DNA from: Isoetes taiwanensis
Taxonomy: Eukaryota > Streptophyta > Lycopodiopsida > Isoetales > Isoetaceae
DNA length: 64,000 bases
Direction: 5' to 3'
Assembly (NCBI GenBank): GCA_021234155.1
Contig: JAJEKV010000128.1
Span: 1,713,736-1,777,735 of the forward strand
Both the position numbers and the translations under genes were made by a program. The notes beneath the pieces are model-generated. The model had not been told where the DNA came from. It searched no databases and saw only the letters and a list, made by a program, of their open reading frames with translations. Each line of letters opens with the position of its first letter. Position 1 is the first letter of the stretch. Positions 1 through 64,000 of the stretch are shown here, one piece after another.

Positions 1-379
1 TTCTTGAATTAAAAGCAAAATCCAGTATCAAAACTTGAGTCAGATCCCAGTCTCATATTGGAAGCAAAAACCTAGAGGAGATATAACGGTCGTTTTGTCG
101 GACTCTCGAATTGAGGAGAGCTCAATAGAACCTGTTTGTATTGTTCACAAGTCTTGAGCCCGGTTGGATTGTTTTGCCCCAGAAGACCATGTTCCAAAGT
201 TTATAGCTATTTTGCTCATCCGTGTTTAAGAATTTTACAACTGCAGCTCCATAACAAACACGTAACAAACACAGTCCGAGAATGGCAAATTTTTTTAAGA
301 CTATCCACATGTAGCCCCCAAGAAAAAATTGAAGTGGCAAAAAAACTATTTGCTTAGATAGGATGCTTATTTTAGTTAC

Positions 380-451
380 AGCTTTTTTAACTTCTTAAGA
401 TGGCCAAGCTCTAGAGGAATCTCTCCCGCAAAGTTATTATCACCTATCCAA
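380..451 (-). CDS. Leucine-rich-repeat exon (LRR receptor-like gene fragment)
   Basis: Read on the minus strand, a 72-nt block lies between a pyrimidine tract ending TTTTGCAG and a GTAACT donor. It encodes an LRR unit with core NNFAGEIPLELGHLKKL. Plant LRR receptor kinases of the LRR-VIII/XII type commonly encode each repeat in a single 72-nt exon, so length, splice signals and motif agree. I did not find neighbouring LRR exons or a kinase domain on either side, so this is either one exon of a gene running off the left edge or an isolated fragment. The motif is short, which limits certainty. Confidence 0.5.
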
Positions 452-1795
452 CTGCAAAAGAATGGTTAGTAGATTATACATATGTCTTTCTCTCTTGGCA
501 AAAACCAACAAAATCAATTTTGCAAGGAATATTCATGAAATCAAAATATTGGTATTGATTGATGCCATGCTAGATGCTGCCTAGTTATAACTTGTAGGCC
601 AACATGTCAGACATCCTAGACTAGACTACTCTAGACCTTATCAATGACATGGCTGTATACGATACTCTAGGGGAACGTCACATTCTCCGCCTTTGAATAA
701 GACTACCCTCATGATTATGCTAAGTCCTATTCCCTATTCGGACCTGCATCAACATTATAATCATATTTTAATACGAATGTTATAGCGTATACTCTAGGGG
801 GTATACTCTAGGGGACGTCACACTTCCACATTTAAATAATGCTATCCTCAGCATTACGATAAGTCCTATTCAAAACTGCATCAAGCTTAGAATCATATAC
901 TTTTTACACTTTGCATAATATTTACTTTAGAACAACACTTAATTTAAAATAAACTGTAAATTTCTTATGTCCTAGTCACTAGAACTATTAGAGTAGAGAT
1001 GCCACCTTCATAACATGTACTTGATGACGAGATTGGTCTGCTTATACAGGGTTTTCTTGGGCTCCTTTTGTGCATTTTTCAAATGCACTTTACATTCTAA
1101 ACCCATATTGGACTTGCATTGGTGTTAAATTATTTTAGCTGTGTCATTTTTTTGTTAAGGGCAACTAAAGGGTACAATATCTACAATAGTATGATTGATA
1201 GCTATTATCTAAACTCCAAGAACAAGGAGCATAAACTGAAGGCATGGAAAAGTCAAGAGAATCAGCAAATGGGTTGTAAGTTGTTTTCCGATTTCTACCA
1301 TATAGAGTTTTTGTTGTCTCCATTTGAAAATTCGGGGGACCTTAGTCGGGGTTGAGGACATGTCAATTGATTAAGCTTGGGCACTATGGTCTTGTTTAAG
1401 ACCTGTGGCAAACTTTCCTTTCAAACTCTTGGAATGGAATGTTCAAATTATTATCTTGCGAAGGAGAAAAGATTCGAGTATTCATGCAGAAATTTGGAGT
1501 TGGTTTAGAAGTTGCAGCAGGAATTCAGGAACCATTATCAGCATTCTTCCTCCACATACATTTACACAGATGTTGTAGGTACTCCAAAAATTTACAGGCA
1601 TGGGAAAATCAAATATATCTAGTGTATGATTTTCAGTTCAGGGACCTTACAGCTGCTACGATTCTAACCTAAAATCCAGACATCAAGGGTGAAGCGGGTA
1701 TGTATAGAGAGACCAAGGGATCTGTGTGGCCAGGTGATCTGTGTGATCAGTCTGAGTTAAGCTTTCTGCACTCAGAGGGCGCCAAATATTAAACT
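452..1795. other. Non-coding stretch, one degenerate tandem repeat
   Basis: No protein-coding segment is convincing here. Short open frames at 1119-1355 and 1439-1672 lack recognisable motifs. The only structure I can support is the imperfect duplication listed at 656-900. Confidence 0.5.
656..900. repeat. Imperfect tandem duplication, two units of about 115-130 bp
   Basis: The block 656-775 and the block 787-900 share the order TACTCTAGGGG, ACGTCACA, a TTTGAATAA/TTTAAATAA segment, CTATCCTCA/CTACCCTCA, TAAGTCCTATTC, CTGCATCAA and AATCATAT. The copies differ by substitutions and small indels, so the duplication is old. Function unknown. Confidence 0.7.
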
Positions 1796-2179
1796 TGTAC
1801 ACAAGGATGGTATTAGGAAGGTCAATGCCCTAATACGGTATTAGGATGGTAAATGCCCTAATACGCCGTATGTATTGGGAGTCATGACCCCAATCATACG
1901 CTGCCTTTGTGTGTATCATCTTTGGCCGAAAAGGTGAAAGCCAAAGGCAGAAGGAGGAGGTAAAAAGGGAACTAGATCTATTTAAAGAGGGGGCCTTTAT
2001 GGAGGAAGGGACGTTACATTCTACATGACTTTTTCCATTGGCTATGCCCTATGCCAGTTCTCAGCTCGGTGGGTGATCCATTGGTTGGATCTACGGTTGG
2101 GCGGCGAGATCTTTACCTTTCCTTGCAATCACTTAGGTTCTGTGTGGACTTGGTGAGATTTCTCTTGCAGTTCGTAACA
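1796..2179 (+). mobile_element. Candidate LTR of a plus-strand LTR retrotransposon
   Basis: The segment begins TGTACACAAGG and ends TTCGTAACA, giving TGT...ACA ends. It contains a TATTTAAAG TATA-like box near 1978. A short internal duplication at about 1808-1865 repeats GGTATTAGGA followed by ATGCCCTAATACG. Directly after it comes TGGTGCTTTCACTGAGAG, which resembles the leader found just inside the 5' LTR of many plant Ty3/gypsy elements. The partner LTR was not found, so the left boundary is an estimate. Confidence 0.5.
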
Positions 2180-2225
2180 GTGGTGCTTTCACTGAGAGCT
2201 TTTTGAGTTGGTGTACGGAGGCAAG

Positions 2226-2372
2226 ATGATGAAGCGAGTTGAAGATGTTGAGCGTAGTGCAGGCGATGGTGAAGAGCAGGGTTTGTTTGAGAGTCTGGAA
2301 CGAGGTAGTTCTTCACGTACTAAAGCTAAACAGCGAAAAGTAAAGTTTGCAACGCAAGAGTCAGCCAAGGAG
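2226..2372 (+). pseudogene. Start of a gag-like reading frame, cut off by an insertion
   Basis: An ATG 46 nt after the putative LTR end opens a charged frame (MMKRVEDVERSAG...) of about 49 codons. It runs into the LTR that begins at 2373, where the stop codon falls in the inserted sequence. Position after the LTR suggests the first codons of gag, but there is no domain to confirm it. The remainder of this element was not identified elsewhere in the window. Confidence 0.35.
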
Positions 2373-2803
2373 TGATACAAACGGTCTTTTCTGCCTGCAA
2401 AAACTGACAAACACGGTTAATCAGAATGATCTAGAACTCCAGATCAAGCTCTTTCGGACTACTTATCCACCCAACCGGGCTCTTGATTTGTAAACACGGC
2501 GAAGACTGGCTTAAACGCTTCCCAACTCTGAGAGTCTCTATCCAACTCGTAGCCTCTCGGGATTCTTCAGGTTAATCTAAACTTCGAAATTATTCAATTA
2601 GCAATTACTAGATTCAGAGCAAGCTTGGCAAGCGGACCATAAGACACTTCCGGCTTCCCTCTTTGGTTCTCCGATCGATGGCTTCCTATACTACTTTTTT
2701 AAAAGGTATTTTTCTAGCTAAATCAGGATTCCCTTGCTCTTTTATGCCAAATCCAGAGCTTCTTTTCTACTGATCAGGCTGGGGGTTGCATTTAGGACAA
2801 CCA
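2373..2803 (-). mobile_element. 3' LTR of a gag-only Ty3-type element
   Basis: This 431-bp block is a near copy of 4641-5068. Both begin TGATACAAA on the plus strand and end at GGACAA(C/T)CA. For the minus-strand element this copy is the 3' LTR: the adjacent internal side carries a polypurine-like tract on the minus strand (AGAAAACGCAGTAAAGAA). The two LTRs differ at scattered bases and in several homopolymer lengths, which fits age or assembly noise. Confidence 0.8.
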
Positions 2804-3559
2804 TTCTTTACTGCGTTTTCTACGTTGCAAATTCTTAACCATTTCGTTCTTTACATAGTTCGTTGTTTGTATTTAAGCGATATTTAATTCCAATAGTTCC
2901 TTTATATAGCTTTAACATTTCAATGGTTTATAAACTATAGTTTAATACCCCTAAGGTTAAATGTTTAATCAAATAAAAAGCCCTTGCCTCTGTGTTTGTC
3001 TCTGCAAATCCTTTCTCTGAACCACGCCCCCAAGCTAGTGCCATATCAATTCCCTTCCTTCCCAAGGCTGATCGCCCTCGATCATCTCTGCCTTAGGGAA
3101 ATAACAATCTTTCCCAAAGCTAGTCAACTGACTATCCGCTTTGCTGGAATATTCACCTTTCTTTCCAAGCTAGTCACCTGACTACCTGCTTTGAAAGGAT
3201 TTCTTCTAGGCTGGTAACTTACCATCTGCCTAACAATTCTAAGGGTCGGCTTACACGTCTTTGCGATCCGCGATTTGCCCCTTCTAATTCTAGAGCAACA
3301 TTCATTTGAAACTAAACTTTCATTATCTCAAACCAAATGAATACAATGCTCAAACCATACAACAAACACATGTCTACACTGACGTGTTACTCTACTTATC
3401 TATAACCGATTTGAAGCCCGACTCCTTTCATAAGCTTCCGCTTTTCTTTGTCGGACTTGGCGTTAGGAACCTTCTGTGAACTTTTTCAGAACTTGTACGA
3501 AAACCGCGAACATGGGCAATCCGCTAGATGTTAGGGCTTTTGCTCGAGTATCCTCCTTC

Positions 3560-4620
3560 GATTGCTTTTTTAACCGCTTTTAGATATAACTTTTGGGCAT
3601 TGATTCTTATAGTGCGGACCTCCACATATGAAACATCCTCGGGGTGCTTTTGTTCGCCTTTGGCCGTTCAGATTCCCCATTGCTTCCTTCAGATGCGGTT
3701 TCTTCATTGCTAAGCATGGCACTTACTCGACACCTCTTATTCTCTCTTTGGATGCCTTGCCATTATCTGGCTTAAAATTTTTTTTCCCCCGAGGGTACCC
3801 TCCCGGATATCATACCGCATTATACTAGGATTGAGTTTCATCTCGCAGCTTCAGCTTTTCGTGACCGCTTCATCAATAGTCGATGGTTCGCTAAACATAG
3901 CTCACGCATATAATGGATCTCGCTGATCCGGCTACAAATTTTTGCGTCACTTCACTCAGGAGAGTCCTCTGATTGTAATTCTCCCCATCCGCACCGGGCT
4001 AAGTAGGAGAACTTGGAGTAAAAATGATAAAATCGATTCATGTTTCTTTGGCGTAAAAGATCCCAATCGCTTTTTAAGATCCGGATAATAATTTGCATGC
4101 AAGTTGTGCGACTCGAATGCTTTTCTAAAAGTCTGCCTGAGTTTTTATCCGAGGTAACAATTTCTTCCGGCCCTTGCCACCATATTCTGGCTACATCGGT
4201 TAAATATTTGTCCATAGCTTGCAGTTTCGTTTCCTCAGTAGCTTTAACCCTTTCAAAGAAACTTTCCCCCGCCGGGAATCCCGGAATCGGCTGGCGGACT
4301 GCGTTATCTCCCACGATATTAAGATTCCTTCTACCTTCTCCAACCATTTAATGGGACCTGTTACGGCATTGGCAACTGCAGTAGGAGAATCGGTGGTGGT
4401 GGAGTAAGCTGGTAGGCGTGTTTGCAAGCAAATGCTGGAATATGTCCGGGCGATGCCCAAACGTAATTGCTACATATTCAAGTTTCCTTTGATTTTCCTC
4501 AAAACTAGTAGATGTAGGCATGCCAACTGGATCGCAATGCAAAGCTAAAGCATTCATAGCCCGATTATCTTGGTACGTGGGAAGATTAAATTTGTTCGGG
4601 CCATTACAGGATCTTAGGAT
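3560..4620 (-). pseudogene. Decayed Ty3-type Gag with CCHC zinc knuckle
   Basis: Read from the primer site leftwards, three overlapping frames form a Gag: a leader with an ATG near 4606 or 4556, a capsid-like core at 3952-4347 (KYLTDVARIWWQGPEE and YHFYSKFSYLARCGWGELQ), and a zinc knuckle at 3597-3635 reading CFICGGPHYKNQC, that is C-X2-C-X4-H-X4-C. Gag packages the element RNA; the knuckle binds nucleic acid. Frame changes between the parts show that it is not intact. No protease, RT or integrase lies between the two LTRs, so this is a non-autonomous element that would depend on a partner. Confidence 0.75.
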
Positions 4621-4626
4621 GTTACC

Positions 4627-4638
4627 GCTCTGATACCA
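4627..4638 (-). promoter_or_regulatory. Primer-binding site complementary to initiator Met-tRNA
   Basis: On the minus strand the LTR ends ...TTGTATCA, then AT, then TGGTATCAGAGC. The 12-nt TGGTATCAGAGC is the standard plant Met-tRNA primer site. It fixes the element orientation as minus and makes 4641-5068 the 5' LTR. Confidence 0.85.
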
Positions 4639-4640
4639 AT

Positions 4641-5068
4641 TGATACAAAGCGGTCTTTTTCTACCGCAAAAATTGACAAACACGGTTAATCGTAATGATC
4701 TAGAACTCGGATCAAGCTATCTCCGGACTACTTATCCACCCAACCGGCTCTTGATTTGCAAACCGCGGTAAAGACGGGCTTAAACTCTTCCTAACTCGAG
4801 AGTCGCTATCCAACCGTAGCCTCTCCGGGATTCTCGGGTTAATCTAAACTCGAAATTATTCAATTAGCAATTACTAGCAGCTCAGGAGCAAGCTTGGCAA
4901 GCGGACCATAAAAGACACTTCAGGCTTCCCTCTTTGGTTCTCCCGATCGATGGCTTCCTATACTACTTTTTTAAAGGTATTTTCTAGCTAAATCAGATTC
5001 CCTTGCTCTTTATGCCAACCGCTTCTTTTCTACAGATCCGGGCTGGTTCGGTTGCATTAGGACAATCA
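4641..5068 (-). mobile_element. 5' LTR of the gag-only Ty3-type element
   Basis: Partner of the LTR at 2373-2803 and 428 bp long. It is followed on the right by a second, partial copy of its own edge: GGACAATCATTCTTTATCGCATTCA and then GGACAACCATTCTCG (5060-5098). So the boundary is unusual and no clean target-site duplication is visible. Confidence 0.8.
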
Positions 5069-5119
5069 TTCTTTATCGCATTCAGGACAACCATTCTCGA
5101 ACAACAGATCGTTGGTTGA

Positions 5120-6200
5120 TTTTCACTTTACGTGGTATGAAATGTTTTGAGGCGAAAGCCATTAACCGCTGTAGGTAATGGAGTTCCATCTAACTCGGCC
5201 ACCTGGAAAACGCTTTGGGTTGAACCACTTGAACAATTTGATAAGGGCCAAGCCAATCAAACTTTAAGCTTACCGGAAAATTTTGTATCGAGAATCATAA
5301 AGAAGAACCAAATCTCCTTCTTTGAATGTTTTGTCTTGGGACGTTTGTCATGTAAAGATTTTTTGCAATCTGTTGTCCATGAAGAACACGAATATAAGCA
5401 TCCCTTCTAAGTTCATCCAACATTTCCAATTGATAAACCCTTTCTTTGAGTGCAAAGAAGCGGATTATGGGCGAGCTGCTTGAAAACGGAGAGTTGGAAG
5501 GATGTATTCAAACGGCATGAGAGCTTCTTGACCATAAACCAATTTGAAAGGAGTGTGACTGTAGCTATTTTTGAAACAAGTATTGTAAGCCCAAAGAAAC
5601 GGTAGGAAGCTTGGTTTTGCAAAATCGGAGGAAGCGTCACAATTGTGACCGAGTTTTGTTGGTGCTTTCACCAAACCGTTCCTCGAGGGTAGTAAGGTGT
5701 GCTCTTGTGATGATGTATTAGGAGATAATCACATCGACTCCTTGATGGTATGATTGATAAAATGGACACCACGATCACCGACCAGCCCGTGGGGCAGTAA
5801 TCGCGTGATGATTTGTTGATAGATGACCTTGGTCGTTGCTTGCCGGTGTTGTCGGAAGCGCGCACTTTCCGCCCATTTGGTAGCGTTAGTCGATTGAGAA
5901 CGGAAGACAGCGGCACGGGTGTGCCGCCAGAGGATCGATGGGTCCCACAAAATCCATTCCCCATTTGCTGAAGGAAGTGGAAGTGCGACCGGCCGCAAAG
6001 GGAAGAGCGCCACGGCGCCCCAACCCGCCGGGCAAGCATCACAATACGCGGCGGGCGGAGCGTCTTTGAAGAGCGGGCCAAAAATAACCAAGAAGAAGGA
6101 TTTTTTCGCGCCGTGGTGTCACCATGAAAATGACCACCACCGAGGCCCTTCATGGGCTTCTCGAACAATATCCGGGACCTCATGAGGGAGAACACGGGTC
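5120..6200 (-). pseudogene. Ty3/gypsy integrase, frameshifted and 3'-truncated
   Basis: Minus-strand frames carry integrase landmarks in order: ANGEWILWDPS (core, first acidic region, near 5.98 kb), GDRGVHFINHTIKE (second acidic region, near 5.77 kb), then PFLWAYNTCFKNSYSHTPFKLVYGQEA (about 5.5-5.6 kb), the conserved segment after the catalytic core. The C-terminal part continues to about 5.13 kb and then meets the unrelated LTR at 5068. Several frame changes break the reading. Integrase joins element cDNA to the host chromosome; in this copy it cannot be functional. Confidence 0.8.
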
Positions 6201-6439
6201 GGGCCCGGGATCCTTACCCTTTTGTAAAGATGGCTCGCGAACCATGGTGTAGTCACCGGACCTCGCGGAGAAATTGGTGTCGGTTTGGGATTGTCGCTAT
6301 CGAGAGAGCGTGGCATCCTCTCGGTGGAAGAGCACCGTGAGGAGATATCTGGCGAAAAGTCATGGAACCAATGTGGTGTTGCCGCGACCGAAAGAGTTGA
6401 AGGCGTCGAGGAAAGGCGTCCCGAGACTCCATTGGAGGG

Positions 6440-6625
6440 ATCATCCGTGGATGCGTGAAAGATAATCCGACAACATGAGATTTGCCTCGCCTTGTGAACA
6501 ATTTCAAAAGGTGCAAATTCTTGCAGAAGAAGGACCCAACGAGCAATGCGGCCCGTGGGCGTGGATTTGTTGATCAAATAAAGAAGTGCTTGGTGGTCAA
6601 TAAAGAATTTGATCCGACCGCCCAA
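6440..6625 (-). pseudogene. Ty3/gypsy RNase H domain
   Basis: A minus-strand frame reads FFIDHQALLYLINKS followed by GRIARWVLLLQEF and FEIVHKARQ. This matches the RNase H region of Ty3/gypsy polyproteins (typically F.v.tDH.aL.yL...G...RW...L.ef.f.i.y..G). It lies between RT and integrase, as expected. Its frame runs on into the integrase side without further domains. Confidence 0.8.
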
Positions 6626-6873
6626 AAGATAGTGACGGGAAGCGTTGGATTACGTAAAATTAAACCCAAGGCTTCACGCTCTGGCGTGGCGAGTAGTTGC
6701 GCCAGCCAGAATTGAGTTTTAAATTTGGCATATCGGTTTTGGTTTGTCGCTGTGCGATCATATTCTTGAGAAAGAACGGCTCAATAGCAAACGGCAGAGA
6801 CATCGACATGAACATGAAAGGGCTTGTCCCATTGAGGAGGAACAAGAACCGGGGCCTCGAGTAAGCAAGAGCT

Positions 6874-7645
6874 TCAAGCGTTGAAAGCAACATCCGCCTG
6901 GGAATTCCAAGCCCGTGGATTCATCACCGTGAGTTTATGAATGGGATCTGCAATGGCTGCAAGTCCAGGAATGAAGGTGGAGTAATAATTGACCTTACCC
7001 AGGAAAGAGCGTGTCTCCTTGATATTGGCTGGTGCTTGAGCCTTGAGCACACAACTGATTTTGGCAGGATCCGTGGTGATACCTGCTTTGCTGACAACGT
7101 GTCCCAAAAAGGAACCAAGTGACGCTTAAAGGTGCATTTCGGGATTGAGACTAATGCGGACTCATCACATTGAAAAGGCGAGTTCCAATTTATCCAAATG
7201 GTCAGCCATGGAACTGTAGGCAGAGAAGTCATCTTGAAAAATTTGCAAGAAGGGATTTTCCTTCATAAAATCATGAAAGACTGAGAGCATGATGCGTTGA
7301 AACGTTGATGGAGAGTTTGATAATCCAAAAGGAACCACCTTGTAGGCAAAAAACTGCCCCTGGGGTGGTGAAAGTAGTCTTGAGTTGATGCATTCTTTGA
7401 TTGAGATCCGATTGTAGCGAGAGAAAAACCATCCATGAAGGAGTACATCTCATGTCCGGCAACCTCTTCCAGAACCTGAATGCGGAAGGGAAGTGGAAAA
7501 TGATCACGCCCGTGGCTGATTGAGTTTTTGGTAGTCCACGCAAACGCCGGATCTTACCATTATGTTTGAGTGCAATGACGATGGGGCTCACCCATTGAGA
7601 ATGTTTGACCTCATAGATCAAACCTGCAAAGAAGGAGTTTGTCAA
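6874..7645 (-). pseudogene. Ty3/gypsy reverse transcriptase, frameshifted
   Basis: Landmarks on the minus strand: SQWVSPIVIALKHNGKIR (near 7.58 kb), YSFMDGFSLATI (near 7.44 kb), IFQDDFSAYSSMADHL (near 7.22 kb; this is the YxDD box with Phe-Gln before DD), and GHVVSKAGITTDPAKI followed by SFLGKVNYYSTFIPGLA (7.1-6.95 kb). The order and the DDFS sequence fit the Ty3/gypsy Tat/Athila-like side of the family. At least two frame changes separate the parts. Confidence 0.85.
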
Positions 7646-8172
7646 TTTCCGCCTTGGACGCGATCACGGTAATTGGGGTTGAGCCGCATGCTTGCGTTGC
7701 TATCCGGGCGTGCATCGATTTGGTAGGAATGGTGAGTTCCCCAAGGTTTTGTTGAAAAGATCTCTCGTAGCTCGTGCTTAAAATGTGTTTGAACTTTTGA
7801 ACAAATGCGGACGGCCCCACTATTACGATAGGGGGTCGGAAGATTTGGCAATGCGAGTTGGTGATTGTTGCCCACGCCCACTATCTCGACCCGAGAGTCC
7901 TAATATGGGGATAACTTCCGTCCCGGACAATATGAGCAGGAGGTTGAAGCATGACAGATCGTGGCACTCTGCGTGGTGAAGAAGAGAGGTTGTTGAGTTT
8001 CATCAAGCAAAGGTTGCTTCATGACAAAGATGTACGCCGGCATGAGCCGCAGGAGGTTCAACATCTGAAAAGTGATCAACACGCGTTGGATCGGGACATT
8101 GCAAGGAGCCGTGTAAGGGTCAAGCAAAGCAGCCATACCTGGTCTCGATCAAGAGTCATTTATCCCCAAGGA

Positions 8173-8700
8173 TCAAAGATACTCGGGGTAGGATGAGCCA
8201 GAGTGCACTTCGTTGGTGGAGCCTCGAGCGTGATAGATATTCGAAGCGCCTTGTAATCGATTAATGAAAGAGGGTTGGCATTGTCGAACGAAATGATTTT
8301 TACTCGGTTTCGTGTCCATAGTGGCATTGAGGTGACCATCTGTGATGACTAAACGTCCGTGTGATAATGGATACTCTTGGCTTTGGCGGAGAAAAGGTCT
8401 CCCGACCAACATTTCATAATCACGGATCTTCCCGGCCTTCCAAACACCAAATTCCAAGGGGGAATCGGAGATCACCAATGTTGATGTGAAGAAGAGCGTG
8501 ACACCTTGTGGTCTCGTGATATGGCCATTGTAATTTGATGTCATATGGGGCCACGATAGAGTTGTTTGATGCCCATTTGTTTGGCGGAGTTTATCCGTGA
8601 TGAGATTGATGTACGCTACCTCCATCAATTTGAACATGATTGACTTGTTGATTGCCCACCGTGGCATGTAAAGTGGGTGTAGAGGTAGCAACTTGACTAA
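8173..8700 (-). pseudogene. Ty3/gypsy aspartic protease region
   Basis: Between Gag and RT, a minus-strand frame reads LHATVGNQQVNHVQIDGGSV near 8.6 kb. The DGG sits where a retropepsin D-T/S-G would be, followed by a hydrophobic strand. Downstream frames keep a folded-domain look (VGRPFLRQSQ, HGRLVITDG) but switch phase. The protease call rests on this motif and on position. Confidence 0.55.
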
Positions 8701-9129
8701 CCAAAACAGTCGGGAGTGGTGCTTTGGTCCTTGAGAGCGGATGAGAGTTTCAAAATTGTTGCCAAACTTAAGGGAATTTTGATTTTGCTAGCTCCTCTTG
8801 GAGTTCGAGGCACATGAGGAAAAGGATCTGCTGGATCCACAAGGGCTGGAGGCGTGGTAACGAAGCAAAGCAACTTCTTTGAGTAGGTCAACTTTTGCGG
8901 CTATATTTGGATATGTGCGAGGCGTGGAGGTTGAGACGTGGAAGGTGCGCCTTTGTCTATGTTGAGCTCTAGTGGTGGCATGAACATTAGCCAAGCGCAG
9001 GCGGCCTTATTGCATGAGGTTGAGAATGCTTTAACGAACTTTAGGCATGACATGCGGCATGAGTTTCTCCAAGTGCAAAGTGAACCTTTTTTCAGCGTCA
9101 TGAGGAATGGTGTCGACCGCAAAGGCGTT

Positions 9130-10771
9130 CTATGTGCCATTGGGAATAATGGTTAAGGGACGCGTGGCATACGGTTCCGGCATGAAACCAAACCAACCCA
9201 ATTTGACTACCGGATTTGGAGGATTAAGAGCCCGAAAAATTTCTTCCCCGCGGCTTGTTGATCCATCACGAGGTTGATTGGGCGGAGCTGGTTGATAGCG
9301 CGGATTGCCGAGGCGCGCGAGGTGGCTTGGGCGGAAGAACAGACGCCGGGCCTTGTTTTCCGCTGGCAATCCGCAGTTGGTAAGTCGTGGGAGGCGACCG
9401 AGGTGGTCCGCGATTGGTGTGAAGAAAGACTGAACTTGTGGAAGTTGAGGACATGCCGCGGTGGTATGACCCCATTCGTGATGATGATAACATTGAGCTT
9501 TAGAATGATCAAAAGGGGCGGTGTTGGGTCCCCGTTGTTGCTCCGGTTGCTGATAGAGTTGATTGATTGAGCCCTGCAGGTGGTTGCGGGCTGGTATTGC
9601 ATTAGTCCGAGGTGTTGTTTGCACTTGATAAACCATCTTGTTGCGGAAGGTGTAGGATGAGCGCGAAAAGTGCACTCTTCCGCGGGCATGATTGCACATG
9701 TTGCATCTTTTACAATGAGGGGCCATTGGTGGAGTTGCATTCATTTGCCAAGTGGCCTTGGTATTTGCGGATATGGCACCAGATCATCGCTTTGTGGATT
9801 ACGCGTTGAGGTTGAGGTTGGACAGCAGGGGAACCATGGCCAGGTGGTATGAAAGGGAGCTCTGAAGAGCCACGCCGGGGAGGAAACATTGACCGAGTGA
9901 TTGACAAGGTCGATAGGCCCTGCTCCAAAGTCTTCGCATGCGCAGTATTCGGGCCATGAGTCGGATAGCCGAGGAAGTCCTTGGAGAAACCGGACCAAGA
10001 TCCGGCTCGTGGTGGGGTACTCCTTGAGTTTGCTGAAAGCGAATGTGAAGACGACCGCCAAAATCAGGCGGACTCTCAGTGGGTTCTTGTTGAAGGTCAT
10101 TGAGTTGCTTGAGATGAAGTTGATCATCATTCGTGGTCCCATAGTGAGAAAGAAAGGCAGTTCTCATTTTGGACCAATCTTGTTTCCAAATGGCTTTTGT
10201 TGGACATTAGCCATTGATGAGGAGAGCCCGAAGGTGGTGGAAAAGATGTGGAATTTCAGTTGAGGTTGTGCATGACCATTGAGGACAGCCAGAGCCTCAA
10301 ATTCTTCCATGTGGGCCCGAGCACTTTGGTTTAATGGTTTGCCTTCGTGTTGCCAAAGGTAGGATAAGTCGGAAAAGAGACATGTGGATATCCCCGTCGC
10401 CCGGTAGGAGATGATGGTTGTGAAGGCGAGAGGTGTATGGCGGAAGAATGAGGGATGTAGGCATGTTCGGGGTAAGGAAAGTAAGGTTGAGAAGGTTGAG
10501 CGATGGGGCTCTGATAGTGTTGAGGTGACCGAGGTCGCGGAGCAATGTTTGCACGCTTTGAGGCGGGAACTGGGACGAGGACAGACGGGGAGGGGTAGGT
10601 GGGCCGACCGAGCCCTAGACCAATGTGGCCTCCCTCAATGTCATGGCAAGAGCCATACATGTGTAATGCCTTCCCTTCGATGATGGCACTCCGCAGACGC
10701 CGTCTGGGAAAGGAGTTCTTCGGCGTGAAGTTTCGATGTACATGGCAATCGTAAGAAAAATCGAATCGCAC
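9130..10771 (-). pseudogene. Ty3/gypsy Gag with two zinc-knuckle remnants
   Basis: Three frames together look like Gag. 10331-10771 is a proline- and serine-rich N-terminal part. 9799-10167 contains a capsid-like stretch (TAFLSHYGTTNDDQLHLKQL). 9130-9930 carries two knuckle-like motifs, WCHIRKYQGHLANEC (near 9.77 kb) and CYHHHEWGHTTAACP (near 9.48 kb). Both have lost or replaced a cysteine of the usual C-X2-C-X4-H-X4-C. Gag position just inside the right-hand LTR sets minus orientation. Confidence 0.65.
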
Positions 10772-10873
10772 CGCGGCTGAAGGGCGGCGGTGTTTGGGGT
10801 TCGGGTTCGAACTCTCGCAAAGACGACCCTCTATGAGGACCCGTGGATCTAATCAGGGAGAATCCGGGGACTA

Positions 10874-11399
10874 TGTCACGCCGGGATTTGCAAGAAGAGA
10901 ACAAGAAAGTAACGAAAAGAGAACAATGAGAGGAAAATGATAAGCTTCCTTGATATCAATGATGAACATACATGAGCTCTCTGAATCGAGAGAAGATCAA
11001 ATTAGACAAGACTCAAAACTCATCTAAAAATCATGTGCTAGCTCTACTCATATATATAGTACAATGGCCTTTGGCCCAATATAGACACTCCGATCGATCT
11101 GGCGTCGACTCACGGAAGGCTGATTTCCTGAGGAATCTTGGCGGTGCCTCTTGAAGTGCCTTAGAATCACGCCGGATGTCGACGTCTTGGGCGGTGACGG
11201 GCCATCACTTGTCCGGAGCCTCCTTTTACGATAGCGCCTTTGATGCGTGGTCTCGGCCTTTTGGTCTGGTCTATTTGGAGCCTTTGATGGCTAAACCGCG
11301 GTTGGTCGGGATCCTTGTTCTGACCTGGTCCGTCGTATGCATGAATAGTCCTGTACCAGGAGGCACAGGACTAACAGGGTACCAGCCAGATCTTTAACA
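10874..11399 (-). mobile_element. 5' LTR of the minus-strand Ty3/gypsy element
   Basis: Plus-strand ends are TGTCACGCCGGG and ...GATCTTTAACA, so both strands start TGT and end ACA. A TATATATAGTACAATGG segment near 11.05 kb may be the promoter. The 3' LTR expected left of the integrase is absent; the sequence there is interrupted near 5.1 kb. I could not identify a primer-binding site with confidence. Confidence 0.6.
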
Positions 11400-13441
11400 T
11401 TCAGGTGCCAGATAGTTGTGGTGGTGCCATCTCTTCTTCCATGCGCTTTTACGAATATGGTCGTTAATCTAGAGCTCCATTTCAAGTCTTAAACATGATT
11501 GTTCATGATAATAACGATTTTTTTAAAACTTACACATACGGGAAGGCTTTTCTGGTAGAAAAATGTCAGAAGCCAGACGAATGTCAAAACAAAATATTTA
11601 TACAGAGCAATAGCATGGATGAACCATGGTTGTTTGTTTCGTATTTACATTTGTAACATATTTGTCTACCACAGTAGCCCTGCCATTTTGTGAAGCCTGC
11701 CCTTACGAACACCATTTGGAGCTGCAAATATTAGTACCAGCATAAAAGATTCTAAAGTCAGGCTTGTGCTTGCAGCAACAGCATGTTGACTTGGATTGGA
11801 GATGCAGTCTAAGAAGCAAACCCAGTCCCTTTTCTCACAGCTTGGCCACTAATTAACTCTTATGGAGTAAGGCAAAATCAGTAGTTACATATTTTACATT
11901 AGAATTGTATTGCAAATCATTAGTTTCTCCAAGTAGGTTAAAATATTTGCAAGAGATCAATATACTTTTCTTTTACAATATGCATGAGCAATAACGGTAG
12001 ATCATTTTCTTTTTTCAATAGCTATGGCATCACAAACCATGCCTTGACATTCTTTTGTATTTTATTAAACTTATTTGATGAACAAAGTTATCAGATCTCC
12101 ATGGCAACCAGCTTTAGATCATGTGTAATATTCATTTGTTAGAAATCAAACATTGTTCTTGGATTAGAATTGGCAGCATGGATGTTGTTTGACTCAGTGG
12201 GCCTGGCATTTTATAGTTTTTTATCAAATTAATCCCTTGCCTTAAGCTTGCAAAGTCACGAGGCATGGCGACATACATTAACGTCTGTTGGTCAGCTTTT
12301 CCAGCAATTTGACTAGAACACTTTTTACACGAGTTTATTGTGAGTGAAAGTTTTTTCTAGCAAAAACCATCATTGAAAACAACAAAGAATATGTTCCCAA
12401 CAAAGTTCTGGTGGATTGTATAAGTTCCCCAACATTTACAAGTTCCCCAAGTTGCTACTTAGGCAAAAACAACAAGAAACAACAAGATCAGAATCTAGCA
12501 GGTTCAACGAGTTTCATCATTGTTATTCAATGCCCATAACCTTCCTTCAATGTGCTTTACATGATATAATATTCAATATACAAGCCTTACTAGCACAATT
12601 TTCATTACCATTTAACTTATCTAAGGCAAAGTGTGAAATCAAGTGCAAGATCATCTAATAATGCAAGGTCATCAAATAATATCTCATGATCAAGTCTAAA
12701 AAATTGCAGGTTAAAATTTGCAGTATAGTGCATGCCACCTAATGACCAGCTCCCACATGTTTATTCAACGTTTAGCTTTTGATACATCATCCCAGGCAAA
12801 GTAATGATACATATTGATTATCATTTTTGTTGGCAACAGAAATAAGTGCTATGCAAGAGGTAAGTTTTGGATTAAAGCCACCATCCTTAGATGTCCATAT
12901 AGTGTATGCAAGGCTTCTTCAGACATATTTTTTCCTCTTGTATGTCCTCATGTTTTCTTCCTCATTAAGCACAAGGTATGTTCTTTTATCATTTCCTTGA
13001 ATCTCCTTTCTCCATTCCAGTTCAACATTAATTCATGCAAAATACTTTCACATCTTAATATTGCATTTCATCTACATAATAATCATGCAAAGTATCTTCA
13101 CATTTTAACACTCCATTACATCTACATGATAAATCTTATAGTGCTTTATTCCTACCTACATACTTTAGAAACTCTACATATTTCAGACATCCATGACTAA
13201 TGCTTCTTCGCATTGTCAGACATATATAATTTGGCGACATGGGAAGTATTTTAGCAAAGATGCATGAACCCTCAAAGGCTTACATTTGAATCGGTTTCTT
13301 TACAGATCTAATGGAAGAATTAACCATCCAGGTCAAAGGCATGAAAGAAATCCATTCCATTCCTCCCATGCATCCCATCCTATCCCATCCTATGATGTTC
13401 CATTCCATGGGTATCTATCCATTTTGCATGCCCATGATTAA
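11400..13441. other. Non-coding, AT-rich; no gene recognised
   Basis: Open frames at 12416-12658 and 12814-13200 are short, rich in Ile/His/Asn and match nothing I know. A CCATT/CCCAT-rich low-complexity run sits at 13350-13420. Part of this stretch is probably the body of the Helitron whose 3' end lies at 13471, but its 5' end was not found. Confidence 0.5.
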
Positions 13442-13471
13442 TGCACGGCATCGCCGGGCACACGTTTCTAG
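13442..13471 (+). mobile_element. Helitron 3' terminus (hairpin plus CTAG)
   Basis: TGCACGGC-ATC-GCCGGGCA forms an 8-bp stem with one mismatch. Seven bases later comes CTAG, and the next base is T. Helitrons end in a short GC-rich hairpin followed by CTRR and insert between A and T. The arrangement is the same as at 27905-27935, including the 7-nt gap, so the two belong to one family. The 5' end (TC) of this copy is not identified. Confidence 0.65.
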
Positions 13472-13494
13472 TACCTAACTAACAAGGTGCTGCG

Positions 13495-13515
13495 CACGGA
13501 GGGTTGCCCTCCGTG
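13495..13515 (-). repeat. Second GC-rich hairpin, possible reverse-oriented Helitron end
   Basis: CACGGAGGG-TTG-CCCTCCGTG is a perfect 9-bp stem. Read on the minus strand it is followed by CGCAGCACCTTGTTAGT, which resembles the hairpin-GCACCTTGCTAGT ends of plant Helitrons except that the CTAG has become TTAG. It faces the plus-strand terminus ending at 13471. Confidence 0.4.
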
Positions 13516-13590
13516 ACCCGAGAGTGAAATGGCTTAAATCACACTTCAAAGTCATGTTTTCGAGCATATACTGACATATACTTGGAATAT

Positions 13591-13641
13591 GCCACAAACC
13601 CACATGGATGAGGGTTTTCTCCTTAGGGGCAACCCAAAAAA
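13591..13641 (+). repeat. Dispersed repeat, copies at 13591, 14053 and 19241
   Basis: The shared pattern is GCCACAAACCCACAT, a short variable segment, GAGGGTTTT, then a CC(C)TAGGG and CAACCCAAAAAA tail. The second copy is 14053-14104. The third (19241-19283) keeps the first half. At 13.59 and 19.24 kb the bases just before the copy are also alike (GGAATATGCC / CGAATATGCC). Confidence 0.6.
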
Positions 13642-13816
13642 CTGGACTCAAACATATCAGTGGAATGCTATTTCCATGCCCAATTCATAATTCATAATTC
13701 ATAGCCTGACTACAAACCTCGCAAGAAAAAGTAAAACCCAATGATTCCAGACTCGAAATGCAAGATCTATGCAATGCACATACCAAGAATCCCTGTCTCC
13801 ATAGCTAAATGAAGAT

Positions 13817-13860
13817 CACTCTCTCCCTCCCTCCCTCCCTCCCTCTCCTCCCCCCCCAAG
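13817..13860. repeat. Polypyrimidine microsatellite (CTCC)n
   Basis: A run of CTCCCTCC units ends in CTCCTCCCCCCCC. No gene is adjacent. Confidence 0.9.
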
Positions 13861-14400
13861 GGAAAGATAACCATATATGAGTATTGATGCGGGGGTGGGG
13901 TGGAATTTCTATGTTTTAACTTTGGACCGTTGGAATGCGTTGCGTTGTATAGCCTTGATGAGGTTGTTCGTGGGTGATGATTATGGATGTTTTGTTTATG
14001 CTTGCTTTGTTTTAATGGTTTTATTTCAGGTAGTTAATGCTTGATTTGAATTGCCACAAACCCACATAAGCGAGGCTTTGCCACCCTAGGGTCAACCCAA
14101 AAAATGCTTACCTCCAAAACGGCTTTCAGCCTTGATAGTATAATGAGTCTAATGAGTCAACTTTCTAAAAATCGATTCATATGATTCATATGAGTCGCCA
14201 AACATGATGTAAAGGTTTCTTTGCCTCCATGTATGCTGGTCAGTACATTTATGCCGGTTTATATAATTATATAACACTCAATCAATGCAAAAACCAGTCA
14301 CCCAACTTTTCCTACATAATATTTCAACAACTACTTCTGAATAGGAGATGATTGTTATGAAACACATGCTAGATGATAAATAGAAGAGGTAAAATGCTCA

Positions 14401-14612
14401 TTAACGTACTAGAAATACTTCATAAATTCAACCAAAAGAAAATTCTGCATTCACACAAATGCACTAGATAAATTGATAAAGTTATCATGTTCAGGCTCAG
14501 ATAGCATTAACGTACTAGAAACACTTCATAAATTCAACCAAAAGAAAATTCTACATTCACACAAATGCACTAGATAAATTGATAAAGTTATCATTTTCAG
14601 GCTCAGATAGCA
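14401..14612. repeat. Tandem duplication, 106-bp period, two copies
   Basis: TTAACGTACTAGAAA at 14401 recurs at 14507, and the following 100 bases are repeated with only a few substitutions (for example TCATGTTCAGG versus TCATTTTCAGG). High identity points to a recent duplication. Confidence 0.9.
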
Positions 14613-15089
14613 TTCTATCTTCTCTGTTTCCATGCACGAATGCACTACAACCAAGTTGTTACCTCTTGGGATCCATAACATATAAAGCCCACGTACCGAA
14701 AGCCGCTGTCTACATCAAAAACGCCATATTGGATATGGCATCAATATATCATAGGTTATTACCTACATGTGGTAGTAAGCAAGCTTCACTGGAAATAAAA
14801 AATGCAATATGGCTAACTCATGTTTACAAATCCTAAATGACACAATGTTCATGCCAGCAAAAAAGAGGTTGAAAAATATCAAGTCATGAAGTATTTCTCT
14901 GTCCAATAACTTTGCAGGAGACAAAGAGAGTGCTAAACTATATGAAAGAAATGGGGTGCTATCTGCGAAATGCTGAGAGTAGCGAGCCCTTATGAGCTTG
15001 AATTAGCGATGCTCAACATCGTCCTAAGCGCCTACATAACCCTGTGAAGATTAGATTATGGTGGGCTTATACTGTACTGACAAATTATA

Positions 15090-15726
15090 ATGGAACCCAT
15101 TCTATGGTTTTTATTATCACAGATATCGATTCCAAATCTTTCAACAATTATGTTCTACTATGAAACAAATCACCTGCAATTAGATGCTTCGTTCTTGGGG
15201 ACAGCACGTGTAACTGGGTGGTTGGGGCTGATGATTGGAACTTCTCTATATAATCGACATCTAAAGCAGGCATCTTTGAGAAAAGTATTTAGGTATGTAC
15301 ATGATTTGAGTATGTGCTATGAAATCTACTATATTATTACCCTCTTTCCAACAAAGTTTTACATTTTTGCAGGTGGGTCCATATTTCTCTTGCTATATTG
15401 ACCCTCATAAACCTTATCCTTGTCTTAAGATGGAATCTTGGACTCGGCATCTCTGATAAAGCATTTATATTGGGGACTTCAGCTCTCGGCGATGCTATCC
15501 ATCAGTTCAAGTATGTGTTATGTATTTTTACAGCGGCTAGCCCGTGCCTATGCAAGATTTTGGCTACTAATATTTCTGATATAGATTGTGCAAGTTCATG
15601 CCATTTTTGGTACTATCTGGGCAGCTTTGCCCACCAACAATTGAGGGTACTTTATTTGCCCTCCTCATGTCTATAAACAACTTTGGAGCAACTGTGAGTT
15701 CATTTAGTGGTGCAACATTGGCATGA
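15090..15726 (+). pseudogene. Folate-biopterin transporter (BT1 family) exons, broken
   Basis: Three exons can be joined in frame. Exon A (about 15090-15292) encodes FYYETNHLQLDASFLG followed by LYNRHLKQASLRKVF; exon B (15373-15510) encodes ILVLRWNLGLGISDKAFILG; exon C (15595 on) encodes FMPFLVLSGQLCPP and IEGTLFALLMSINNFGA. Donors are GTATGT and acceptors are TTTTTGCAG and GATATAG. This is the C-terminal half of a plastid/plasma-membrane type folate-biopterin transporter, a 12-helix MFS-like carrier of about 450-550 residues. A TGA at 15724-15726 interrupts the frame directly before AFGIS...NFENLL, which still resembles the next helix. N-terminal exons were not found, so this is a fragment or pseudogene. 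Confidence 0.75.
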
Positions 15727-15799
15727 GCTTTTGGTATAAGTTCCCACAATTTTGAAAACCTCTTGGAAGATATCTACCTACTATCAATACTTGTATCAA

Positions 15800-18700
15800 A
15801 TGACAAACACAACGCCAGGCTTTTTGCAAAAATACTGGCACCAAAATCTCCACAAACCTGCAAAAGTAAGAAACTCCTGTTATTGATTTTGTTCTCAGGG
15901 TTTTAGGAAGCTACGTGTTTGGATCAACAATCTCAGGTATTGATAAAAAACTAGAGACAAAACACTATGAGATGGAATTGAAACAATGTACGAGATAGTC
16001 ATGTAGTCTATCCCCCCGACACGACAACCGATTTTTGTAACTAGTGCTTCCCAAAGCCCATTCCATATCAACGGCCAAAGTTAACCCACAACAGAATTAT
16101 GGCTTGCAAAGGAGCTCTTGCAACACTCAGCTTCTAAGATGCATCGAATAATTTACCTTCCCAAAGCATCCCAAATTGCAGCATGAAGTCAAAACAACGT
16201 TGAACGTAAACATGTCTACTAGAACTGATCAACTCCCGGAGGAAATGAAAAGCTTTTTTGTCTTCCCCATGTTGGATATATCACCATAAGCACATGAAAA
16301 GAGTTTTCTAAAGTTCAATTTGACTAATAGAGGGAAACTCCAAGACCTGTTGTGGAATATGTGCCGTAATTCAACTTAAACCACCCCCAGCACTTGGGCC
16401 TCCCACAAAGTACATGTATTTAATTGCTAATGTACTTACAATTAAAATCTCATGGTTTCAGGATAGAGAACAACAAATGCTTTTGTAGGGGTCCCATCCA
16501 ATAAAGGGACAGACCAATGCAGCCCTGTATAAAGCAACCATAAATTTCTTAGCCAATACAAACAAACTGCCAGATTACAGCCAAAAAGGAGCTTGACAAA
16601 CTAACACCTACAAAATGCGGTGATTAATTTAGCAAATGATTGCTAGTGTAAGTCCAACCGTGATGCAAGCATGAAAAATGCAATCATCCTTTATGAAAAC
16701 CGTTGTCCCTCAAATAAAAAATACCGTTGTCCATGTTCCGTTTTCAATATGCACGTAATCTCAGAGCGCCTTGGGCTTGGTGGAGGTATGATGAAGGCCC
16801 CGCAAAATATATATTAAGTTGAGTTGCATTTTGCAAAGATTCTTATTATTAATGATTAAAACGGTTGCTACATAGAGACTACATTCAAGTGGTAAAAGTA
16901 AGGCATGACAGAAAAATGATGAACAATTAAGCCAAAGAATGTCTACCTCAAGACGATAAAAATGGGATTTCTAAATGCCGATCGAGCAACAGCTAACTTC
17001 AAACCCAAAACTATGATTTAAAGTGTGTTTATCTATCCGTGACATGAATTGGCAAGTTTAAGTTGCATTTCTACAATTGATGTAATAAGGATAAGTCTTA
17101 CCACAATGCATTTGGCAAGCCTTGGGTTTGGGACCTAATCCCATTTTTCTCGTAATTCTCCATGGTGCCGCCATTGAATCTTTGGTAATCTCCTCCATTC
17201 TAAACCGCCTTCATAATTTAAGATTGTAAGATGATCTTGGGCAACTCTTTTAGAAGCTGGTCCATTATGGTGCCCTACGGATTTTCAATCTAACATGAAA
17301 ATGATCTTGAAAAGCTACCAAACAAAACGGATGTTTTCATAAAAACAAATAGTTCGACGATGAAGCTTACCGCGATCTTTTTAGAACAAAAATCACCATC
17401 TTAATGGAACACTGATCATATGTTGTCCATATTTAAACAATGTGTTAGATATAAGCAAAAAAGAAAAAATTTAGTGATATGGAAAAGAGACCTCGCCTAG
17501 CAAAATCAGAGAATGGAAAATACCTTCATGTCCCTTCACCGGACAAACAAAATTTGAATGCAGAAAATGCCATTGACCAAGAACTCGATCGAGGATACGA
17601 GACCGATTCAAACAAACGCATTCATGAAGCATAGGCTAGAAAAATGAACAATGGCTAAAGATGCATCAATTTTGTAGCGAAATGCAACTCCGAAGCTAGG
17701 CCCTCACTAGTGATGGTTGGATTAAGTCCTGAGAAGAAGAGAAAGCTAGACAGAGCAGACTAAATAAAATTAAGGAGCAAAATTGAGGTGTCATGGCTAG
17801 CATTACAATTTGAGCTTAAGTGCGCAGCCAATGAACAACCTCCCTACATCTAGATTTTATTTCTAGCTATAGAACATAACATTTATTTGCAGAATAATAA
17901 CGTTACATGTTTGTGGCTAACTTATCATGCCATATGGTGATGCTCGCCCCTCACAATATTCCGGCACCCTCACGTTTTAAACCCCTGTGATAAATAAGAA
18001 CATGGAGGGATTCAGTTGTAAGAATACAACAAGCTTTCAAATACAACAAGAGCCGCAAATATGCTTCAAAGGAGGTTGGAAAAATAGAGCAGATTGCAGA
18101 TTAAGGCATGTCCAGATATAACTCTAGCGAATTTGCCAGTTGAAGATCTTGGATAATAAACAATTGAACTCAAAACAACACATAAACCCAACATCATCCC
18201 GAACGTAATGCATGGCGATCGCCTACATCATTACTTCTGAATAGAACCTGAAAGTAAATTGTCAATTGGTTATTTTAAAAATCTTAAATACAAAGATAAA
18301 ACTCTTGGCCCATGGTTAAAGAAACCGGCAGATAGAAGCAGGGGATCATAGAAGCACATCCGGCCGATGCCCGCCCAATAATGGCAACGAAGACTAATAC
18401 ATCAGCAAAGTAAAACATTTACACGAACTCGCTTTGCTTACCGACTAGAAATGCAACACCCTTCTCAACCGCTTTTAATTACATAGTAAAATATTTACAT
18501 AAAACATCATAAATAACCCGGAAATGAAGGTAGGGGCTCATGACAACCACGGGAAACGGTTTGGCACCTGCAGTTATGGAAGCGCATCCAAATACTCTTC
18601 ATTTTTTACTCTAGCAAAAGGTAACGTTGTTTCACAAAAGCAACAGAGGTTTATTTCTTCATTCACGCAGTAACGTAGAACCATCCCGAGACAACCTTTG

Positions 18701-20860
18701 TCTCACCATTGAACCGGTTCTATAACAGCCGCGATTTTCAAGCTATCTTAACTTGTGCAAGGGTAGCAAAGCTAATAGAGCATCCAGATTTCCCCAGATC
18801 CAAAATTTTTTGCCGCCATCTTAAGCGGCATTTGCCCAGCAACCGCAGTGCAAAATCTGCACATTATTCTCATGAAATGCCATCTTCTTGATCTCCTTTT
18901 TGGCACAACGCAATCTCCACATCAAATCTACCCTATTTGTCACGCTTCATATCTTTGAAGCCACAAGGCAGTTAGCCAAGCTCTTCCGCAGATCATTGTT
19001 CGCAAACCCACAAAGATCATCTAGTGGAACTCAGCCCGCTAGAACTCATCATCCTGAAGGTCCAGACCCTATGCTGCTATGGAGCGAATCCTACATTATT
19101 TCGATGCATTTCCATCAGATTGGAGCTTCGATTTGCCGACATAGCCACGCCTGTGGGGCTGGATGACCGAGCATTTACAAGCAGCCGTGTTTTTTGATCA
19201 TCGGCGATATGCTAGGTATATGCCTATAGATACCGAATATGCCCACATACCCACATAAACGAGGGTTTGCCCCCCTAGAGGAGATCTATATTGTCCGCAA
19301 CATCATCTACAACAACTCAAGTATTACATGCAATAAAAAACTTCCCTCACATGAATCAAACGTTGATATGTATCCTGCTCAAAACAAAAATATACACCCA
19401 ATGCCTTTCAGCTATGCACATGACATTATTTACAATTTTATGCTGCATTATTTACCATTTTCTAGGCTTCATGCACCCATTTAAAGATCTATTGAAGAAT
19501 GAAGTAGTTACCAGAGAGCTCTGTTACCATCCCAAACAAAAGTCCTTGTATCAAGAATATTGTGTTAAAGAGTCTGAGGGCTATGTCCATCTCTGTTCAC
19601 CAATTTAACAATCTAATGAAGAAACACATAGTAGAGAAATGCATCATACGTATCTGCTACATGTGCATTCCCGAATCATTGCTTTAAACTCAGACATGGC
19701 TGCTAAGAAAAAGTAAAAGAAAAAGTGTTGTTTGTTTACATCTAGTTGCTTGAAGATTCCACGCTAAAGTGCATGGACAACCATCTCTATCAAAAGTTTC
19801 AAAAATGTGGCAAGACTCACCTCGAAGTTATAACAAATTATTATAGCACCAGCCATAACAACTTAAATAAAACACTGTGAACCACATTTATTTCAGTATT
19901 TTATTCGATCCTTTAGCACAGTGTTGCATGCATACTTGAAAATCTGTTACTACGTCAGCATATTCCTGGATCTCTAATTTGCTCAGTTAAACTACACAGT
20001 AGATAGTTAATTCTTCTAGAATAACCACAACTAAATTGACATAACTGAATGCAACTGGAACATTGTACGCACCTCATGGCTCTTCAATATTTTCAACATG
20101 GAATTAAGAAAGATTATCCAGAATGTCTTTACCAATTTCATTACCGCCAATGGGCTTAGGTCTTAATTGAGTGTCTGATCGCCCTAGATACTAATAACAA
20201 AGATACATGTTAGCAGATCCAAATGTAATGCTAGCATGAAATCCATGCAACATTTGCAATATAATTTTGTGCAACATACAGAGTCACTCACAATCTCCTC
20301 ATTCCTTGAATGTTTATCTTTGGTATAAAGAACTTGCCATTTCCTCCTTCGGTATAACTTGCCATTTCCTTCTCATCCCGTAGCTTTCTTTCTCCTAAGT
20401 GATCCAGCAGCACCAAGAGCCGACTAAGAAATAACATGATAAAAGCTCACTTAAAATCATAAAGACATCAATATATGCGTTGTGCAATGAGTTTGTCCCT
20501 TAAATTAAACATACAAAATCATGAAAGAGAACCCTTACCAAACTAGATTTATGGAAGGAGTATCTTTGCATGTAGAATAGTGATCCAAAAGAGCACAAAA
20601 AAGGTCTTGATTTTACCACAGTCGCCATCAATGACTGACAAAATAACAGCCTCCAAACTTTTTACTGCTCTATTCTAAAACATATTGGTCAAAAAGCCAA
20701 ATCAAGAAAAGATCATTGCAAAAAAGGAAAAAAAAGGGCGAAAAATTTCTTCATTCAGACTAGACCCAAAAAACCAAACTATTAATGTAATAATGGTGCT
20801 GAGAGTAGGTGCTCTTACCCAGGTTGCTGTTACAACACAGAAGGAATTAACTTGACATGC
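15800..20860. other. Long AT-rich stretch with no recognisable gene
   Basis: I see only short open frames without domain signatures (for example 18709-18891, 18888-19166 and 19239-19608), one copy of the dispersed repeat at 19241, and a local duplication of AACTTGCCATTTCCT at 20332-20370. Splice-signal-like motifs occur but no exon series could be assembled. Confidence 0.5.
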
Positions 20861-21089
20861 TAACAAATAGGCATTCTATAATATAACATATACCAAATGC
20901 GCATGCACCATCCGAAGTCTAATTTACCACAAAATGGAAGCACACAGATGCAATTCGAGATCGAGTTGAAGATTCTAAACCTCTGAGTGTTGCTTAGAAT
21001 CAATTTCAGCAGGGATAAAGAATAACTTTTGGTCCTAATAAGAGATACTGCTAATGATATAAAATGATTAAATAGTCGCAGGGAAAAAG

Positions 21090-21440
21090 AAAGGACGATT
21101 TGGCAATAGGAAAAAGAAGTTAGGACCATGCTTTGGATGTAACTCATATGGTCATTTGAAAAACAATTGTCCCAAGCTAAAAGAAAATAGATGCTTTAAT
21201 TGTGAGGGACTTGGTCATTTAGCTGCTGCATGTCCTAGTCCTAAGGGTATTGGAAACAAGAATAAGGATAAAAGGGATTCTGGTTATGGAAAAAAGAACA
21301 GCAACATGAGGAGAAATGAAGGTGCTAGCAGAATTTGGCACAAGATGCTGGTAATAAAGAAGAAGACATTGAGGCTGAGGTATGTACATCTGCTACATGT
21401 TCTATTTCAAATAAAATTGCTAACATAAACAGTGACATGC
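21090..21440 (+). pseudogene. Ty1/copia Gag C-terminus with two CCHC knuckles
   Basis: The frame reads CFGCNSYGHLKNNC, then CFNCEGLGHLAAAC 21 residues later, in a Lys/Arg/Asn-rich context. Both are perfect C-X2-C-X4-H-X4-C knuckles. Copia Gag usually has one, so two in tandem is notable. The sequence loses Gag character left of about 21080, and no 5' LTR, primer site or Gag N-terminus was found upstream. The element is 5'-truncated here. Confidence 0.8.
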
Positions 21441-21704
21441 TTGTGATAGATAGTGGAGCTGAGAGATCAGTAGTTAAAACTATTGATGCTCTCAAGGAAG
21501 GAAAGAAAAAGACTTCTACATTTGATGGGTGATAGTGAGCTGCAAGAAATAAAAGAATCTGGAATGCTTGAGCTATTTGATTTGGAAGGCAAAGTAGTTA
21601 ATCTGCATAATGTACTGTCAGTTCCAAATATTATAAGGAACTTAATCTCTGTTAGTCAACTGGTGGACATGGGATTACAACTTATATTTGACAAATACTG
21701 TTGA
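21335..21704 (+). pseudogene. Ty1/copia protease region, frameshifted
   Basis: SDMLVIDSGAERSVV contains the aspartic-protease D-S-G-A box of copia polyproteins. A frame change near 21.53 kb leads to LHNVLSVPNIIRNLISVSQL, the conserved end of the copia protease domain (usually L.nVL.VP....NLlSv..L). Confidence 0.85.
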
Positions 21705-21779
21705 AAAGTATTTGAGAACAATAAAATTAAGTTCCTTGCAAAACGTGTTGGGAATCTATTTGGATTTCATAACAAAACT

Positions 21780-22454
21780 TTGTCTGGAAGTATAAACTCG
21801 GCATGAGAGATTAGCGCATGCAAATATAGATAATTTAAGGGAAATGGTTAAAAAGGGATGATAACTGGCCGGAAAGCAATGATTTTGTTTGCTATGGATG
21901 CATGGTGGGAAAAAGCACAAGATTACTCTTTCAAAAAAGGCATGAACGAACTGGTGACTTGCTAGAACTGGTACATTCTGACCTCTTGGACCTATTAATG
22001 TAAGAAGCTTACAAGGTAAAAGATATTTTATTACCTTCATTGATGATCATTCTAGACATACTAAGTGCTTCTTTCTTAGTAGAAAAAGTCAAACTTATAA
22101 GGCTTACATGATTTTTGAAGCTGAAGCTGAAAGAATGATAGGCAAAATGGTAAAATGCTTGAGATCAGATCATGGTGGTGAGTTTGTTAATGATATATTC
22201 AAAAAATACTGCAGAGAAAAGGGCATCAAAAGACAAGTTACATGCAGCTATACACCCCAGCAGAGTGGAGTGGCTGAGAGGAAAAATAGGTACACTCTTG
22301 CCTCTGTAAGGTTTATGTTGAAGCAATCTGGTCTACCTAATTTCTTATGGGAAGAAGCAGTACGAGCAGCTGTTTACATTCAAAATAGAATACCTTCCTC
22401 TAGCCTAAATGGTCATAGAGCAGAAAACTTATGGAGCAAGACAAATACAAGATA
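21780..22454 (+). pseudogene. Ty1/copia integrase, N-terminal and catalytic part
   Basis: Degenerate frames give RLAHANIDNLREM, CYGCMVGKS and ELVHSDL (zinc domain and first catalytic Asp). An open stretch from 22108 then gives LRSDHGGEF (second Asp) and TPQQSGVAERKNR (catalytic Glu), followed by the usual LPNFLWEEAV and AAVYIQNR. The frame stops at 22454|22455 because a Helitron begins there. It resumes at 27936. Confidence 0.9.
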
Positions 22455-23312
22455 TCCTATTGTTTAAATTTGGTTTTTCCGGGGTTCCGAAAACTTTTTG
22501 GTTTTTTTTTCAAGGTTGGTTTGCCTAAGGTTTGGGGTTTTTTTATTGCCGAAAAAGTTTTCCGATGGGCAAAAATAAGAAACAAAAAATAGGGTTTCCT
22601 ATGATTCTCGAGTTAGGGAACTTTCTTTTTGGAGATCAGATTGTAGGTGTGGGATCAATGCAGCTGTCGACAGATGGATGGGGATGGTGGCGGATTGCAT
22701 ACGCACTAAAAATTCCGATGATGGCAGAGTTGAGTTTTCTTGCTTTGCATGCTCTATTTTGGTTGCATCCAGAGCTTCTGGAGTTTTAGGTCATGGATTG
22801 CATGCTCCCGATTTTCAGAAGCCTATACTTCGATGTATTCGTCTCTTCAAGGCGCAGCTATTATTGTCAAGAATCCATCCACCGTTGCATGCACATCGAC
22901 TCACAGGTTGTAGGTAAATTTTATAACAAGTGGCCATCAAGTTTTTACAACTCAGGTAAATGTTCAGTAATGTTCAGTGCGTTTTGACATTAATTATCTA
23001 GCATGTACTTATGGGTATGAAGCTCTCATCAACGGAGTCCCATGTACTCAATTTATGGTTCGCTGCCATCCTTAATATAACAGAGAAGACATGTAAAGCG
23101 ATTGATCAAATTTAAGAATATGCATTGATTTGCATACTATTTAGCTATTCAGATCATTGATTTGTCGACACTCAGTAAATGAGACAGGAATTGGTTGGTA
23201 GTGCTCTCCATCAAGAATTTAAATAGGGATATATTCCAAATCTTTGTATAACAGAAAGTAATTCGTGTAGTGAAGGACTGGGGTGAGTGGTGTCGGTAAT
23301 TGTTGGAACAAA

Positions 23313-23640
23313 AAATTCTTACAATTTAGCTAACAATATTATTTTCATGTTTTAGCAGGTAGAAAGCTTCACAAGTGCACTGCATACACCGTCATCTACT
23401 TTGGTACTGGATCTAACTCAATATAGACCCCTTGCTCTGAGCAGAAATTGTATCTCTACATTTTAAATGGAACTGATAATTCTCATGATTCAGCTAACAG
23501 TATTAGTTTTCATGTTCTAGCAGGCAGGAAGCTTTACAGATGCACTCAACCATTATCTACTTTGGTACTGCACCTAACTCAGCAAGAACTTGCTGTAAGT
23601 AGCAATTATATCTCTACGTATTGAATGGGCAATAATGTCC
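23313..23640. repeat. Tandem duplication, about 164-bp period, inside the Helitron
   Basis: AGCTAACAATATTATTTTCATGTTTTAGCAGG at about 23328 recurs at about 23492 with substitutions, as does the following CATCTACTTTGGTACTG segment. The two units are diverged. Confidence 0.8.
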
Positions 23641-24047
23641 CTGTCTTCATATTTAAAGCATGATTAACCAAAAGTGGCAGAAACAAACCTAGAGTTTTGT
23701 ATTAGTTTTGGAAGCCACTATACAAGCAGCCTCATCTAGGAGCTACAATTTCACACACTGCAGGCCAAGGATAATTATCAAGCTATTTTTATGGTTTCTC
23801 CATCGTTCTTTACCATTACAAAAAATCCTATGATCTGAGGAGATTATTAGTTGAGATCTTTGACACGAGGTATTTCCAAAGTGATATTCCCAATATCCAC
23901 CTTTGATCTTATTGTCTAATACCTTATCATAAGAGGTTCTTATTGAAAGGTTAGTCAGCTGGAATTGTGACCGTGGGTGGTTACATTGAGCACCGTGCTA
24001 GCATCACGTGAATCTGCCGGCATGCATCTCCTTTATTGGCATCTAGA

Positions 24048-24372
24048 GACATTTCATTTCCTTCATTGGGCATCTAGAGGCGTTTGTAGGTTGTTCAGAA
24101 ACTCAAATAAGATCTAAGCCCTGGCAGTGATCAGATATCCAAAATTGGTGAAGATATTTCAAATAATGTTTCTTCTTATTTTTCTACTAAAAATACTGAA
24201 GAGCTATGAGACATTTCATGTCCTTCATTGGGCATCTAGAGGGGTTTGTAGGTTGATCAGAAACTCGCATAAGGTCTAAACCCATTAGCAGTGATCAGAC
24301 TTCTAAAATTGGTGAAGATATTTCAAATAATGTTTCTTCTTACTTTTCTACTAAAAATACAAAAGAGCTATG
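24048..24372. repeat. Tandem duplication, 162-bp period, inside the Helitron
   Basis: GACATTTCAT at 24048 and 24210 open two copies, each running through CTTCATTGGGCATCTAGAGG, GGTGAAGATATTTCAAATAA and AAGAGCTATGA. A third start (GACATTTTGG) occurs at 24373 and then diverges. Confidence 0.9.
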
Positions 24373-24600
24373 AGACATTTTGGATACATTTTTTTACTCT
24401 TCTACTGAAAGTTGCATGTAATTGATGAGTTTATAAATTATTTCGATTAGTTAAGTGCCGCGAGGATTTTTTTGATTGCCCTATTAGCAATGGGGAAGGC
24501 GCAGGATCCATTAATTTCCTTGCTAGAGTTTTGCATGAAGATGAACACCAAGTGGTACATGCTCTTCCATCGTACCACAAAATGCAATATTAATTATGGA

Positions 24601-24731
24601 TGTAATGCGGCACTTAAAGCATGCATAATGGCATCACAACCACATTAAATGAAGGATTATACTGCATACAATGTGGCACTTAAAGCGTATGCAGTGGCAT
24701 GAGAACCTCATTACAGGATAGGTTATACTTC
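24601..24731. repeat. Tandem duplication, 65-bp period, inside the Helitron
   Basis: GGCACTTAAAGC recurs after 65 bp, with flanking TGGCAT(C/G)A and CTCATTA/CACATTA segments shared. Confidence 0.75.
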
Positions 24732-27700
24732 ACATTTTGAGAAACGGGACTTTAGTTGGACATTGTCTGAGCCACAGATGGCGCACCTTGGAAATCAACA
24801 GTTGGAGTTTGTCTTTAAGATTTGATGTCTGTTCAAATTTAGAATCCATGCTGACAATGTTTATGCAGATGATTATATCCAATCAAACAAGAAGTACAAC
24901 ATAGATGGTTGTGTTGGATAAGACAAACATATGGAATTGCTGATCAGAAAATGCATTTGGCTATTGAGGTCCTAATGTAATTCGTTCCAAACCTGCAGAT
25001 ACCGCACATGGTAACTGCATAGATAACAGCTAGATCTACATTGTTCCCATGTTGGATAAAGTACTTCATTATCGATTGTTAATATTAACTGCAGATTACT
25101 ACAGTGTGTCATTGTACATTATTGGCATCTACTTAGGACAAATTTTATCTCTGCAAATATAGCCAATCATGAATTAATAAATTGTGACTAAGTTATAGAG
25201 TACATTCAATGTTGTTTGATGTGCAGACCAACTTATGTGTTTGACATTGCGTGTAGTCCAGTAGGACATAATATACTGGCCCATCGCTTATATGTCTGAT
25301 CCATGAAACTGTATTTGTAAGTATATCCAACCTCTTGCATCAACAAAATTGTTGTCTGCTTAACGTGCATATAAATGGGCCTCCAAGGTTCCTACTTTGT
25401 TTGTTGAATTTTGCTACTAAAATGATTAATTCCATGAATAAGAAGGTAACCTAACTAAAAGTAGTTGCTATGCTAGAAGTGGAAGTTGCACATGGATCTT
25501 GACATGACAGATCCATTTCTCCAGAGAAGGGATTGAGAGGATTGTGTATGCTGTATATCAACCATGCGCATGTGTAGTTTCAACATTTTCGTTTTATTTA
25601 ACATATAATCTGACAGAAATATTCAGAATTATTTATAACTGTGTCTCACCAGGTCTGTGCTGTGAATCCAACCAGAGTTATCAATACTATTTGGGAGACT
25701 CAGCCTGCTGTGCATTTGATCTTGCCTCTTCACCTTGCTAAGCACGATTCATAGAGCACCAAGGTACTTACAAAGTTTATAACCATTTAGACTTGCGTAT
25801 TGCTTTCTGAGAAATGGTGTTGAAAATTTCTCCTCTGTTTTGCTGCCCAGATTTTCTTAATACTCAGAGCACTTTACTAGACAATTTATTAATCCTGGGC
25901 TGCTCATTATACCGAGCATATATGCTTAATCCTGATGTACATCTATTGTTTGCGCTTTGAGAAGATGATACGATAGTCATAAACAAACCGAATCTTCAAT
26001 CACACTTTAGCCTATACCCAGCTCCAAAGACCTCTGCATGATGGGTATGTTCAATCTATATTTAAATAGAATTTGGTTATCTTTCTAAGGTGGCTACATT
26101 TCTGCTGGACAAAGCTTATATCATCGTTCGAGCATTTTTGTACGATTCTATCCTTAGTCAAGCACGTGGATACTCAGTGAACTGTAGAGTATTGATAGAA
26201 CGACATTGCATTTCCACAAAATTCCAAGTTAGAATGGACTGTAACATTTCCTCACTCATTTTTTTTTCTAATCTATATCAGCACAACTCAAGTTCCAAGT
26301 CTTTTAATGTGTAAGGAAGCTATCTACAATGAATTCAATCGCATGCACATTTTATATTAACCATAGTTAGTGCTGTCTTATTCACTATGATCTGTTCTAT
26401 TGCTTCTCATTGGCAGAGAAATCTTTCTTAAATAGAGGTTTAAGAGGCTGCCATCGTTACTTTCTATCTCTGAAACATTGATATCTCATGTTTGACATTG
26501 CTGCATCTTTGACATCACAATTCTAGAGGATGTAAAAGGAGACTATGAACTTTGAAATTGAGACAGCGTTCATATACCACTCACTTTACTCCCTAATATT
26601 TTCTCGCTGGAAATCTCTTTCTAGACAGAAACTGTCCAGTTTGTACTTGCAGACTTCATTCTTCTCAATTTACAGCCCCTTACGATTCATGCCACTACGA
26701 ATAGAAAATGACCATGACTAGCTACTGTCACTCATCCATATCATTATGCTTGCTGCACCGAGAGCGTCCAAGGAGGCATTCAAAATTAGGTCATGCAAGA
26801 CTTTCATTTAATGTATATACACCTCAGAACTATGCAAGGCCAAGTAGATTATTTTGCATTTGTACATTATCAACGTCTTTGCTTTTGGTCATGTATTATT
26901 TTGCAGGGCTGGAATGTCTGTACAAGAACATTACAAGTCCAGAGTACATACTATATAATTGATTTGCCTTGGCTATTCTAAGATCACCAATTCAAAATCT
27001 GGAGCCACGGCATGAGACGAGCAGAATTAAGGTGAAGAAAGCATATAATCCCAGCTCCTGTTAGAACACAGTTCTTCTCAATGAAGCAAACACCTATTCT
27101 TATCCTCAATTGCCTTCATTTCTTTGTTCCTAACTCAATACTGCAGCAGTACATAGAGTTTCCTTTAGGAAATATGTCAAGCAAATCTGTCAGTCAGCAA
27201 ATACCTCTTTGCTTTTGCTCAAAGACTCACCAATGGACACAAACATAGGGAAAGCATGATATGTAATTTAACTGTTCATTTGTCATATCATACCCCTGGA
27301 TACATTTCTTCCTTTGGCCAGCTTTATGTATTTCTGTTACTCCACATACATCTTGAAGCTACAAATACAAAAACACCAGTGTATTACTATAGTCACAAAA
27401 TTGTTTTACATTGTTCTTGGCAACGCAGACACACCATCAAACAAGTCAGAATTTGTAGTTTAAAAGATGCAAATGTTCTATGCAAAATCTTTGAGAGCAA
27501 AGCATCATACTTTATCATCCTACTTTTCATCTTTCAAGCTACCATGCCAAACCTTATCTACCCTCTTTCCTTTGATGCATAACTCATCCAAGCTTACCAG
27601 TATATTCAATGCTTATCAATGAGTTCAATCATGGCAATCAATCTTGCAACCTTGCCAAGTCATCCTACAAAAATGACCGCTAGAAAAAAACCATCAATAA

Positions 27701-27935
27701 CCTTTTATTCAATTTCACATAGGATGGAATGTAAGAAATTGAAACATATGGACATCAATGCCAAATCGACTGAGCCCTTGAATTGCACAAATTCAAAGTT
27801 GCACTCCTGCTCTTCCAAATCATATAAGCTTTATTTTTCAAATTTTAATACATTGTTTTACACATATCCACAACTTCATAACCATCGACAACACAATTGT
27901 ATTTATGCCCGGCAATGCCGGGCACCCATTACTAG

Positions 27936-28560
27936 TGAATATTTAAAGGCCTTTGGCTGTATGGCTTTCTCACATGTACGTAAGAAAGTAAGAAAAAAAC
28001 TTGACAATAAAGCAATAGAAGGATTTCTAGTAGGGTATGATGAAATGTCAAAGGGCTACAGGATTTATAATCCAGAGGAAAGGAGGATCATTGTTAGCAG
28101 AGATGTGAAGTTTAATGAAACTATACTTTACAAGAGTAGGAAGGAAATAGACGGTAGACAAGACCTGTTTGGTAATATTGAACACAAGAAAACGGAGATA
28201 AAGAATGCACAAGTAAAACCATATGTAGAAGATGATGATGAACATGCAGTTGAAAAACACAGCAATCAAGATGAGGAGACAACCAAATCAGACCATTTTG
28301 AAGCAAACTGAGAAGAAGAAGTTGATAACGATGAGGAAAATAAAACAGAGAAAATGAACATTAGGAAGAAAACTACTGAGGTCGTGAAATTGAGAGAAGG
28401 ATTCAATGACATAGATCTTGAAAAAAATGGGAGAACCCCTGCTGGTACATCAAAAAGGCTACAAAAGCTCAACATTGAGGTAAATGATATATTGGCAATT
28501 CTGGAGCCTAGTGTGCCTAAAAATTATAACGATGCATTGAATTCAGATAATTCAGACCAG
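27936..28560 (+). pseudogene. Ty1/copia integrase C-terminus and linker
   Basis: The frame resumes after the Helitron with YLKAFGCMAFSHV, then KAIEGFLVGYDEMSKGYRIYNP and VSRDVKFNE. These are the standard copia segments after the integrase core. An acidic, Lys-rich linker follows (28190-28350) with a TGA at about 28309, before the frame continues toward RT. Confidence 0.9.
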
Positions 28561-29215
28561 TGAAAAGATGCAATAGAAGAAGAGATAAGATCATTTGCAA
28601 GAACACAAACATATGAATTGGTGGAGAAGCCTAAAAATAGAAACATTGTAAGGAACAAATGGCTATACAAACTGAAGGTTGAAAATGATGGGGAACAAAA
28701 ATTCAAGGCACGATTGGTTGCATAAGGATTCTCTCAAAGAAAAGATATTGATTATGATGAGACTTTTTCTCCTATTGTTAAACTAATAAGTTTGAGAATT
28801 CTTCTTGCTTTTCCTAATGCATTGGACCTTGAACTTCACCATATGGATGTCAACACATCATTTTTGAATGCTGACCTGCATGAAAAAATTTATATGCAGC
28901 AAGCTCAAGGATTTGAGCAAGGGAAAAATATGATATGGAGACTAAAGAAGGTTGTTTATGGCCTCAAACAATCTCCAAGACAGTGGTACTTATGCATGGA
29001 TGGTTTCCCGAGAGAGCAAGGATTCAATAAACTGCAAAATGATGGTAATCTGTATGTTTATAGGGAGAAAATTCATTTTTGTATCATTGCTCTATATGTG
29101 GATGATAATATTATGGTACGTGATGATTTACAATGCTTAAATCAATGCAAAAATTTGCTGAGTAACAGATTCAAAATGACAGATTTAGGAAATATTGGAG
29201 ATGGAAAATTATCCA
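28560..29215 (+). pseudogene. Ty1/copia reverse transcriptase
   Basis: Landmarks: NKWLYKLKVENDGEQKFKAR (preceding the first RT block; an in-frame TAA follows near 28724), FSPIVKLISLRILLAF, MDVNTSFLNADLHEKIYM, WRLKKVVYGLKQSPRQWY, and ALYVDDNIMV holding the catalytic YVDD. After MTDLGNIG a block is missing: the frame jumps directly to the pre-RNase H segment, so a deletion removed the usual G..i...r....l.q..Y region. Confidence 0.9.
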
Positions 29216-29839
29216 TATAGGGAGCTAGTGGGATGTCTCCTATATGTGGCAAATTGTAGCAGGCCAGATATAGCATTTTGTGTCAATAAGTTGAGCAAAT
29301 TTGGGAACAACCCTAGAAAGCAACATTGGCGTGCAGCAAAGCGTGTACTCAGGTTTTTGAAGGGAACTTGCAATAAGGGTCTAACATTCTCAAATAATAG
29401 TCTTGATCTAACTGCATATTCTGATGTAGATTGGAGAGGAGACATGGACTCTAGAGCATCAATCTCAGGTTACATTTTACAAATTGGACGTAGTACAGTA
29501 TCCTGGAGAAGCAAAAAGCAAGGTTGTATAGCTATATCAATAGCAGAGGCAGAATATAATGCTGCTTCTTTAGCAGCTAGAGAAGTGGTCTGGGTAAGAA
29601 GATTATTGACAGAGTTAGGTTCAGCACAAAGTAAGCCTACTACACTTTTTATTGATAGCATGAGTTGTATAGCCATAACCAGAAACCTAGTATTCCATGA
29701 AAGAACAAAGCACATTGAACTTCATGTTCATTTTGTAAGGGATATGGCTGCAAAAGGAATCATTACAGTTGAGTACATAAATACCCCAGAACAAATTGCA
29801 AATGTATTGACCAAATGGTCCCAGTGCACAGATTTATAA
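29195..29839 (+). pseudogene. Ty1/copia RNase H
   Basis: An open frame carries YRELVGCLLYVANCSRPDIAF, LTAYSDVDWRGD (first catalytic Asp), SWRSKKQGCIAISIAEAEY (catalytic Glu), LFIDSMSCIAI (second Asp) and RTKHIELHVHFVRD. All are standard copia RNase H blocks. The last codons (ANVLTK) match the usual polyprotein end. Confidence 0.92.
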
Positions 29840-30019
29840 AGTTGCAGGAAGATATTGGTGTAAGTTCAGCTATCACAGTATGTTCAGGGCAAAATTATGA
29901 TCACACGGGAAATACAGGAAAGAGAACAAGTTGCTAAAAGGTGCAGTTTAAAATAGATGATTGAACATGGAGGATCAACTAACAGAGAATATCTAACATG
30001 AAGGGGAAAGACTTATTAA

Positions 30020-30350
30020 TGTTAGATATAAGGTTAATGTGGTTAAAGGAAGATGCAAAATTAAGGGCAAGATACCTAGAGGCGAGTTTGAGAATATATC
30101 AATGGTTAGAAGGTTGATACAATGGTTTAAGATTGACAATGAAATGCATTATGGTTAATTATAAAGGAGAACTATATGATATTTATAGTTAAAATTAATG
30201 GGGTCGAATAGAATGCTATTGTGATCCTATCTATAAATAAACAAAATTGTATGCCTTTGCTTGGAGCCATTGAAGGTGAATTTGTTGGCAGGGGAATGGC
30301 TATTCCTTAAGTGATCTATGCCTTTGAAATATTGGTCAATAGCATTGTAA
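30020..30350 (+). mobile_element. Ty1/copia 3' LTR (right end approximate)
   Basis: About 160 bp after the polyprotein, a purine tract AAGGGGAAAG (30001-30010) precedes TGTTAGATATAAGG, a typical copia LTR start. TCTATAAATAAAC near 30230 could be its promoter. Without a 5' LTR to compare, the right end is a guess. Confidence 0.5.
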
Positions 30351-30450
30351 TTTGTATTGACTAAATTCTAAAGTATTTAGGCTGCTTATCTAACTTGTGA
30401 AAGTTAATTGAGTTAGTTGCCAATCAAATTGCATTGAAATAATTACAAAT

Positions 30451-30527
30451 TGTTTATGAACAAAGTTTAAATTGAAATGCACTTATTTGCTCCAAATGCA
30501 CTTCAGAAGGAATCTTTGAAAGATTCC
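30451..30527 (+). repeat. Left candidate terminal inverted repeat
   Basis: Contains AAATGCACTTATTT (30475-30488) and TTTGAAAGATTCC (30515-30527). The second half is itself a perfect hairpin, GGAATCTTT-G-AAAGATTCC (30509-30527). The spacing between the two conserved blocks is 26 bp here and 10 bp on the right side. Confidence 0.55.
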
Positions 30528-30949
30528 CTAAAAAAGGTCCATTTTGAAGGTTTGTTCATGACAAGTGTGACAATTTAGGTGATTCAGGCACCCTTTTTGA
30601 GGGGTTGATTGAACATAGCTTCTATGCAAAAATATTTAATAGCTATTTTCAGCCTCCTAATTTGGAACAAAAAATAGTTACTTATATGAAGTGTAGCAAA
30701 AAATAGGCAATGAAAAAAACAGCAAGGGTAGTAGAGTGATACAGAAGTGATATATTCAGAGCTTGTGAAAATTTTACAAAATTATGAACAAAATTGTCAA
30801 AAATATAGCACATTTTGACAAAGCCTCATCACTTGCACTTTCTCCTGTTTACATGTTTGAGTCATCGGACGAATCTACATTTTGCAGCAATATCAGGATG
30901 CATGTCATCCTCAGATTCATTTAGTCCTTGATCAGTGGAGCCTTCACTC

Positions 30950-33900
30950 TCAAAAACTGGATGTACTCGAACGATCTTCTTCCTCACTGTCTACATCATC
31001 ATCTTTTTTGGCCACCTTTCTAGTTGTTTATCTAATCCACATGCCGACCTTATTAAAGTTTGAGTGACCGCACGTAACTTATTAGCAGCAGTCAGAACAA
31101 AGTCATATCCAAGAACCTTTACTTCAGCTAGATCTATGATACTAGTGTTTGCTTTAGACTTTGCTCTCATTCCCGCTCCTGTTTTTACCATCTCCAAACT
31201 ATAACTCCCACTGAAAGCATTGGCAACACTTGTTCTCATCCAGTGCACTTTTAATTGAGTGGGAATTCCATCCTCTTTTGTTACCTCTAATACTCTAGCC
31301 AGCCAGAATGGCTTCCCAGTTTCATCATCATCAGCTGGGACAACAACAACATTCATTTTTGAATCTCTGAGATAGAACCAGAAACCCAAGCAACTTGTTG
31401 TGCTGTGCATCTGCGGCCAGTGTACATGACTCTGTCATCTTCATCTGAGCTAGGCATTAGCTGCACATGTTCTTCTTGATTCTCAACTTGCATAGGCAGA
31501 GTTTACCTAGATGGCCAGTTGAATGCAACAGGTCTTCGATTGTGACATGGCTTGTAACATGTCACGTTGCTGAGGAAAAAACTGAGGCCACCATGAAGCA
31601 TCTGCCTCCCCAAAGTGATTAGAGCATGACTGAATACTAGTCTCAATGTAATCCAATGATTTGTTTGAGTCAAATGCTCTTCCCTCCTTTTTACTCTTTG
31701 TGATTTCTTTCAAGCTCTTTAGAGGCATTTGCTCTGCAGAGAGCATGGAAGTAGTCTCGAGGGGATGGTGCGGCCCCGAATTGAATACCATTCTGGCTGC
31801 CAATTTGCAAGGATGTGGCATATTTCTTTCCTTGTAGGATGGCCTTGCCATCTGCGAGTGAGAATTTGATCTGATGCTGAAATGTAATGTTTCGTAAGGG
31901 CTCAATTGCACATTGACCCCTCTCCGAAAAATCCATTCCTTGAAATCATAAGTTTCTTTCAATATCTCGATTTATATGAGGATTGTAGGAGTCTTGGATA
32001 ACCTCAATTATTCTTTGGCGGGGTTGAGAGCTTTTTCGAGCAAGACATTTAGAGAACCTATTGAACATCTGGTCAATTTGATCATGTGTATGACCAACAA
32101 GCAAAAAACCAATCTTCACCTTTTTAAGATTTGTTTTTCAACTAGCATGGCACAGTAAGCAAACAATGCCTGATTCATATTCTCTCTCATCGTGTTGTCT
32201 AGCTGAAGGTATAGAACTGGTGGTATATGCTCCAGACTGGAAAGAATCTTATTCAAAATTGTGATAGTGAGATTTGGATCAGCATGAATATTTGGATAGT
32301 TCAAGAATGCCTTGCAAGAGAGCTTCCCATTAAAAACCATAGCACCAACGACATGCAGATGTATGATCTTCTTCAGGAGCATCCTTAGGCACATTGACAA
32401 AGTGAGGTAAGATGGTCTTCTTCTGGTCCATTCCATCAATAACAACTGATATGTAGTTGAGTGGTTGTTCTAAAGCCTTCTTCCTGTGGTTTGTCAATTT
32501 TCTCCTTTCCAGAGATTGTTGTTCTCTGTGCTTGTTCAGTTTCTCTTTCAATGCATCTGAAATGAAAACATGTTCAGGAAAAAAACCTACCATTGAGTAG
32601 AACTAGGCAAGAGTACGTTGTGGAAGCTTACTTTTAGTGTGAAGTGTCCTTGCATTCTGTCTCTGAGCTTTTAGTTCAGAGCATGTAGCACAAACAGACA
32701 TCCGGTGCTTTCTAGGAATAGACACACGGGAAAATTCTTTTTTCCAGAGCACAGTGAAGTAAGAGTAGCATACATGGCTTTCTCCAGCCTCAACACACAA
32801 ATCCTTATAATTATTGTAGACTTCACATTTCGTGAAGTTGTCGCTCAAATGGTACATAGGGCTGTTAAGCAGTTTCTCGCAAGACTCCTTGAAGAAGCCT
32901 TCCATCCAGGAAACACATTGAAGTGCATGAATTCTGGATATACTTCTGGAATGGCAGTAGTCGTTAATGCTAGGATTGTTGTCAAGCCTTTTCTTCAGGC
33001 GGTGAAGCCGTCTGCTGCCTAAAGCATGAATTATTTTAAGGCCGTTTGACAGATGGTGTGGTCACCAGCTGTGTAAGTAAACTTGTCACCATAATCTGGC
33101 CAAATATTGAAGGCTAAGTAGCCCCTTTGATCTAACAACGTCATTGAACTGTAGTTGTCTCGAATCAACCTTAATTCTTTTAGTCCAATCTTTAGCAAAC
33201 AGCGTTGAAGACAACAATGCTTTGTATGTGTTGCCCTCAAGTGACCCTCATCCATTAGTTTCTTTTCTCCTTTGTGATGTACAAGCTTTCTTTGTGGCTT
33301 TTCACTAGGAGGAGCTTTAAATCGACAAGGGAGACTTAGGTTGTGCTACATCATCATCTCCGAAAGCAACCCCAGGTGTTTCTTCATCTAACAATAGGGA
33401 ATGGACGGTCTACTAGTGGATCTTTGGAGATTAGGCATGGGATGATCTTTGTGGAAGAGATTTGTCTTTCCCTTGGAAAAGAAGTCGAGGTCGGTAACAT
33501 AGTTGAGCAGTCTTTAAGTCTTATAAAACCACGTGAGTCGCGATGATGCCGACCTCCCCACTCAAAAGTGGCATCATATAGTCGATGGATTGAGATGGAG
33601 TGATTTGCGCCAGGTGTAGGCCGCCTAAAGCTGAACTAAGGAGACGGACTAAAAGCGAGCGGGAGGAGGGAGTCTGTGGAGTGAAATGAATGGGTGGAGG
33701 AAGGTTGCGATGTTCTGTGGGTTCTGGTGGAGTAAAATGCATAGGTGGTGGTAAACGACGCAGAGGAGCTGGAGGTGGTGGCGTGAACTACACTAGTGGT
33801 GGAAGCCGATGTGTCTTGGAAGAGGGGGGGCTTTGAGTGTCGTGAGCCGGTTCCTTGGTTAACAACAACTTCTCTATTAGAATTTGTTTCCATTGGCAGA

Positions 33901-33992
33901 GGAATGGGTGTGAAAACCATGGAAGGAGGTAGGAGGTAGCCGGCGAGCAGGACGTGGTGGCTCGCTCTCTTCTCTCCAGCCATAGTGAGCAC
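30950..33992 (-). pseudogene. Transposase-like gene (DUF7869-type RNase H-like core)
   Basis: Starts at ATG 33992 or 33983 (MAGEKRA), with a Pro/Ser-rich first part to about 33.5 kb. Then, minus strand in order: IRDNYSSMTLLDQRGYLAFNIWPD and GDKFTYTAGDHTICQTALK (33.2-33.0 kb); HRMSVCATCSELKAQ (32.7 kb, Cys pair); VVIDGMDQKKTILPHF (32.43 kb); LYLQLDNTMRENMN (32.2 kb); LLVGHTHDQIDQMFNRFS (32.06 kb); and a C-terminal GKPFWLARVLEVTKEDG...LKVHWM (31.3 kb). The D...D...HTHDQID series is what I recall from the eukaryotic family called DUF7869, thought to be transposon-derived. A 75-nt intron (32557-32631, GTAAGC...TTTCAG) is clear. Frameshifts near 32.35, 32.12 and 31.97 kb break it. Confidence 0.65.
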
Positions 33993-34010
33993 TTAGACAC
34001 AGACGAGGAG

Positions 34011-34131
34011 GGTATAAATTTATACAAAGCAAAATCACAAGAGACAAAGAGCGGTATACATTTATACAGAGAGCGTCTAAATTTATACAGTCGCAGTGTG
34101 AAATCAAACAGGGATGGTATGAATTTATACG
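34011..34131. repeat. Four palindrome-related copies upstream of the transposase start
   Basis: GGTATAAATTTATACA (34011-34026), GGTATACATTTATACA (34053-34068), a half copy TAAATTTATACA (34078-34089) and GGTATGAATTTATACG (34116-34131). The first lies 27 bp upstream of the second possible start codon (33983). Each has a TATAAAT-like core, so it may double as a TATA box for the minus-strand gene. Confidence 0.85.
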
Positions 34132-34409
34132 AAAACTTCAGAACACCGTATAAGAAATGCTATGGACAGATTCTATACGGAAGAGCATATGGCAGTAGTA
34201 CTTAAGGGCGGCAGAGGCGAACTCATTATCTATATACGCTGCTTGGCTCGAAGGCGCTCGCGATCTGCCTTATATACTCGCCCCTCTTTGCGACTTCCAA
34301 CAGCTATAAGCATCTTCATACGGACATGGTCATGTAAGTTTCTAACCCGTACCATTTTATTTCTACGTTTCTTTTACTAGCTTAAATGTTCTCTTGTTAT
34401 TGGTCTTTC

Positions 34410-34817
34410 GGTATAAATTTATACCGAGGCTGAACTCCATTGGTATAAATCTATACCGAGTCTGAACTCTATTGGTATAAATTTATACCGAGGAGGTCTC
34501 TCGGTATAAATTTATACCATGTGAGGTCTCCGCGGTATAAATTTATACCGAGGAGGTGGTCTCTCGGTATAAATCTATACCGCGAGAGTTCTCCGCGGTA
34601 TAGATTTATACCGACAAAGTGCTGAGCGGTATAAATTTATACCGCCCGTGCTCGCATGGTATAAATTTATACCATGCGAGCAAGGGCGGTATAAGTTTAT
34701 ACAACTCAGACCTTGGCGATAAATTTTATATCGCCGGGCCAGATAAATTTATACGAGACCACCTCGGTATAAATTTATACTGCTGAGAGACCCTCATACG
34801 CAGATAAATTTATACCA
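34410..34817. repeat. Array of 14 16-bp palindromes, about 31-bp period
   Basis: Unit GGTATAAATTTATACC is a perfect palindrome. Starts at 34410, 34442, 34474, 34503, 34534, 34566, 34597, 34628, 34658 and 34688 give steps of 29-32 bp. Weaker copies follow at about 34716, 34742, 34766 and 34802. Spacers are 13-16 bp and mostly different, but several are related. The array fills the divergent intergenic region between the transposase-like and ParB-methyltransferase genes. Each unit carries TATAAAT on both strands, so it could act as promoter elements, a protein-binding array or a methylation target. Confidence 0.95.
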
Positions 34818-35039
34818 GATGAGGACTGAGCTTAAATCAGTAGATAAAATCATACAGTTTCCAAAACTTTACACTTGTTTTAGGTGTAAAAGCAACGGAG
34901 AAAAGTGTAAAATAACACCTTGTTAGAACTTAATTACAAAAGAAAATAGAGGTAAACCAATTTTTCGCGACGTTTAAGCCTGGTTTTTACGCGTTTTCAT
35001 CACAAAGATAACCTTTAAAGGCAAAGGTCAACAGTCAGC

Positions 35040-36383
35040 TCCGAAGCCCCAATCCTAGAACTCAGGGATGTTACGTGGTACGTCCACATGGGAGCTAGGG
35101 ATCGCTACCCCACTTATGCGTATCTGTACGTTTGCAATAAGACAGGAAGGGGGAAGTTTAAGGCTGAGGACTACTACCCTGCGGGAGAAATGAACAAGCC
35201 TGACGGCCACAGATAATGAAGACGAGATCTTAATGAATTGCATAAATGATGAAGGTGATGTCTAGTACTTTCTGAGCAGCACAATGTTCAGAATAAGCAT
35301 GTGCAAGCCAAAGGATGTTAATGAATATATTTCAGAGAACAACAAACTTGGCTACATGAGTGTGATCCTCTCCCATTTGTCTTTTATTCCTTTACCTTAT
35401 AAATTTATACAGGCAGAAAGCTAACTGAACTTCCTGAATGCAGGATATAGTAGACATTTTGTCCTCAGTCATTTTGTGTGACGAAAAAGTAATGGTGAAG
35501 GGCTCGGTACCCGGACAAAGGAAGAAGTTGAAAAAAGACTTTTTAAATAAGAGGAGGAGGAGGAAGAGGAGGTGGTAGTCACAGGGAAGGGGAAGAGGAA
35601 AGCTTTGGTCATTCACTCACAGGCACCAAAGAAATCTAGGAAGACCAAGGCCTTGACAACAGAAGAGTCTGCAGAAGCACTACAAAAGGCACCTGGGGCC
35701 GACATTGTTTTGAGACCCTCGGACAAGTCAAGTGAAATACTTAAAGAGTAAATGAACCAAAGCTTCTAAAGCAAACATTTTCCTTAACTCTAAGCACTAT
35801 CAAGGGGCCGCCAAAAAATGAGGACGGGGTCAGAGTTCTTCAAGTACGGAAGTTGTACGCAGCACATGTGGCAATACTAAAGCAAAGAATGCGCAGAAAT
35901 CCACATGCCCATGTGTCGCCTCTGGTTGTTATGGTTGACCGAGAGCAGGTCCAAGAGCTCAGGCATTACAAGAAAGCCGACTTTTGAGGACTACACATAT
36001 TATGTTCCTATGGAACACACAATTACAAGGCCAGGAAGGAGCTATCTAAGGAGGAAAGCAGAAACGAGGTCTGGAAGAGCGTGGAAGCCCATATTTACGT
36101 TGGGTTGACAGACGAGGAGGCCAAAGTCATTGCCGTGAGCCACAACCTGGCAATGACTTTAGGTTGAAGATGAGCCTCATAGACAAAATCCGCTTCATGC
36201 ACAGAGAATACGTCTGAGTTCAAGCAATTGCATGGAGAGGACTTAAAGAAGCAGAAGAACAAGCTCCAAGAACTTCGGGAGGCTTGTGTGATAGAATGTT
36301 GCTTGAATGACTCTGATAAGAAGCCCATCATGGCAGTAAAGCAATACGATAACTACTTCCAACTTGCTTTCAGAGATGGCCAA
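35040..36383 (+). pseudogene. ParB-methyltransferase gene, N-terminal part with ParB/Srx-like domain
   Basis: First recognisable exon reads DVTWYVHMGARDRYPTYAYL and, after a frame change near 35.21 kb, STMFRISMCKPKDV; I cannot name this part. An intron from about 35371 to 35441 (ends CTGAATGCAG, one palindrome inside) leads to DIVDILSSVILCDEKVMVKG and an acidic plus Lys-rich linker. At 35.9-36.15 kb come PLVVMVDREQVQELRHYKKADF, then YGTHNYKARKELSKEE and EAHIYVGLTDEEAKVIAVSHNL. This is the ParB/sulfiredoxin-like pattern (G-x-H-x-x-x-A...ELxxE...V-x-x-GL-x-D-x-E-A...HN). Stops (35252, 35989, 36165 regions) and frame changes show decay. Confidence 0.65.
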
Positions 36384-36713
36384 GTAAGTATTTCCTCCTT
36401 CCTATTTAATTTTGTTACAAGGTAGTCTAGAATGTAGTTTAGATAAGAACCCGCCATTGAATCGGTTATAAATTTATACCGCCTTGGAGCGGTATAAATT
36501 TATGCCACGTTATAAATTTATACCGTTCTAAACCGAGGACTAAGTCATACCTCGGCCTTCTATGGTATAAATTTATACCGTTGCATGGAGGGAAAATTTT
36601 ATTACTGCGGTCGAGAACGGTATAAATTTATACCGTCGCCTTGACTGACTCTAGAATTTATTGTTCCACAACTATCCTCATGCATTAAGCTGCTTGTCCT
36701 CAATTTTCAACAG
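36384..36713 (+). other. Intron of the ParB-methyltransferase gene with five palindromes
   Basis: Donor GTAAGTATTT follows FRDGQ and acceptor TTTTCAACAG precedes VWDLQERIFCMFEDG; phase is kept. Palindrome copies lie at 36465-36480, 36491-36506, 36509-36524, 36564-36579 and 36619-36634. The surrounding exons contain none. Confidence 0.75.
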
Positions 36714-37690
36714 GTGTGGGATCTGCAGGAAAGAATCTTCTGTATGTTTGAGGATGGTGAACTTAAAGACAAGCTAGCACCACTGGTAAAAAAACAAAAA
36801 AAGGTTCTAACAATAAAATATGAGCATAGTGCCATGGACACAACTACAGGGCTTGAAGAGCAAAGAAATATTTGTGCGGCTCCTGGAAAAAGTTGTTGCG
36901 AAAGAATTTACTCTCGACGAAATGGCTAAGGAAACTAAGATGTAAGGAACCTTTACTATGCGTTGTACTTAATCCATTTCTTTGCTTAACAATCTCTTCT
37001 TGTTTGCAGTTAGAAGGACATTGTCACATGCCAGTCCAGTTAATGAAGCAACTAAATTTAGAAGACTGGGAAGAGTGCAAGCTTCTTTATCCCACTTGTA
37101 CAACAGACAGCATAATACGAGAACACATTGTGAACTTTAGTGGATGGGTGAGTTTTGTAGACTACGTGTTTTGCTTTTGTGCCTTAGCCTTACTCTTTTC
37201 TTACAGAACAAGAAGAAAGGACTGCCAGCAAGCTTCTTGAATCTAGTTCGGAGGGCCAAAGAAGAAAGGCAAAGACTAAAGACCATCGAACAAAGGCAAG
37301 CGGGTCGATCAAGCGGTTCCGACGGTGGCTAATAGAGATTTACTACCTATGGCTGATCGCTTGTACCAGGTTGTACATGGGGACTGCACTAAACTGGGGA
37401 CCCTTGTGAATAAACAGAACTTCACATTGTGCATAGCTGACATTCCCTACGGGTTTAAGATCAAAGACAGTGTTTTTGATGATGAGGCTTTTACTCATGT
37501 ACAAGTAAGAGCCTTCTTGGATGGCCTGAAGGAAGTCACCTTTATCGGCGAAATTGAGGGTCATAATCTTTCATTCCAACCACACCAAACAATGTATGTG
37601 CTCAAACCCATGACAATGGATGCGCAGAACGCCATTTTGCAAATTGCAACCGGTAAGCCTCATAGTCATTTTCGTTTCATATTTTAACAA
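36714..37690 (+). pseudogene. ParB-methyltransferase gene, middle exons and methyltransferase motif IV
   Basis: Exons 36714-36941, 37010-37147 and 37207 onward are separated by 68- and 59-nt introns with GTAAGG...TTTGCAG and GTGAGT...TTACAG. The protein is helical (KYEHSAMDTTTGLEEQ, LNLEDWEECKLLYPTC, KKGLPASFLNLVRRAKEER) and then enters a catalytic domain: LYQVVHGDCTKLG (37.37 kb) and LCIADIPYGFKI (37.43 kb). DIPYGF is a variant of the D-P-P-Y/F motif IV that binds the target base in amino-methyltransferases (N6-adenine or N4-cytosine). A further segment with VQVRAFLDGLKEVT follows before a donor near 37652. Confidence 0.65.
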
Positions 37691-37698
37691 GACCCTAT

Positions 37699-37824
37699 TG
37701 TATAAATTTATACCGCAGAAGCCTTGCGGTATAAATTTATACCCAGATTCATGGGATTTAGATTTACAATCAAGAGCGGTATAAATTTTATACCACGGAA
37801 GCCCCGGCCAGATAAATTTATACC
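37699..37824. repeat. Four palindrome copies in the next intron
   Basis: TGTATAAATTTATACC (37699), GGTATAAATTTATACC (37728), GGTATAAATTTTATACC with an extra T (37778) and AGATAAATTTATACC (37810). They follow a GTAAGC donor near 37652 and precede renewed coding sequence at about 37.9 kb. Confidence 0.85.
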
Positions 37825-37879
37825 GCTTTCCTTTTTTACGCTTGACTTACCATTTCTTTACGCCCGTGTTGAAGACAAA

Positions 37880-38533
37880 CGCCGAAGGTCTTCCATTGAG
37901 GGTCCACGAGTTAGTCACCGCTTCGAACACTTTCACATAGGCTACTACAGCGCTGACACCAAAAAGACAATGGTGCACTTTAACACTCAAAGTGAGAAGA
38001 CCCCACCATGCAATGCATTCCAATTCCTATTTTGTCTTCTAATGAGACCCACGAGGCAAGGCGCTAGGGTGTCCCACTACCAAAACCCCGTGAGGCTAAT
38101 TAACATCTGATACAATGGTTTTCACGCCACGGGATTTGGGTTTTGATGTTTTTTCGAAGCGCACCATAGTTATATGCTCTTAAGCGAGGGCGTAATGTGG
38201 TGTCAGTTGACATAGACCCGGACAAAATCAATTTTATTAGGACCAAATAAGTTCCTGTGAGTCCTTTCCTGATGAAAATGGGAATTGGGAGCAAAAAATG
38301 GTGCTGCGGATGTCAAAGGCACCTACACTGAAATCCAGCCTCCAATAACAGGAAGAAAAGATGAGGAGGTGGAGTTTGTAGATCTTGAATCAGTGGAGCT
38401 AGACCCCCCCAAGCAGCCTGTTCCAGTACCCTTAGAATCAGAAGCATGTGTCTCTGGCTTTGTGGCATCACAAGGAACAGACCCAAAGGGAGATGAAAGC
38501 CCTGTGGACTGGGAAGAACCTCCCCCCGTATAA
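37880..38533 (+). pseudogene. ParB-methyltransferase gene, C-terminal catalytic half and tail
   Basis: Frames read LPKPREAN, stop, HLIQWFSRHG (38.08-38.14 kb), then a degenerate VLDVFS segment, and KRGRNVVSVDIDPDKINFI (38.18-38.24 kb). This is the KP...l.....s..g..VLD.F.GsGtt...a...gR...gvdid order of motifs X and I, placed after motif IV. That order defines the beta class of DNA amino-methyltransferases, common in phage and bacterial ParB-methylase proteins. The glycines of motif I are lost here. A last acidic, Pro-rich tail (38285-38533) ends in a TAA that lies inside a palindrome copy. Inactive by decay. Confidence 0.6.
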
Positions 38534-38580
38534 ATTTATACCAACAGGTTTCAATTTTAAAATGTCGGTATGATTTATAC
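38527..38580. repeat. Two palindrome copies at the 3' end of the methyltransferase gene
   Basis: CGTATAAATTTATACC (38527-38542) supplies the stop codon of the upstream frame, and GGTATGATTTATAC lies at 38567-38580. Confidence 0.8.
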
Positions 38581-38996
38581 GAGAAACGCTCTAATATTTA
38601 TGACCTTTGTATAAAATGTATTGTATTATAAATTCAAGAAGAATTTTGAAATGGAATCTATTATTCTATCTCCAGCAATGTTTAATTAGAGCAACTACCA
38701 TTTATTTTCTACATGCTTTATTCTTTTGTTTCCGTAAAGTACACTTTAAAGGCATTTGCAAATTATGATGCAAAAAAACACACTGTATTTGCTTCGTTTT
38801 TAACAAAATTAAATTGTTGGTTCTCCAATATTAGAGTTAACCACCTTAAAACTGTCTTTTTTTTTCTTCTTCTATTTCTTTTTTAATCACATTTCTAAAA
38901 GTGTTACTTTTTATGTAGTCTTCCGAACACCACGTGTTCAACAATCTTTCCTGCTCCCTATTTCGTCTCTTTTTTTAATTTTCCAAAATTCTCAAA

Positions 38997-39057
38997 GGAA
39001 TCTTTCAAACGCACTTCTTAAATAAGTGCATTTTGTTTTCAACCTTGTTTACTTACA
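38997..39057 (-). repeat. Right candidate terminal inverted repeat
   Basis: GGAATCTTTCAAA (38997-39009) and AAATAAGTGCATTT (39020-39033) are exact reverse complements of blocks in the left repeat, and CAACCTTGTTTAC just outside matches the left flank with few differences. Confidence 0.55.
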
Positions 39058-39084
39058 CATTGTTTAACAATTGCAACATCTCTT

Positions 39085-40451
39085 CAAGGCATTGCATGAC
39101 ACTGCCCCATGAAACTAGAGGATTTGACTATAGGAAGGATGAATGGGCCAGCATCTTCAATTCATGTGAACCCAATACCGGGGCATCGACTACCCAAGAA
39201 GCTACTCTTGCAACTTGACAATTGTGCTGGCCAGAATAAAAATAGATACTTGTTTGCATACTTGTTGCAGCTTACATGGGTTGGAGTGTTCGAAATGGTC
39301 TATGTTGGTTACTTGATGCATGGCCACACTCCGCGAGGTTTATTGATGCAATGTTTGGGCATTATAGGATCAAATTGCCCAGAAAGTGATGTCACCACCC
39401 ATCCAGGAGCTTTTTGGAGCTATTTAAGCAATGTTCTTCCTTTGCCTCCTATTGGTTCATTGATACAAAGAAGTCCCGGTAGGAAAGAATTCATAGAGGG
39501 TTATGCTGCGTGAAGACCTTATTGGGCATAGTGCTCCATTTGCAATTTAGGTTTTGGGTGAAAAATGGAAAGCCAATAATGCAATATGATGAGAAATTTG
39601 GAGATCTATGTGGAAACCGGAAGATAAGGATATATTGATTTGGAAAGAGGATGTGGCAGGTGAACCAACGGTGCCGATGGGAAAGCCTACGGCTATGAAA
39701 CCATTAGGATAAGTAAAGGACTATGAACGGACTATGGAAGGGATAATGGAGTATATAAAGTACTGGGAGAAATCCTTAGCAGATAAAGACATAGCACCAG
39801 AGAGAAGAGCGTGCAATGAAGCACTTGCAAATTATTGGAATGAAGTTCATATACTTTTGGGGAGTTTGGACACAAGTAATAGTGTCCTTCGAGAGGATTG
39901 GCTACCTCAAAGTCGCTGGAGGCTCAACCGTGGTCAATTTTAACCTGATCAGCAGCCAATCCACTTGATGACAGAGGAGTCTGAAGAGGAGGTGGAAGAG
40001 GAAGAAGAGCACTATGTTGGACCTAGAAAAGAGCATCCCAAGTATTATGGACTTGCTCCATATGATCCTAAGATGGATTTGAAGGATGGCCAATATTTGG
40101 TCGGCAGGCCATCAGATGAAGATACTTATCCTATTTGGTTAGGGTACCGCCTCAAGCATTTGTAGGGAAGCTAATAACCCTAACAGAAACAAGGTGTATG
40201 TGGAGTGGTGGCGCCCAGTAAGTGGAAAAGGAGTCATTACTGAAAAAGAGCGCTACAAAGATTGTTTTAATAAGCAATGGAAGTATGATGCAAGTGATCC
40301 GCCCCAATGGGTGGAAATAAAGTCCGTGTTGATGTCATGGAACCCCAGAAAGGGCAAGGTGGATCCGAGAAAGAGGTACATGAAGATTCCAATCTTTGTG
40401 AAGGATAAAGTTCTGAAGTCACTAGAGAAGATAGCCGAACAAGCAAAATAA
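39085..40451 (+). pseudogene. Second transposase-like gene fragment (DUF7869-type)
   Basis: Begins near the second catalytic region: LPKKLLLQLDNCAGQNKNRYLF (39.2 kb), then a hydrophobic strand and HGHT; one base shift later FIDAMFGHYRIKLPRK, so the usual GHTHEDIDAMF block is frameshifted. The C-terminal part reads GQYLVGRPSDEDTYPIWLGY (40.1 kb) and KVYVEWWRPVSGKG (40.2 kb), the same PFW/PIW...W layout as the minus-strand gene's end, and stops at 40449. It shares family but not close sequence with the 31-34 kb gene and lacks the N-terminal half. It starts just outside the right terminal repeat. Confidence 0.6.
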
Positions 40452-43400
40452 AGTACGAGAGTCCATGAGTATCTTATGATGTGAATCTTACTTCCATTGT
40501 AATCCTACTTTTAGTGCATTTCATTGTATTCGTGCTTTCATTGTAATCTTACTTTCAGTATCTGAGTATCTTACTCTACTTGAATGTGGAATACTAGTTT
40601 GTGATTAACTAAGTTACATCTACTCTACTTGGATGTGGAATACTGGCTTGTGATTAACTAAGTGTTAACCTGTAATTTAAGACCTGTTAGAATTAAGGCT
40701 GATAATAAAAAGTATTTACATGCAATTCCACATTGTTGAAATTGGGGTTGTCACTATTTGTAAATTTCAAAATGATGGAATAATTTCAAAATAACTGAAT
40801 CATGGTTGTGGTTCTTTTTTTTCTGCAACCACCCTCGTTGAATTTCTTCTAGTTCGACTAGATTTGCAAGGACCAAACTATAGTCGGAAGCAAATCCATG
40901 TTCTAAGCAAGATTGATCTGCTCCTCACAACTGTGGGACTTAATCATGAATTATATCGGCATTACAGGTTTTCCTCTCCACCTAATGACACTGCAAACCC
41001 TCATGATTCATGTGTTAATACTCATGTTTTCACAAATCACTGCATACATTAATGTCTTTAGTGTGATTATTAATCACCCATACAACAATAGTACTAGCAT
41101 AATAATCTAGTCAACAACTAACCCAAATTATTTTCGACTTACCATCATCAATTAGTTGCCTTTCAATGCTCTCGGACAATCGAGAGCTCGGCTCGATACC
41201 AAAAAATGTCGCACAAAATGAGAGCCCCATCCTTAGCCGAAACTCACACCTCGCTCTTACCGGGATCCCGAGATCCCCATGGTGTAACTGCGCCAATCCT
41301 AAATGCGGCTTGAGTCCAATTTAGGTTGTAAAGTTACTTGAAACCCCTCAAGCACTCATTGTGCTACTTACAATCACAACACCCCAATTGGGGCCATGCA
41401 TCTCTTGTGCGCACACACACTTGAGTCCCGACTCAGGTGCATTTGGTGGCCGAACCTCGAGGTGTTCATTTATAGCCCTACCACTGCGAGGAAAATCCTA
41501 TATCACGCAAGATGGACGACCCCTTGGTTCAATCATCTAGCCTAATTAACCCGTAACCCAAAGCAGCACTTGAAGACCTATTGTATGGTACATATGCTAG
41601 TGCCTAGGGCATAGATATGATATCTTTATATCATACATATGGATTAGCTTCAACATAGTAATCCCCCGAGTGCTTGTTCTTGGATCCAAGTTAGATCCAC
41701 ATAGCCACCTCCTATCTTTCTGCTCTCTTGCTTCTCCTTCCATTGAGATCCTTGATCTCTTATATAAGTCCCAACTCTAGTGGCACTATCACTTCACGCT
41801 AGTCTACTAGCAGCTAAGTGTACTTCCTTTGCAACACCCACTTAATTGTGCTACTAGCACTTAGCCAAATGTGCTTTCTCTTCACAATTATTTAACTAGT
41901 TATCTTTAGACACTTGACACTTATGCATTGTGGACATGTGTTCCTTGGCCAACAAAGGATTATCATATAGAGAACATTATATGCCTCAATTTTACGAAAG
42001 AATAAATGTTTCTTCCACATGTATCTTAAAAAAATGATTCATACAATATCTTTTGAGTTTCATAACGTGGAAGACATGATACTTCACAGCATCCCATGTG
42101 GATTCAGTTATGTTTGCATGCGGACCAGTTTTTGAAGCTTTAAAATCCACTGTGATTAATTGTGCAATATTGATACTCTGATTGTTTGAACCACTTTAAT
42201 CAGATTCTTTCCAAAGAATCGCTATATATGATTGAGTCTCCTGCTAAAAAATTAAAAAAAATAATATATATAAGAGTCTCCTTGTCCGATTCTCTCTGAG
42301 ACACCATAAACATTCTAATACGCCATAAATATTCTAATAGATTCTCACTTTCGATGCCATCAAGAACCCATTGACCCTCAACTCATCTACCTCTATTATA
42401 TCTCAAAACTCGAATTTGCTTTCATCAATTTTAACAATTTTTCCTGGGACTACCAATAGCTTGATTTTGCTTTTGAATAGAGATAGCACAAATATCACTA
42501 CAATAATTATGCCAATTTCCAAAGCCTATTTACTCGTATCTTCCACTTACCCTTGTTTGCTCTAGACTCATCTTGATGCTTCAACAATACATTACCATGA
42601 GCATTTGAGATATGGTAAACTTACTACCAAGCAAACTAAGTGCTTTTAGGGTTGCAAGTAAACTGTAATTGTAGTGTTTGCCCTTGCACTTTCTCTTAAT
42701 CCCATCGTATTCCTTATTACCCCTCAATTTCATATCCTTCTCACAATTTGTATTATTATCACCCCTCAATTTCAAATCCCTTCTCACAACTTGTACACTT
42801 TGCTTATGCTCTTAGCAAGAATCCACTTTGATATATAATGCAACCGATTTTTCCTCGTTTTCCCATTTTGTCAAAACCCCGCTTCCCGGTTTTTGTCAAG
42901 CAATTCGAAATGTTCTAATCTCAATTTTCCATTTCAGTATTCCATGTCTCCGGCCATGATAAAACACGATCTTTTCACTTAAAGGGCTAAATTGGTTGAA
43001 TGAAAACTTTGGCTCATTCTAACATCTACACTTCACTAAAATGACATTACATGGACGAATATTATGATTTTTCTCGGGGGGTTCTAACCTCCTATTATGA
43101 CTTTCATGAAATGTATTGCAGCCTCACCAAATTAGATCATCTTCATATATCGCCTTGGTTGCTAGTCTATTCTTTTCAAATGGAAAAGTAACGCTTTTGA
43201 ATAATGTGGAAGAAATGTGGAAGCCAACTAAGAGCTCCATTGGTACCGCTCATTGAAAAACATTTGATTTAGCAAGGCGCGCGGAAACTACACAAGAAAA
43301 TATTTGGAGACAATTGTTTATTAATCTTGAATTCAACACTACGATAATGCTTTCCAACATTGGAAGCATAAAGAAAAACCAGCAGTTCTTTTTCATAAAC

Positions 43401-43958
43401 CGTGTATCTGAGCTGCAATTGATTGCTGCAATTGATTTTTGGCTCTCGTGCATTCAAATTTTTTCAAGAAATATAGCCTACTTGGGGTGGGTTCTCACTA
43501 GGGGGTTAAATTCAATTAAATTGAAACAAATTAGGTTAATTGGGTTCACACCATTCCCGTTAAAAATTTCTGTTAGGCCCGTGGCAGTTAAGGGAGGTTA
43601 ATTTTTTACAAATTTAGTTCCGTTAAAGTTGTGGTTCACACATGATTCCGTTATGTCAAAATCAAACAATTCCTTAAAAAAAAATTAACGGTTGTAGTGC
43701 AAATGTTAAACCCTCCCCGAGAAGACACTTAAGACGGTTAAATTTTTTTTTTGCTCATGCACTAATATAACTTATGGGTGAACCTAATTTTAACAAAATC
43801 CGTTACATTAGCCACTAACATAATTATTGGTGTGAACCTCTTTTTAACTGAATTCGTTTTATTGCTTGTGAAAAAACATCTAAACTTCCTTGAGCTATAG
43901 CCTGAGCTGTTGTGAGAGCTTAAGATCCTCAATTCAATATTGAGTGTCACTATCTCCT
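40452..43958. other. Mostly non-coding; one candidate LTR
   Basis: Apart from the LTR-like segment near 41.2 kb I see only AT-rich sequence and short frames without motifs (for example 42371-42565 and 43314-43601). Confidence 0.5.
41187..41960 (-). mobile_element. Candidate minus-strand LTR with primer-site-like sequence
   Basis: On the minus strand a segment ends ...TTTTGTGCGACA (41208), then TTTTT, then TGGTATCGAGCCGAGC, which resembles the Met-tRNA primer site TGGTATCAGAGC with an indel. Upstream on that strand GGGCTATAAATGAACACC (about 41.47 kb) is a plausible TATA box. A right end near 41956 (...GGCCAACA) is possible but unproven. Confidence 0.4.
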
Positions 43959-44118
43959 GATGCCATGGACATCCATGAAACCAAGTACGTCTAACTTCGA
44001 ATACCTACACATTTCTTGCTTTCTTTCAGCCATTTGTGATGCCATGGACATCCATGAAACCAAAAGTACGTCTAACCCGATTACCTACACATTTCTTGCT
44101 TTCTTTCAGCCATTTGTG
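43959..44118. repeat. Tandem duplication, 79-bp period, two copies
   Basis: GATGCCATGGACATCCATGA at 43959 recurs at 44038, and both copies run on through CCTACACATTTCTTGC and TTCTTTCAGCCATTTGTG with few differences. Confidence 0.9.
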
Positions 44119-44599
44119 GTGCCACTTATGGGATCTGTTCACTTGCTTGGTCTTTGGATCAAATACTTCTGCAGTGCATATTAAGTGAACCTCCACAGTT
44201 CAAAACACCAGTTACCAAATTAAGGTAAGGAATGCTCCAGCGAGCTTATATCTTTCCCTTTTCTTCCTTTTTCATTTTTCATATACAAAAAGCAGCATGA
44301 TCCAATCATGGCTGCGTTCGATCATCTGCACTTTCTTTCTCTACCAATGGCAGGATACTGTTCTCCTGCACTTTCTGTTTCTATATTGCCATGGATCATG
44401 GTCCATCAAGGAGCTGTACTTTAGCATCACACTAGAAGATTATGAAGATCAGAAATTATGAAAGCTGGTATACATATTGGATTTTAAGCCAGCTTTTATT
44501 AGAGAGAATTTGTCAACATATGATCCAATATTTGTTTCCTAATCTTTTGGCAGCTCTAACTTGTGACCAGCTTCATTCATCATATTCTCAACCAAAGAT

Positions 44600-46115
44600 A
44601 ACTTACCCTCCTGTCCAGTCTGCTAATTGCATCTGCAATATCTTGGAAGTACATTTAATGCCATCCACAGCCATATCTGTGGAAATTTCATCCACCTTGT
44701 CAAAAAGTTTCTTTTTGTAGAATGCAGACATGAATGATTCAAACACTGTTGAACCAGGTCTGAAACCTGGTCTGCAGTTTCGGCACTTCCTAGGGAAGCG
44801 TGATAGACACTTGCAATCCTTTTCATAATCATCAGCCTCGACCAGGTTAGAAATCATAGTTTCCAAAGCATATGAAGGTATAACGGCATTCTCTTTACAA
44901 CAAACATTATCAAATGAAGTTCTGCCTTATCCAGAGCGACCTGCTTTCATAAAAGCCTCTATAATCATGCCATTTGCATCTGTGGTACACATCAATCCTT
45001 CATTTTTATCTATCTTCTCCATCATATTCTCCATCTTTTCTATCAATCCAGCCCCTTAAGTAGCTTTTTATCACCTCCCTTGCTATTGTTGTATTCATTC
45101 TATACCCAGCTGCTTCTAATCTCTCAACAGATGTCTCCATTAGTTCAATCTGATTCCCCATGGCATGACCAGTACACAACACATTGAAAGTGACAATATT
45201 CATGTGACATGGCTGCTCTTTCATCTCTTCATACACTTGTTCCATCTTATCAAATCTTTTGGCCTTGGCATAACCAGACAAGCGTGCATTATGAGTAATT
45301 ACATCAGGCATGAATCCTGCATTTACCAAAGAGGCATACATAGACTCCATTTCGTCCAATGCTCCTTCCCTACCATACATATCAATAAGAGTGTTAAAGG
45401 TTACATCATTGGGTTGCAAGAACTCATCTGCAGAATGTTGCATTTTCTCAAAAATCCTGAAAGCTTTTCCTTGTTCACCTGTTTTGCGTAAGCATGAATC
45501 AAAGCATTATACGCAGCACTCGTTATTGCTATCCCCTTTCTTTCCATTTGATCAAACCATTTCTGAGCCAAAACCTGATCCCCAATAGTTCCTGCAAAAT
45601 GAAATCATCCGCGAACATAGAATCGACATGGATCCTAAATACTGTACCTTCCATAGTTATCAAAATGAACTCAAACGTCTGTTTTTAAAGTTAAACTTAA
45701 TGTCAATCAAATATTCTAGAAATCATCATATGAAATAACGTACCTCTATTGCTATGTTATGCTTGACGCCTTTCTGAAGGGAAATAAGCAGGGGAGACCA
45801 GAACCCAGTAAGGTCTACCATGTATATATATTCATCTAAAATCTGCATCCTGAGCTCTAAATGTTTTGCCCCACAAAGCCGCCTCCTTAATCTCATTGCT
45901 ACGGCCGGTCCTTTGGTAGAATTTCCCGGTTTTTTAACAAGACCTGTATCTTGCTCGTCAACAGAGGAATCATTTTTAAAGAGAGATGCAAGCACTTCCA
46001 TATCCGGATTGGAAAACCTATTTAGAGAAGCTGTAAAGTATGAAGTGCATCCCCGACACAGAGGCTGCCCTTTTAGAAAACGGCGCACATCTCCAACAGA
46101 TTTTCTGTACGCCAT
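44600..46115 (-). pseudogene. Pentatricopeptide-repeat (PPR) protein gene, frameshifted
   Basis: Starts at ATG 46115 (MAYRKSVGDVRRFLKGQPL), basic at the N-terminus as expected for an organelle-targeted protein. First exon continues to ILDEYIYMVDLTGFWSPLL (about 45.8 kb). An intron of about 135 nt ends in TTTTGCAG at 45592. PPR motifs follow: QKWFDQMERKGIAITSAAYN, then PNDVTFNTLIDMYGREGALD, PDVITHNARLSGYAKAKRFD, NIVTFNVLCTGHAMGN, and later STVFESFMSAFYKKKLFDKV. P-class PPR proteins bind organelle RNA. The frame is broken at least three times (about 45.50, 45.05 and 44.94 kb), each time by one or two bases. Either a pseudogene or an intact gene with assembly errors. Confidence 0.75.
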
Positions 46116-46458
46116 GTTCTAGGGCCTCCCCTTACTAATGCGGAATCGCGAATACTACCTTCAGCACTACAGGCATTCGATAGAGGCATTTCGCATATTG
46201 AGCTTTGCCCATTCGAGATATTGAACTTCTCTTTATCCCTGGCATATTTTGAACCCTGAGATTTGAATAGGACATGTCATACTAAACCTAAAATCCAATT
46301 CTTGAACTAGAACCAGCTAGAACGAATTTCACGTCCTTAAAAGTGTCCGTAGTTTTCATTTTGCCCTATTCGCCAATTTTAGAGTGCCACGTGTGTAACA
46401 TTCTTTCCCAAAAATTGTTCTCTTAGTTACTTTCTTTAATATTACCTCCATTCTAATT

Positions 46459-49400
46459 TTTTTTTTTTTTGAAGGACGAAAGCCAAAAAGTTTATTAATC
46501 AGAGAAAAAGTACAAAATTTACATGTCTCATCTAACGTGTAAGCACACAAAGATGCCGCGAGAACACGAGCCCGGAGCACAATGTACTTACTCGAATATA
46601 GGAGACTAATGATAGAATCAATTTGGAGATCTTGAATCCGATCACGATCCACCGATTCGAGTCAAGGGAAGAACACTGTGCTTCGTCAATATCTTTTTTT
46701 CGGGCTCATGTAATAACGCGTGTGGATGAATAAATGCGAAAGATGTGGTGTCTGCGGCAGCTCCCCATATCGACCATAGGAGCCAACCGGAACCAAGGTG
46801 AAATGCCCTTTGTTTAGTGAAGGCCATCCATTGGGATAGAACGCAAAAGGATGCATCGGCCGATCCGGTCTTGTTAAACAAACCTTGCAGCGGGACCATT
46901 TGGTTGAACCTCCGGGACAATCAAAGAGACAATGCTCAAAAGAGTCTCAACGTCAGAGAGGCGTAGAGCGGGCATACCCTTGAATATGCGAGGATCATAG
47001 CGATGTCGAAAGGCATTAACCCATGAGCACTCGTGGATAACCCGCCACCAGTCACCGGTAGACTTTAGGGTGGAGCAACCTATCCCAAAGCCATCGCCAT
47101 GTGCGACACAAAGTGGGTTGTGGAACATGTAGGTGCCAATGCAGATCGGCGCAACCTGGAGGGTTGTGGTGCTAAAAAGAAGGCGATATCCGATCGACAA
47201 ATTGCTTGCCTTTGTGAATATTTTCATGGCGGGTCCCATGGCACCCTTCAAAGTGACACCAACTTGCACTATGAGAGGCAAATTTTCTGCGACCTTCTCC
47301 CATAGAGATACATCCCAACGAGAGAGGGGAACTTTGCACGAAATTCAAAGCCAAAGGCGAGGGCGACCCTCCTCATACCATGCTTGAATAGAGACAACAC
47401 CCGCAAGAACCCCGCCGTCTACGTGTAAGGGGATGAACCAGAGGCCGCCAATGGAGGGTCTTTTGGGGTTCTGAGGCGATGGTGCCCACCACCATGGAGT
47501 CTCCAATAGGGTGTGGATAGAGGGGCATGGCCGAAAAAGATGTCCGACCGCCTCCCATGCTGCCAACAAGCCACCAAAAATGGAGAAGCGCTTGGAAAAG
47601 GCTGGAAGTCGGGAAATAAAGCCCGGGGGTAGGACTGGTTTGGCTGACCTTCTTGCCTAGAGGGATACAAAGTGACCAAGAGCTTGTCTAAGAAGGCGTG
47701 AACAGGAGAGTCATCCCCACCATTGAAGTCTCCAAATGAACTTTGAAATAAGCACTTTGCTCTGCAGAAGAAGTCCATCATACCCAGACCACCTCGCCCA
47801 TTTTGGAAGGATGCGCCGACCCAAGCCACCTTAACCACAACACCTTCCTCAGGTGCACGCCCAAATAAAGTTTGAACTATTGCAATGAGCTCAATGACTT
47901 TTGATGCGTGGTGCTAGCGATGGGATGCCATATAAACATGGGTACTACTAAGGGACCGACTTGGCCAGCGTGTCGCGACTGCAAGAGACAACTTAGCGGT
48001 GGACCACGGAACAAGTGCTTCTCAAACCCCTAATGATCTCCTCCCAAGCGGCTCCCATAGTAACATGGATTATTTGGAATCCCCAACAACTTGACTGACT
48101 GTCCATGCGCCAAGTAATTTCCATGGATGTCGTGAACACATCTTGGGAGCGGATTGTCCAATGTCCACAAAGCTGTACATACGCCACCCACAAGAATACA
48201 GGAACCCCGGTGAAAAAGTGTCTAAAAGCATTTTGGCGGACAAAGATTCTCATCATTAGCGACTAGGAAGAGGCGTGTCGATACGCATATTGATTGCAAA
48301 CCTCTTGTGTGCCATCCTCCATTGCAAGACCATGGAGAAGTCCCTCTGTCGTTGCAATGGTGAATAAGCAATGATAAAGCCTCGCAACAATTGTGAAAAG
48401 CAATGGTGCTAAAGGGCATCCGGCAAATACCACCAGAAGTGAAAAGGCATGTGACTGACTCACCATGGAGCAGGACGATCGCCCGGCGAGAGATATGCGA
48501 CTTCATAATATCGATGTGAATTGTTCCCCAAATCCGGTCTTAGCATACAAGCGACACATGAATTCCCGGTGACACATTTGTCATAAGCTTTTTTGCAAAA
48601 TCAAGCTTAAAGGTTTTGCCCTCGTGCCCAATAAATTCCCTCGTAGCGGACAACATTATTCAAAATGCACCGTTTGGAAGAAAACTGGATGGGTTGTTGA
48701 GATAGACTCTGCCAAGATGTCCTTTACCCTTTCTGCAAAAGCCTTGGCGAAAGATCTTATATCACGGATGACAATAAGGTGATGGGCGGCCCGGTCACGA
48801 AATAGTCGAGGATCCTTGACCTTGGGGATAAGTGAGATGGCTTTGTGTTTAGAATTCTATCAAAGCGTGGACGCCCGAAAGTCCACGGAAAGCATCATAC
48901 ACATCGGCTCCAACCATTCCCAATACTCACGGAAGAACTCAATTGGCAAACCATCCAAACACGGGCATTTGCCTCTTTTCGGTTCAAAGGCTGCCGATTT
49001 TAAATCGTCATTTGTCATAGGCTGCCTCTATTGACTCGTTGCTCTCACGGGAGATGATGGGGAAATCCTAGATAAAAGCGGCATCTTGCATTTCTGGATT
49101 GAAAGGGAAGATGTTTCATAAAAAACGTCACGGAAGTGGTTATCACAATCTTTTGAGTTGATCGGTTACGTTAGCATCGAACCATTGGGCAAAAGCAATG
49201 AAGACATGGTTGATGTCATTCGGCGCCTCTTAGCCGCCGCGAAAAAGAAGCCCGTACAAGCGGTTCTCCATCGAAAACCACTGCGGACACGCCTTCATCT
49301 TTGCTTGCTGAATTTGCTCCTCCTCTAATGCTTGGATGCATTGCCAAAATATCCGCGATCATGATGTCGAGAATGGAGCAGGTCACGATACAAAGTGTCG

Positions 49401-50690
49401 ATAAAAGCGACCTGCTTTGCCGGTATGACGACCCACTCTTTGGCAAAACCCTTTGATCGCGCCAATTGCATCCACTATGCCCGGTCTTACCTCGGCGTCG
49501 ATTGAAGGCGGTTGTCCAAGCATTCTTGCAACCTTCTTGAAAGTCGGCATCCTTTTAAGAACTTCGCGTTCAAAGCGAAAACCGTCCTTCCGGGGCCCAT
49601 TTGGGCTGCGGGGCTCGTCGAGATGGTGCGGATGGTGGTGCGAAATCGAAGTTATCCGAGGCAGAATCGAAAAGAGACACGGAAGCTGCCACAGCGTATG
49701 TCCGCATTCCAATAGGCTCTATCAATCGAGAGCTTGCGCGACCCCCACCAACTTGACCATTGCACCAAGTGAAGGCACCCTCACCATCAATCTCCAGAGG
49801 TTGGGGTCATGGAGTAAGGCGAAGCCACTGGCGGCGTTCAAATCCGAACACCTTTGTAGAGGTAAGCCCCAACCCGTCGGACTCCACTTCCACCATATTG
49901 AGATCCCCAACAAGAAGCCATGAAATGTGGCAGCCCAAAAGTATCTTACCATAAAGGCCCGGTGAAGCTCTCGATGAGGTCTATTGTGGGCATAAACATT
50001 AATTAGACCATATTTAACCCCTTGCTCCTGCCATACAATTAGGGCCCAACGACCAAAGCGATCAGCGGTAAAGATGACCGGCAAGGAAGGAAGCCATCTT
50101 ATCGACCCACAGCGGCGAGGAAGTTTGCCGATAAGGACATTAAACTGCGACCAATCATGCCTTAAGCTTTGAAACGTCTCCTTACGGCACTTATGCTCTT
50201 GAAGACATACTGGCCTGAGCATCAATCTAGATAAGTAAAAAGAAATACGACTCATTGAGGGGAGAGGAGGCAACCCGAACATTCCATGAGACTAACGCGC
50301 ATTGATCTTGTGATGGGGCTAATTGAAAAAGGATGTTGGTGTCTCAAGGGAACTTGAGGATGTTTCACGGGCACGGCATGGCGCAACCTCATCAACCAAA
50401 TCAGCCCGCTGAAGTGGATCAAACCGACCACCATGGGATGCAATAGGAGGGCGGTGCCACCTAAAGCGGAAGCCCGGTAGGACGCAGAGGGAATTAGATC
50501 CCTTAGCGGACTTTTCGTGGTTGACGAAGAGCCGGTGGATGCTTAGGTGGTGGGTGGATGCCACGCCGATCAATGTCCATATACTGCCCACGAGCCTCTT
50601 CAATTTGCTCTTGCGATTTCTGGATTTCAGCCAGTCTCAACATTTGGTGATCCAGAGACTGAGGTGGAGGATGTTAGTTGTGGAATAATG
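46459..50690 (-). mobile_element. LINE (L1-type) on the minus strand
   Basis: The 3' end is a poly-A tail (T run at 46459-46472) preceded on the minus strand by TTTCGTCCTTC. Coding parts from 5' to 3': endonuclease start ALVSWNVRV (50.29 kb), endonuclease core INVYAHNRPHREL and DLNAASG (49.97-49.8 kb), RT around 48.4 kb (GCPLAPLLFTIVARLY) and VKLLGIPNN-type sequence at 48.07 kb, KVAWVGASFQNGRGGLGMMD (47.8 kb), and a zinc-domain C-terminus with LQGLFNKTGSADASFCVL (46.85 kb). Nearly every segment changes frame. Plant L1 ORF2 is about 1,300 residues, which fits the span. No clear target duplication was found. Confidence 0.8.
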
Positions 50691-51300
50691 TTAATGGTGG
50701 GCGCTCATGATGGCGCTTAGGGTTTCAGCTCTACTCTTTTGCTCATAACTCGAGATTCCGGTGTCAGATTCAGGTGTTCCTGGGCTCGTTGGAAAGCTTA
50801 TCGAAAGAGCTTTCCGTCGGTGTATGATTTGTATGGTGTTTCTGCTGTTTTGGTCGACGGAATCCGCCTGACAGTCCCGGCCCTCTTTTGGCGGTGCTAG
50901 GGTTTGGCTGCAGTTTTCTTTGGCCATAACCCGATTCTTGTGGCAGTTTTGAAGTGTTTGGGCTTGTTGGAAAGCTCTTTAAGCACTCCATCCAGTGGTG
51001 TTTAATTCTTTCAGAGATTGGCCTGTTGGAAAAGACAGTTCAGATCTGAAACTTTGGCCCTCCTCTCTTGGTGGAGATGACAAGATCCAGTCGCAGCCCG
51101 CCAAAACGTGCTTCTGGTGCTTCTACCACAGTTCATGGTGGAATTGGCAAAGAATATGCTGCAGATTCTCCCAGGATGAGTGTGTGCGATGCACACAAGA
51201 TGGCTCGTGTGGGGTGCTCTTTTAGGTTCACGAGTTTAGTCTCTTGATTGCATCTCAATCCTTTAGTGTTGCCCAATATGTCTTCTAATGGCATGGCGTG
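50690..51300 (+). other. Leader-like segment with a local duplication
   Basis: Two related blocks, 50735-50830 and 50917-51005, share CATAAC(T/C)CGA, TTGGGCT(C/T)GTTGGAAAGCT and a GGTGT(A/T)T end. No coding signal. It may be the untranslated leader of the plus-strand LINE fragment to its right. Confidence 0.4.
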
Positions 51301-51469
51301 GCGCCTCAACTGAGATAGGAGCTCCATCTTCTTCCTTGTCTCAGTTACTTGCTCGATTTCCATCCCGGCCTGAATTTAAAGCAACTTCACAGTTCATCTT
51401 CTTGCCCACATATGCGGTGAGGCTAGAAGCCGTGTTGTGCCATTGGAAAACTCCTCAGAAAGTGTCACA

Positions 51470-51828
51470 CCTCCAACGCCGCGTTGGAGGGTTCCTCGAA
51501 CCAGGTAGTGCGCTCGGCCAATTGGCGCCTCCAACACTTTCGTTGGAGGTACGGGTTCGAGCAAGACCCTCTTTATCTGCCGGAGATTCTTTCTTTGGGC
51601 TACTAGCTCCTCTCAAACCGCAGGTTGGAAGTCCTTCATATCGAGTTCAGACCTCATGTGCACGTAGAGAGTGCTCCCTGCGGGCGGCTGCACCTAATAG
51701 TGTTGCCGCGGGATGACACCTCCAACCACGGGTTGGAAGTTCCTTAGTGACCCGGACTACTTCTCTGGTAGTGCTTTCGGGTGGTGGTGCAACCTCCACA
51801 AAGCGGTGTCACGTCCAACACCGTTGGA
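51470..51828. repeat. Series of CTCCAAC...GTTGGAG hairpins
   Basis: CCTCCAAC-N5-GTTGGAGG (51470-51490), CCTCCAAC-N6-GTTGGAGG (51528-51549), a degenerate CTCAAACC...GGTTGGAAG (51612-51631), TCCAACC-N3-GGTTGGA (51721-51737) and TCCAAC-N3-GTTGGA (51814-51828). The stem is conserved while loop sequence and spacing vary. Confidence 0.7.
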
Positions 51829-51949
51829 GGTTCTCCCGAGGAGGAGGAGTTTCCCCTCTTCCCCCACGGCGGCGGCACAGGGGCGACTTCCTCTTCCATC
51901 CCCGGTGCATCGACCTCACCTTGGAGGTCCTCGTCTGATTTGCTCGAGT

Positions 51950-52700
51950 TCTGGGTGTGGGTTCTCGACGGTGGCTTTGCAAAGGGCCTAGCGACTCCGC
52001 CACCTCGAAACCGTGTCTCGAGAGGCCATTGCCACCATGGTGGATAATAACGGGAAGGAAGTTGTGTCTTATCTCCGGCAATTGCAAGCTAAGCAAGACT
52101 CTATGGATGTCCGGCTCCCATCGGGCGAAATTTTTATGAGGGTTGAGTGCGGGGGCAACTTTTGGCGTTTTGGGGCTCGATTGGTGCGGATTAGCCATGA
52201 GGATCATCGGCGACATGTGGGCGGTTGGTTTGCGTGTTGCGTGGATGCCGCCACTTCGCGGCCCTTTCACGGATCACGGCGGCGTGGGATCTTGGCCATG
52301 CGGGCATCTTCAAGCTAGGGCTCCACGCTTATCAATCTATCAAGCTTGTGGCAAAAGATCAATGTTGCTTTCTTTTGATGTTTGAATCTCGAGCCGTTTG
52401 CTCAACTCATAGAGCGAGGTGTTGATCCTCTCCGGAAACACTTCTTGCTTTATCAGCGGTATGTTCACGGATCCTTTCCGGCTAAGCCCGGATGCCTTCA
52501 CGTGCCCCCTACGGTTTGCTATCAAAGATTTTCCTCGAGTTCTGAGATTCCAAGTTCATTTCGCCATTGCTAATGAGATTGGACTCCATTTGCAACACTC
52601 CATAACCAGCGGCATCACCAAGGTTTGCGTGGCGAGGCCCATTCATCGTGATTTGCCTCAAACAATTGTTGTCCAAAGCGGGTGCATTCTTCATTTGTTA
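51950..52700 (+). pseudogene. LINE ORF1 (DUF4283-like) fragment
   Basis: Plus-strand frames give FKLGLHAYQSIKLVAKDQCC, then VLILSGNT and, after shifts, DPFRLSPDAFTCPLRFAIKD, IANEIGLHLQ and TKVCVARP. This follows the plant LINE ORF1 pattern in which a variable strand is followed by ..DP.......PLW..i..LP......IANEIG. Sequence after about 52700 is unrelated, so the LINE copy is 3'-truncated or rearranged. It lies head to head with the minus-strand LINE. Confidence 0.5.
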
Positions 52701-52985
52701 GTAACATTTTAAAATTAAGATCAAACTAGCAGAAATGCAGGCTCGAGGTAAAGGATAGGGTGGGGATAGTGTAGTTACATTGACGAAGCTTATTTTGACA
52801 TTATTATCTAGGGGAGTTTGATGGTGTGCTTATGCTGCTGCTCTTCATCCTGTATGATGAGATGTGAGGTATGTGGGCTTTATGCAAGAGTCATTTGGGC
52901 GTGAGAGAAAGCGTAATGGATGTTTGTTTGAATGTGCAAAGCTTACATTTAGCTTAGTTGCTTGGTATTATGAGTTTGAAGCTAT

Positions 52986-53240
52986 ATGCAGTTTTGTTGG
53001 TTGTTGGATGGGTTTTGTATTGTTTCCTCAAGTGATACCAGAGTTCCGTTTGAGGGCTTAACTGTACGTGATCCAGCAGACTCTCCAATGCTAATTACCC
53101 TGACAAACATGCAACATGTCAGAAGAAACATATCTCGACGACATTGTAGTAAAGGAAAAGGCCATAGGATGTTGAACCTAGGTCAGCAAGCAGAAGAGGA
53201 CAAAACCCCGGGCGATGAAACTGATGTGTCGAAATTGTAA
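52986..53240 (+). CDS. Short open frame of unknown function
   Basis: Reads FEGLTVRDPADSPMLITLTNMQHVRRNISRR and ends in a charged tail (QQAEEDKTPGDETDVSKL) before TAA. It could be the last exon of a gene, with an AG acceptor near 53030, but nothing upstream joins it convincingly. I do not recognise it. Confidence 0.25.
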   Translation: MQFCWLLDGFCIVSSSDTRVPFEGLTVRDPADSPMLITLTNMQHVRRNISRRHCSKGKGHRMLNLGQQAEEDKTPGDETDVSKL

Positions 53241-53599
53241 GCCGTAAAATAATTCACTAAGATTCAAGTAAACTACTAAGTTTCAAGTTAAACGGTTATA
53301 GGCACCCTAGGAATGCATTTTTCTCATTCTCTTGACAAGTTTAAGTTATGATCGACCCCGACCTCTTGACTCGAGGAAACCCCTCGTGAGGTTGGCAAAC
53401 TCAATTTGGACATATTGAAAATGAAAATGAAAATATATTGATCACGCTCTTTAGGACCCTAAAAGATCATAGAGCCGAAAAAAAAAAAATATACAGCGTC
53501 AATCATGTAAATGTTTAAAGTTTTTCAACTTCTCTAAAGAAGCGACTTAGTACATTTAGGTTCTATCACGGAGTAGAGTGTAAAAGTTTTGGATAATCA

Positions 53600-54221
53600 A
53601 TGCTAAATCGTCTCCTTATGTCTCGAATAAAAGTGGGTAGTGCGAGAAAAATATGTGACTTCGTCTTCAACCTTATCTACACAAATCGTGCAAACTTCGG
53701 TCTTCTCGGGGAGCTTTTCCCACCTTCATTTCTACCCTTAGGCGATGTGAGCTCGTCACGCACTTTGCTATGGGGTGCTTGTTGTACCTTGATATGTGTG
53801 CATTTAAGTATTCCGAGCTTGTGTATGTCACCATCGGATTTATTTCTTCTCTGTATATCTTCATCCTTGATCACGGATTACACCACATCTTGTTTAGCAC
53901 TTTTTCTTGAACAAGTTCTCTAATTCAATTTACGTTGTTGGCGGTCGGCATCATCAATCCCCATTTGGAGACCCAATCTTTCACCTCTTTGTACCAACCT
54001 TTTTGTGCGGATTGAAGTAAAGCCATCTTTGGTAATCTGTTATCATCCATCTGTTGCACTCTATTTACATAATTTATTGTCATACAAAGAACTTCTGCCT
54101 CAAGAGGGATGAAGCCCACTTCAGCCAGCATGATCGCATAAGGGGTTTGTTTCTTTATCCCAAGTTCCTCTTGTACTTGACCATTGGCAGACTCACAGAT
54201 ACTTAATAAAATATATGCCAA
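53600..54221 (-). pseudogene. Retroelement C-terminal zinc-domain remnant
   Basis: Minus-strand frames read TPYAIMLAEVGFIPLEAEVLCM, RLPKMALLQSAQKGWYKEVKDWVSKWG (54.2-53.95 kb), then RLRVEMKVGKAPREDRSLHDLC (53.75 kb). The last resembles the L.iE.GRw...PReeR.C..C motif found after RT in some non-LTR elements, normally followed by HFl..C. Frame changes occur between the parts and no RT core was found here. Confidence 0.4.
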
Positions 54222-55654
54222 TCCCTATATTAGTGTTGGACTTTCGTCGACAACACCATCAGAAACTACGGTATATCTTAGTAAAATATCCTCCTAACCT
54301 TCCATGAGAGTACTACACCCACCTTTCGAAACCGCCTGACCGAAGCCAACAATGGCACCAGGAGAGGGCTATACACCTCAATGAAAGATCAATCCTAGCA
54401 ATCCTCGACATCGGCAATGACATCCACCCTCGCATGGCACAATTCAACTGTGGCACACCAGGCGAGGATCACTACCTCAGTCTAGGACTCGCCGAAACAC
54501 TAACATTAAATCTCTCTTCAACTCCCTAACACTACTAATATTGTCGATACAAAGGGTAGGTAACAAAAGTTCTATTTTATTTTTTTCTTTTGTTCTTTTT
54601 TTTTGTTTTCTTTATTTCTTTTTCGTCATTTTTATAACTTTACCTAAAAAATAAGTCTGGTTTCATCCATAGAACAAGATGTTCGCCATCATCATGCCCC
54701 TCGATGGAGGGGGGCAACAGGCAAGGGCCTAACCATGGACTCTACCTAGACCTAGAAAAAGAAACAACAAACAAAATCTAACTAATTTTGGCCTAAAATC
54801 TAAGAAAAATGTAAGAAAAAACAAAAAAATGTGGTAGTGGAGGCGGTATGAGAAGAATTACCATTTTCTGCACAAAAACTTCGAAATGGCGCACATATAT
54901 AAAAAAAATTTGCGGCGAGAAACTACAAAAACTTCGTTTAGTTTCTAGCAAAAAATCGGACAAAATTCTATCGTGAAACAAAAGTGTTTTTTCATACAAA
55001 ACAATAGTTAAAAACTACATGTGGACCAAAAAGGTTTTATAAAAGAACCATGTCTATTTTAGAAAAAGCAAAACTTGAAAACCCCATCTACTTCTAAAAA
55101 ACAACATGTAGATACATTTATTAATTCCCTCGATGTAGATAATTTAAATAACCTATCGTGTAGACTTTTAACAAAAAAACTACATGTATAAAAATTTGGC
55201 TAAAACTTCCCGTCATTTCTAAATCGGGACAAAAACATTGCATGTATTTTTTGTGTTGTTTTCGCCAAAAAACGAAAAACAACATGTGGGATTTTGGGGT
55301 GGTAGTGAAATACATAGTCGAATATGCAAAGATTCAACTTAGGAGCGATGCCGGGCTTTGTCTCTTCGTATGAGTAATCTTTGACATCGTTCAACTTCAA
55401 TTCCAAATCTGTAATATCGTTGTGGCAATGATCTTTGTCCCCTTGTCACGTTTTCGGTTACTCCATCGTATGGATGAACTATGGGAATTACCACTCCAAT
55501 TTAAAAACTAGACTCGGAAAGGTTCCAATGAAGTAAAAATCGCCTCAATCAGAGCTCTGGTTGCAGAGATATGTCCAACTGAAGTTTAATTTAGTCCAAG
55601 AGATGTCTCCACGACTTTAGCCCGTTTTTTTAGAAAGTACTTGCCTTTATATTA
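54222..55654. other. AT-rich non-coding stretch with poly-T run
   Basis: A T-rich low-complexity run lies at 54568-54630. The rest shows short frames of Phe/Lys/Asn-rich composition with no motif. Confidence 0.5.
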
Positions 55655-57165
55655 AGTTAGCTCCTTGTCCTTAATAAGAATACTTGGCTTATCATATGGA
55701 ATATTATCTAAGATCTCTTTAAGCTTGATCCCAACTAATAATATCGCCATCTCAATGGTAGCGCCTCAACCATTTCCACTTCCATAAATGTTACAATGGT
55801 TGTATTATCAAACGTCTTCTTGAGGAATATTAATATCCCTTGCCCCTATATTCTTAAGCAATATCTAGGAAGATTAATTTACATAGAATTTGCCATATTT
55901 TCCAACCCATTGAATGTGGACAACTCCCCCCGTGCTCTGCTTCATATCAATCCATCCTTTAAGATAGATCGCCTACAATCATTTAAAGATCGCCCCCATT
56001 TCAATCCATGGGAAATGGGATGGATCCCCATATTCTATTAACTTGGACGTCCAAGATACAGATGCAACCTTTGTCAAGATTATTGTATTGCAATCACAAT
56101 TACTAATTTTCAAAGGTATACATCTTATGCACTCGTTTTCAAGCCTATTGTGCTGCAGACACAATTACCAATCTACCAAGAGGCATTCACATCTAGTATA
56201 TCATGTTCAAGCCTATTACATTGCAATCATATTGTCCCAATCTAAGGTGGGTATACACACCAAAAATAAAACTCCATTCTTCATTCCAAATAAAAAAATC
56301 AACTTGCGAAGTTTACCTGTAAGTCCAAACCATATGAAGCAATTTGAGATTCGGATCAAATTTTGCATCAACATATGGGCAATGCGCATTATAATCCCAA
56401 AGGAAAGTTTGTATAGGCTCAAATGATCATAATAGATCTTTTTAGGTTTGCCAGGATATGTAGGCAATTCAGCTATTATGACAAAACAAAGCGCAATGAA
56501 GATTGATCAGGAATATAGCAGGTGTTACTTGTCTCCATGACAAGCTACTTGTCTCCAACGACAACCTAGCGGTCGTCCTTATTGTTTCATAATCCCAAAA
56601 GGGTGAGGAAAACTCCTGAGGATAATCAAATCCATCATTTTTGCGTTAAGGTTTACTTGAGCAATCTCCATAAAAGCACATAGCTTTTCTTATTTTATTG
56701 TTGCTCTGGTCTACTTGCAACAAATATCGCCATGTCACCAAGTCCACCTCCGTTCCACTAATCGCTCCAATAATGAAGTCATATGATTTTCCATCATGCA
56801 TAAAGGCTTTTACTCAAATAAGACAGATCACATATGTTCTTGTGGACTCAAAGCCGATCCTTGATAATGGATCGATTGATATGAAGCAAATCTCCACAGT
56901 GATCCACATTGAATAGGTTGGAAAATATGGCAAATTTTATGTAAATTAATATTCCTAGATATTGCCTAGTAATATAAGGGCAAGAGATATTAATATTCCT
57001 TATGAAGACATTTGACAATACAACCATTGTAACATCCATGGAAGTGGTTGAGGCACTACTATTAGGATGAGATAGTGATATTATTAGTTGGGGTCGAGCT
57101 TGAAGAAAAAGGTCTTAGATAATGTTCCATATGATAAGCCAAGTATTCTAACTAAAGAATTTGAC
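55655..57165. repeat. Large inverted repeat, two arms of about 320 bp
   Basis: Left arm 55655-55980 and right arm 56845-57165 are reverse complements with scattered differences. Landmarks: GAATACTTGGCTTATCATATGGAA, CCCAACTAATAATATC, GTTACAATGGTTGTATT and CATTGAATGTGGA in the left arm all occur inverted in the right arm. The spacer is about 860 bp. Confidence 0.85.
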
Positions 57166-57550
57166 GATGGTTCGATGTAGAATTTTGAATTGCGGCGTTT
57201 ATGCAATTCATCCATGCAAGGGAGTAATGGCCAAAAAGGTGGCAAGGGGCCACAAATCATTGCCAAAGCAACATCACAGATTTGCAATCAAAATTGAATG
57301 ATATCTAAGATTACTTGGAAGAAGAGATCAAGCCTGTTACAGTTCCTAAGTTGAACCCTTTTCTGATTCCTATTCCTGAGCCTATCTATTTTCCTTGATC
57401 AGAGGCTATATTGAATGGTATGATAAATCCGATAATCCAGTACCCATAGCCAGTATTGTTAATTTGCCATAGCCCAGTGGGCTGATTGGGTGGTTAATAG
57501 TGCTTCCACATCAATTTGTCGCTTATTCTTCTATTAAGATATTGATCAAT

Positions 57551-57800
57551 TGGTATCATAGCAGGGGTTTGTGATTCTTTTGGGAACTATGGGCTATGGG
57601 ATCACCAGTAGATTTGAACTCTCTAATCTCTGAGAGGAATTAAAGAAGTTAGGAAAGGCAGTGCTAGGAATTTCCCAAAGGATGCAAAACATCGAGAAAA
57701 CATCGAGTTATTGTGCCAAGAAGCTGTTGGGCGAAGCTGTTGGGGCCGGGCATATAGATGAATTGGCAAATCTTTGGAGCATGGCATTTGAAGAAATTAC
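57551..57800 (+). mobile_element. 5' end of an LTR retrotransposon: primer site and gag start
   Basis: ...ATATTGATCA ends at 57548, then AT, then TGGTATCATAGCAGGGG, close to the Met-tRNA primer site and with the same two-base spacer as the element at 4.6 kb. An ATG near 57587 opens a frame that, after one stop, reads EELKKLGKAVLGISQRMQNIEK, coiled-coil-like as in some Gag N-termini. The LTR start and the rest of the element were not identified. Confidence 0.4.
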
Positions 57801-58062
57801 CTTTTTCATGATTATCCTCGAGAATTTATTCAGCTTGTGCATTTGTATCTTTTGGCTCGGAGTTTCAATAAAGTTTGGCGTCCTTCAAAAAATCTATATT
57901 CCAAAACCTATGATTCAAACTATTGGAAACAACTTTTTTGAGCTTCTCATTCACAAATTCTTCTATTTCTCATCATATTAAACGTGATGTCATTCAACTC
58001 CTCACGAAGTTTGTAGAGCATCAAAATATCAGAATAGAGTTCTAGAGCGATCTATATATGCC

Positions 58063-58079
58063 AAAATTTAGCTTCATAT
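58063..58079. repeat. Left target-site duplication of the plus-strand LINE
   Basis: AAAATTTAGCTTCATAT matches 62460-62476 exactly and flanks the LINE. Confidence 0.85.
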
Positions 58080-61000
58080 GCCCGGTGCGGGGCTCCACAA
58101 AACAAAGGCACAAGGTTGACCTGATGAGATAGGGCCCCGCCCCCACCTTCTCCATGACAAGAAGCCGCCTCGAATAGGACCTAGGCATTTCGGGCGGTCT
58201 TTCATGGAGTCCAAACCTCTGCGCTAAAAAGTAACATGCCGTCGATAATCCAACCAGGCAAGGCAACTTCGGACGCTCCGGTGTCTCCACGGTGGTGGCC
58301 CACAAGTTGCTACACATTAGCTTTTTCTTATTTATTGGCAGAGCGGCGGCAATCCGGTCTCATGTGGACCCAAATGTCGGGGGGGCGGTCCCGATCATCG
58401 GTTTAATGACGACATCCACCAGAGCCTCATGGAGGGATGGAACTTGACAAGGTGGCCGGAATGCGCTCTTATGCGGATGAGGCGGACTGGATGCGGAGGT
58501 CTCCTTGAAAAACGGACAACCAGCTGAAGCTCTTGTCCCGTATGCTTCGGACCAGGGTTTAATAGGCGAGGAAAATATAGGAAAAAAAAGCGGCGTAAAT
58601 CCGTCTTCTCAATAATAGCTATGGACAAGAAGATCGAGTTGGAATATTGAGGTTTCGTTGAGTTGCCCATGATAAGAAGAAGCGAGAGTGGCATTGGTGT
58701 CCAAGATGGAAGTGGATATCTTGTGCCCTACAGAGCATAAAGATAGTGGGGGGACAGTTGGGGGCATTACTCGACATGAAGAAACCTCGGTATCTAATGT
58801 TCCATTGCCACCTCGGGGCCTCTAAAGGTGGGGTTGTTGTTGTGTGGAAAGATGCATAATGCGGTGGCGTTCACCCTGGCGTCGTCATCCGGATGGGTCA
58901 TTATCAAAGTGGCGGGAAGGTGGCATGAGGGGGGATCGCGTGAATGTCACGCATCACAATAGTTTGCCGGCGTGAGGCGTTATCTAAGCGTCCTTGCAAC
59001 AAAGTTGCATTCACGGATCTTTGGTGGTTTCTTCTTTTTTTTGAAAGAATATGATTTTAACATGGTGGAGACTACTACGGGATAGGTGTGGTGCTAAGAA
59101 ATGAAGTGATCATGGGGGCTTTGAGGGGAGGAATGGATAAGGTTCTTTGGACTTAATTGGCTGATGAAGTTGTTCTGGGCTCCACTTTTACTTGGTGTAA
59201 CCCGGGGGCTAATAGCGTATGCTCGAAGCCGGATGCTATGCTAACACCAAAGTAGCCACAAAAAGCCAAGCTCAAAATGAAGAACATTTTGTCCACCACG
59301 GTCTCCTAGATCATTTTCCTCGGCTAATTTTCCGGGGCACCGAGTGCCCATCGGTGGCGGCACGGTCTTCAAAAGCCCCTACCAAGCTTACCTCAAGGAC
59401 TTTGATTTCTCATGGGAAACGCCGCGGATCACATAAAGGGCATGTTTTAAATTGATAACTCTGGGATGTCGGGGATTGGTGAAGGCCACGATTGAGGTTA
59501 AGGCATTTGCCTGTCATGGGAAGTTTTAGGAGGGAGGCAATGAGCCGAGCGTTAGAGGCATTATGTCGGCCAGTTGGAAGCCCTCGGGTGGAGCGGTGGG
59601 GTCGCGAAAAGCGAGATCTTGCGCTACATTACAGGGCCGAAGTCAAAGAGGGCTCTGCTACAAAGGGGTGAAGGAGGGATCACGTCCACTGGAAGGGACA
59701 CCAATTCCCGGATGTTCTTGAGAAGCGTCGGAAAAGTATCGGCCTCTATGTCGTCTTGGCATTGCCTAATGGCCGCATCCTGCATTCCGTCGATATTAAA
59801 ATGGGACTACTTTGGGCATTTCTCCGGTTCTTGCGGAGAAGATATCCCTTCTCGATGTGATGGAGGATGGTTATTGGGGCAAGGTGTCATGCATGGGTGC
59901 GGCGGATAGGGGAAGGCAAGTATTACAGAGTCCATTTACAAGGGTACCGGGGAGCTAATGAGGCTACCATATACAGCTCCTGGGTCCGGAATTTGGGCGA
60001 CATTCCTTCGGAGTTCTTCAAGAACATTGGGATTGGGTGGGCATGAGGGAATGGTAAACCTATCAAGATACGCGCCGGGGCAAAGCCGTTGGATTATAGA
60101 CTCAATAGCTGCATCTCGGTGATCTAGAAGGTGAAGGGCCCCTACCACAGGGGATTGTTGCGTCGCAACAAGATGCCAAATGAATTGTATACAAGATTAT
60201 TGCAATGACCCTTCAAGCATACCCAAGCAAGTGGTCTTGAAGGGGCTATTTGCCCCATCTTGACCTGGCTTCATTAGGGTGGGCATATTCTCAATAATGT
60301 TCTTGTGACATTCCAGGGCATTCAACGGGCACTTTTGGCAAGTATCAACGGGTTAGCGGATAGTGTACTTGAGCTGGACTTTGCAAAGGCCCTACGATAG
60401 TGTTTGGTGGGACTTTTACTTCTCCGGATGATGCTGCGCCTTTGGGTGTGGGGAGAGCTGTCTGCCCAAATTGCTCTGAAGCTCTTAACGTCCAAGCCAA
60501 ATGGTATGCCTATGTCCGCGGTGAGTCATGGCGGTCTTTAGTGTCGGGTGAGGAGTTCGGCCCGGGGATGCCCGTTAGTGCCCTTCCTATTTACCATCGT
60601 TGCGGAGGCTCTCATGATTCTTGCTCGGCGGTTAAGGGTGCATGGAGGGGTAAAGGATGGGATTCAAAAAGAGATTGGGAGTCAAGGGAGATGACTCTCA
60701 TCTTTTCCCATGGTGATGAAAGGAATGTTAAACCGCCAAATTATGCCTTGGATGCATTCTCTCTTGCGACGGTTGTCTTATGAATGACCTTGCACCACAT
60801 TGGCGTTATGGCCACCAATCCCATGCGATGGTTGTGTCCCAATTTCCTTGAGGGGCCAATGGACGGGGGCACATGCTCTAGGCTTTTAGGGGATCTTGTT
60901 TGGCATCGACATTTATCGACACATTTGGGGAGACATTTTGGTGGGGTTGCGCGGCATCTTAATTGGTGGAAAGGGGAGCTTTCCATGGTCTGGTAGGGTC

Positions 61001-62460
61001 ACGGTGCTTAAAAGTCCGTTTTGTGTTCCGCGATATCTATATGGCATCCATTATCAACGGGTGCTTGGGAAAGCAAGGTTCGGGAAATTTCTTCTACTGA
61101 GCCCAACTTTGTATGGGGTGGCAATGAGGAGGGCCATGCGTCAAAGGTGGCACGTGAGGTATAAAGCCCCAAAGGCTGCTGGGGACTTCGGTTTCTTGGA
61201 CCTCTGCGGCTCCATGGCAAAATCCTATTGTCCAAGTTCGTCTTTTGCGATCTGGAGAATGCACTTGACTAGGCATGGATCTTACTTCAGGATGCTATCT
61301 CCACTCGATTGTTTTTAAGTGAAGTCGTCCAGGTACTGTCAGAGGATTCCATGAGGCGTTATTCCCCAAAGATCCACAGGCCATATGTGAATGCTTCTCC
61401 CTTTTCGAAGGGGGCTCTTTGTACAGGAAAACGTCCGCCCTGTTTTCCATGACGCCAGTTGTATTGATTCCAGGCATCACCATGGTGGATCCCGCTCGGT
61501 CAGGGCAGCACCTCTGGTGCTGGCCGCATCCGTCGATCCCCGGATCCAGTCTTTGAATGGGCACATCATTGGGGTTTTGATAGTACCCGAGTGGTATATT
61601 GATGGGCAACTTGCACCTCAGCGAAAAAAACAAGTTAGTCTTGTTGCGAGATTACGCTATTTGATAGCGGCTGGTTAATGTTGCAACAACAACCCCTCGG
61701 GTGTAAATAGGTGTGGAGTTGTCATCAAAAGTTGACCCCTCGAATCTCGTGAAAAGACTTTATGAGCTTTTGGCAATTGGGATGAGCTGCCTCCCTCGGA
61801 TGGCCTAGTCTTGGTGCGGGAGAATGGAGGCAACATTTGGAGATGGGTGTGGAACCTAATCTCACCTCCCAAGATTGATGTCTTTGCTATGGCCGAGATA
61901 GTGCACCGGTTGGGTGGTGAACGTGGGTGTTTGGGGATCAATCCAGCGGATCAGCGGCCAGGTGTCAATGTGTGGTGCTGTGTGCGGAGACCACGGAGCA
62001 TTATATGGAACTCTGGCGCGGATGGCGATGGGTGCAGCGCCTCTTTCACACATAACCCGAGTCAAGAGGTTCTCTTGGGGGTGTATAGGAATGGGTGAAA
62101 GGGTTTTAAAACATCGGCCTTCCATTTTGTGTAAAAGAATTGATTAGTATGGCTCATTTGGGCTAAGGCATATGAAGGTGTTCAGAATGATCTTTGGAGC
62201 ATGGCGTTTTGATTCTGGAAATTAAGGTACAAATTATATCTCTCTTACGGCATCTCACCGGAAGGAATCGGTTTAAAGGTTTCAATAAAGGAAAGGACCC
62301 TTCTCATTATAGACATCATTGGCGATTATCCCATGAAACAACTAGATAGGCATATGTGTTGGGTGGGTGCTCGCTCATGTTTGGGCAGGGGTACCCTAGT
62401 ATCGCTCTTCTTGTACTTACTCTATATTAATATTACTTAATTTCATCCTTCAAAAAAAAA
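58080..62460 (+). mobile_element. LINE (L1-type) with poly-A tail and target-site duplication
   Basis: Begins at GCCCGGTGCGGGG after the left duplication and ends in TTTCATCCTTC plus a short A run at 62452-62460. Coding landmarks: LGASKGGVVVVWKDA (58.8 kb) and FTWCNPGA (59.2 kb) from the endonuclease, then a frame at 61.0-61.3 kb with YKAPKAAGDFGFLDLCGSMA, the R.K..GGLG..DL segment that follows RT. Only weak RT traces lie between. Frame changes are frequent. The 3' end TTTC(A/G)TCCTTC-A(n) is shared with the minus-strand LINE, so both belong to one family. At 4.4 kb it is shorter than a full plant L1, and ORF1 is missing or unreadable. Confidence 0.8.
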
Positions 62461-62476
62461 AAATTTAGCTTCATAT
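62461..62476. repeat. Right target-site duplication of the plus-strand LINE
   Basis: AAATTTAGCTTCATAT directly follows the poly-A run; partner of the copy at 58064-58079. Confidence 0.85.
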
Positions 62477-64000
62477 CGATAGCCTTATGGACAATAGAAT
62501 AATGTATCTTGGAGGTAATTCCTTTGTGCTTAAGGTTGCCAATCTCTCTAACTATCATTGACCATAAGGAATGTTTAGCTTCCAGTTTGTCATGGCTATT
62601 TGCATGCTTTACATCCTGATGTTCATCTCAAAGGTTTTTGACCATTGAATGCTTAACAATTGCTTCATGAGGATGAATTGGTTCAAAGAAAAAATGCAAT
62701 CTCTCATCCTATGGCATTCTCCATGACCTTCCTTGGATCAACCTCAATTTATTGACGTGCTCCTCTATACAATTTGCAACTACGTCAAGCTGCATTAGAA
62801 TGCTTGCTCTTCCTTTAGTTGAACTCCTTTGAAAGAAGGCAATTAGAGCCTTCTACATTAGAATTGCAATCAAAACTCGAGTTAGAATGATTTGTCCTCC
62901 TTGTCGTCGAATCCTTTCATACACGAGAATCGAAATGTTCTATCCGTCAATTTCGAGGCGAGATGTTTTTTTTTTACGATTGATAAAACTCTGTTGATGC
63001 CAAGAATGCTTTGCTTCATCAGATTGAAATTCGACGATACAGAAGGAGAGGGAAAGTTTAGTTGGTTTTGATTAATTTGGTTTGATCTTGGCGATTTCAG
63101 AAATTGAATCTTGGCTAGAATTAAGTAGCTCAACAACTAATGAAGAATCCTTGCAGCGTGGTAGAAAATACAAAAAAGAGAGAATATTTGAATGGAGAAC
63201 TTTTAATGTATTGTAGAAAAGTATTTTAAATGTGCCACATTCTCTACTTCATTTTAAGTAAAATGTAGTACACCCTATCGTGCTTTTACTTATCTCATCT
63301 CTCTCAAAATTGGGGCAAATTTTGAATTTAGGTTTAGGATAATCTTTGAACACATTAACCCCTCCATTTTGCTTGAATTCAAGATTGGACAAGCTCGCCA
63401 TACAAAATATGGAGGGCTACAGGCATTGGAAATTCCAACACTAAAGCTCATGATTTGTCTCGGCCTCTCATTTAATGGGGTAGGCACTCTTTTAATCATC
63501 ACTTCAACCACGTATATCATGTTTAAAAAACACCACTTTTAAGCATATGCAAGTGGCATAAGGATGGTGATCTCTGCTACTTAGCAACGATTTTGCGCCT
63601 GCACCTCCAACTGATGTTGTTGTGCTAATTTTATTCTACTTTGCACATTAAGAATCCTTATATGCTTTGTCCAATTCGTTTGGTATTAGGAGAGTGGTTA
63701 AGGCTATGATTGCCGTATGCTATTGGTATTGTATTCAAAACTATATTTTTTGCCATGTGAGAGGAGCTTAATTGATTGTTGCTATTTTGGGTGTTGTTTT
63801 AATTATTCAATGGTATGTGCATGGCAAGTATCTTGAATGTCCAAATTAGGAATCCCACGAACTCATTTGTGGGCAACCTATGTGGGGCAGACAACAACCG
63901 ATGGGCATGGAGGAGATGCCCAAATGAGGCAGCGAACACATCGCAGCCCAGGTATGGGATCTCAGCCGGATTCCTGCATTCATTAAAATTTCCTATTCTT
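62477..64000. other. No recognisable gene
   Basis: AT-rich. Short minus-strand frames at 62882-63136 and 63290-63520 lack motifs. The host sequence left of the LINE (before 58063) probably continues here. Confidence 0.45.

Follow-up and report, generated by a model that had tools for sequence, protein, structure and literature searches.

A DUF7869 transposon of Isoetes taiwanensis with a putative ParB-like methyltransferase and family-specific palindromes

The transposon and its copies

The window, i.e. the whole stretch of 64,000 nucleotides analysed here from the 1.658 Gb genome of Isoetes taiwanensis, contains a degraded copy of a DNA transposon (30459-39049), referred to as family A, whose ends are common to its copies. 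The inverted blocks described at both ends in the original prediction were recovered: the arms 30445-30488 and 39020-39063 are 75% complementary over 44 nt, and the ends recur. On the left, 28 of 41 end matches begin at query positions 15-21 (window 30454-30460) and, on the right, 26 of 40 end at query positions 399-402 (window 39048-39051). This clustering of starts and stops places the element at 30459-39049, 8 bp inside the originally predicted boundaries on each side. The terminal inverted repeats, recognised by the complementarity of the arms, are AACAAAGTTTAAATTGAAATGCACTTATTT on the left (30459-30488, plus strand) and, as reverse complement, AACAAGGTTGAAAACAAAATGCACTTATTT on the right (39020-39049, minus strand).

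The element is flanked on the left by TATG, a decayed 4-bp target duplication (30455-30458; TACG in the window's duplicate L001), and on the right by TACT (39050-39053). Two of the four bases agree in the window and three in L001. In three of the five independent insertions read, the 4 bp flanking both ends are identical (AGTC in L002, GATA in L006 and CATA in C1045), and three of four bases agree in L003. An 8-bp duplication (ATTGTTTA in the window, TCCATAG in L002) was the first candidate and was dropped for the 4-bp duplication because the latter sits directly at the ends. A DUF7869 protein thus bounded by terminal inverted repeats and a 4-bp duplication characterizes family A, and the 4-bp duplication may link DUF7869 transposons to the Sola superfamily. 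Copies L002, L003 and L006 are present end to end, and L012 is complete but for a few bases. As had been anticipated, the genome search gave many copies sharing the ends. In the window copy, stops and frameshifts break both genes.

Terminal inverted repeats and target duplication were worked out for family A. Three further methyltransferase-bearing families, B, C and D, are known by their genes and by their sites, a different palindrome in each.

Two divergent genes

The transposase-like gene expected on one strand matches PF25273 (DUF7869). It extends over 30875-33983 on the minus strand, with approximate ends taken from copies, and is broken here. In profile searches, DUF7869 was matched by a window ORF (32116-32469, minus strand) with an E value of 2.3e-21, by an ORF of copy L007 with 7.3e-44 and in family D with 2.5e-54.

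A multi-exon ParB-like and methyltransferase gene (34326-38533, plus strand) lies head to head with the transposase gene, and both are inside the ends. Its start codon and first exon are provisional, and its stop codon TAA falls within the last of the palindromes described below, four of which (34011-34131) occupy the upstream region shared by the two genes (33984-34325). Exon 3 (35447-36383) includes the ParB-like region from about 35844, for which a family D relative matches phrog_1033. Exons 4-5 (36714-37147) contain an HTH-like stretch recognised by eye only, FTLDEMAKEAKTQKDIVTCQSELMKQL (letters from copy L003). Methyltransferase motif IV, IADIPYGF, is found at 37433-37456 in exon 6 (37207-37652), and motifs X and I are found in exon 7 (37871-38533), which is frameshifted here (FSGTGTT in copies). 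All these exons are on the plus strand.

A methyltransferase gene outside the terminal repeats, or a lack of pairing between the two genes, would have spoken against the gene belonging to the element; neither was observed. For 15 of the 40 right ends, a listed ParB exon lies no more than 4 kb away, within the element and oriented alike, where 0.03 were expected, and none of the 40 has one within 4 kb in any other arrangement. This count used the 150 scored of 3018 ParB candidates, and the other 25 right ends are outside its reach.

The methyltransferase domain and its ParB-like neighbour

The second gene had been read as combining ParB/Srx-like and amino-methyltransferase motifs. The methyltransferase half of this reading was borne out and the ParB/Srx half is weak by sequence. 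PF01555 (N6_N4_Mtase) is matched in an ORF of copy L002 (E 1.3e-12, 48.6 bits for a cut-off of 26.7) and in five of the six members of A2, the sixth being without motif I. In the genome scan, all 150 scored matches, out of 1444 candidates, were above cut-off. The motif order, IV followed by X and I, is that of the beta class. Motif IV is DIPY or DLPY in families A, B and D, a departure from the DPPY of standard N6-adenine enzymes, and DIRG in family C. The closest enzymes to the profile are CcrM (4.3e-12), MboIIA (7.9e-12) and RsrI (1.2e-8), with the N4-cytosine enzyme PvuII at 3.2e-3. The motifs suggest that the protein is a beta-class amino-methyltransferase, most likely acting on N6 of adenine. 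To judge from its DIRG, the family C protein has probably lost catalysis.

The best match of the ParB-like part is phrog_1033, 'ParB-like partition protein', with an E value of 1.1e-5 in one family only (the family D relative). Matches in Pfam and PDB are sub-threshold: sulfiredoxin gives E 0.8-2.1, and DUF6551 is below cut-off in six of eight. Alignment with four ParB proteins by hhalign gave E values of 0.18 and 0.19, which are not significant (control 0.63), with the right motif aligned. By sequence similarity, the ParB assignment of this region is weak. Palindromes resembling parS, as expected near a gene of the ParB superfamily, are present, which concerns the presence of sites only.

Both genes are under purifying selection. 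The median dN/dS of family A is 0.09-0.15 for exons 3, 6 and 7 (10 of 21, 4 of 10 and 7 of 10 pairs usable, respectively) and 0.17-0.21 for the transposase (10 of 10 and 21 of 21 usable). In family B it is 0.04 for the ParB exon (7 of 21 usable) and 0.03 for exon 7 (16 of 21), exon 6 having 2 usable pairs of 21. These values are pairwise, not tree-based. Pairs in which dS was zero or undefined through saturation, or which had fewer than 50 codons, were left out. The most diverged pairs are therefore under-represented, and the size of large dS values is unreliable.

Palindrome arrays in family A

The 16-bp palindrome GGTATAAATTTATACC has 26 matches in the window for 0.32 expected, all within 34011-38542 and all in the non-coding DNA of the element except for 4 nt at the gene end. 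These arrays are a new finding, absent from the earlier reading of the sequence. Beyond the four sites of the shared upstream region, 12 are arrayed with a spacing of mostly 29-32 bp at 34410-34816 (upstream or in the first intron), one is in the intron before exon 3 (35396-35411), five are between exons 3 and 4 (36465-36634), three are between exons 6 and 7 (37699-37824) and one overlaps the last codon and the stop codon (38527-38542). Family A copies carry up to 26 sites each. Of the 113 sites in six of them, five reach into matched coding sequence, in every case by 4 nt where exon 7 ends, although matched coding sequence makes up 54% of the span. Genome-wide, the sequence count is 7218 exact matches, with none for the reversed control; placement of the sites inside elements applies to the fetched loci. 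Conservation is higher at the site bases than elsewhere in the same introns (0.824 vs 0.531, 0.699 vs 0.472 and 0.766 vs 0.407, gaps counting as changes).

Subterminal repeats are found in many DNA transposons. The palindromes could accordingly be binding sites of the transposase, internal repeats on which the transposition complex assembles, and the transposase does vary between families as the sites do. The positions of the sites make this improbable: in the six copies measured, sites are missing from the outer 3.5 kb on the left and the outer 0.38 kb on the right, and the first of them comes after the transposase gene.

Private palindromes of four families

Related enzymes go with related palindromes, GTAT-AAATTT-ATAC, GTAT-GAATTC-ATAC and GTAT-TCCGGA-ATAC, and the palindrome of family C is unrelated to this GTAT-N6-ATAC series. 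Exact genome matches, compared with the reversed pattern, number 3392 vs 0 for B, 961 vs 0 for C and 64 vs 11 for D, and the four palindromes together have 11,635. When 38 loci and the window element were searched blindly for palindromic 12-mers, the word of the own family emerged, with exceptions. At up to two mismatches, 12 A loci contain 225 A sites, no B and one C, 18 B loci contain 98 B sites and no A or C, and four C loci contain 22 C sites and no A or B. At up to one mismatch, five D copies (L042-L046) have 13 D sites and none of A, B or C; L029 and L043 are the same place. Of 50 listed D sites (64 in all), 20 have one of seven D ParB exons no more than 4 kb away, where 0.0017 would be expected. 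Families A and D, with proteins 62% identical, have sites differing at 2 of 14 bases; families A and B, with proteins 51-54% identical, have sites differing at 6 of 14. In these comparisons the distance between palindromes tracks the distance between proteins. From this pairing of proteins and sites, we infer that the ParB-methylase would read the palindromes; another protein of the element might use them instead.

The perfect centre TCCGGA is outnumbered in the 18 B loci (44, vs 81 for TCCAGA/TCTGGA), as expected from the loss of methylated CpG. Host CG methylation thus seems to reach the B sites, or else the true B site tolerates the change to TCCAGA/TCTGGA.

The palindromes might instead be structural, serving as RNA hairpins for splicing or stability, or be hitchhiking minisatellites, given that they lie largely in transcribed non-coding DNA and partly in tandem arrays. 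This is highly improbable. The palindrome core is better conserved than the remaining intron, single sites exist outside arrays, and the palindromes are private to the methylase clade across four families. We rejected the RNA-hairpin version on the evidence of family A, in which the central bases, those of the hairpin loop, are conserved like the arms (the central CpG of family B is not).

A rather unlikely but more substantial alternative is that the ParB-methylase is mainly an autoregulator, binding the arrays to lower or raise transposase and methylase expression and thereby controlling copy number; methylation would then be of secondary importance or directed at transcription. ParB/KorB-type proteins are repressors. 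Sites are placed suitably in the shared upstream region of family A, between the two genes in family D (L048 5873-5935) and upstream of the ParB exon in family B (L020 928-1012), and family C keeps its sites with the catalytic motif gone. However, 10 of the 26 window sites occupy later introns and the 3' end, up to 26 sites per copy exceed the needs of a repressor, and the methylase domain is under strong selection. The retention of sites in family C, despite the probable loss of catalysis, suggests that methylation is not needed in that family.

A possible self-marking mechanism

The reading that we favour, with restrained confidence, is that of a transposon-encoded, ParB/parS-like, sequence-specific self-marking methyltransferase, VANC-like in anti-silencing but of prokaryotic enzyme type. 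The weak ParB assignment, the departure of motif IV from DPPY, the altered centres of most B sites and the retention of sites in family C count against it. Each family would pair its transposase with a fusion of a ParB-like part and a beta-class amino-methyltransferase that is most likely N6-adenine-specific. The ParB/HTH part, as a dimer, would bind the family-specific palindrome of 14-18 bp as a parS-like site, which the element may have multiplied in its shared promoter, introns and 3' end. The bound enzyme would then methylate bases in or near the sites, the candidates being the adenines of the GTAT...ATAC half-sites, and thereby mark copies of its own family. The mark would probably keep the regulatory DNA of the element open against host silencing, as VANC does on VANDAL, and little effect would be expected on DNA without sites. 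The anti-silencing effect is one that we infer by analogy. That the element marks or protects its own copies had been proposed from the outset; the family-specific palindromes give this strong indirect support, methylation itself being the presumed step.

The mark set by the methylase could also serve to silence DNA, to give immunity against competing elements or to protect DNA from a nuclease in the manner of restriction-modification, purposes for which prokaryotic mobile elements employ such methylases. Silencing has a precedent in the bdelloid N4CMT, which puts 4mC on transposons, as far as the available part of that source describes it (PMC8885841). We hold this quite improbable: the sites sit in the element itself, and no nuclease was recognised in the element by the family scans made.

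Whether self-marking amounts to a eukaryotic system of self/non-self DNA modification is evenly poised. In such a system, ParB-methyltransferases and private palindromes would have radiated in one plant genome, each family reading and chemically marking only its own copies; for the two largest families this would mean thousands of sites. The problem solved by VANC would then have a second answer of a different chemistry, and a DNA methylase with a ParB/parS-like reader would be operating in eukaryotic nuclei. A sequence-specific role of 6mA or 4mC in plants would become testable, and GTAT-N6-ATAC with its three centres would offer a natural specificity code.

Origin and comparison with known systems

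A prokaryotic-type enzyme within the element ends agrees with the original view that the element is mobile and brings along a ParB-like methyltransferase of its own. The further proposal of transfer from a bacterial or phage source found no backing: no relative was detected in viral_contigs (three scans) or genome_contigs (one scan), nor was a close relative of the family A protein found in phages. Phage methylases are 22-26% identical to a family B query (best 25 of 1965 records), too distant to name a donor. No such element was found in the literature by titles and abstract openings, with few subscription journals covered.

The phage ParB-methylase gene pairs, such as that of Klebsiella phage VLCpiS13f, and ParB/parS systems resemble the Isoetes element in that a ParB-like part adjoins a DNA methylase and in their palindromic sites. 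In Isoetes, by contrast, the ParB-like part and the methylase form one protein, encoded by an intron-containing gene of a eukaryotic transposon, and the similarity to ParB is weak.

Family-specific motif arrays in the non-coding DNA of the element were found in all of families A-D. They recall VANC, the transposon-encoded anti-silencing protein of the VANDAL (MULE) elements of Arabidopsis, for which the accessible portions of the reports describe a family-specific motif that is multiplied, frequently in tandem, within the upstream non-coding DNA and the introns of its own family and is rare elsewhere, and related proteins with different motifs (PMC5735166, PMC10398659). In these portions VANC is described with neither a DNA methyltransferase nor a ParB-like nature (PMC5735166, PMC10398659), whereas Isoetes has palindromic motifs in a DUF7869 transposon flanked by a 4-bp duplication, and the encoded protein carries the modification enzyme.

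Captured DNA-modifying enzymes are also described, in the parts of the sources at hand, for DIRS elements with Dam-like N6-adenine methylases and DNMT retrotransposons (PMC5890265) and for TET/JBP transposons (PMC12730594). They are likewise mobile elements of eukaryotes that encode an enzyme for modifying DNA, the DNMTs being also under purifying selection, but the enzyme classes and mostly the element classes are different, and private site arrays go unmentioned in those parts (PMC5890265, PMC12730594). Like the Isoetes enzyme, the bdelloid N4CMT is a eukaryotic instance of a prokaryotic amino-methyltransferase of N6_N4_Mtase type. According to the sections of the report available, it belongs to the host, combines SPPY with a chromodomain and contributes to transposon silencing, whereas the Isoetes enzyme is element-borne, has DIPY or DLPY and includes a ParB-like part (PMC8885841).

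Ends, copies and gene pairing

The search covered 1,658,258,908 bases of the Isoetes genome in 1110 contigs. At the ends of the family A element (window 30459-39049), the inverted terminal blocks described in the original prediction are present. At least 41 genome matches were found for the left 1.2 kb (40 of 1462 candidates scored) and at least 40 for the right 0.4 kb (40 of 1139 candidates scored). Among the matches listed, 28 of 41 on the left start at window 30454-30460 and 26 of 40 on the right stop at 39048-39051. These shared start and stop points indicate that the ends are real and were reused at other sites. The copies L002, L003 and L006 cover the full end-to-end span with internal deletions, much of the transposase being replaced in L003, and L012 stops a few bases short of the right end. 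The four positions abutting both ends are identical in L002 (AGTC), L006 (GATA) and the C1045 copy (CATA), and the target duplication is therefore 4 bp. It is decayed in some copies, since three of the four positions are identical in L003 and in L001, the duplicate of the window copy, and two in the window.

Some neighboring and derived sequences were also observed. In L003, a frame at 1625-2413 (minus strand) resembles by eye an FCP1/NIF-type phosphatase and continues into the transposase C-terminus, and a second, unrelated frame of 457 aa lies at 3216-4586; gene capture replacing most of the transposase is possible. The similarity of L004 and L005 to the element is limited to the left 1.4 kb. 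Both share the same flank plus some frames beyond and may be derivatives, or a duplicated site, lacking the methylase. Remnants of a copia-type retrotransposon polyprotein (window 27583-29839, by eye) lie immediately left of the element. A partial second, different DUF7869 gene (39100-40450, plus strand; E 1.1e-15 for the frame 39100-39513) begins 51 bp past its right end.

The expected location of the methyltransferase between the terminal repeats was borne out in the window, L001, L002, L003, L006 and L012, where its exons lie within the ends. Pairing with the element was also seen elsewhere in the genome: at least 15 of 40 right ends are accompanied within 4 kb by a ParB exon that lies in the element and has the same orientation (0.03 expected), and none of the 40 has one at that distance in any other arrangement among the 150 exon matches listed. 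The other 25 right ends may be paired with exons beyond those scored, or with none. The ParB exon itself has at least 150 genome matches of 79-100% identity (150 of 3018 candidates scored). From usable pairs only, the median pairwise dN/dS values of family A are 0.14 (exon 3), 0.09 (exon 6) and 0.15 (exon 7), with 0.21 and 0.17 for two exons of the transposase. Family B has medians of 0.04 (ParB exon) and 0.03 (exon 7), and its only two usable exon 6 pairs give 0.06 and 0.35. As these ratios are low although decay after insertion raises them, both proteins were kept by selection during multiplication of the elements.

The two proteins and their relatives

The minus-strand gene matches DUF7869. 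In the plus-strand gene, a presumed first exon is followed by six others, exons 2-7. In L003, exons 3-6 and the start of exon 7 are joined in one frame save for one in-frame stop in exon 3, with a frameshift further downstream in exon 7. From its N-terminus, the encoded protein has a part of no recognised kind, then a ParB-like region (YYVLGGTHSYKARKEL ... GLTDEEAKVIAVSHN), followed by a stretch that looks HTH-like by eye, and finally a methyltransferase of the beta class bearing the motifs IADIPYGF and FSGTGTT. Its match to the N6_N4_Mtase profile PF01555 is above cut-off. In profile comparison with solved structures, the N6-adenine enzymes CcrM, MboIIA and RsrI are nearest and N4-cytosine enzymes far behind. 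The ParB-like part has a library match in the family D relative only (phrog_1033, E 1.1e-5), and residues 214-543 of the family B protein align, from about the HTH-like stretch on, to the phage methylase family phrog_67 (E 1.5e-20). In the Klebsiella phage VLCpiS13f (L039:761-2292), a ParB-like gene and a DNA methylase gene overlap by one base, the end of the former being the start of the latter; this pair is possibly a prokaryotic counterpart of the fusion.

Searching the genome with PF01555 gave at least 150 matches, all of those scored being above cut-off (150 of 1444 candidates). Of 18 loci excised from these, L029 is a member of family D and the other 17 are members of family B, as is L020. 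In both families a transposase like that of family A is placed head to head (B, 68% identity over the DUF7869 part by tblastn; D, Pfam match 2.5e-54). The ParB exon translations of family D (L042-L044, L048) are 100% identical at three places, one of them next to two transposase frames free of stops (494 and 600 aa), which suggests recent activity. Family C, first met beside copy L009, has at least 150 matches (150 of 1999 candidates scored), those listed being 73-97% identical, with open frames of up to 672 aa (L018, L019, L009:107-636, plus strand). In L009 a DUF7869 frame lies downstream of the methylase on the same strand. The A+B+D profile aligns to the C protein with E 9.4e-5 and a probability of 59%. 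In the C protein motif I reads FSAGTAS, and motif IV reads DIRG where the others have DIPY; catalysis has therefore probably been lost, and family C is probably a catalytically inactive relative that is maintained in many copies.

Private palindromes of each family

The palindrome GGTATAAATTTATACC occurs 26 times in the window at up to 3 mismatches (0.32 expected), always within 34011-38542. Four of these sites are in the upstream region shared by the two genes, 12 form an array situated either upstream or within the first intron, later introns hold one, five and three, and the remaining one spans the last codon and the stop. At this final site (38527-38542) the methylase stop codon is inside the palindrome (GTA TAA ATT TAT ACC), as in L001, L002, L003 and L012. 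Over six A copies, 5 of 113 sites overlap matched coding sequence, which makes up 54% of the span, and in each case the overlap is the same 4 nt where exon 7 ends; none of the sites lies inside the transposase gene. Site bases are more conserved than the remaining intron in 9/9, 8/8 and 17/17 reference copies. Spacings below 130 bp are mostly 28-32, 21 and 42 bp in A (119/172) and 41-42 bp in B (51/65). The classes of 21, 31-32 and 41-42 bp approximate whole helical turns and that of 28-29 bp does not; this is only a hint of phasing, because tandem duplication makes the spacing counts dependent.

Palindromic 12-mers were also counted blindly in each locus, shuffled sequences giving at most two of any word. 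TATAAATTTATA is the top word in every one of the 12 A loci that have the gene (6-23 occurrences each), TCGCGGCCGCGA in the C loci L018 and L019 (4 and 3 occurrences) and TATGAATTCATA in the D locus L029 (3 occurrences). Of the 18 B loci, 11 contain TATTCCGGAATA repeatedly (2-6 times), four contain it once and three (L030, L032, L036) lack it, having the centre TCCAGA instead. This count gave no such word in the C loci L014, L015 and L017 and one in L016. The family C palindrome is ATCGCGGCCGCGAT. Cross-matches among A, B and C sites, scored at two mismatches, total one. D sites were scored at 0-1 mismatches, A and D being indistinguishable at two, and five D copies hold 13 such sites (L029 and L043 being one place). 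Exact genome counts of the A, B, C and D palindromes are 7218, 3392, 961 and 64, whereas their reversed words occur 0, 0, 0 and 11 times. Among 50 D sites listed, 20 are no more than 4 kb from one of seven D exons, where 0.0017 would be expected, and 36 have another D site within 4 kb.

GTAT-N6-ATAC is common to A, D and B, with the centres AAATTT, GAATTC and TCCGGA, respectively; the C palindrome has nothing in common with it. A and D differ at 2 of 14 site bases (protein identity 62%), A and B at 6 of 14 (51-54%). Exons 3 and 4 flank the main intron array in A, exons 4 and 5 in B; sites between exons 6 and 7 occur in both families.

Possible role and comparison with known systems

The sites track the ParB-methylase clade and surround its gene, and their dyads of 14-18 bp fit a dimeric HTH/ParB reader; from these features we infer that the protein reads the palindromes of its own family. 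The three families with DIPY/DLPY have GTAT...ATAC and the family without does not, suggesting the hypothesis, with one exception family behind it, that the outer part would be methylated and the centre recognised.

Modification enzymes in eukaryotic mobile elements are already known: DIRS elements carry Dam-like adenine methylases and other retrotransposons DNMTs (PMC5890265), and TET/JBP is found in fungal DNA transposons (PMC12730594). The literature searched yielded neither a DNA transposon with a ParB-like methylase of the beta class nor a modification enzyme of any kind that comes with private site arrays.

The Arabidopsis anti-silencing proteins VANC21 and VANC6 target family-specific motifs that are tandemly repeated in introns and upstream regions, and undo silencing of their own family (PMC5735166), and RdDM targets the same non-coding regions (PMC10398659). 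This site layout is the same as here, but the ParB-methylase transposons carry a different enzyme. Since the layouts match, self-marking that would counter silencing of the own family is favoured over its main rival, autoregulation by the ParB-methylase; the VANC-like mode of action is drawn by analogy. Self-marking, if it protects B sites, does so incompletely or not lastingly: in the B loci (L020-L028, L030-L038), TCCAGA/TCTGGA centres outnumber TCCGGA 81 to 44, the other core bases being nearly invariant, and this loss of the central CpG is likely a footprint of host CG methylation.
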